Shown: in pieces, positions 1 to 30,822 of the stretch
Numbering within the stretch: position 1 is the stretch's first letter
How the letters are laid out: each line of letters starts with the position of its first letter
Source: a virus
Virus record (IMG/VR): IMGVR_UViG_3300046097_000085
Span: 1 to 30,822 of that record
Strand: one strand, 5' to 3'
Length of the DNA stretch: 30,822 nt
Position numbers and translations under genes: made by a program
The notes under the pieces: model-generated
What the model was told of the DNA's origin: nothing
Databases searched by the model: none
What the model saw: only the letters and a program-made list of their open reading frames with translations

Positions 1-9
1 TTTTTTTTT
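1..9 (+). terminator. T-run at window edge, probable tail of an upstream plus-strand terminator
   Basis: Nine T residues open the window directly beside the stop codon of the convergent minus-strand gene. Three or four other plus-strand terminators here (around 10706, 11658, 22001, 24856) end in TATG plus a T-run of this length, so this may be the same tail with its hairpin lying outside the window. This is inference only, since the stem is not visible. Confidence 0.3.
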
Positions 10-10
10 A

Positions 11-1753
11 TTATCGCATGTACACTACACCAGTAGCTAAGTATTGTATAGCATTACCACTACCAATGTCTTTGATGAAAGTTAGTATCAAAGATTTACC
101 AGACCAAACGGTAATGTTACCACTCAATGTCAAAGATAGGTTTTGATTTGTAATAGGTACAGTAACAGTATTGGTAGCATCATATTTAACAATAACATGT
201 GTAGGAACTGGAGCACTTGGTTCTATGTTACTATCAAAAGAAGGACGCAGTCTAGTATACATTCTGTCTATCCAATCATTAAGATTAGAGAGTCCAGGTG
301 CAATATTGACTAGTGTATTTCCTGAGCCGTTATTAGAAATAGTAGCATATGCTCTATCTCCATAAAGACTAGATTGATTAATGTCATACGCTACGCCAAA
401 TGGTGTATCGTGTGTGGCTGGAGAACCATATAGAGTTACTGCTAAACTTTGTGTATGTCTATAAGCAGCTAAAGAACCATTAACATCTTCTACGTCAACA
501 GAAACATTAAGTGCTTGTCTACTACCAAATAAAGTACCATCATAAGGCGTAAGGCCTTCATTGACAGTGACAACTCCTGTAGCATCGTAGCTGACATTTC
601 TGTCTAGGTTATGTAGCCACCATTTTAAATCATATCGTGTTGCCAACATGTTAAAAACTGGTTGGCAATATAGACGATAGTTATAGTTACCTGGCTGTGC
701 ACTAGTGACAGCTTGATAAACTCTTGTAATGACAGTACCGTCTACGTTTAGACCATCACCTATATAAGATTCATTAGCGCCTATAACATATTGAAGTGCT
801 ACTTCAAATTGTTGACCTGTATAAGTGGCTTGGTATTCACTAAAACCAAAAATCTTAGCTCTACTACCATCTATAGAAACATTTTGTGTAGTACCATCTT
901 TATATGTTACTACACAGCTCATATTGACGCTACCAGCTGTTACGTTAATAGGATAATGAATGATATTATCATTGACTCCCATAAATACAGTCTCTAGAGC
1001 TATATGATCAATAGCTTTCTTTGTATAATCAGTAGTACGGAAGTAATCAGTATTTTGAACCATCAATTGTCTATGATGGTAAACACTACCTGTATCAGTA
1101 TAAATTACCAATGTTAGTACTTCACCATCTGCTAACGTATGATTGCTGTGAAACTCTGGAAACCCCCAAAGAGTAGTAACGCTGTTGTTTTGTTGCAATG
1201 GCTTCATTGCAATAGCGTCATCTGTGTAAGATCCTGAGCCGTTATAACGAATAGATACAACAGTACCCTGTGCTCCTACGGTCGAGCCTTTATAGAGCTT
1301 GAAAGATCTGCATTCGGTGCCACTTATAGTAAGCATGGCATCAATGTTGACTCTCTTAGGATTTACAGAACTATCAACATAGACTCTGTAAATATCGCTA
1401 GGTGCCCCTGGTCCTATTCCAGTAAAGATGTCATTAGGACTAAAAGAGCTAGGATCGCTTCCTATGACTTGTTCTTGTACTACACAAGTCATGTCTGAAT
1501 TATAACCAATCACTTTTGTAAAAGTCATTTGGTTGTTTGTAAATAAAATAACAATATCATTCAAATTAGGAATGTATTTATTAATGGCAGGGCCACCATT
1601 GAAAATTTGGTCTTCACTCCAAATCTTAAATCCTAATGAAGGATTATAAATGGGTATACCACCATCGCTACCTAAAGCATTTGCTGGCACAGCCACTACT
1701 TGTATAGCATTTCCTGGTGCTAAAGGATTTGAATTACTTACGACTGTTGTCAT
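11..1753 (-). CDS. Probable virion structural protein (580 aa)
   Basis: This open frame encodes 580 residues rich in Asn, Thr, Ser, Val and Tyr with few charged residues and no transmembrane segment, a composition typical of beta-rich virion surface or baseplate proteins. No enzymatic motif is visible. It starts with ATG at 1753 and is the last gene of a minus-strand run that follows the 929-residue gene with a 15-nt gap, so the two are probably co-transcribed. Position near the tail sheath and tube genes supports a tail, baseplate or fibre role. That role is inferred from composition and neighbourhood, and a non-structural protein cannot be excluded. Confidence 0.55.
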   Translation of the reverse strand: MTTVVSNSNPLAPGNAIQVVAVPANALGSDGGIPIYNPSLGFKIWSEDQIFNGGPAINKYIPNLNDIVILFTNNQMTFTKVIGYNSDMTCVVQEQVIGSDPSSFSPNDIFTGIGPGAPSDIYRVYVDSSVNPKRVNIDAMLTISGTECRSFKLYKGSTVGAQGTVVSIRYNGSGSYTDDAIAMKPLQQNNSVTTLWGFPEFHSNHTLADGEVLTLVIYTDTGSVYHHRQLMVQNTDYFRTTDYTKKAIDHIALETVFMGVNDNIIHYPINVTAGSVNMSCVVTYKDGTTQNVSIDGSRAKIFGFSEYQATYTGQQFEVALQYVIGANESYIGDGLNVDGTVITRVYQAVTSAQPGNYNYRLYCQPVFNMLATRYDLKWWLHNLDRNVSYDATGVVTVNEGLTPYDGTLFGSRQALNVSVDVEDVNGSLAAYRHTQSLAVTLYGSPATHDTPFGVAYDINQSSLYGDRAYATISNNGSGNTLVNIAPGLSNLNDWIDRMYTRLRPSFDSNIEPSAPVPTHVIVKYDATNTVTVPITNQNLSLTLSGNITVWSGKSLILTFIKDIGSGNAIQYLATGVVYMR

Positions 1754-1768
1754 GGTTAATTACTTTCT

Positions 1769-4558
1769 TTAATTTGTGATGTTGATGAAACGGTTGATGT
1801 CTATTTGTGGTGCAAACGCATTGACTATTTCTTTAATGAATCTGAATTTACTCATATTCATACTTAATTCATAATTACAATAAGTAGGAAATAAATCAAT
1901 ATGTTGTGTAAATAATTTTAAGTCATTGTTCCATCTGTACACAGGATCAACAACATATAAATCATTGTATAAATTTACCAGTTGTGTTCTGTGATGATTA
2001 ACATCTAAACTGCTGCTGTAATCTGGTACAGCATAATTATCATATAAAACATCCAGGATAATAGCATTAAGGAACGCCGATACCAATACTGTTCTATTGA
2101 TAGATGTATCTGATCCAGTAGGATCTTGACTTACTTTAACGGCGTTAATTGCAGTAGCTGCAACAACTCTAAAATCAAGTTCTTTTTTTATTTGTTCACT
2201 TGTATTAAAATCACTGTGCGATTGATACATGTGTGCAACATCGTAGTAGTTATCTTCAATTAAATAAAAACTACTGTTAAAACTGTGTAGTGCTTGACTG
2301 GTTTGGTTTTCATTAGCCAGTTTATAAACACCTTGATCTATGTTAAATGTAGAGCCGTTGACCACCATAGAACAATTTCTATTTTTATAACTCTCATATT
2401 TGGAGTTATTAGAAATCATAGATTTATAGACAACACCAAACTCTAAGGCTTTATTTCTACCACCTTCAGCATTAGGGTGTCCAAAACAATATACACTGTA
2501 TTTAAATGTTTGATCTGTAGTGTTATTTAATAAAGCTACAGAGCTATGAATTATTATTTCTCCATTTTCTCTAGAAATAACGTAATCTATGTTTTCTATT
2601 AATCTTCTACCATTAACATATACATGAATATAGCCCCATAAAACGTCTTCATGTCTTCTAACGTAGTTATTAGGAACACTGACACTACCTACGCTTATAT
2701 GACCGTTTAAGACTTCTGGTGAGTATTTAATCACTACTCTTTTAGTTCTTTTCTTATAAGTACCAGAATTTAACAAATTAACAACCCCGTGAAAGCAATA
2801 ACCATCTTCACTAGAACGTATACAAGTATTTATTGTATTACTATTAGTTAACCATGTCAGCACATTACCATTGATAGTATAATGAGTACCTAACTCTGCT
2901 GGCCGGTAGTATTTTTCTAAAGTACCTTTATAGTAGAATTTATATTCTCTATATTTGTTAAGAGTTACAATAGAGCTGTTTCTATGTGAATCATAAATAC
3001 CTGTATCATTATTGAGTCTAGGATAGCTTACCAATTGCATACCAGGCAAGATATCTTGCATTGTCACATTTATTAATTCAGCTTGTTGCATACTAGGATA
3101 GTATTTAACGTATTGAGGCATTACGTTGAAATAGTTACTATCAAATACAACAGAACCATTAGAGCCAGCAGCTGTAGAAAATGGTCTTACTTTAGATTTT
3201 TTAAGATTACCTAAATCAGTAGCTAACCCATTGCTATCAAAGGTCTGTATTACAAAATCTTCACTAAAAATATCAGGTACTTTATAGCCATTGCTGACTG
3301 GTTGTAAACTATTACCATAGACATCAAAAAGACTATGGTAGCCTACAAGGTCTTTACTGATTATATCAGAATTACCATAATTGCTATTAAAAAACTGATT
3401 CAATACGCCAGTCTCTAAGTTATTACCTCTCCATTGAGCAATAGTAGACGGCGAACAAATTAACTGTGCTATAGATTTAGGGTCTAAGCCATTATTGCTA
3501 AAAGCAGTATAGTATAAATCGTTTAAACAAAGCGTAGTGCTAAATACTTTTTCATCACTATTGTCTTTTCTACAAATTGCAATGATACTACAATTGCTTA
3601 AGTTAAATAGTTCTCCATTTTTTTCAGAAACATCATTTAGATAATCAGAAGCTATAGAGAAAACATTATGTGTTAAATTCATAATGTTTTTCATAATGTT
3701 TGTATGTAAATAGATACCTACTTTTTCTACTTCATTATAAAGATAAAAAGAAGTATCATCTACCCAACAACGCTCTTGAGTATTTACTACTCCGTTGTTG
3801 TTTATCACAAAGACAAACTTATTACAATTGTGAGTTGTACTATGGTAATAAGGCATATCTGATATTTTAGATATTGACTTATAGTAAATACTCTCATCTT
3901 CATAAATCTCTAAGTGATCGCCTATTGCTGTTTTTGCAACATCGTGTCTATCAATTAGTTTACCACTTCTAAAACAAAGACATTTATCTAAATCTAATGT
4001 ATTTTGTATGTTAACAATATCGGCAGCATCTGCTAGTGTAGATACTTTCTTACCATAGAAATTTAAATTTCCAATATTACCATAGCCTGATCTATAGTAG
4101 ATGTTATCATACATTTTTAGATAAAGATCATCTACTACTGGATCTATTTTTATAGTAGTGAAATCTTCTACCAGTGCTAAATGCATAACACCATTATTGG
4201 ATACTCTATAATAAACCATGCTTATAGGTACACTAATTCCAGTATAAGTATAAATATCAAATAGTATATTAAAACTATTCCAATTATCCTTTAGGCTCAT
4301 CCATATGCCTAAATGTTTTTTTCTTTGATTATTGACTTCAATTGTGCTCCAACGATCAAAGTTTGTTGTAGGTAATAAATAATAATGAGTTACCTTACTA
4401 GCTATAGGAGCTTTGACTAGTTCACTGTTAAACATATAGTCACCAGTCACGCCGTTTTTAGGTGTTATTCTTTTTAATTTTACTATGAGTTGCTTATCTT
4501 GACCTTTATATGGCCAAAACGCTGCTCTTGCTATTTTAGTAGCTATCGATTGAACCAT
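1769..4558 (-). CDS. Large virion structural protein, probably tail or baseplate (929 aa)
   Basis: A 929-residue protein rich in Tyr, Asn, Ser and Ile without membrane segments. Around residues 650-690 it has a segment of the type 'VYVNGRRLIENIDYVI', a short beta-hairpin phrase (V-NG-RL-E-DY) recurrent in phage baseplate and fibre-associated proteins. The C-terminal 120 residues are more helical and charged. The gene is separated by one base from the upstream 327-residue gene and by 15 nt from the downstream 580-residue gene, so the three form one minus-strand operon divergent from the tail sheath gene. The exact part of the virion cannot be told from sequence. Confidence 0.6.
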   Translation of the reverse strand: MVQSIATKIARAAFWPYKGQDKQLIVKLKRITPKNGVTGDYMFNSELVKAPIASKVTHYYLLPTTNFDRWSTIEVNNQRKKHLGIWMSLKDNWNSFNILFDIYTYTGISVPISMVYYRVSNNGVMHLALVEDFTTIKIDPVVDDLYLKMYDNIYYRSGYGNIGNLNFYGKKVSTLADAADIVNIQNTLDLDKCLCFRSGKLIDRHDVAKTAIGDHLEIYEDESIYYKSISKISDMPYYHSTTHNCNKFVFVINNNGVVNTQERCWVDDTSFYLYNEVEKVGIYLHTNIMKNIMNLTHNVFSIASDYLNDVSEKNGELFNLSNCSIIAICRKDNSDEKVFSTTLCLNDLYYTAFSNNGLDPKSIAQLICSPSTIAQWRGNNLETGVLNQFFNSNYGNSDIISKDLVGYHSLFDVYGNSLQPVSNGYKVPDIFSEDFVIQTFDSNGLATDLGNLKKSKVRPFSTAAGSNGSVVFDSNYFNVMPQYVKYYPSMQQAELINVTMQDILPGMQLVSYPRLNNDTGIYDSHRNSSIVTLNKYREYKFYYKGTLEKYYRPAELGTHYTINGNVLTWLTNSNTINTCIRSSEDGYCFHGVVNLLNSGTYKKRTKRVVIKYSPEVLNGHISVGSVSVPNNYVRRHEDVLWGYIHVYVNGRRLIENIDYVISRENGEIIIHSSVALLNNTTDQTFKYSVYCFGHPNAEGGRNKALEFGVVYKSMISNNSKYESYKNRNCSMVVNGSTFNIDQGVYKLANENQTSQALHSFNSSFYLIEDNYYDVAHMYQSHSDFNTSEQIKKELDFRVVAATAINAVKVSQDPTGSDTSINRTVLVSAFLNAIILDVLYDNYAVPDYSSSLDVNHHRTQLVNLYNDLYVVDPVYRWNNDLKLFTQHIDLFPTYCNYELSMNMSKFRFIKEIVNAFAPQIDINRFINITN

Positions 4559-4559
4559 T

Positions 4560-5543
4560 TTAATTACCCTCGTTAGATAGAATTTTTCTCATGCCATAAG
4601 ACAATTGCTGCGCATCAAAATGCTTAGAGCTTATTTTTAAAACATCCGATAATTGATTTTTCTTATATATGACATGTTCCATTGCGCTATAACATAAAAA
4701 ACACCAAAGCAGTGGAATCTCATATGCAGCACAAATCATTTCTGCACCATTTTCACCTACCCAATATTGTTTTAACATTGTATACAAAACAATTGGTTTT
4801 AAATCTGACAATCTTTCAGATTTACAAGATTTACCAATCATAGTAGCTAAACTAGGAATATCAATCATAGATTCAAAATCATTTTCATTGATCATTTCTT
4901 TGATTTGATCAATACTTACTTTAGTAGATATGCTACTGAGTTCAGTAGCTTCTTCCATTGAACAACCAAGTCCAACTGCATAATAAAAATAAGCACATAC
5001 TACTTGTATATTTAATTGTACAGAATAGTCTAAAGAATAAGACCTTGCTAGAGCTTGTGACATACATACAGAAAAAGCATTAGCTGCTAGTGTACCTAAA
5101 GATATTACAGTCTGTTTGTTAATTTGACCACATGCAATTTTTCCTAGCAATACAGAATAACTGATCATAAAGTTAAATTGATGCATTGATGATTGTCTAA
5201 TTTTAACAATGCCGTCTACACCTAACTGGCCATATGCATTAGCATTAAAAATAACTGTAGTAGACATGTCTTTAGTATCGATGACTATTGGATGTTTAAA
5301 TCCATGCATGCCTAGGCGCTGATTCATATATGGTATAACACGAACAGACTTTCTAACGCCATCTTGTTCGTAGTTAAAATAGATAGACCCTTCTTCAAAT
5401 TGACCTTTCTTTAGATCAATATCGTTAATTACACTATTAGGAAACATACCCATTTCGTAATATTGTTCTAATTGTTTCTTTGCTGCTTCATATGCGCTGA
5501 CATATGGTTTTAGTACTGAGGTTTCATGTACTTGATATTTCAT
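4560..5543 (-). CDS. Conserved-type phage protein, first gene of the minus-strand virion operon (327 aa)
   Basis: A 327-residue mixed alpha/beta protein with no motif I recognise. The N-terminal 90 residues are charged and the rest is mostly helical with several Cys residues and a Met-rich segment near residues 110-140. It starts at an ATG preceded on the minus strand by a GGAGAA ribosome site. It lies head to head with the tail sheath gene across 187 bp, and that gap holds a perfect inverted repeat that may serve both genes. In phiKZ-like phages the genes just before the sheath encode virion proteins, so a structural or assembly role is plausible but unproven. Confidence 0.5.
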   Translation of the reverse strand: MKYQVHETSVLKPYVSAYEAAKKQLEQYYEMGMFPNSVINDIDLKKGQFEEGSIYFNYEQDGVRKSVRVIPYMNQRLGMHGFKHPIVIDTKDMSTTVIFNANAYGQLGVDGIVKIRQSSMHQFNFMISYSVLLGKIACGQINKQTVISLGTLAANAFSVCMSQALARSYSLDYSVQLNIQVVCAYFYYAVGLGCSMEEATELSSISTKVSIDQIKEMINENDFESMIDIPSLATMIGKSCKSERLSDLKPIVLYTMLKQYWVGENGAEMICAAYEIPLLWCFLCYSAMEHVIYKKNQLSDVLKISSKHFDAQQLSYGMRKILSNEGN

Positions 5544-5571
5544 TTCGTTTTTCTCCAGTTTAGAAAGTAAT

Positions 5572-5635
5572 GATTATATTAATATATGAACATTTGTGTT
5601 AAATAAACAATAAATACCCATATATTAATATAATC
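5572..5635. promoter_or_regulatory. Perfect 17-bp inverted repeat in the divergent virion-gene control region
   Basis: The 17-mer GATTATATTAATATATG at 5572-5588 on the plus strand recurs without mismatch on the minus strand at 5635-5619, separated by 30 bp. Each copy is AT-rich and ends in TATG pointing toward one of the two divergent genes. Late promoters of phiKZ are described as AT-rich with a TATG motif, so this is best read as two identical, face-to-face late promoters with overlapping initial transcripts. A dimeric repressor operator is the main alternative. Confidence 0.5.
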
Positions 5636-5669
5636 TAAAAAAGCATTTAAATAAATACTAGAATCATTT

Positions 5670-5714
5670 GGCTGCCGATCTAGACGGTAGTTATTTTTCG
5701 TTTCATGCATGAAA
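5670..5714 (+). promoter_or_regulatory. Structured leader of the tail sheath mRNA
   Basis: Two short hairpins lie between the inverted repeat and the sheath start. CTGCCG at 5672-5677 pairs with CGGTAG at 5685-5690 (one G-U) around a 7-nt loop. TTTCATGCATGAAA at 5701-5714 is a perfect 14-bp palindrome that stops just before the AAGGA ribosome site. They may protect the 5' end of a heavily translated message or tune ribosome access. Confidence 0.35.
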
Positions 5715-5730
5715 TTAAGGAAAACACATT

Positions 5731-7848
5731 ATGCTTCCACAAACCGCTGCTCCGCATGTGGTCTCGTTGGGCATTCAGGATAACTCGACTCGCGCTTTGC
5801 CAGTCGAGCCTATCGCTGGTGCTCCAGACCACACCCCTGTATTTTACCTTTTGACATCTAAAGGTCCTGAAGAAGCTCTAGTCGACGGTGGTCGACGTGC
5901 AGCACTATTTGGTTCTGAATCATTTGTTGAAGGCTCTAAGTACTTCACACACCAAACCTTTGGTTCTAACCTTGCTGCTGCAGGTGCTAACCTCCAAAAG
6001 ATTCGACGGGTCAAACCGGATAATGCTGGACCAAGGGCTAACGTTACTTTGTATTTGGATATTGTTGAAAAACAAGTCCAGTCATACGAACGCAATGCAG
6101 ATGGATCTATCAAACGTGATTCTATCACTGGCGCTGCTATCGCTAAAGCAGGCGGTGCTACTTATGATGGTTACCAAGTTGGTATTGTCGCACAAGTTGA
6201 CAGTTCTGCTACAGCAGACGATGATTTTGGTAAAGCATCTATCAAATCTGGCTCTACAGTAGTCGGTGGTGCAACCAGCCAACTTTACCCACTGATGAGC
6301 TTCCGTGCTTCTAGTTGGGGCGAAGTATTCCATCTGTCAGGTCTTCGTATTGCTACGGTCGATCCTATTGATACACGTGCTCGTCATACAAAAGCTGGTC
6401 AACAACTTTATCGTCTTTTGACAGTGCGTAAACCAGATGCTAAATCTTCTAGCACTGTAGTGAAAAGTATCTATGCAGCTACTGATGCATGGTTCTCTTT
6501 AGATGACAGCTACAAAGACCCAGATACTGCTTCTAGCATGTCTTTGGCTACAGCATTGTCCAATTGGGACAATACTACAAACCTAAGCTTGCCTTATACG
6601 GTTGGTGATATTTCTGAAGTGAAGACTTATAAAGCTTCTATTGAAGCTGCACTTCAAATGCTGTATACTGCTGAACAAATTGCAGTAGCTGCTGAATTCC
6701 CACTTGGTGTTGATGCTGCATTTACTGATGTCTCTACGACTGAAGATTTGCCATATTTGATTAACCCATTCACAGCACGTACTACTACCAATGTTCCTTA
6801 CTATGCTATCCAATTGGGTAACGGTATGGATGGTACTACCGCTGTTGCTAATGCTGTCACTATTGGTCAGTCTAGCGACATTATGCTTGGTGGTTCTAGC
6901 GATGGTACTATTACTTTAGAGCAATATGAAACTAAAGTAGTTGCTGACATTCAAAACTATTTGGATCAAAACAGCATCTATCAAAATCCTTTGCTCATGG
7001 AAGAGTCTGTCTTCTATGATACTGGTTTTAGCTTTAGCAACAAACTTAAATTAGCTGCCTTCATTGGTGCTCCACTGCGTAAAGATTTGGCAGTATATGT
7101 TTCCAATTATGTTTATGGTGAAGAAAAGCTAACTGAAGCTGAACGTATTGGTCGTACTACTTCTTTGGTAGGTGTAATTCGTGCTTTCTCCGAGAGCACT
7201 TACTACGGTACTCCTACTTGCCGTGGTTGGTTAGTGGATGGAGCAGGCCGTTCTAATAACTTTAATTACGCTGGTCGCCTACCATTGACTTTGGATTTGC
7301 TGATCAAAAACTGTAAAGTTTTCTCGGCTCAAAACCGTGTATGGAAACAAGCAGAAATTTATGATTCGTATCCTTCGAACAAGATTACTGCTTTCTACGA
7401 CTTGACTACTAGATTTGTACCACCGGCTACTCGCAATAAACTGTGGGACAATGGTGTTACTTATCCACAAGCATACAGCTCTACAGAAGACCACTTCCCA
7501 GCTGTGCGCAGTGTTTACTCTAATGATACGTCTATCCTGACTAACAGTTATGCTGTTTGGGCAGCTATCAGCTTAGAGCGTCTTGGCTTTAAAGCACATG
7601 CCACTTTCACTGGTAATGTTCGTTATACTAATCTGCAGTTCATTGAAGCTGTAACTAAGTTTTGCGAGCGTGATATCAATGGACGTTTTGCTGGTTTGGC
7701 TACTGTAGTGCCAAAATGTATCATCACTGAAGGCGATGCTACATTAGGTTATTCATGGCATTTAGAGCTGCACTACAGCGCTAACAACATGAAGACAGCT
7801 ATGGTATTGTCTAAGCATGCTTATCGCACTGGTGATATTCCTCAGTGA
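5731..7848 (+). CDS. Contractile tail sheath protein
   Basis: The 705-residue product fits the tail sheath of phiKZ-like phages (phiKZ gp29 is about 700 residues). The N-terminal part has the typical sheath opening in which a Pro-rich stretch leads into a strand, then 'VFYLLTSKGPEEAL' and a Gly/Phe/Phe region near residues 50-80 for docking on the tube. The middle is Thr/Ser-rich and variable, and the C-terminal 150 residues hold the helical and strand elements that link sheath subunits. Start is ATG with AAGGA nine bases upstream; stop is TGA followed at once by TAA. Codons are visibly more GC-rich than in most neighbours, as expected for an abundant protein. The tube gene follows after a hairpin. 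Confidence 0.75.
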   Translation: MLPQTAAPHVVSLGIQDNSTRALPVEPIAGAPDHTPVFYLLTSKGPEEALVDGGRRAALFGSESFVEGSKYFTHQTFGSNLAAAGANLQKIRRVKPDNAGPRANVTLYLDIVEKQVQSYERNADGSIKRDSITGAAIAKAGGATYDGYQVGIVAQVDSSATADDDFGKASIKSGSTVVGGATSQLYPLMSFRASSWGEVFHLSGLRIATVDPIDTRARHTKAGQQLYRLLTVRKPDAKSSSTVVKSIYAATDAWFSLDDSYKDPDTASSMSLATALSNWDNTTNLSLPYTVGDISEVKTYKASIEAALQMLYTAEQIAVAAEFPLGVDAAFTDVSTTEDLPYLINPFTARTTTNVPYYAIQLGNGMDGTTAVANAVTIGQSSDIMLGGSSDGTITLEQYETKVVADIQNYLDQNSIYQNPLLMEESVFYDTGFSFSNKLKLAAFIGAPLRKDLAVYVSNYVYGEEKLTEAERIGRTTSLVGVIRAFSESTYYGTPTCRGWLVDGAGRSNNFNYAGRLPLTLDLLIKNCKVFSAQNRVWKQAEIYDSYPSNKITAFYDLTTRFVPPATRNKLWDNGVTYPQAYSSTEDHFPAVRSVYSNDTSILTNSYAVWAAISLERLGFKAHATFTGNVRYTNLQFIEAVTKFCERDINGRFAGLATVVPKCIITEGDATLGYSWHLELHYSANNMKTAMVLSKHAYRTGDIPQ

Positions 7849-7857
7849 TAAGCCAAG

Positions 7858-7893
7858 AATGAATGAGAAGAAATAAAAAACTTCTCATTCATT
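7858..7893 (+). terminator. 13-bp hairpin between sheath and tube genes
   Basis: AATGAATGAGAAG at 7858-7870 pairs perfectly with CTTCTCATTCATT at 7881-7893 around a 10-nt A-rich loop. No long T-run follows, so it may be a partial terminator or an mRNA 3'-end stabiliser that lets some transcription continue into the tube gene. Confidence 0.5.
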
Positions 7894-7938
7894 TAAACTC
7901 ATCACAAAAACAAACATTTTTTCAAAAAGGAAATCATC

Positions 7939-8871
7939 ATGGCTTTACCTGATACTGGCATCAGCAACGTTGCTGGCGCAGATCGCCCACAAGAATCGTT
8001 GGTCTCTCACACAGACTCAATTGTATCTTACGGCAAAACACATCAACAAGTTAACTTAGCAAAGTTTGGCCAATTTGGCTGGGCTACTGCTCCAGAAAAC
8101 TGGGCAGTTAATACCCATGACGTATCGCGTCAAATGGAAGTACAAGTGCTTCAAACTCCAGGTGCTTTTAAAGCTGTTCCTGGTGGTGAGAAGCTAATTG
8201 CTTCTTGGGTAGCTTTGTTTGAAACTCATTGCAAGACCATCGAAGGTTTTGAGCTGGGTTATGACTATGAATACGAAGAGACTGCCTTTGGCGGCACTGG
8301 TCAAATGTACCATGACCTTACAAACATCAAACGTAAACAAGTCAATCCTAAGACCACTTACGTAGATTACTACGGTCGTCCTATTTTCCATTTCTTGAAT
8401 ACTTATATGCAGTTGGTAGGCATGAATGCTGAAACTAAGTATCCAGATTTGGTAACCTTGCTCGATGAAGCAAGTCGTCCTACTGATTATTTAAATGATC
8501 AACGAGCAGGCATTGTTTTATTCTGGGAACCTACTCCAGATCACCGCCGTGTAGAGAACGCAGTATTGGTTGTCAACATGATGCCTAAGACTACTGGCTC
8601 AATCAACATGCGTCGTGATATGACAGCTAATGGTGAGTTAACCAATATCGATGTCGATTGGACTGGCACTGCTATCTTTGGAAGTGGCATTCAGTCTCTG
8701 GCACAAACCATCATGACGAGCAGGTCAATGTTGAACTCAAGTCCTTCATTACGGCCTGCGCACTTACGCGGGATAGGCAGTGACATTATGGCGAACAGTT
8801 CAGGCAGCAATTCGGACTTGCTTAAAAAGATGTCTCAAGACGGCACTGCTGTTCTTGCTGGCAAGCTTTAA
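7939..8871 (+). CDS. Tail tube protein
   Basis: A 310-residue protein directly after the sheath gene, in the size range of phiKZ-like tail tube proteins (phiKZ gp30 follows sheath gp29). It is soluble and mixed alpha/beta, with a Gln-rich N-terminus, several Trp residues near residues 45-55 and a Ser/Asn-rich C-terminal tail. Start is ATG with AAAGGAAA upstream at optimal spacing. Codon choice is GC-richer than surrounding small genes, again suggesting high expression. No promoter of the six-copy early class precedes it, so it is probably transcribed with the sheath. The identity rests on order and size rather than a diagnostic motif. Confidence 0.65.
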   Translation: MALPDTGISNVAGADRPQESLVSHTDSIVSYGKTHQQVNLAKFGQFGWATAPENWAVNTHDVSRQMEVQVLQTPGAFKAVPGGEKLIASWVALFETHCKTIEGFELGYDYEYEETAFGGTGQMYHDLTNIKRKQVNPKTTYVDYYGRPIFHFLNTYMQLVGMNAETKYPDLVTLLDEASRPTDYLNDQRAGIVLFWEPTPDHRRVENAVLVVNMMPKTTGSINMRRDMTANGELTNIDVDWTGTAIFGSGIQSLAQTIMTSRSMLNSSPSLRPAHLRGIGSDIMANSSGSNSDLLKKMSQDGTAVLAGKL

Positions 8872-8884
8872 TTAATATAAATAC

Positions 8885-8918
8885 CTCTACACAGCCTATA
8901 GGCTGTGTAGAGTGTATG
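8885..8918 (+). terminator. Terminator-type hairpin followed by TATG, after the tail tube gene
   Basis: CTCTACACAGCC at 8885-8896 pairs perfectly with GGCTGTGTAGAG at 8901-8912 around TATA, and TATG follows at 8915-8918. It belongs to the same family as the hairpins near 10677, 11629, 21973 and 24827, sharing the CTCTAC/GTAGAG base and the TATG, but lacks their T-run. Confidence 0.65.
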
Positions 8919-8935
8919 ATTAAAATATTCACCAA

Positions 8936-8977
8936 AGGTGAGAATGCAGAAAAATATAAACATATATTACTATATTG
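8936..8977 (+). promoter_or_regulatory. Early promoter element, copy 1 (class A)
   Basis: GGTGAGAATGCAGA at 8937-8950 is followed by the core TATATTAC at 8963-8970 and TG at 8976-8977. Spacing is identical in all six copies. The core matches the TATATTAC early promoter of phiKZ-like phages. It precedes the 544-residue HNH gene and sits 24 bp after the tube-gene hairpin. GGTGA here also pairs with an upstream TCACC, a feature not shared by other copies. Confidence 0.75.
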
Positions 8978-9030
8978 AAAGAGTTAGTCATCTTATGATT
9001 TTTGAATATTTTAAATTGGAGTAAACAAAA

Positions 9031-10665
9031 ATGAATAGTCAAAGATATTCAGTATCTAGAAAAAAGCCTTTGGGTCTAGAGGGTAAAATATTTTCTAAAT
9101 TACTTTTACTAGAAGAAGTAGACAAAGGTAATAAAAATTCTAGAAGATTTTATAAAGCAAAATGTGATTGTGGTAATATTGATGAATATGATGCTAGAGA
9201 TATAACTAATGGAACTAGAAGAGAATGTAGAAAGTGTTCTTTAGAGTCCAATAAAAAACATAAACACTCTGATTATATTGGTAAGAAATTTGGTAAATGG
9301 ACAGTAGACGACCACCCAGAAATTCCATATGGTAATCGTTGGAAGTGGAAAGTAACTTGTGATTGTGGTAGTAAAAATGATGTTTCATCACATTCTTTAA
9401 TACATAAAGCTTCTCAATCTTGTCACAAATGTACTACACTTGGTTCTAGAAAATTTATACATTCAGATTGTATTGGTAAGAAATATAATCATTTAACAGT
9501 CTTAAATGAACCTGAACTAAGTGAACCTACTAAAAGTGGTGGTCCAAGAAGACTGTGGAAAGTACAATGTGATTGTTATAATAAAACTATATTAAATATT
9601 AGACCAGATGTATTACTATCAGGTGAAACTAAAAGTTGTAACAAATGCTCAGCTATTCAACGTGAAGAAAAAGAAACTGAAAATCTTAAAAAAGATTTAA
9701 TCGGTATGAAATTTAATATGCTAAAAGTGTTAGATTATGAAAAATCTGACTTAAAGCACCCAGGCTCAAAAGAGACTTCTAGATATTGGAAGGTTCAGTG
9801 CGACTGTGGTAATTTAATAAGTTTAAAGACCGACGAAATATTAGGAACAAAAGGCAGGATACTCCAAAATGGCGATAGACCTTTAAGATATTCTTGTGGT
9901 TGTGTGCCGCATCCTAATCTGCCACATGGTAAGGTAGGAGAGCTCAATTGTAATTACACAGGCTATAAGGAAGTAACTGGTACTTACGTGAAACAAATGG
10001 AAAAAAGTGCAAGATACAGATCTAAAAATGGCCGTTATATAGAATTTAATATAACAGCTAAAGACGTATGGGATCAGTTTGAAAAACAAGATTTCAAATG
10101 TTACTATAGTGGTGTACCTATTTCTTTTGAATATAATACAGCGTCAGTAGACAGAGTAAACAGTGACAAAGGCTATACAGTAGATAATATTGTACTGTGT
10201 CATAAACATGTTAACTTAATGAAACAAACAACCTCTATCGATGGTTTTAAAATATGGGCTAATAGAATAGCTAACAACAATTATAGAAGTAAAACTGGTG
10301 TGTTTATCTATATTACTGAAGGTGTTAAAACACAAGGTATTATAGAAGCTATAGAGAAAATTTTAAAATTAGATAGTTATATCTACATCACATTTGTAAA
10401 TAATAATTTAGAAAAAGTGTTTGAACACTTAGATAAAATAAATGTAGAGCATGAATTAGCAACATTGTCTATAGGTGAGTTTGATGCTAAAGTTAATAGA
10501 CAATTCAAATCGATACTAGATAAAGCTATATCATCTAGTAGAAAAGCTTATCTTTTATACAATGATAAATTTTTAGATAATAGATTAAGTTCCGTAGAAC
10601 AAATATTAAATAATTATCAATTAGATTGGTCTATGAAATTTCGTATAAAAGATGAAATAAAATAA
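9031..10665 (+). CDS. HNH homing endonuclease with four CxCG zinc modules
   Basis: The 544-residue product has four tandem N-terminal modules of about 65 residues, each with a 'GKKFGKWTV'-like strand, then a C-x-C(-G) pair and a C-x-x-C or C-G-C pair, which look like small zinc-binding DNA-recognition units. Residues about 350-400 form the nuclease: C-x-x-S-G, an 'ASVDRVNSDKGYTVDN' block and a closing N-x-x-K, matching phage HNH endonucleases. The last 110 residues are an extra mixed alpha/beta domain I do not recognise. It has its own early promoter and terminator and interrupts the spacing between tail and small early genes, so it reads as a free-standing selfish element. AT-rich codons differ from the flanking tube gene. 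Confidence 0.8.
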   Translation: MNSQRYSVSRKKPLGLEGKIFSKLLLLEEVDKGNKNSRRFYKAKCDCGNIDEYDARDITNGTRRECRKCSLESNKKHKHSDYIGKKFGKWTVDDHPEIPYGNRWKWKVTCDCGSKNDVSSHSLIHKASQSCHKCTTLGSRKFIHSDCIGKKYNHLTVLNEPELSEPTKSGGPRRLWKVQCDCYNKTILNIRPDVLLSGETKSCNKCSAIQREEKETENLKKDLIGMKFNMLKVLDYEKSDLKHPGSKETSRYWKVQCDCGNLISLKTDEILGTKGRILQNGDRPLRYSCGCVPHPNLPHGKVGELNCNYTGYKEVTGTYVKQMEKSARYRSKNGRYIEFNITAKDVWDQFEKQDFKCYYSGVPISFEYNTASVDRVNSDKGYTVDNIVLCHKHVNLMKQTTSIDGFKIWANRIANNNYRSKTGVFIYITEGVKTQGIIEAIEKILKLDSYIYITFVNNNLEKVFEHLDKINVEHELATLSIGEFDAKVNRQFKSILDKAISSSRKAYLLYNDKFLDNRLSSVEQILNNYQLDWSMKFRIKDEIK

Positions 10666-10676
10666 TGTTAATCAAA

Positions 10677-10718
10677 CACTCTACTGGTATAAGACCAGTA
10701 GAGTGTATGTTTTTTTTT
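10677..10718 (+). terminator. Terminator of the HNH cassette (TATG plus T-run family)
   Basis: CACTCTACTGGT at 10677-10688 pairs perfectly with ACCAGTAGAGTG at 10694-10705 around a 5-nt loop, followed by TATG at 10706-10709 and nine T. The upstream TTAATCAAAC flank is shared with the other family members. Confidence 0.85.
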
Positions 10719-10722
10719 CACA

Positions 10723-10764
10723 GGGTGAGAGTCCAGAAATTTATATTCACATATTACTATCATG
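10723..10764 (+). promoter_or_regulatory. Early promoter element, copy 2 (class B)
   Basis: GGGTGAGAGTCCAGA at 10723-10737, core CATATTAC at 10750-10757 and TG at 10763-10764, with the common spacing. It starts only five bases after the T-run of the preceding terminator and drives the small genes at 10819 and 11106. Confidence 0.75.
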
Positions 10765-10818
10765 AAAGCAATAAACGGTTTATTGCTTATAACTCCTTTA
10801 ATCTACAAGGAAAAAAAA

Positions 10819-11094
10819 ATGTCTTCAACTGAATCTACTATTGAAAATGTCTCAATCAAATCAAAAGACTATGGGCATGAGGCTACTACTGTAGTCAATG
10901 GTACTACTGTAATCATGAAATTTGATCATCTTTACAAGCCACTGTCCATTCATATCAATGGTTCTGCTTCTGAAGTACTACATGAAAGTACGGTTGGTTG
11001 TGCATGCGAGCGTTTTTCAGAAGTGTTAGAGGCAGCTGATGCTTACACAACTGAAAACATTGTCATTCTTCAAAATCTGTGCAACTGTCAATAA
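10819..11094 (+). CDS. Small early protein of unknown function (91 aa)
   Basis: I place the start at ATG 10819 rather than the in-frame ATG at 10762, because AAGG followed by eight A lies just upstream and because 10762 falls inside the promoter's predicted transcription start region. The 91-residue product is soluble with a beta-rich middle and four Cys, including C-A-C near residue 60-63 and C-N-C at the C-terminus, which could bind metal. The next gene begins 11 bases after its stop. An early promoter upstream suggests a role soon after infection. No homologue is recognised. Confidence 0.65.
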   Translation: MSSTESTIENVSIKSKDYGHEATTVVNGTTVIMKFDHLYKPLSIHINGSASEVLHESTVGCACERFSEVLEAADAYTTENIVILQNLCNCQ

Positions 11095-11105
11095 GGAAAA
11101 TATAA

Positions 11106-11621
11106 GTGTCTAAATTGCAAAACTTTGATGTCAAAGCACTTTCTATTTTCCAACCACAGAGTGCAGAAAAAGTCAATGGCATTTTGTACATGACCAGCTA
11201 CTTCGGTAAAGGTTGTAAAATCCAATATGCCATTGGTAAACACAATAAACGACAAAAGCGCCCATTGGTTTATGGAATTACTTTGTCAAAATTTGACATT
11301 GTAACAAATAAAACATACAAATTTCACTGTGGTTTAATCTGCAATGATGAAAGGTTTGATGAATATGAAATAGATCTTGGAATCGATAACATTCATGAAT
11401 GTGAATTTCCTTTCCAAGTCGAATTCATTACACACATTAGACTGTCAATGATTTTGTTTAAATTATTTTACCAACAAATGTCTGGAGCAATTCAGATTGA
11501 TTTTGACGATGTATTTGAAGGTATCTTAACAGACAACGACTGGACTGAAACACTTAAAGAAGTGTTACATATATTCGATAGTGTTTGGACAGAAACTGAC
11601 AACAAGCTGAGGTCGATTTAA
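11106..11621 (+). CDS. Early protein of unknown function (171 aa)
   Basis: A 171-residue product with a GTG start at 11106, preceded by AAGGAAAA at the stop of the upstream gene. It has a basic N-terminal third (residues 20-60, Lys/Arg-rich) and an acidic C-terminal third (residues 130-165, Asp/Glu-rich), without membrane segments. It shares the class B early promoter with the 91-residue gene and is closed by a strong terminator, so the two form a compact early operon. Function is unknown. Confidence 0.65.
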   Translation: MSKLQNFDVKALSIFQPQSAEKVNGILYMTSYFGKGCKIQYAIGKHNKRQKRPLVYGITLSKFDIVTNKTYKFHCGLICNDERFDEYEIDLGIDNIHECEFPFQVEFITHIRLSMILFKLFYQQMSGAIQIDFDDVFEGILTDNDWTETLKEVLHIFDSVWTETDNKLRSI

Positions 11622-11628
11622 TCAAACT

Positions 11629-11670
11629 CTACACACTGGCTAATAGCCAGTGTGTAGTATGTTTTTTTTT
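11629..11670 (+). terminator. Terminator of the 10819-11621 operon
   Basis: CTACACACTGGCT at 11629-11641 pairs perfectly with AGCCAGTGTGTAG at 11645-11657 around a 3-nt loop, followed by TATG and a T-run from 11662. The left flank TTAATCAAACT overlaps the stop codon of the operon. It faces the convergent minus-strand gene that ends at 11670. Confidence 0.85.
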
Positions 11671-12839
11671 TATCTTTGTAGGATTTTATTAACTATTAAA
11701 TTATTGCGCATAGACAATGAACCACTTAAAGCTGTTAAATTAATTAATCGATTAGAAACTATATAATTATAAGTAGCTAATGGATTTTTATATGCCATTT
11801 TAATAGACATGCCAATAGCATTGTTTCTAATAAGTTCTCTTGACATTTGATACAAATGACCTTTTGATCTTTTAGTCAAACTCTCGTTTTTACTGATTTT
11901 ATTTAAAATATCAAAATATTTCAAAAACACAAGTGCATATATCCAATCGATCTGTACTGATCTGTGAACAGTTTTATAACTAAACAATTCAAACAAATCT
12001 TTTTTATTATATACAGAAACATTAGATAATGCTTGTTGAGCATTTGTTACTTTTTCAGCAATGTTATTTAACTGATATTTTAAACTATTGTCTATTTGTT
12101 TCGTATTTGTAAATATATAGAAAGGTTGTTTTAAACTTTTTCTATTGATATCTAAAACAGATTGAATGTGTATTCCATTTGCTAAGTCACTAGATCTATT
12201 AGCTATAACTAAATCAATATGTCTTTCAATCATGTTTGGAAAAACAAATCTAGTAATAAAATCTTTAGGGGTAACAGAGTAAGATAGTTTATTTTTAGAT
12301 ATGGAGTCTTCACAAAAAGCTTTATACATGCAAGCTAACATGACTGGATTAATTTCAACTACACTATAACCGGCTGAATCACAAAAACATAAAGGTCCAG
12401 GTTGTATAAAATTTAATTTCTTGACTTCATGACATATAACTTTTACTGGCTCTAAATCTTTCCAATCTCTATCTATATAAGCTACTGGAAAATATCTATC
12501 AATAGCTACTATATACTCCTGGGTGTTTTGATAAAACTCCCCATCGTGCATTTTTCCTACAGTAGCATAGGTAGTTATACCTAATGTAGAACAAGAGTTT
12601 CTATAGGTCTTAGAGACCCTTGAATAGCACTCATTAAATGTCTCATCAACTCCTTTGTCTAATAGACTAATAAGTTTAATAAGAATATGTGAATTATTTA
12701 AAAATTGAGGTCTTTTAATGTAATATTTTTTTACATTTTCAATATCTTTTTTTACCATCATTTTTAATTGACGGTGTTTAGGATCTAAAGATACAGGTAC
12801 TCTTAATTTTTCTATTGGATTAAATAACGTATAATTCAT
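11670..12839 (-). CDS. Unknown protein linked to the DNA polymerase gene (389 aa)
   Basis: A 389-residue soluble protein, basic overall, with a helical C-terminal third rich in Asn, Leu and Ser and no motif I recognise. A Cys cluster near residues 145-155 and a repeated 'YIVAID' / 'VAYIDRD' strand pair near residue 115 are visible but not diagnostic. It follows the DNA polymerase gene by 14 bases on the same strand, so a role in replication, or a detached part of the polymerase, is worth testing. I looked for exonuclease DxE and polymerase motif A and did not find convincing matches. Confidence 0.55.
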   Translation of the reverse strand: MNYTLFNPIEKLRVPVSLDPKHRQLKMMVKKDIENVKKYYIKRPQFLNNSHILIKLISLLDKGVDETFNECYSRVSKTYRNSCSTLGITTYATVGKMHDGEFYQNTQEYIVAIDRYFPVAYIDRDWKDLEPVKVICHEVKKLNFIQPGPLCFCDSAGYSVVEINPVMLACMYKAFCEDSISKNKLSYSVTPKDFITRFVFPNMIERHIDLVIANRSSDLANGIHIQSVLDINRKSLKQPFYIFTNTKQIDNSLKYQLNNIAEKVTNAQQALSNVSVYNKKDLFELFSYKTVHRSVQIDWIYALVFLKYFDILNKISKNESLTKRSKGHLYQMSRELIRNNAIGMSIKMAYKNPLATYNYIVSNRLINLTALSGSLSMRNNLIVNKILQR

Positions 12840-12853
12840 AAAACCCTTATTGT

Positions 12854-15001
12854 TTAAATATGGTCTTCAATCTGACCACCTAACCATTCGATTACTGTAC
12901 GATTTTCATTATCAGGATAAACACCCAGAGCTTGAGCTAAAAGATAATGATTGGTACAAGCTTTTCTGACCACTTTTCTATAATCAATAACACTACGCAG
13001 CTCTTTAGGAATTCCAGTATGATTTAACAATGCTTGAGGCATCATGTAACTACTAAGGTATTCTCTTTTATGTTTTTGCATCCAAGTAACCATACGCATA
13101 GCCAACTCTTTATCTTCCATAGAGTTGATGAAATCGTTCATCTTGGTTTTTGTATTGGTATTTGTATTAACAGAAAGTGTGGCATAAGGTAAATCTGGCG
13201 GTCTGCCGTATTTAGGAGCAAATACTTCTGTCCACAAAAGATGTTGTTGGTAACTAGGAGTAGACTCAGCATTTTTATAAGCTTGAGGCGATTTAATTTT
13301 GCTTTTTCTAAGTATGGTACTACTTGCATCATTGACAGAGTTTATAACCATAGCTTCAGCATTAGCTATTTTTGTAATAATTTCTTTTAAATTAACTTTA
13401 CCAGTAGTTTGTAGGGATTCAATAATGTCTTTTTTCAAAATACTATCACAAGAATCTAAGCTAACTTTAGGTATGGCTGATGATATAAAGTTAGCTCCTT
13501 TGACTTCGTATTTTTTCTTAGAAGTCATATTACCTTCTTTAGCACCAATAATCGATGCGTAGTGTTTAGTCATTAAGGTCATTAACATGACATCAAATCT
13601 AAATTCATTTTTCATCTCTACAGTAAACAAATTTTCTTTATCTACTCCCATTTGAGAAGAAAAATATGCTAAGTAATGAACAAGTGTAATTGATACTAAC
13701 ATGTTCATAACAGATACTACTTTAACATATTCTTTATCATAAATAATAGAATCGTTTTTCCAAATACACCAGTCTTGTACAGTAAAAAATGTGCTATCAG
13801 TATCACCACCTAAAACCACTCTTCTGACTGAATTAGGAAAAGATCCTACTCTTGGTGGTAAATGGTTATTTGTAAATATACATCTAATAAATGACTCATA
13901 TTTTTCTAATGCCTTACACAATGCTTTTGTAGTATGATACAAAGCTAACATGTTTTCTTTAGGCCATTTTCCAATATCTGGATCTTGATCTACAGCATAC
14001 TCAGTTACTAATTGTTTTGTGTGAATCAATATCTTTTCATGAACTGAATATAACCATTTGACTGGATTTTCATCTTCAACTTCTCCAGTAATGTTAATAA
14101 CACTTAAATCATCTATCATTTTTTTCATGAAAGAATCGTTACATAATCTTATATGATAAAGATCACCAGTGTATACAATGACTGCTCTTTGTGTATCGTT
14201 TAATTTAGATATAAAAGATTTCAATATATTTTCATCTTTCATACGTACTGTATATAAACTAAGTGATCTCATTATACAATCGTATACTTGTTCTTGTGTT
14301 GGATATACTAAATTATATTTTTTCAAAATACTATCAAAATGGTTTATGTCTGTTCCAGATATAAGACTAACCATATTAGCCAATGCTGTATCACAATCAA
14401 AATAAAGTCGAGTACCTGATAAACATCTCTCAGTATGTCCATTACCAATAGCTGTAGTAATCCTACAAATACTGGTAAGTGTTTGATGACCACTAGCATT
14501 CTTAAGACCAGTACTAGCTACAGTCAATGCACCTGATACAGAGTTATTAGAAGTCTTTTTAGCTTTTTGAAGTGTGCCGTAAAAAATAGAATTTGAAACA
14601 TCTTTTTTAGCTTCAGCTACTGCTTCTAATTTTTTAAATGCTTTTCTTTTTGCAATGTTTTTTACCATAAACGATGCAATAGGAGACTTCATTACTTTTG
14701 ATGGTAAGTACTGTGTTAAGCAAGGAACTAATATATTTTCAGTTTGTATAGCCTGATTGATATGTCCTAAGTAGGTTGTTTTATTTAAAAACCTATCGCC
14801 AAATTCATTCTTTTTTAGTACTGTCATTTCAGGATCTTTGATCTTAGGAATAACATGTTCTCTTAAAAAAGCATCTGCTTGTTCTTTTGTAATACCTTTT
14901 TCTATTTGAAGAAAATGGCTGTATTGAGACAAAGCGGTTTTAGCTACATCAAGTTCTCTTTTATAGAAACTATAATCTGTGAAATCGAAATTATTACTCA
15001 T
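12854..15001 (-). CDS. Family-B DNA polymerase, palm and thumb part (715 aa)
   Basis: The 715-residue product carries the polymerase core of family B. Motif B is the K-rich helix ending in N152-N153-S154-V155-S156-G157 and continues through 'ITTAIGNGH' near residues 181-189. Motif C is G399-D400-T401-D402-S403 with the catalytic aspartates. The thumb-entry motif KKKYEVKG spans residues 495-502. About 240 residues separate motifs B and C, longer than usual. Neither a 3'-5' exonuclease domain nor a clear motif A (DxxSLYP) precedes motif B, so the enzyme is either extremely divergent or split, with the missing part encoded elsewhere. It would synthesise phage DNA, inside the nucleus if this phage makes one. 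Start ATG 15001 has AGAAGTG upstream. Confidence 0.8.
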   Translation of the reverse strand: MSNNFDFTDYSFYKRELDVAKTALSQYSHFLQIEKGITKEQADAFLREHVIPKIKDPEMTVLKKNEFGDRFLNKTTYLGHINQAIQTENILVPCLTQYLPSKVMKSPIASFMVKNIAKRKAFKKLEAVAEAKKDVSNSIFYGTLQKAKKTSNNSVSGALTVASTGLKNASGHQTLTSICRITTAIGNGHTERCLSGTRLYFDCDTALANMVSLISGTDINHFDSILKKYNLVYPTQEQVYDCIMRSLSLYTVRMKDENILKSFISKLNDTQRAVIVYTGDLYHIRLCNDSFMKKMIDDLSVINITGEVEDENPVKWLYSVHEKILIHTKQLVTEYAVDQDPDIGKWPKENMLALYHTTKALCKALEKYESFIRCIFTNNHLPPRVGSFPNSVRRVVLGGDTDSTFFTVQDWCIWKNDSIIYDKEYVKVVSVMNMLVSITLVHYLAYFSSQMGVDKENLFTVEMKNEFRFDVMLMTLMTKHYASIIGAKEGNMTSKKKYEVKGANFISSAIPKVSLDSCDSILKKDIIESLQTTGKVNLKEIITKIANAEAMVINSVNDASSTILRKSKIKSPQAYKNAESTPSYQQHLLWTEVFAPKYGRPPDLPYATLSVNTNTNTKTKMNDFINSMEDKELAMRMVTWMQKHKREYLSSYMMPQALLNHTGIPKELRSVIDYRKVVRKACTNHYLLAQALGVYPDNENRTVIEWLGGQIEDHI

Positions 15002-15204
15002 GTTTTTATCACTTCTTCTGTATAATCATAGGAGTTGTTATAGTAGTTCTTTATAGATTAATGCAAAAAAATACAATGAATTACGTATATAATGGAGAAC
15101 TACTCCCGCATTGTCTTTAGTGACAATGTAGTAGTTAAGTATGATTTTGAATAAATGTATTTAAACCCTTTAATGGTAAGTACACATTAGTACTCGCACT
15201 TCAG
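15002..15204. promoter_or_regulatory. Control region between the DNA polymerase and chimallin-candidate genes
   Basis: No supported gene lies in this stretch. A 20-codon frame starting ATG 15092 has no ribosome site. Three mutually complementary short segments are present: AGTAGTTC at 15042-15049, GAACTACT at 15097-15104 and AGTAGT at 15130-15135, with CATTGTC/GACAATG (15109-15115/15122-15128) forming a hairpin between the last two. TATG follows at 15140, as it does after the terminator-family hairpins. On the minus strand a CTATGATTATAC segment near 15030 could be the polymerase promoter. Confidence 0.4.
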
Positions 15205-15246
15205 GGGTGAGAATGCAGAAAATTTCATACTTATATTACTAGTATG
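15205..15246 (+). promoter_or_regulatory. Early promoter element, copy 3 (class A), upstream of the chimallin candidate
   Basis: GGGTGAGAATGCAGA at 15205-15219, core TATATTAC at 15232-15239, then TG at 15245-15246, with the shared fixed spacing. It is about 105 bp upstream of the start codon, leaving room for a structured leader. Confidence 0.8.
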
Positions 15247-15254
15247 GAGTAATG

Positions 15255-15323
15255 CGAAGATCCACTTCGGCTTCACCTAAACGCATCCCACTTATGTGTT
15301 TAGGTAAACATTGATAACAATGT
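15255..15323 (+). promoter_or_regulatory. Three-hairpin 5' leader of the chimallin candidate mRNA
   Basis: Hairpin 1: CGAAG 15255-15259 with CTTCG 15265-15269. Hairpin 2: ACCTAAACGCAT 15275-15286 with ATGTGTTTAGGT 15294-15305, a 12-bp stem with one G-U and a 7-nt loop. Hairpin 3: ACATTG 15308-15313 with CAATGT 15318-15323. All lie between the early promoter and the GAAGGA ribosome site. Message stabilisation or translational control is likely. Confidence 0.5.
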
Positions 15324-15351
15324 GTGAATATTCCCATGAAGGAAATTTAAA

Positions 15352-17304
15352 ATGTCTCTCAACGTCGATACCCAAGAAACCGCGACAACTCAAGCAACTG
15401 CACCTGCAGCTCCTGGTTTTGGTTCTTTGAGCTCAGCAGCCCCTACCAATGATTCTGGAGACGATGGCTTTGACAACGTTAGCCTTGGTGCAATTACCAA
15501 GAAAACTGGTGGTGTTGGTTTCCAAGAACTGTACCGAAAAGCTCAAGACGCTTTGAAAACAAAGATCTCTCCTAACACTTTGGAGAAAATTCCTGTTGAC
15601 CTGATTCCTCTTGATACTGCTTTGCCGCAATTCTCTCAGCTGCATGCACCTGGTATCATTGCTGTAGCACCTGGAAAAGACGATGGTAACTTGTACTACA
15701 CCGTACTGGTATTCCAAGATCCTAGCCGTGATCCAGGCACTCGTGAAGTCCCAACTAACAGCAATGGCAACATTAAAACTGTTTGGCACCTGACTGACAT
15801 GGATTGCTATGACAACGTGTATGAAAACACTGTCAAAGCAGCTGTACAAGATTGGGCACGTACCAAAGGGTTTGAGCGTCTGGTGCCTACTAACGTTATG
15901 GGTTGTTTGGTTTCTTCCAACTACAAAACCCAAGACGACAACGCCATGGCTCAGTTGATCAATACCTATGCAATCATCCCACTGTGGACTGCTAAGGTAG
16001 ACGTACAACAAGCCAATGGTAAGCCTATGGATTTGACCCGTATGTCGCAAGGCAAACGTCTAGAATCTGTTGTAGCTTACGCTGGTGTTCCTCATCAAGA
16101 ACATACTACTGGCACTGTACACAATGCTCGTTTTATGTTGGCTGTGAACAAAGTCACTGATGCTAAGAACAGCGGCAATGGCATGTACTCCATGAACGAT
16201 GGTACTCAACGTGACCCACAGACGCTGTCTGGTGGTTACTTGGATGTCATTCCTGCAGATGAGTTTGTTGGCACGCCACAAGCTTCTAATTTGCAAGTTG
16301 TTCCTGGTTATGGCGTTCCTGCACGTAAACCTCAGCTCAACGCTCGTGTAGTGATGACTATTTTGGATTCTCCTAACTTGAATACACTGCAAATGCAGTT
16401 GCTCAGCTTGGGCTCTACCATCCTTCACTTCCGTCGTCGTGAAAACCTGATTGATGGCTTCTTGGCTACTAGCTCCTCACAAGAGCAAGCATCCATGTGG
16501 TCTATCGCTGGTTTGAACGTGTTGGCCAACATTGACAAAAAGACTACTGGTCAAAGCGAGCCTATCGCTGACATCAATAGCGCTGATATCAACCAAAAAG
16601 TAGAATTGTTCAACCAGATGGTTGCTGACCAAACTGCTTATACGTTGCGTATTTCTCGTCTTGGTCAAGACAGTTATCACAACAGCATCTTCTTGCAAGC
16701 AGCTAACCCTGCCAATCGTGACCATGCACAACGTATTGTTGAAGCAGCTAACGCATTGACTGGTGGTCGCCTGGCAGCTATTCTTGCTGGACAGTCTATC
16801 ACTCCTGTGATGCCTGGTGTGACTTTGGTCCCACTGGGTTACTACACTGATAGTGAAGGCACTAAGCGCGATCTGTCAGATGTGAACGCTGTGACTATCA
16901 TGAACCGTGTTGGTCGTGGTGGTAATGCTTCTATGCTTGAAGCTCTCAAAGCTTACTACATGGCATTTGATGGTCAACAAGACGATGCTATTACACGTCT
17001 TGAGACTCTTCGCAAGCTGTACAAAGAACTGCTTGGTTCTTCTGTTGTGTTTACTGGTACTGGCTATATCGTTAATATCGATGGCCGTTTTGCTACAGCT
17101 TTGGCTGAAGCAATCTTTGCCACTGGTAAAGCGCCTGTGCTCACAAATGGCTCCAACATTGGTTTGGGCTCGACACGCTTTGCTCCAGTATGGAGTCAAA
17201 ATGCGTTTAGTCAATCCAGCATTGGTGCTTACAACCCAAGCATCAATTCTGGTGCTTCTGTAGGCATGCCTAACTTTGTGATGCCTGGTCAACGTTCTTT
17301 CTAA
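15352..17304 (+). CDS. chmA: Candidate phage-nucleus shell protein, chimallin (650 aa)
   Basis: A 650-residue soluble protein with a low-complexity Ala/Thr/Pro/Gly N-terminal arm (residues 1-45), a long folded middle and a flexible Asn/Ser/Gly-rich C-terminal arm (about residues 600-650). Chimallin proteins are about 630 residues and assemble a lattice through flexible N- and C-terminal segments, so size and architecture fit. The gene immediately precedes an RNA polymerase beta-prime N-terminal gene, as phiKZ gp54 (chimallin) precedes gp55. It has an early promoter and markedly GC-richer, uniform codon use, as expected for a very abundant early protein. A capsid or other abundant structural protein is the main alternative. 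I could not align it to a reference. Confidence 0.72.
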   Translation: MSLNVDTQETATTQATAPAAPGFGSLSSAAPTNDSGDDGFDNVSLGAITKKTGGVGFQELYRKAQDALKTKISPNTLEKIPVDLIPLDTALPQFSQLHAPGIIAVAPGKDDGNLYYTVLVFQDPSRDPGTREVPTNSNGNIKTVWHLTDMDCYDNVYENTVKAAVQDWARTKGFERLVPTNVMGCLVSSNYKTQDDNAMAQLINTYAIIPLWTAKVDVQQANGKPMDLTRMSQGKRLESVVAYAGVPHQEHTTGTVHNARFMLAVNKVTDAKNSGNGMYSMNDGTQRDPQTLSGGYLDVIPADEFVGTPQASNLQVVPGYGVPARKPQLNARVVMTILDSPNLNTLQMQLLSLGSTILHFRRRENLIDGFLATSSSQEQASMWSIAGLNVLANIDKKTTGQSEPIADINSADINQKVELFNQMVADQTAYTLRISRLGQDSYHNSIFLQAANPANRDHAQRIVEAANALTGGRLAAILAGQSITPVMPGVTLVPLGYYTDSEGTKRDLSDVNAVTIMNRVGRGGNASMLEALKAYYMAFDGQQDDAITRLETLRKLYKELLGSSVVFTGTGYIVNIDGRFATALAEAIFATGKAPVLTNGSNIGLGSTRFAPVWSQNAFSQSSIGAYNPSINSGASVGMPNFVMPGQRSF

Positions 17305-17333
17305 TAGATCGTTGATCGGCGATTTGAGTTATG

Positions 17334-17362
17334 TCATTGGGTTTTAAATAAAGACTCAATGA
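17334..17362 (+). other. Weak hairpin after the chimallin candidate
   Basis: TCATTGGG at 17334-17341 can pair with CTCAATGA at 17355-17362 (one G-U) across an A/T-rich 13-nt loop. It lies 30 bases after the stop and just before a stronger terminator hairpin, so it may protect the message 3' end. Confidence 0.35.
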
Positions 17363-17368
17363 TACTAA

Positions 17369-17405
17369 ATATACCGAGAGCCCAAAAGCTCTCGGTATAT
17401 TTTCT
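17369..17405 (+). terminator. Terminator between the chimallin candidate and RNA polymerase genes
   Basis: ATATACCGAGAGC pairs with GCTCTCGGTATAT at 17388-17400 around CCAAAA, followed by TTTTC. The 13-bp GC-containing stem and T-rich tail fit an intrinsic terminator. It could lower expression of the polymerase fragment relative to the abundant shell protein. Confidence 0.75.
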
Positions 17406-17436
17406 TTGATAATTTTTCTAAATAAAGGAGATTTCT

Positions 17437-18906
17437 TTGGCTATTATTGCAGAATTAGACGACTCAGATGAACGATTCCTGCATGCGAAAGCTACAGGCT
17501 CTCCAATCGTTTTAAATGATGTATCCAGTATAGATCAGTCAGATCTAAATTTACTTGACTCGGTGATTAATACCAGTGACAAAAACGTCCTGACATCAGC
17601 ACCAAGTTGTGAATGTGGTTTATGTACAGGTATGGACAGACTAGGTGATGTTTGCCCAGATTGTCAAACTGCAGTGAAACAATCAACTCAAATTGGATTC
17701 ACAGAAGACGTTTGGATTCGTTGTCCAGAAGGAGTAGCATCTTTCTTATCACCAGCTTTTACAGCTTGTTTGATTGAAGAATTCACAAAAACACGTTCTA
17801 GAGAACAATGTATCGTTTCATGGATTATTAATTCACAATCTAGACCTAGTAAAGAATCATTAGAAATGCAACGATGGTCTAATGAATTTCAAATGAAAAG
17901 AGGATTATCTTATTTCATAGAAAACTTTGATTCATGCATGACTGTGCTATATCAAATTCATGGTAAAAATTATGAACGTTCATCCATGCACGTCATGGTA
18001 CAGCATTATAGAAAAGCCATTTTTCCTAAGCATATTCCTATCTTGGGTAAAAGTTTTGTAATTGTTGAGAAGAACGCCACAGGTGCTTATACTGGTGCTG
18101 GTATTTCACTCATTGTAGATACCATCAACTTGATGAAAGGCATTGATGCTGATGCCGATATTACCCGCATGAATAAAAAGATTATTGACTCTAGAGCAGC
18201 TAGAGCCTTACTCAATTTAGTCAATTACAGACTAGACAATATGCGCGTTGAAATGTTCAGGAAAAAGGCATTAGTTAGACAACACGTTTTTGGTACTCGA
18301 AGTCATTTTACAATGCGATGCGTTGCTACTTCTGTGACTGAAATACATGATTACGATGTTGTTAAAATGCCTTGGGGTGCTAGCATTGCTATGCTAAGAC
18401 TTCATATTAGCAATAGACTTCTCAAACGTGGTTTTGCTCCATCTGAAGTAAACGATATTATTAACGGATCTATTCATTCTTATGACCCAATAGTTAACGA
18501 ATGTCTGGATGAATTGTTATCAATGTCAAAAGAAGGTTACTTCGATATTATTTTACTTCGTAACCCTACACTTGGTTCTGGTTCTATTCAAAGATTAAAA
18601 GCATTGGTAAAAAGAGATCCTAAAGACTATACGATTTCACATCCAATCATGAACGTTCGTCTTTTGAACCTCGATTTTGACGGCGATGCCATTCCTGTCA
18701 CCATTATAATCGATGATTATATGAGACAAGCTACGGAGATTCTAAAACCTCATTACGCATATATTGCGGTTTCTGAATATGGTGCTCCTTCAGATGCTTT
18801 TGACTTACCTAAGCCAGCAGCAGCTATTATTCACAATTATTTCAGAGATCAAAAAGACGTGAGCCCTATGAGTAATGAAACCTTGAGTTTATTAGAAGCT
18901 TATTAA
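17437..18906 (+). CDS. RNA polymerase beta-prime subunit, N-terminal part with active site
   Basis: The 489-residue product is the N-terminal part of a multisubunit RNA polymerase beta-prime chain. A zinc-finger block C58-x-C60-x2-C63 ... C73-x2-C76 matches the beta-prime 'CxCG...CxxC' zinc-binding domain. R375-N-P-T-L then leads to the catalytic D413-F-D-G-D417 that binds the active-site magnesium. The chain stops about 70 residues later, so the rest of beta-prime must be another gene, as in the split non-virion RNA polymerase of phiKZ (gp55 type). Start is TTG at 17437, chosen because AAAGGAG lies six bases upstream. It would transcribe late phage genes. Two HNH genes follow, which raises the question of invasion near an essential gene. 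Confidence 0.88.
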   Translation: MAIIAELDDSDERFLHAKATGSPIVLNDVSSIDQSDLNLLDSVINTSDKNVLTSAPSCECGLCTGMDRLGDVCPDCQTAVKQSTQIGFTEDVWIRCPEGVASFLSPAFTACLIEEFTKTRSREQCIVSWIINSQSRPSKESLEMQRWSNEFQMKRGLSYFIENFDSCMTVLYQIHGKNYERSSMHVMVQHYRKAIFPKHIPILGKSFVIVEKNATGAYTGAGISLIVDTINLMKGIDADADITRMNKKIIDSRAARALLNLVNYRLDNMRVEMFRKKALVRQHVFGTRSHFTMRCVATSVTEIHDYDVVKMPWGASIAMLRLHISNRLLKRGFAPSEVNDIINGSIHSYDPIVNECLDELLSMSKEGYFDIILLRNPTLGSGSIQRLKALVKRDPKDYTISHPIMNVRLLNLDFDGDAIPVTIIIDDYMRQATEILKPHYAYIAVSEYGAPSDAFDLPKPAAAIIHNYFRDQKDVSPMSNETLSLLEAY

Positions 18907-18912
18907 AAGTTA

Positions 18913-18955
18913 AATGAAGAGTATGTATCAACTAAAAAAAAACATACTCTTCATT
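18913..18955. terminator. 14-bp hairpin after the RNA polymerase gene
   Basis: AATGAAGAGTATGT at 18913-18926 pairs perfectly with ACATACTCTTCATT at 18942-18955 around a 15-nt A-rich loop. On the minus strand the sequence reads GAGTATG plus nine T, the same tail as the terminator family, but as part of stem and loop. A TATATTAC core starts three bases after it at 18958, without the upstream GGTGAGA block. Confidence 0.55.
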
Positions 18956-19071
18956 AGTATATTACATAAAAATACTATGAATATTTATTTTTTGATTAAA
19001 ATGTTTGTTTAGATATATACAAACATATTTATCTATTAACTTAAGTTTAACGTTCAAAATGAAAGGTATTT

Positions 19072-20175
19072 ATGGAAAAGCTTAATTATTTCACAGGTTA
19101 TAAAGTAGGTGGTTTATTTCAAACTTTAGCTTTTAAAATTTATAAATGTTTGTTCTACATCTTTTTGATTAAAACAAATGATCAGAAATGGGCAGTTATA
19201 TTTAAATCTAAAAATAAAAAAAATAAAGAATGGTTATATTCTAAAGTAAATGATATTAGTATTTTATATAATACAGATGAAAAAAACAAAGCTTTCATTA
19301 GTATTAAATATGATCTACAAAAAGTAAATCGTATTAAAGTAAGTAGGTTATATGGTACTAAATATTTAATTACCGATCATGGTCTAGTTATTAATAGAAA
19401 AAGTCGTTATGTTCTAAAACCAGTCACACATCATTCTGGGTATAATTGTGTTAACTTATATAACACTAAATCTGGTAACATTCACCGTATGGTAGCACAC
19501 GCTTTCTGCCCACGTCCTGAGCATCTGAAAGATGTGCCTTATGAAGACTTAGTAGTTAATCATAGAGATGGTAATAAACAGAATAATTATTATACCAATC
19601 TAGAATGGTGTACATCTAGTGAAAACGTTCAGCATGCTATAGACCAGTTATTGTTAGTACATAAAAAAGGCGAAGAGGTATATAACGCTGCTCTTAAAAA
19701 TGAAACAGTCAAAGAAATACGTGATGACTATATATCAAATCTTCGTCCTTATAAATACTATATGGATAAGTACAGTGTAGGTTTTGATGTAATACAAGCT
19801 CTATTGAATAATAAAACTTATTACGACCCTGATTATACAGTACCAGAATTTATAGGTAAAAGGAAAATGACTTTTGAAGATGCCTCTTGGGTAAGAAAGC
19901 ATAAGTCTGAAAATTTAAAGACTACATTGTTTTGGTACGCTGAAAAATTTGGTGTAGACTTTAGCACCATTGGTAAGATACTACAAAACATACTGCATCC
20001 AGATCCTACTTTTGATATAACCAGTGTAGAGAAGAAAAAACCTACACAAGAACAAATAAATGAAATTGTAGCTCATAAAAAACAATACCCTAATACACCA
20101 CTTAGTGTATACGAAAAGAAATATGGTTATAATAGTAATATAATATATAGAATAGTAAAAGACAATATAAAATAA
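19072..20175 (+). CDS. HNH homing endonuclease 1 (367 aa)
   Basis: The HNH core lies at about residues 140-190: an 'IHRMVAHAF' helix, then 'VVNHRDGNKQNN' and 'NLEWCTSSEN', the signature of NUMOD/HNH_3 homing endonucleases (His, Asn, His-type metal site). The N-terminal 120 residues resemble those of the neighbouring paralogue (GYK-x2-GLFQT-x-AFK). The C-terminal half has helix-turn-helix-like repeats beginning near residues 215 and 275 that probably bind DNA. ATG 19072 follows GAAAGG. The gene is AT-rich and free-standing between the RNA polymerase gene and its paralogue. Such enzymes cut a DNA site lacking the element and spread by repair. Confidence 0.85.
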   Translation: MEKLNYFTGYKVGGLFQTLAFKIYKCLFYIFLIKTNDQKWAVIFKSKNKKNKEWLYSKVNDISILYNTDEKNKAFISIKYDLQKVNRIKVSRLYGTKYLITDHGLVINRKSRYVLKPVTHHSGYNCVNLYNTKSGNIHRMVAHAFCPRPEHLKDVPYEDLVVNHRDGNKQNNYYTNLEWCTSSENVQHAIDQLLLVHKKGEEVYNAALKNETVKEIRDDYISNLRPYKYYMDKYSVGFDVIQALLNNKTYYDPDYTVPEFIGKRKMTFEDASWVRKHKSENLKTTLFWYAEKFGVDFSTIGKILQNILHPDPTFDITSVEKKKPTQEQINEIVAHKKQYPNTPLSVYEKKYGYNSNIIYRIVKDNIK

Positions 20176-20193
20176 TAAAGTGTATACCCATGT

Positions 20194-20235
20194 GGGTGAG
20201 AGTCCAGATTTTTTTATATATACATTACTATTGTG
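20194..20235 (+). promoter_or_regulatory. Early promoter element, copy 4 (class B)
   Basis: GGGTGAGAGTCCAGA at 20194-20208, core TACATTAC at 20221-20228 and TG at 20234-20235, with the shared spacing. It separates the two paralogous HNH genes. The upstream ACCCA forms a small inverted repeat with TGGGT of the element. Confidence 0.75.
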
Positions 20236-20281
20236 AAAACTCTAATAGTATTAACCCAAACCAAACATGTAAGGAGTAAAC

Positions 20282-20311
20282 ATGAAAGTGAAAAATAATG
20301 ATTGGTTTTAG
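20282..20311 (+). CDS. Nine-codon leader frame overlapping the start of HNH endonuclease 2
   Basis: The best-placed ribosome site here, AAGGAG at 20271-20276, sits five bases before ATG 20282, which opens a frame of nine codons ending TAG at 20309-20311. The HNH frame starts at ATG 20298 inside it, in another register. It could couple translation by termination and restart, or mark a frameshifted old start. Confidence 0.3.
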   Translation: MKVKNNDWF

Positions 20312-21299
20312 TAAATCCGTAGATCCCTTCGAAAGTTTAAAAATAGAAAAAGAAGAAGAAATATTAAAAGGTATTTTAACAGGTTATAAAGATAGAGGTC
20401 TTTTCCAGACTACTGCTTTTAAAAAATATCCTTGTCCTTACTATGTATTCTTTGTTAAGAATAAAAACAATTGGGACATTATTTTTAAAAGTAAAGATAA
20501 AAAAGACCGTGAGTGGCATTATTGTCCGCATGGTGATTATACGATCACTTATAATGTTGATGACAATCATAAAGCTTATTTAAGTCTAAAGTACAATGAA
20601 TCTAAAATACAGCGAGTACGTAAAGACAAGCTTTATAATTCTAAACACATATTAACTATTTTTGGTATATTTATTAGCCGTATAAAAAACTATGTTTTAA
20701 ATGCTAAAGGTATAAACAATTTAGGTTATTGTGTTAAAGCAATATTAGGACATAGAAGGCTATTGCATCGTTTAGTAGCTCACGCTTTCTGTTCACGTCC
20801 TGAGCATCTGAAAGATGTGTCTTATGAAGACTTAGTAGTCAACCATATTGATGGTAATAAAGCTAATAATCACTATAGTAATTTAGAATGGTGTACAAAT
20901 TTAGAAAACATGGAACATTCTTACAATGTTCTTTTAAATAAAAATTTAGGTGATGATAATGTTACTTCAAAACTTACAGATATTGAAGTAAAAGAAATTA
21001 GAGAACATTATTTAATTAATCCAGGTACTATGTATAAATATTACGCTGATAAATATAAAGTATCAGTAAGTTGTATACATCTGGTTATTATTAATAAAAG
21101 TAGAATTGATAAAAATTATATACCAATAATAACAAAAGATTTTAATTTTAAAATTGGTTATGATAATGCTAACTGGATTCGTCAGCATAAACACAATAAT
21201 CCTAACACTTCAACTTCTTATTATTCTAAAAAATATAATTGCAGTGAAGATACTATATATAGAATTTTTAAAAATACTTTGTATAAACAAAAAACATAA
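20298..21299 (+). CDS. HNH homing endonuclease 2, paralogue of the upstream gene (333 aa)
   Basis: A 333-residue HNH_3-type endonuclease. Near residues 155-205 it has 'LLHRLVAHAF', 'VVNHIDGNKANN' and 'NLEWCTNLEN', the same catalytic layout as the 367-residue neighbour, and the N-terminal regions align over about 100 residues (TGYK-x2-GLFQT-x-AFK). It has an N-terminal extension of about 24 residues. A C-terminal helix-turn-helix-like module near residues 245-280 and a second near 300-330 probably contact DNA. It has its own class B early promoter. The chosen ATG 20298 lacks a good ribosome site of its own. One 66-nt stretch is almost identical to the paralogue although the rest has diverged. 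Confidence 0.85.
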   Translation: MIGFSKSVDPFESLKIEKEEEILKGILTGYKDRGLFQTTAFKKYPCPYYVFFVKNKNNWDIIFKSKDKKDREWHYCPHGDYTITYNVDDNHKAYLSLKYNESKIQRVRKDKLYNSKHILTIFGIFISRIKNYVLNAKGINNLGYCVKAILGHRRLLHRLVAHAFCSRPEHLKDVSYEDLVVNHIDGNKANNHYSNLEWCTNLENMEHSYNVLLNKNLGDDNVTSKLTDIEVKEIREHYLINPGTMYKYYADKYKVSVSCIHLVIINKSRIDKNYIPIITKDFNFKIGYDNANWIRQHKHNNPNTSTSYYSKKYNCSEDTIYRIFKNTLYKQKT

Positions 21300-21309
21300 A
21301 GGAATATAA

Positions 21310-21963
21310 ATGATAATATTAAATACAAATCCATCAATTTGTCCTTATGAATCTTTAATGTACGGCACTAGTAATATTAAAAATTATGCTGGTGTTATGG
21401 ATGCTAGTATTGTTAATAATTACATTACACCACTGGCACAGCAGTATGTGTCAGAAACAATACAAAGAAACAATTGGTACAATTCAGAAGCTTATTATGA
21501 TCAAGTAAGGAATTACGTAGTATCAAAAGGCCCAAGTATTGTTCATCAAGATTTCATTATGCCTTTGTCTACTCCTGATCAATTCAAACTAGCTAACTTA
21601 ACTATGCAACGCTGGATTATGGCCGAACCTGTTGTTAGACAAGCTTATGTTGATGGTCAAATTTGTGGATACGAAGATACCTACATTGATCATGAACCGG
21701 GTATGGTAAGTGAGGCACATTCTGATTGGAGACATGTAATGAATGGTGTAGTCCAAGGAGACCATGCTAGCATTTATGTAGACAATTATAGTGGTGATAA
21801 ACCTAAGCTTAGTATTGGTGAAGTCAGTGACATTTTAACAACATGGTCTACTGCTAATTTACTAATGGATTTAGGTGTAAACGATATCACTGATCCTTTA
21901 GCTGATAGTAACGACGATCCTACATTTACAGAAAAACCTGTAGAAGAAGAATCTGAAGATTAA
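21310..21963 (+). CDS. Unknown acidic protein (217 aa)
   Basis: A 217-residue soluble protein with an acidic C-terminal tail (last 25 residues rich in Asp and Glu). AAAGGA lies six bases before ATG 21310. The rest is mixed alpha/beta with many Tyr and Trp and no motif I recognise. It ends with a strong family terminator. It could be the original downstream neighbour of the RNA polymerase gene, now separated from it by two HNH genes, or an early gene carried on the HNH promoter. I considered an RNA polymerase exon and found no splice evidence. Confidence 0.6.
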   Translation: MIILNTNPSICPYESLMYGTSNIKNYAGVMDASIVNNYITPLAQQYVSETIQRNNWYNSEAYYDQVRNYVVSKGPSIVHQDFIMPLSTPDQFKLANLTMQRWIMAEPVVRQAYVDGQICGYEDTYIDHEPGMVSEAHSDWRHVMNGVVQGDHASIYVDNYSGDKPKLSIGEVSDILTTWSTANLLMDLGVNDITDPLADSNDDPTFTEKPVEEESED

Positions 21964-21972
21964 TCAAACTAC

Positions 21973-22013
21973 CTCTACACTGCCCTAGGGCAGTGTAGAG
22001 TATGTTTTTTTTT
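21973..22013 (+). terminator. Terminator after the 217-residue gene
   Basis: CTCTACACTGCC pairs with GGCAGTGTAGAG around CTAG (21973-22000), followed by TATG at 22001-22004 and nine T. The left flank TTAATCAAAC overlaps the stop codon, as in the other family members. Confidence 0.88.
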
Positions 22014-22017
22014 ATAA

Positions 22018-22059
22018 GGGTGAGAGTCCAGATTTTTTTAGTAGTATATTACTATTATG
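22018..22059 (+). promoter_or_regulatory. Early promoter element, copy 5 (class B)
   Basis: GGGTGAGAGTCCAGA at 22018-22032, core TATATTAC at 22045-22052 and TG at 22058-22059. It begins five bases after the T-run of the terminator before it, the same arrangement as copy 2. Confidence 0.8.
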
Positions 22060-22110
22060 TAAAATTGGTTTGGTACTAGTTTGAAATCCTTTAATCACAG
22101 GAGAATTATT

Positions 22111-22380
22111 TTGTTGCAAAATCAAATTAAAAATGAAAACAACGAGCCGTTGTTTGTCATTGTAAAAAATTCAAGTACAGCACATTGGGAACATTACTTT
22201 GTAGAAGATCCTAAAGAAACAGGTGTTGTAGACGAGTTCAATGCTGCATATACTTACACAGGTAAACAAATAGGTTTGCCTTTTTCAGGTTTAACAAAAG
22301 AACAATCGCAAGAGTGGCTTTTAAAAATGAATGAACATAATCCCTCTGTTGGTTATGATATTTGTCCTTTAATCAATTAA
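22111..22380 (+). CDS. Small early protein of unknown function (about 89 aa)
   Basis: I choose the TTG at 22111 over the in-frame TTG at 22081, because AGGAG lies seven bases before it and 22081 has no ribosome site; a second TTG follows at 22114. The 89-residue product is soluble and acidic, with an aromatic segment 'HWEHYFVEDP' near residues 24-33. It is the first gene after class B early promoter copy 5 and is followed at 12 bases by the peptidase-like gene. Function is unknown. Confidence 0.55.
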   Translation: MLQNQIKNENNEPLFVIVKNSSTAHWEHYFVEDPKETGVVDEFNAAYTYTGKQIGLPFSGLTKEQSQEWLLKMNEHNPSVGYDICPLIN

Positions 22381-22391
22381 GAATTATTATA

Positions 22392-22793
22392 ATGACACCA
22401 GTTAATCAAGAGTTTGTAAATGATCCTGAAAAAGGCATTCATGGTGATTGTCAAAGAGCAGTGATTGCTAGTCTATTAGATATTCCTATTAATGAAGTAC
22501 CACATTTTTTACAATTAGCAAAAGGTGATGCTTCTGATTTTTATGATCTAATAGATAATTTTTTAAGATCAAAAGGATATGCATTGCTGATCACAGCTAG
22601 TCAACCAAAACCTATGGTATTTTCAGACATTGATTATTACCATGAAATCAGTGGACCTAGTCCTAGAGGCAATGGATTATTTCATGCTGTAGTAGGTAAA
22701 AATGGACAAGTGTTTTTTGACCCACATCCAAGTAAAGCTGGATTAGCAGGTAATCCTGATGAATGGCAACACGGTTATCTAATAAAAATTTAA
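22392..22793 (+). CDS. Papain-fold cysteine-peptidase-like protein (133 aa)
   Basis: With the start at ATG 22392 the product is 133 residues. It shows an ordered Cys-His-Asp set: G18-D19-C20-x-R at the head of a helix, H98 in 'LFHAVVG', and D110 in 'FFDPHPSKAGL'. This layout matches a small family common in phages that looks like C39/papain-type cysteine peptidases, where Cys, His and Asp form the catalytic triad. A thiol peptidase, deubiquitinase-like or amidase activity is possible; the substrate is unknown. The gene lies in the small early operon, just upstream of the DHH gene. No strong ribosome site is seen, so translation may be coupled to the preceding gene. Confidence 0.6.
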   Translation: MTPVNQEFVNDPEKGIHGDCQRAVIASLLDIPINEVPHFLQLAKGDASDFYDLIDNFLRSKGYALLITASQPKPMVFSDIDYYHEISGPSPRGNGLFHAVVGKNGQVFFDPHPSKAGLAGNPDEWQHGYLIKI

Positions 22794-22809
22794 ATTGGAA
22801 TAAAAAAAA

Positions 22810-23727
22810 ATGAATAATAATCAAAAACAAAATATATATGTCTTGTACCATGAAAACTGCATGGATGGCAAAGGTGCAGCATACGCTGCTTGGAAAGCGT
22901 TAGGAGATAACGAATATACTTTCTACATTCCAGTACAATATGGAAAACCTATTCCACTATTGCAAGACAATTCAATTGTATACATTGTTGATTTTAGTTA
23001 TAAACGAGATCAAATTCTTTCACTGAAAGAAAGAATGTCAAAAGTAGTTGTGTTGGATCACCATAAAACATCACAAACCGAATTAGAAGATATTGAAGAT
23101 GCTTACTTTGATATGAGCCATTCAGGTTGCACGTTAACTTGGGCGTACTTTCATACAAAACCTGATGAAGCTTTAAATAAAGTTGTAAGCTTTCCTAAAG
23201 TATTACTTAGTATTGAAGACCGTGATCTTTGGAAATTTCAATATCCAGAAACAAAGTTTGTATCTAAAGCTTTAGAATTGTTAATCAAAGATTTTAGAGA
23301 ATTAGAAACTTATTCTCAGGATGAAGTTGCATACAGATCACTCGTTGCTATTGGTCAGCAAAAAGATTTCTTTGATCAAAAAGCAATAGAGTCATCTATC
23401 TATAAAGCCAGTATCAGTTATGTAGACAACATGAAAATTGCCTTTTCTAACACAACTGGTTTAATCAGTGATATTGGCCATGAGCTTTGTAAAAAACTAG
23501 ATGTCGATTTTTCAATGACTTATTTCTTTACCAACGATGGTAAGGTGGTATTTAGTCTGAGGAGTATTGGCGATAAGTTTGATGTTTCTGAATATGCAAA
23601 GACTTTAGGTGGAGGTGGACATCAGAATGCTTCTGGAGTTAGCTGCAACCTTGAAAAAGGGTTTGAGCTCATTGAAGCTTTGTTTGAAAACAGTAAAACT
23701 GTAACACAAGAGGATATTAAAATATGA
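22810..23727 (+). CDS. DHH-family phosphoesterase (305 aa)
   Basis: The 305-residue product has the DHH/DHHA1 layout. H14 and D19 lie in 'YHENCMDGKGAA', D61 is in 'IVDFS', D83-H84-H85 forms the DHH motif, an 'SGCT' turn follows at 105-108 and 'IEDRDLW' at 135-141, and the substrate-binding 'GGGGHQNASG' occupies 267-276. Members of this family cleave phosphodiester bonds in short RNAs, cyclic dinucleotides or pAp using two manganese ions. In a phage it could recycle nanoRNA from degraded host RNA or remove cyclic-nucleotide defence signals; which one cannot be told here. It overlaps the next gene by four bases (ATGA), so the two are translationally coupled. Confidence 0.85.
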   Translation: MNNNQKQNIYVLYHENCMDGKGAAYAAWKALGDNEYTFYIPVQYGKPIPLLQDNSIVYIVDFSYKRDQILSLKERMSKVVVLDHHKTSQTELEDIEDAYFDMSHSGCTLTWAYFHTKPDEALNKVVSFPKVLLSIEDRDLWKFQYPETKFVSKALELLIKDFRELETYSQDEVAYRSLVAIGQQKDFFDQKAIESSIYKASISYVDNMKIAFSNTTGLISDIGHELCKKLDVDFSMTYFFTNDGKVVFSLRSIGDKFDVSEYAKTLGGGGHQNASGVSCNLEKGFELIEALFENSKTVTQEDIKI

Positions 23728-24083
23728 GTAATGGTTTAATCTCTTTATCTAATTCAAGTAGAGCCTTGTTTAAAATAGGTATACTTCTTAGCCATTTGGC
23801 TAATAGTATCCCACAAGAGCATGAACTTTTTATTCAATTTATAAAAAAGCAATCACAATTAGCAGCTACTATTCCTAAAGATAAAACTCTATATTGGGCT
23901 TTAGACTTGAGTTTAATGTTAGATGGTTTTGTTGCTAGTAAAATCTTCTTTGGAAAAAATGGTCTCAAAAATAGATTTGAGAGAACTGAAGAAGAAAAAC
24001 AAATCATCCGAACTATCAACGCTTACAAACGTAGTTTAAAGTTTGAGCTTGCAAAAGTAAGTAGAGCGGCAGGTAGAAAATGA
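23724..24083 (+). CDS. Small basic helical protein of unknown function (119 aa)
   Basis: The start ATG overlaps the stop of the DHH phosphoesterase gene (ATGA), which implies coupled translation and perhaps joint function. The 119-residue product is basic and helical, with a hydrophobic N-terminal half and a Lys/Arg-rich C-terminal 45 residues ending in R-A-A-G-R-K, suitable for nucleic-acid contact. No family is recognised. About 80 non-coding bases follow with no clear terminator. Confidence 0.55.
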   Translation: MSNGLISLSNSSRALFKIGILLSHLANSIPQEHELFIQFIKKQSQLAATIPKDKTLYWALDLSLMLDGFVASKIFFGKNGLKNRFERTEEEKQIIRTINAYKRSLKFELAKVSRAAGRK

Positions 24084-24165
24084 AATACGTATCTTAAAAA
24101 TATAATTCACCAAATATTCTTAGTCAATAAAATCATTTAACCTTTAACTAACAAGGACAAACATT

Positions 24166-24819
24166 GTGTCTAAAATTAAATTTATTTCAATTGAAGGTGT
24201 AGATGCCTCTGGTAAGTCTACATTGGTAAAGTCTTTAGAAAAACACTACATTGATATAGGTAAAGAAATCAAAATCTTCAGACAACCTGGCTCTACTCCA
24301 GTAGGAAATGCATTGCGTGAATTGATTATGTCTACTGACATGGACGAGACAACACGCATCATGCTGTTTGTTGCTTCTCGTATGGAGTTCTATTCAAACG
24401 AGATTCTGCCACTCTTAAACGACGGTAATAATGATAATGAAGTCATTGTAATTACAGACAGATGGTTTCATTCTACTATTGTTTACAATGTAGACGGTAA
24501 TCAACATAATGAAGATTTCTATTTTGATAAAATGCTTCAATTGGAGAAGAAAGTAGATGCTACTATTTTCTTAGATGTTAGTCCAGAAGAAGCTCAAAAA
24601 AGATTATCTAGTAGGAATGAAGAGCAAAATCGTTTTGATCTAGGTGGTATTGAAGTATATCAAAAACGTATTAATACTTATAGAAAAATAAAAGAAGCTG
24701 ACAAGACTATGCATCGTGTAGATGCTAATCAATCAGTCAATGATATATTCTTAGCATCTGTAAAAATAATTGAAAATATTCAATATAGGCAAGCACTTAG
24801 CGACGAAATCTGTATTTAA
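24166..24819 (+). CDS. tmk: Thymidylate kinase (dTMP kinase)
   Basis: The 217-residue product has the P-loop G-V-D-A-S-G-K-S-T at residues 10-18, the dTMP-binding 'FRQPGSTPVG' near 39-48, a 'TDRWFHSTIVY' DR-type motif near 100-110 and a LID segment with Arg residues near 145-160. It phosphorylates dTMP to dTDP with ATP and would feed phage DNA synthesis. Length is normal for the family. Start is GTG at 24166 with AAGGA ten bases upstream. The gene closes with the common TATG plus T-run terminator. Phage nucleotide kinases are usual in jumbo phages, and the fit is strong. Confidence 0.93.
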   Translation: MSKIKFISIEGVDASGKSTLVKSLEKHYIDIGKEIKIFRQPGSTPVGNALRELIMSTDMDETTRIMLFVASRMEFYSNEILPLLNDGNNDNEVIVITDRWFHSTIVYNVDGNQHNEDFYFDKMLQLEKKVDATIFLDVSPEEAQKRLSSRNEEQNRFDLGGIEVYQKRINTYRKIKEADKTMHRVDANQSVNDIFLASVKIIENIQYRQALSDEICI

Positions 24820-24826
24820 TCAAACT

Positions 24827-24869
24827 CTACACATTGGCTATTAGCCAATGTGTAGTATGTTTTTTTTTT
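24827..24869 (+). terminator. Terminator after the thymidylate kinase gene
   Basis: CTACACATTGGCT at 24827-24839 pairs perfectly with AGCCAATGTGTAG at 24843-24855 around ATT, followed by TATG and ten T. The TTAATCAAAC left flank spans the stop codon of the kinase gene. It is nearly the same sequence as the terminator at 11629, with compensatory changes inside the stem. Confidence 0.88.
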
Positions 24870-24911
24870 CATTCTTTGGTATTTCACCAAATATTTTTAA
24901 AGGAATTTCTT

Positions 24912-25406
24912 ATGTTGTATCTGACACTCGGTGTGTTGGTAATGCTTTTTAGCATTTGGCCTATAGTCTCTACTATTAATCTATTAAAAGATTTAAAAGA
25001 AGAAGCTAAAAACTTTGATTTAGCTGTGATTAGCAAATCTTTAAGTGTTATTAATTTTTTCAGTTTTATAATTATTGGTATAAGTATACTTGTATTTATT
25101 ACAGGTTTTACTTTTATAGATTATTATAAACTTGTAGGATTTCAAAAACTCCCTATTTGGTATATAGTATCGTATGCTATTTTAATAGTAAATTCTAGTA
25201 TTACAATTAAGAAAAAACAACTAGTACAAAAAGCTATAGAACAAGTAAAATTTATAAAAACTGTTTCTAAACATAGCCAATTAACTAAACCAGATGAAGC
25301 TATAGCTTTTTGTATAAATATACATAAGAATTCTTCAATATGTTACATGTTGTTTTCTTTATTTGCTTTTGCGGCTATTAATTATACTTACATAATAACA
25401 GGATAG
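24912..25406 (+). CDS. Four-helix inner-membrane protein (164 aa)
   Basis: I choose ATG 24912, preceded by AAAGGA, over an in-frame upstream start at 24834 that lies inside the terminator hairpin. The 164-residue product has four hydrophobic segments (about residues 3-20, 45-70, 82-100 and 138-160) separated by a charged loop at 25-40 and a Lys/Gln-rich loop at 100-135, so it should sit in the host cytoplasmic membrane. No family is recognised. It could serve superinfection exclusion, membrane remodelling or lysis control; none is shown by the sequence. No early promoter element precedes it, so read-through from the kinase gene is likely. Confidence 0.6.
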   Translation: MLYLTLGVLVMLFSIWPIVSTINLLKDLKEEAKNFDLAVISKSLSVINFFSFIIIGISILVFITGFTFIDYYKLVGFQKLPIWYIVSYAILIVNSSITIKKKQLVQKAIEQVKFIKTVSKHSQLTKPDEAIAFCINIHKNSSICYMLFSLFAFAAINYTYIITG

Positions 25407-25417
25407 TAAACACTTTG

Positions 25418-25508
25418 TATATTACTTGGGACAGCCACCCATAGGACCTTTGGTTTACGCACCGAAGCTTTATTGCTTTTATCATTAATCAAGTCGTGGT
25501 GGTTTTTT
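25418..25508 (+). ncRNA. Candidate small structured RNA with promoter core and terminator
   Basis: A TATATTAC core at 25418-25425 is followed by a folded stretch. AGCCACC at 25433-25439 can pair with GGTGGTT at 25498-25504 (one G-U), enclosing CTTTGGT at 25448-25454 paired with ACCGAAG at 25461-25467. A T-run at 25503-25508 follows the closing stem as in an intrinsic terminator. No reading frame with a ribosome site is seen. The GGTGAGA block of the other promoters is missing, so transcription is uncertain. Confidence 0.3.
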
Positions 25509-25522
25509 ACCCGTTCAGAGAT

Positions 25523-25548
25523 CTCCCACAGGCCTAGGCCTGTGGGAG
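25523..25548. terminator. 26-bp perfect palindrome between convergent genes
   Basis: CTCCCACAGGCCTAGGCCTGTGGGAG forms an 11-bp GC-rich stem around CTAG, or a perfect 26-bp duplex palindrome. It lies between convergent genes and probably stops transcription from both sides, although neither side has a long T-run. The AGGCCTAGGCCT centre is among the most GC-rich spots in the window. Confidence 0.6.
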
Positions 25549-25557
25549 TCTGATTCA

Positions 25558-26850
25558 TTAGTGTACTTCGTAGTGAGACTTACAAAAAGTTCTAGCTACA
25601 ATATATAACATAAAAGCATTTCTTACTGCTGAAGCTCTACTAAAATTTGTAAGCTCTGTAGACTTATAAACACCATTTAAGATAGTCTCTTTTATTTCAT
25701 TTAGTTTATCATCTGTATTTCTACTAGAAGTATAAATACCTTTGAATCTAATTAATAAGCCAACCAAATCTTTACTCTTTCTAAATGTTTTTGGATCGTC
25801 CAATATTACGCCATAAGCATGCTCTAGTATGTTATCTATACTTCCATATAAAGGGTGCTTGATACTTAATGAACTATAGTTACCACTGTACCATAATAGT
25901 ACTTCTTTTAAGTTCTTAGGTGAACATGTTGGAAGTAAAGAGCATATTGCTTCTACTAATTCACCTTTAATAAAATCATTTTTATCTGGTATAACATTAA
26001 GTATGTAATTAGTATATGAACTATGACCTTTATCGGCTTCTTTTAAAATTTTTTCACCATCATGAATATAAACATGTGAGTCGGTATTTAATTTCGTACC
26101 TTCTCTGTGTAGTTGATGAAACAGTGTAGTTATCTCACCAACATGAGAATTCATTCTACCTTTGATATCATTAATGCATTGACTAGTTCTATCGCAATTA
26201 GAGAAAGTTTTAATAACATCTAACCAAGTGCCTTCTTGTGATAAAATAGATTCTGATCTATATTTTACCAAAGCTTGCCAAGTACCTAACTGTTTAATTA
26301 GATACTTGGCAGATAAAGCGGCAAATGTAGCTCTAGCAATATCTGGGTCTGGTGGATAAGGATAATATTTTCTTATCAAACTCGTTAGAAAACTATAGTT
26401 TAAATAATTTAAAGTAGATAACTGTGCTTGATATATTAAATCTTTAGATATATTTTTAGTTATACCTATTCTATAAACAACATATAAACAACATATATTA
26501 AAAGGGTCTTGAGAATTTTCAAAAGTAGGATCAAAACTAGGTCTAGTCAACGATCTGTCTTTTTTCTTTTTTTCATTATATTGATTTTGAACATCTATTG
26601 CAGCTTGTGTTATTTTCTTTTGAAGATCTGTTTCATCTATACCAAAAGTATCAATAAAAAAATCATCTCTGTTAGAAGAAGTAAAAGATACCCTTTCTAC
26701 ACCAATAGATCCTTGGCCAAAAAAGTGAGCATGTTCTTCATTCTTGTTAACAAAAGCAACATCCAGTCTTATCAACTTGTGACAAATTGATGTATCAAAT
26801 TTAACATGAGAAAATTCATCGTCTAATATAGATTTTAAAATATCACTCAT
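25558..26850 (-). CDS. Unknown phage protein (430 aa)
   Basis: A 430-residue mostly helical soluble protein. Residues 85-110 are strongly charged and include a KKKK run, and several Cys are scattered through the chain. No enzymatic motif is recognised. Its start overlaps the stop of the upstream 177-residue gene by four bases (ATGA), and the three minus-strand genes from 28244 to 25558 form one operon. Virion or packaging roles are common for such phiKZ-type clusters, but nothing here proves one. Confidence 0.55.
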   Translation of the reverse strand: MSDILKSILDDEFSHVKFDTSICHKLIRLDVAFVNKNEEHAHFFGQGSIGVERVSFTSSNRDDFFIDTFGIDETDLQKKITQAAIDVQNQYNEKKKKDRSLTRPSFDPTFENSQDPFNICCLYVVYRIGITKNISKDLIYQAQLSTLNYLNYSFLTSLIRKYYPYPPDPDIARATFAALSAKYLIKQLGTWQALVKYRSESILSQEGTWLDVIKTFSNCDRTSQCINDIKGRMNSHVGEITTLFHQLHREGTKLNTDSHVYIHDGEKILKEADKGHSSYTNYILNVIPDKNDFIKGELVEAICSLLPTCSPKNLKEVLLWYSGNYSSLSIKHPLYGSIDNILEHAYGVILDDPKTFRKSKDLVGLLIRFKGIYTSSRNTDDKLNEIKETILNGVYKSTELTNFSRASAVRNAFMLYIVARTFCKSHYEVH

Positions 26851-27380
26851 ACCTTTAATTTCCTTTTACCGCTCCAATGCTCTACTGCTATTTTTAAATC
26901 TGTGCTGTAGGCAAAACCATTTTCTTTAGCCCAAGTCTTAGCATCTTCTTGGCAATAATGATTAGCAGATGTTGGGCAGTAAACAACACTAGAAGATTTT
27001 TGTTCTTCAGTCATTAACCTAGAGGCTTCATTTAACTTAACAGTATCGTTAAAGCTATCTTTTTCTGTTTCAGAATAAACATAAAACAATCCTAATACTT
27101 CATTAGAATTGCTCATTTGTTCACAAGCATAATCATGTATGCCTTTATATTTACCAAAAGACAAACAATGAGACTCCATAGCTGCTACTGGTAGAGTAGT
27201 CACATTCTTAGGCAATAACTGATTTAAAGCATTACAACATGCTTGGCTTAAAGAGCCATCAATGATTCCTAATTTACCATTGTTGAAATTAACTATAGCA
27301 TTTTCTAAATCAGAAGTATTTATATCTGATGTAATCAAAGTTTTTTTGATTTCTTTTGTATCAATTGTAATGTCAGACAT
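26847..27380 (-). CDS. Unknown protein, middle gene of the minus-strand operon (177 aa)
   Basis: A 177-residue acidic protein with an Asp/Thr/Lys-rich N-terminus and six or so Cys and His residues spread over the chain (for example C-x-x-C-like spacing is absent, so a zinc site is not clear). It ends in the basic K-R-K-L-K-V. It starts six bases after the upstream gene's stop and overlaps the next start (ATGA), so translation is coupled. Function is unknown. Confidence 0.55.
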   Translation of the reverse strand: MSDITIDTKEIKKTLITSDINTSDLENAIVNFNNGKLGIIDGSLSQACCNALNQLLPKNVTTLPVAAMESHCLSFGKYKGIHDYACEQMSNSNEVLGLFYVYSETEKDSFNDTVKLNEASRLMTEEQKSSSVVYCPTSANHYCQEDAKTWAKENGFAYSTDLKIAVEHWSGKRKLKV

Positions 27381-27386
27381 TTTTAT

Positions 27387-28244
27387 TTATCCTCTTTGTC
27401 CAGTGGTTCTAGCAATTAATCTACTGTATTTAAACTTATCGTTAGTGTAAGCTATCTTTACCCATTTTTGTCTTAAGAAGTCATCGTACATTTGAGCAGC
27501 ATCTGAATAACTCTCAATGATAGATTTTATAACACCTAAAGAAGCACCTGCTTTAAATTCACCTATATCAGTGTTAACTAATAGTTTATTATAGATATAA
27601 GCTTTACAAGCTAATACACATAACTTTTTAAAATCATAAACACTTCTTGGTTGTATATTACTCATATTCTCATCATTGGCTACAACACATATCATCCCCA
27701 TACCTACCTTAACACCAATGGGTAAGTTTCTTACATGGACAATATTCTCACCTATAATTTCAGCTACAGCTGAGCTAATAACTGGTAAATTGTTACCAGA
27801 ATTATAAAGATTGGTTAGAGCTGTTGTTACAGGAGAACCATTGTTACTATCGCAACAACCACTATTGCCCATAACTGAGTTTGTTACACCTGGTCCACCT
27901 GCACTTAAAGCTGCTAACATTCCTTGTGTGACATGTACAACAGATATTACACTGACTATACTTCTGCCGCCTGTTAAATGTTTAGGCACTGTAATAACGT
28001 TAGACCCTACTTCAATTGGATTGACACCACATTGGGATACATCAATTACCATTGTCTGTCCACCAAGCATATTACAGTCTGGTAATACTTTAGCTCTTAG
28101 TACATTGTTAACAATAGCATCGTCTATAGAATAATTATTATATCCTAAATAACTTATATCAAGAAATGCCTTTTGCAAAATTTGCATAGGGATCATAAAC
28201 TTAATTTCATTTAGAGCTTGTGTAAGAGCTTGCAAAATAATCAC
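27387..28244 (-). CDS. Possible virion protein, first gene of the minus-strand operon (285 aa)
   Basis: A 285-residue protein with a beta-rich, Gly/Val/Asn-rich middle (residues 60-190), including a Gly/Cys/Asn/Ser stretch near 125-140, flanked by helical ends. This makeup is common in phage head, neck or tail-associated proteins. Start ATG 28244 has a good GAAAGGTG ribosome site. The 71-bp gap to the divergent gene contains AT-rich TATG-bearing segments on the minus strand that could be a late promoter. No specific family is recognised. Confidence 0.5.
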   Translation of the reverse strand: MIILQALTQALNEIKFMIPMQILQKAFLDISYLGYNNYSIDDAIVNNVLRAKVLPDCNMLGGQTMVIDVSQCGVNPIEVGSNVITVPKHLTGGRSIVSVISVVHVTQGMLAALSAGGPGVTNSVMGNSGCCDSNNGSPVTTALTNLYNSGNNLPVISSAVAEIIGENIVHVRNLPIGVKVGMGMICVVANDENMSNIQPRSVYDFKKLCVLACKAYIYNKLLVNTDIGEFKAGASLGVIKSIIESYSDAAQMYDDFLRQKWVKIAYTNDKFKYSRLIARTTGQRG

Positions 28245-28315
28245 CTTTCATATTTGTTTATATAGTGTTACACCATAGTCAGACCATCTTTAGCAACTTA
28301 TATAATTAGTTTGAT

Positions 28316-28837
28316 ATGAACATCAATCAAGAAACCACTCAAACTTTTTACCATGTGTCAGCTGTAGACTTAGGCTCTAAACCTATATTAAAAGCAAAGA
28401 TACCTGAATGTGCTGGTAAAGATGAGCCTAATGTACCTAGAGTATGTTTTAGTACAAATATATTAGGATGCTTACTTAGTATAGACTCTGGAATACAAGC
28501 ACATATTCCTAGTAGTCTTTTTACTTTACTAGAAGATAAAAGAATTAAAAATAGTAAATTTACAGAAGAAGGATATATTTTAAATCCTACAGTTTATGTA
28601 ACTAACGAAGAATTATATTTACCGCCAGATGTTAGTGATTTTAGGAAAACAAAAGAACACTGGGCTTTAAAAGACATTCAAGTAAAAAGAATAGGTTATT
28701 TAGATGTTAAAAATAATTTACTAGGTGAGTGTTGTGACTATATGGGTGTTTGTTTAACTAGAAACAAATACAGTAAATTAACACCTAATGAATATAAATT
28801 GGCAAAGAAAATAATATCTAATACTTATCCAATATAA
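28316..28837 (+). CDS. Unknown protein, weakly ADP-ribosyltransferase-like (173 aa)
   Basis: The 173-residue product opens with 'FYHVSAVDLG' (residues 11-20) followed by 'PRVCFSTNILGCL' (41-53). An aromatic-His-x-Ser strand followed by an R-x-C-F-S strand recalls the NAD-binding part of ADP-ribosyltransferase and RNA 2'-phosphotransferase folds, but a catalytic Glu cannot be assigned, so this is a weak guess. The middle and C-terminal parts are charged and contain a C-C pair at 140-141. No ribosome site precedes the ATG, which lies within TTGATATG, so the transcript may be leaderless. The stop codon lies inside a hairpin that precedes the tubulin promoter. Confidence 0.55.
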   Translation: MNINQETTQTFYHVSAVDLGSKPILKAKIPECAGKDEPNVPRVCFSTNILGCLLSIDSGIQAHIPSSLFTLLEDKRIKNSKFTEEGYILNPTVYVTNEELYLPPDVSDFRKTKEHWALKDIQVKRIGYLDVKNNLLGECCDYMGVCLTRNKYSKLTPNEYKLAKKIISNTYPI

Positions 28838-28849
28838 AAATATTGGATA
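28826..28849 (+). terminator. Hairpin overlapping the stop codon before the tubulin promoter
   Basis: TATCCAATAT at 28826-28835 pairs perfectly with ATATTGGATA at 28840-28849 around four A. The left arm encodes the last residues and the stop codon of the upstream gene. It is AT-rich and lacks a long T-run, so termination may be partial. Confidence 0.5.
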
Positions 28850-28863
28850 TTTAAAAATAGTTA

Positions 28864-28905
28864 GGGTGAGAATGCAGAAAAATACGTTCTTACATTACTA
28901 TATTG
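28864..28905 (+). promoter_or_regulatory. Early promoter element, copy 6 (class A), upstream of the tubulin-like gene
   Basis: GGGTGAGAATGCAGA at 28864-28878, core TACATTAC at 28891-28898 and TG at 28904-28905, with the shared spacing. It is in the same class as the chimallin-candidate promoter. A leader of about 95 nt follows, with CCAATGA/TCGTTGG able to form a 7-bp hairpin near 28938-28958. Confidence 0.8.
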
Positions 28906-28999
28906 AGCTGGTGTACATTTAACTACATCTGTCTTATCCAATGACTGATCATCGTTGGTAATTTCATTAACCAAGATCTTGAAGAAAGAATTTTCAAAC

Positions 29000-29983
29000 A
29001 TGAGTAAAGAAGTCAATACAGTCGGAATTTATTTTGTAGGCGGCGGTGGGATTAAGTTGGGTCAACGTTTCAGCGAAGGCCGCCAACCAAACAACAATGC
29101 TTTTGCAAAAGCTAATTTTTACTTTCAAGACACCAGTGATGCTACAAATAAGCACATGGGTGATTTGAATATGTATTATTATGATGATCAGCGCAAAGGC
29201 GGCGGTGGCGTACGACAAAACGTTTCTGAAATGGTCCTAGACCGAGTAGGACAATCGTTAGCTAATCAACAACCTTCTGATTATAACATTGTAGTTCACA
29301 CATTGTCAGGAGCGTCTGGTGCCACTATTGGACCAGTATTAGCTGGCGAAATTGCTGCTCAAGGGAAACGTGTAATTAGCATTTGTGTTCACAATGACAA
29401 CAGTCAGAATGCCATCAATAATGCACGCGCTACCATTGCTACGTATGACGGCGTCGCAGACTACCGAGAAACTCCTATGCTTACCCGTATTCATACTGGT
29501 AATGCAAAAGAAAACGATGCAGGCGTAATGAACGACATTGCTTGGTTGTTGTGTTTGTTCTCTGGCAATCATCGTGGACTAGACACTAACGACATCAAAA
29601 CCTGGATGACTCGTGGTTCTCCTACAAGTCCTATGACCAATCGTGCTTGGGTGCTTGAGATTACAGCTGGCAAAATCAATGGTAACAGTTTGGCTGTACT
29701 TGGTTTGGCTACTGAAGAAGTAGCTCAGCCAGAAGGCGGAGTTGTTGGTTTCTTGAAAGTAGGTACTCCAGATGAAGCAATTATTGCTGGTGAGAATAAA
29801 TCAACAAGCGACTTTTTGATCTCTGATACTACACCAGTATGGTTTGCTATTCGAGGAAGTACGGTCAATGCTCTTGCAAAGCAAACTGAGGCTGCCGAAC
29901 AAGCTGCTACTGAAATGGCTAAGTCTTTTGACAATAGTCGTTCTGTAAAATCTACTGGAACTAAAGGCGGTTTGGTTTTCTAA
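29000..29983 (+). CDS. phuZ: Phage tubulin/FtsZ-like GTPase (PhuZ-like)
   Basis: With the start at ATG 29000 the product is 327 residues, close to PhuZ length. The tubulin/FtsZ fold signature is visible: a Gly-rich T1 loop VGGGGIKLG at 13-21, a second Gly-rich loop KGGGG at 66-70 (T3), the phosphate-binding T4 loop SGASGATIG at 103-111, and a T7-like catalytic loop LDTNDIKTWM at 194-203 matching the FtsZ D-x-x-D-[VI]-[RK]-T-x-M pattern. PhuZ filaments centre the phage nucleus and carry capsids to it. The last 30 residues are not acidic, unlike the tail described for 201phi2-1 PhuZ, so filament contacts may differ. GC-richer codons and a class A early promoter fit strong early expression. Confidence 0.8.
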   Translation: MSKEVNTVGIYFVGGGGIKLGQRFSEGRQPNNNAFAKANFYFQDTSDATNKHMGDLNMYYYDDQRKGGGGVRQNVSEMVLDRVGQSLANQQPSDYNIVVHTLSGASGATIGPVLAGEIAAQGKRVISICVHNDNSQNAINNARATIATYDGVADYRETPMLTRIHTGNAKENDAGVMNDIAWLLCLFSGNHRGLDTNDIKTWMTRGSPTSPMTNRAWVLEITAGKINGNSLAVLGLATEEVAQPEGGVVGFLKVGTPDEAIIAGENKSTSDFLISDTTPVWFAIRGSTVNALAKQTEAAEQAATEMAKSFDNSRSVKSTGTKGGLVF

Positions 29984-30013
29984 TATAGTGCCTTTTAAAC
30001 TAGCTTAAATCAT

Positions 30014-30049
30014 CTCCTAGACTGCCATAAAAGGCAGTCTAGGGGTATG
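30014..30049 (+). terminator. Terminator-type hairpin with TATG after the tubulin-like gene
   Basis: CTCCTAGACTGCC at 30014-30026 pairs with GGCAGTCTAGGGG at 30033-30045 (one G-U) around a 6-nt loop, and TATG follows at 30046-30049. No T-run follows, as with the hairpin at 8885. A second small inverted repeat, AAGCGTT/AACGCTT, lies just downstream near 30059-30075. Confidence 0.65.
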
Positions 30050-30103
30050 ACTTGGTACAAGCGTTTTAAACGCTTTAAAGGCTTTTATTTTAAGGAAAAC
30101 AAA

Positions 30104-30822
30104 GTGTCAGCATTGCCAACAATTTCAGCAGGAATGACATCGTGCATTCTAATAAATCCAATCATTTCAGAAATAGAAGTACTCATTAATGAGTTTGAAG
30201 AAATTAAAGAGATTAGTTGTTTAGCAAAGTTTTGTGTATATAATCCAAAACAAGGTAAAAGAAAAGAAATCAAACATTACACAAGCATTCCAATTAGGTC
30301 AAATAAACAAAATAATTCTTTTGATATAGGTGATGTTAAAGTAGTTACTGATACAAGAGACCTTCTTGCTATAGCTGCTAACTGTGATTTAGTAGCTCTA
30401 ATTCCAAACGGGCCTATTAGTCCTAATGAAAAACTGATTAAAACAATTGTAAACAATGCCATTAGCAAACATCCTTATGAAAGATGTATTTTTGATAATG
30501 GTAGTTTTTATCAGTTTCAAGAAGTCATGTGTTATTTGGGCTTAGCTATTATAAAGCATTCATATTTCTGGCCTAGCCATGAAAGATGCATGTCTTTAGA
30601 CCACTCTTATTATAAAGCAATTGATAGAAACACAAAAGTATTTTCTTTAGTAAATGAAAATATTTATGATTACAGCATGAATCATGAATTGTGTTTTGGT
30701 GATGAAGGCAATGCTTTACTTAGAATTTTCCAAATGGGTTCTGACCATTTTGACCATTTCTTAGGTATGGTATACAGTGTTTGTGATGGCTTTGATGATG
30801 AGTTTAGAGTAGCTGTTACTCA
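30104..30822 (+). CDS. Unknown protein, cut by the right window edge (at least 239 aa)
   Basis: An open frame runs without a stop from GTG 30104 to the edge, giving 239 visible residues. TAAGGAAAA lies eight or so bases upstream of the GTG, which decides the start. The protein is soluble and mixed alpha/beta, with His, Cys and Asp residues in the second half ('SDHFDHFLG' near 213-221) that do not form a motif I recognise. It follows the tubulin-like gene after a hairpin and has no six-copy promoter of its own, so it may be read through from the tubulin promoter. Function is unknown. Confidence 0.7.
   Translation, partial: MSALPTISAGMTSCILINPIISEIEVLINEFEEIKEISCLAKFCVYNPKQGKRKEIKHYTSIPIRSNKQNNSFDIGDVKVVTDTRDLLAIAANCDLVALIPNGPISPNEKLIKTIVNNAISKHPYERCIFDNGSFYQFQEVMCYLGLAIIKHSYFWPSHERCMSLDHSYYKAIDRNTKVFSLVNENIYDYSMNHELCFGDEGNALLRIFQMGSDHFDHFLGMVYSVCDGFDDEFRVAVT

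Follow-up and report, generated by a model that had tools for sequence, protein, structure and literature searches.

A predicted HNH endonuclease gene in a putative early transcription unit of its own in a phiKZ-type jumbo phage

In phiKZ-like phages, early transcription starts six bases downstream of AT-rich promoter elements (PMC5312081, PMC7598289). In AR9 the promoter is AAATATATATTAT-6N-G, and a start 6 nt past the element is also seen in phiKZ and phiR1-37 (PMC5312081). Among phage endonuclease genes, those of T4 have specific promoters that are middle or late, none of them early (PMC2988022). The HNH enzyme gp210 of phage phiPA3 can block a co-infecting phage (PMC11620839). Gene shuffling between T4-like phages has been linked to PeSLs (promoter early – stem-loop cassettes); PMC4503421 cites Arbiol 2010 and Comeau 2014 on this point.

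We analyzed a fragment of 30,822 bp (IMG/VR virus record IMGVR_UViG_3300046097_000085), called the window below. Genes for tail sheath, tail tube, DNA polymerase, chimallin, the non-virion RNA polymerase (nvRNAP) beta subunit, PhuZ tubulin and thymidylate kinase were identified in it; judged by its sequence, the source virus is a nucleus-forming, phiKZ-type jumbo phage. Since the tube protein and the DNA polymerase have a best identity of only ∼35% to any match in the phage and IMG/VR collections, the phage appears to represent a deep lineage. Single queries of IMG/VR with tube, HNH1 and DNA polymerase found no close relatives, and none were found among GTDB contigs.

The − strand encodes both the DNA polymerase and a gp52-like protein (11670–15001), in genes that adjoin the tube region; relatives carry the polymerase on the + strand next to a − strand gene, with PhuZ upstream of the polymerase. 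Given these differences in polymerase strand and PhuZ placement, the genome in the window is likely to be rearranged. The GC content is 43–46% in the sheath, tube, chimallin and PhuZ genes (5731–8871, 15352–17304 and 29000–29983) and far lower in most other genes, with all three HNH genes at 26–30%; the window mean is 33.7%. The features considered here are as follows.

7939–8871, + strand: tail tube gene (phrog_3185; Pfam PF23806 Phage_TTP_14)
8885–8912, + strand: left hairpin, 12-bp stem, then TGTATG, with no U-run
8937–8977, + strand: predicted early promoter of HNH1, sub-class A; box GGTGAGAATGCAGA, core TATATTAC at 8963, predicted +1 G at 8977
9031–10665, + strand: HNH1, predicted free-standing HNH endonuclease of 544 aa with N-terminal CxC/CxxC repeats (phrog_374, 3322 and 1035; SD GGAG)
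10676–10706, + strand: right hairpin, 13-bp stem, then ATG-T9
10724–10764, + strand: predicted early promoter, sub-class B, GGTGAGAGTCCAGA, predicted +1 G at 10764
10819–11094, + strand: 91-aa ORF 3′ of the right module; no relatives found
11106–11621, + strand: 171-aa ORF, one unit with the 91-aa ORF; no relatives found
11629–11657, + strand: putative terminator ending the unit of the 91-aa and 171-aa ORFs, facing convergent genes
15206–15246, + strand: predicted promoter (A) before the chimallin gene, in a divergent region
15352–17304, + strand: chimallin (nuclear shell) gene (phrog_4795; PF25677)
19072–20175, + strand: HNH2, predicted HNH_3-type endonuclease (phrog_59; PF13392)
20195–20235, + strand: predicted promoter (B) before HNH3, no hairpin directly upstream
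20298–21299, + strand: HNH3, tandem paralog of HNH2 (44% identity)
21973–22000, + strand: hairpin of the third module, 12-bp stem, then TATG-T9
22019–22059, + strand: predicted promoter (B) of the third module, predicted +1 G at 22059, before a small ORF at 22111
24827–24855, + strand: another putative terminator of like design, without promoter
28865–28905, + strand: predicted promoter (A) before the PhuZ gene (ATG at 29000; phrog_4733)

Three modules (8885–8977, 10676–10764 and 21973–22059), each with a strong hairpin followed ∼45 bp on by a common promoter, were found where the original prediction had placed them, and the module ends given there are also the places of the predicted start G (8977, 10764 and 22059). 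It was also correct that HNH1 has a promoter of its own and hairpins on both sides. The hairpins had been described as terminators; the right (10676) and third (21973) ones carry T9 and fit this description, but the left one has TGTATGATTAAAA after the stem. With no U-run it may not terminate, and it would be the weakest terminator candidate of the three. A gap of ∼20 bases had been placed between hairpin and promoter; the gap exists, but its bases extend into part of the conserved box of the promoter. The distance from hairpin to promoter is 43–50 nt in the window versus 27–44 nt in phiKZ. Promoters at 15206 (chimallin), 20195 (HNH3) and 28865 (PhuZ) have no module-type hairpin just upstream.

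A scan of the window for the promoter motif, GGTGAGARTSCAGA-N15-ATTAC-N6-G, gave six exact copies, all on the + strand and with invariant spacing. For its extended form, GGTGAGARTSCAGA-N15-ATTACTA, the next best site in the window had six mismatches. The 14-nt box with up to three mismatches had seven sites versus a mean of 1.06 in shuffled sequence, and the promoter motif did not appear in 300 simulated windows. The copies sit roughly 50–110 bases 5′ of a gene; the genes behind them are HNH1, chimallin, HNH3, PhuZ and two small ORFs. Two variable positions define sub-class A (AATGC; HNH1, chimallin and PhuZ) and sub-class B (AGTCC; the 91-aa ORF, HNH3 and the ORF at 22111), though with six copies the linkage of these positions could be due to chance. 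Promoter parts group by sub-class and not by their place around HNH1: identity is 85% for HNH1–PhuZ, 83% for HNH1–chimallin and 78% for HNH1–right. Sigma-70 promoters were considered as well and rejected, as the promoter scan gave fewer sites than shuffled sequence in 1–16000 and chance level in the rest.

The 3′ half of the motif matches the early promoter of the phiKZ-family virion RNA polymerase (TATATTAC-6N-G) and can be identified with it. The AT-rich core A[TC]ATTAC was present in all six copies, as was the G right after N6. In position the promoters also resemble those of phiKZ and AR9, where an AT-rich core with a G start 6 nt on stands before early genes such as chimallin: the copy at 15206 precedes the chimallin gene in the window, TATATTAC at 45568 precedes gp54 in phiKZ, and TATATTAC-N6-G is present upstream of the phiKZ chimallin gene. 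In 250 kb of phiKZ we counted 29 TATATTAC sites on the + strand, 23 of them with G at the start place, and 8 on the − strand, one with G. As chimallin and PhuZ genes are among the six sites, the promoter is likely to serve genome-wide rather than as an accessory of HNH genes.

Conservation upstream of the core was not restricted to AT-rich sequence. The GGTGAGARTSCAGA box, located at −40 to −27 and 15 nt before the core, is conserved, and for this reason we consider the promoter a variant of, rather than a plain, phiKZ-family virion RNA polymerase early promoter. While early promoters of phiKZ and AR9 are AT-rich only, those of the window add a GC-containing 14-nt element in six copies; in phiKZ there is only AT-rich sequence at the box position. 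The box was found in none of 80 IMG/VR DNA-polymerase loci, and two collection scans including IMG/VR (2.9 million viral contigs) returned nothing but chance in-gene matches to the promoter pattern. A two-part early promoter thus appears to be new, the early promoters of known phiKZ relatives being AT-only.

Similar punctuation was observed in relatives. Early promoters of the phiKZ family often lie 27–50 nt behind a hairpin, as in the window; of the 29 + strand TATATTAC sites counted in 250 kb of phiKZ, 13 have a hairpin no more than 110 bp upstream, versus 4% of random positions. Eleven HNH-less records (phiKZ, the near-identical L170, D6 and the IMG/VR loci L151, L152, L156, L157, L164, L169, L182 and L191) have at the tube junction a hairpin, TTTATG or TATG, ∼30–45 bases, an early promoter and a gene, in this order. 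The module is not universal after the tube gene, since at 51 of 79 distinct junctions sampled the tube gene is followed by a convergent gene, with only a terminator between them. A hairpin followed by an early promoter would then be a normal, family-wide unit boundary in the phiKZ family.

TATG is the late promoter consensus of phiKZ. Strong hairpins of phiKZ (L021 and L031–L034) have TATG within 9 nt in 23 of 52 cases (+ strand reading) versus a background of 3.6%, and most + strand hairpins of the window are likewise followed by TATG. The phiKZ region upstream of gp119 contains the known late promoter P119L; by inspection this region has no GC-rich hairpin at TATG, which leaves any link between the terminator TATG and late promoters tentative.

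The HNH core of HNH1 occupies approximately residues 318–416 of 544, with matches to phrog_3322 (3e-21), phrog_1035 (2e-18) and phrog_374. The motif S-x-DR[VI]-x3-KGY-x2-DN-x8-N-x-MK is common to HNH1 and annotated phage HNH proteins; there was no Pfam match above cut-off and no solved structure by sequence. The gene is an intergenic ORF with its own Shine-Dalgarno sequence (GGAG) and a 54-nt leader, outside any intron or intein (no Rfam intron). It resembles the seg and mob genes of T4 as an endonuclease gene placed between conserved genes and oriented as its neighbors; unlike the free-standing endonucleases of T4, with their middle or late promoters, it has a predicted promoter of early type. 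It shares with phiPA3 gp210, a model for interference with a co-infecting phage (PMC11620839), the HNH domain and a nucleus-forming jumbo phage as its carrier; gp210 is intron-encoded inside a virion RNA polymerase subunit gene, whereas HNH1 is free-standing with no intron detected. A relationship of HNH1 to phiKZ gp31 was rejected, as no similarity was found. By motif search, an HNH gene follows the tube gene in the window only (1 of 79 junctions) and is absent in 78 of 78 other junctions, all from distant relatives; given this uniqueness, the gene was likely to have been gained at the tube junction in the lineage of the window.

HNH2 and HNH3 are flanked by the nvRNAP beta gene on one side and a phrog_3254 gene on the other (18906–21310). 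The corresponding place is empty in PCH45 and pPa_SNUABM_DT01 and holds an HNH gene in phiKZ (gp56) and SNUABM_54. HNH2/HNH3-like matches were observed in 7 of 48 IMG/VR loci, all directly 3′ of RNAP beta; the site appears to be a recurrent slot for HNH insertion. The gap between RNAP beta and HNH2 (18916–18965) has a hairpin (GAAGAGTATGT...ACATACTCTTC) and then TATATTAC, with neither the GGTGAGA box nor a G at the start position. Upstream of HNH3 (20270–20320) there is a good SD, AAGGAG, with an ATG at 20282 that opens a 9-codon ORF only (MKVKNNDWF). The HNH3 frame begins at 20298 in a different frame, a situation compatible with a leader peptide, a start-site frameshift or a sequence error.

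What role the GGTGAGARTSCAGA box has, and how HNH1 came to stand between two modules, could each be explained in more than one way. We take the box for a part of the promoter because it keeps a constant spacing and because one copy is located between divergent genes; we would give even odds to the proposal that a bipartite early promoter with a −35-like 14-nt box is recognized in this lineage by the virion RNA polymerase or by a co-injected factor. The box is situated 5′ of an AT-rich core which alone equals the known consensus in phiKZ and AR9, and it might instead belong to upstream transcripts, as an RNA element or a protein-binding one, and have been carried along without being part of the promoter. 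This is unlikely: the spacing between box and core is exactly 15 nt in 6 of 6 copies, the copy at 15206, between the DNA polymerase and chimallin genes, has no + strand gene upstream, and the box matches no Rfam family.

As to the modules, the original prediction was that HNH1 and one module had been inserted by homologous recombination between modules. There are three module copies in 31 kb, HNH-less relatives have a single module at the tube junction, and PeSLs, composite promoter-terminator motifs, are reported to mediate gene shuffling between T4-like phages (PMC4503421). PeSLs are a composite of early promoter and stem-loop repeated between genes, and a composite in three copies is what we see in the window; their promoter, though, is of host type, while that of the window modules is a predicted virion RNA polymerase promoter found also at core genes. 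The modules around HNH1, which had been presented as imperfect direct repeats, are both present but only 68% identical, just as other pairs are (left–third 68%, right–third 71.6%); the longest exact match between them is 12 bp (11–16 bp across module pairs), their promoters differ in sub-class (AATGC versus AGTCC) and there is no homology beyond the modules. In contrast to PeSLs, copies so diverged would not act as recombination sites now, and no relatives with shuffled genes were seen. An empty site with tube gene, one module and the 91-residue gene had been anticipated in relatives. The outline, tube–(small ORF)–one module–next gene, was indeed observed in phiKZ, D6 and nine more HNH-less records, but the 91-residue gene was in none of the relatives, the nearest of which are ∼35% identical in tube and DNA polymerase; this ORF had no match in the phage collection and the 171-aa ORF no relatives, and the gene adjacent to the module in relatives (gp31 in the phiKZ clade) is not homologous to ORFs of the window. 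Insertion by recombination between modules is, in our estimate, improbable; an event of old date may have occurred, but the sequence gives no sign that the modules were recombination sites. Nor are the modules likely to be an expression cassette for selfish genes, as had also been proposed, because the core genes chimallin and PhuZ use the identical promoter type. Somewhat better, if still tentative, is the idea that HNH1 replaced or preceded an older accessory gene in the slot of phiKZ gp31, the left module being inherited and the right one having arrived together with the small-ORF unit or been copied to serve it. The phiKZ-clade order (tube, small ORF, module, gene of ∼390–400 aa, gene of ∼115 aa, convergent gene) may be set beside that of the window (tube, module, 544-aa HNH1, module, 91-aa ORF, 171-aa ORF, convergent gene), but gp31 and gp31.1 have no sequence similarity to the window ORFs, and the convergent neighbors differ, gp52-like in the window and gp32 in phiKZ.

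The reading that we regard as highly probable is that the modules are transcription-unit boundaries and that HNH1 is a free-standing gene in its own early unit of a phiKZ-type jumbo phage. It is built on the observed hairpins, the promoter in six copies of fixed spacing, the match of its core and +1 to known early promoters, and the like punctuation in HNH-less relatives. The bracketing of HNH1 would most likely be mostly ordinary, reflecting punctuation used across the family and not scars of insertion. Transcription timing, termination, nuclease activity, and homing or interference we infer. The hairpin would end or dampen the upstream unit and the virion RNA polymerase early promoter would start the next one, with HNH1 in an early unit that follows the tail tube gene and precedes the small-ORF unit. 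The injected virion polymerase could then make the HNH1 transcript as soon as infection starts, separately from the tail genes.

The observations bear on the question of how virion polymerases of jumbo phages choose promoters without recognized sigma factors; a long, strictly spaced two-part early promoter would offer a strong test sequence that is easy to mutate. From the arrangement one would also expect production of an HNH endonuclease immediately after infection, which may be relevant to models of interference between co-infecting phages.
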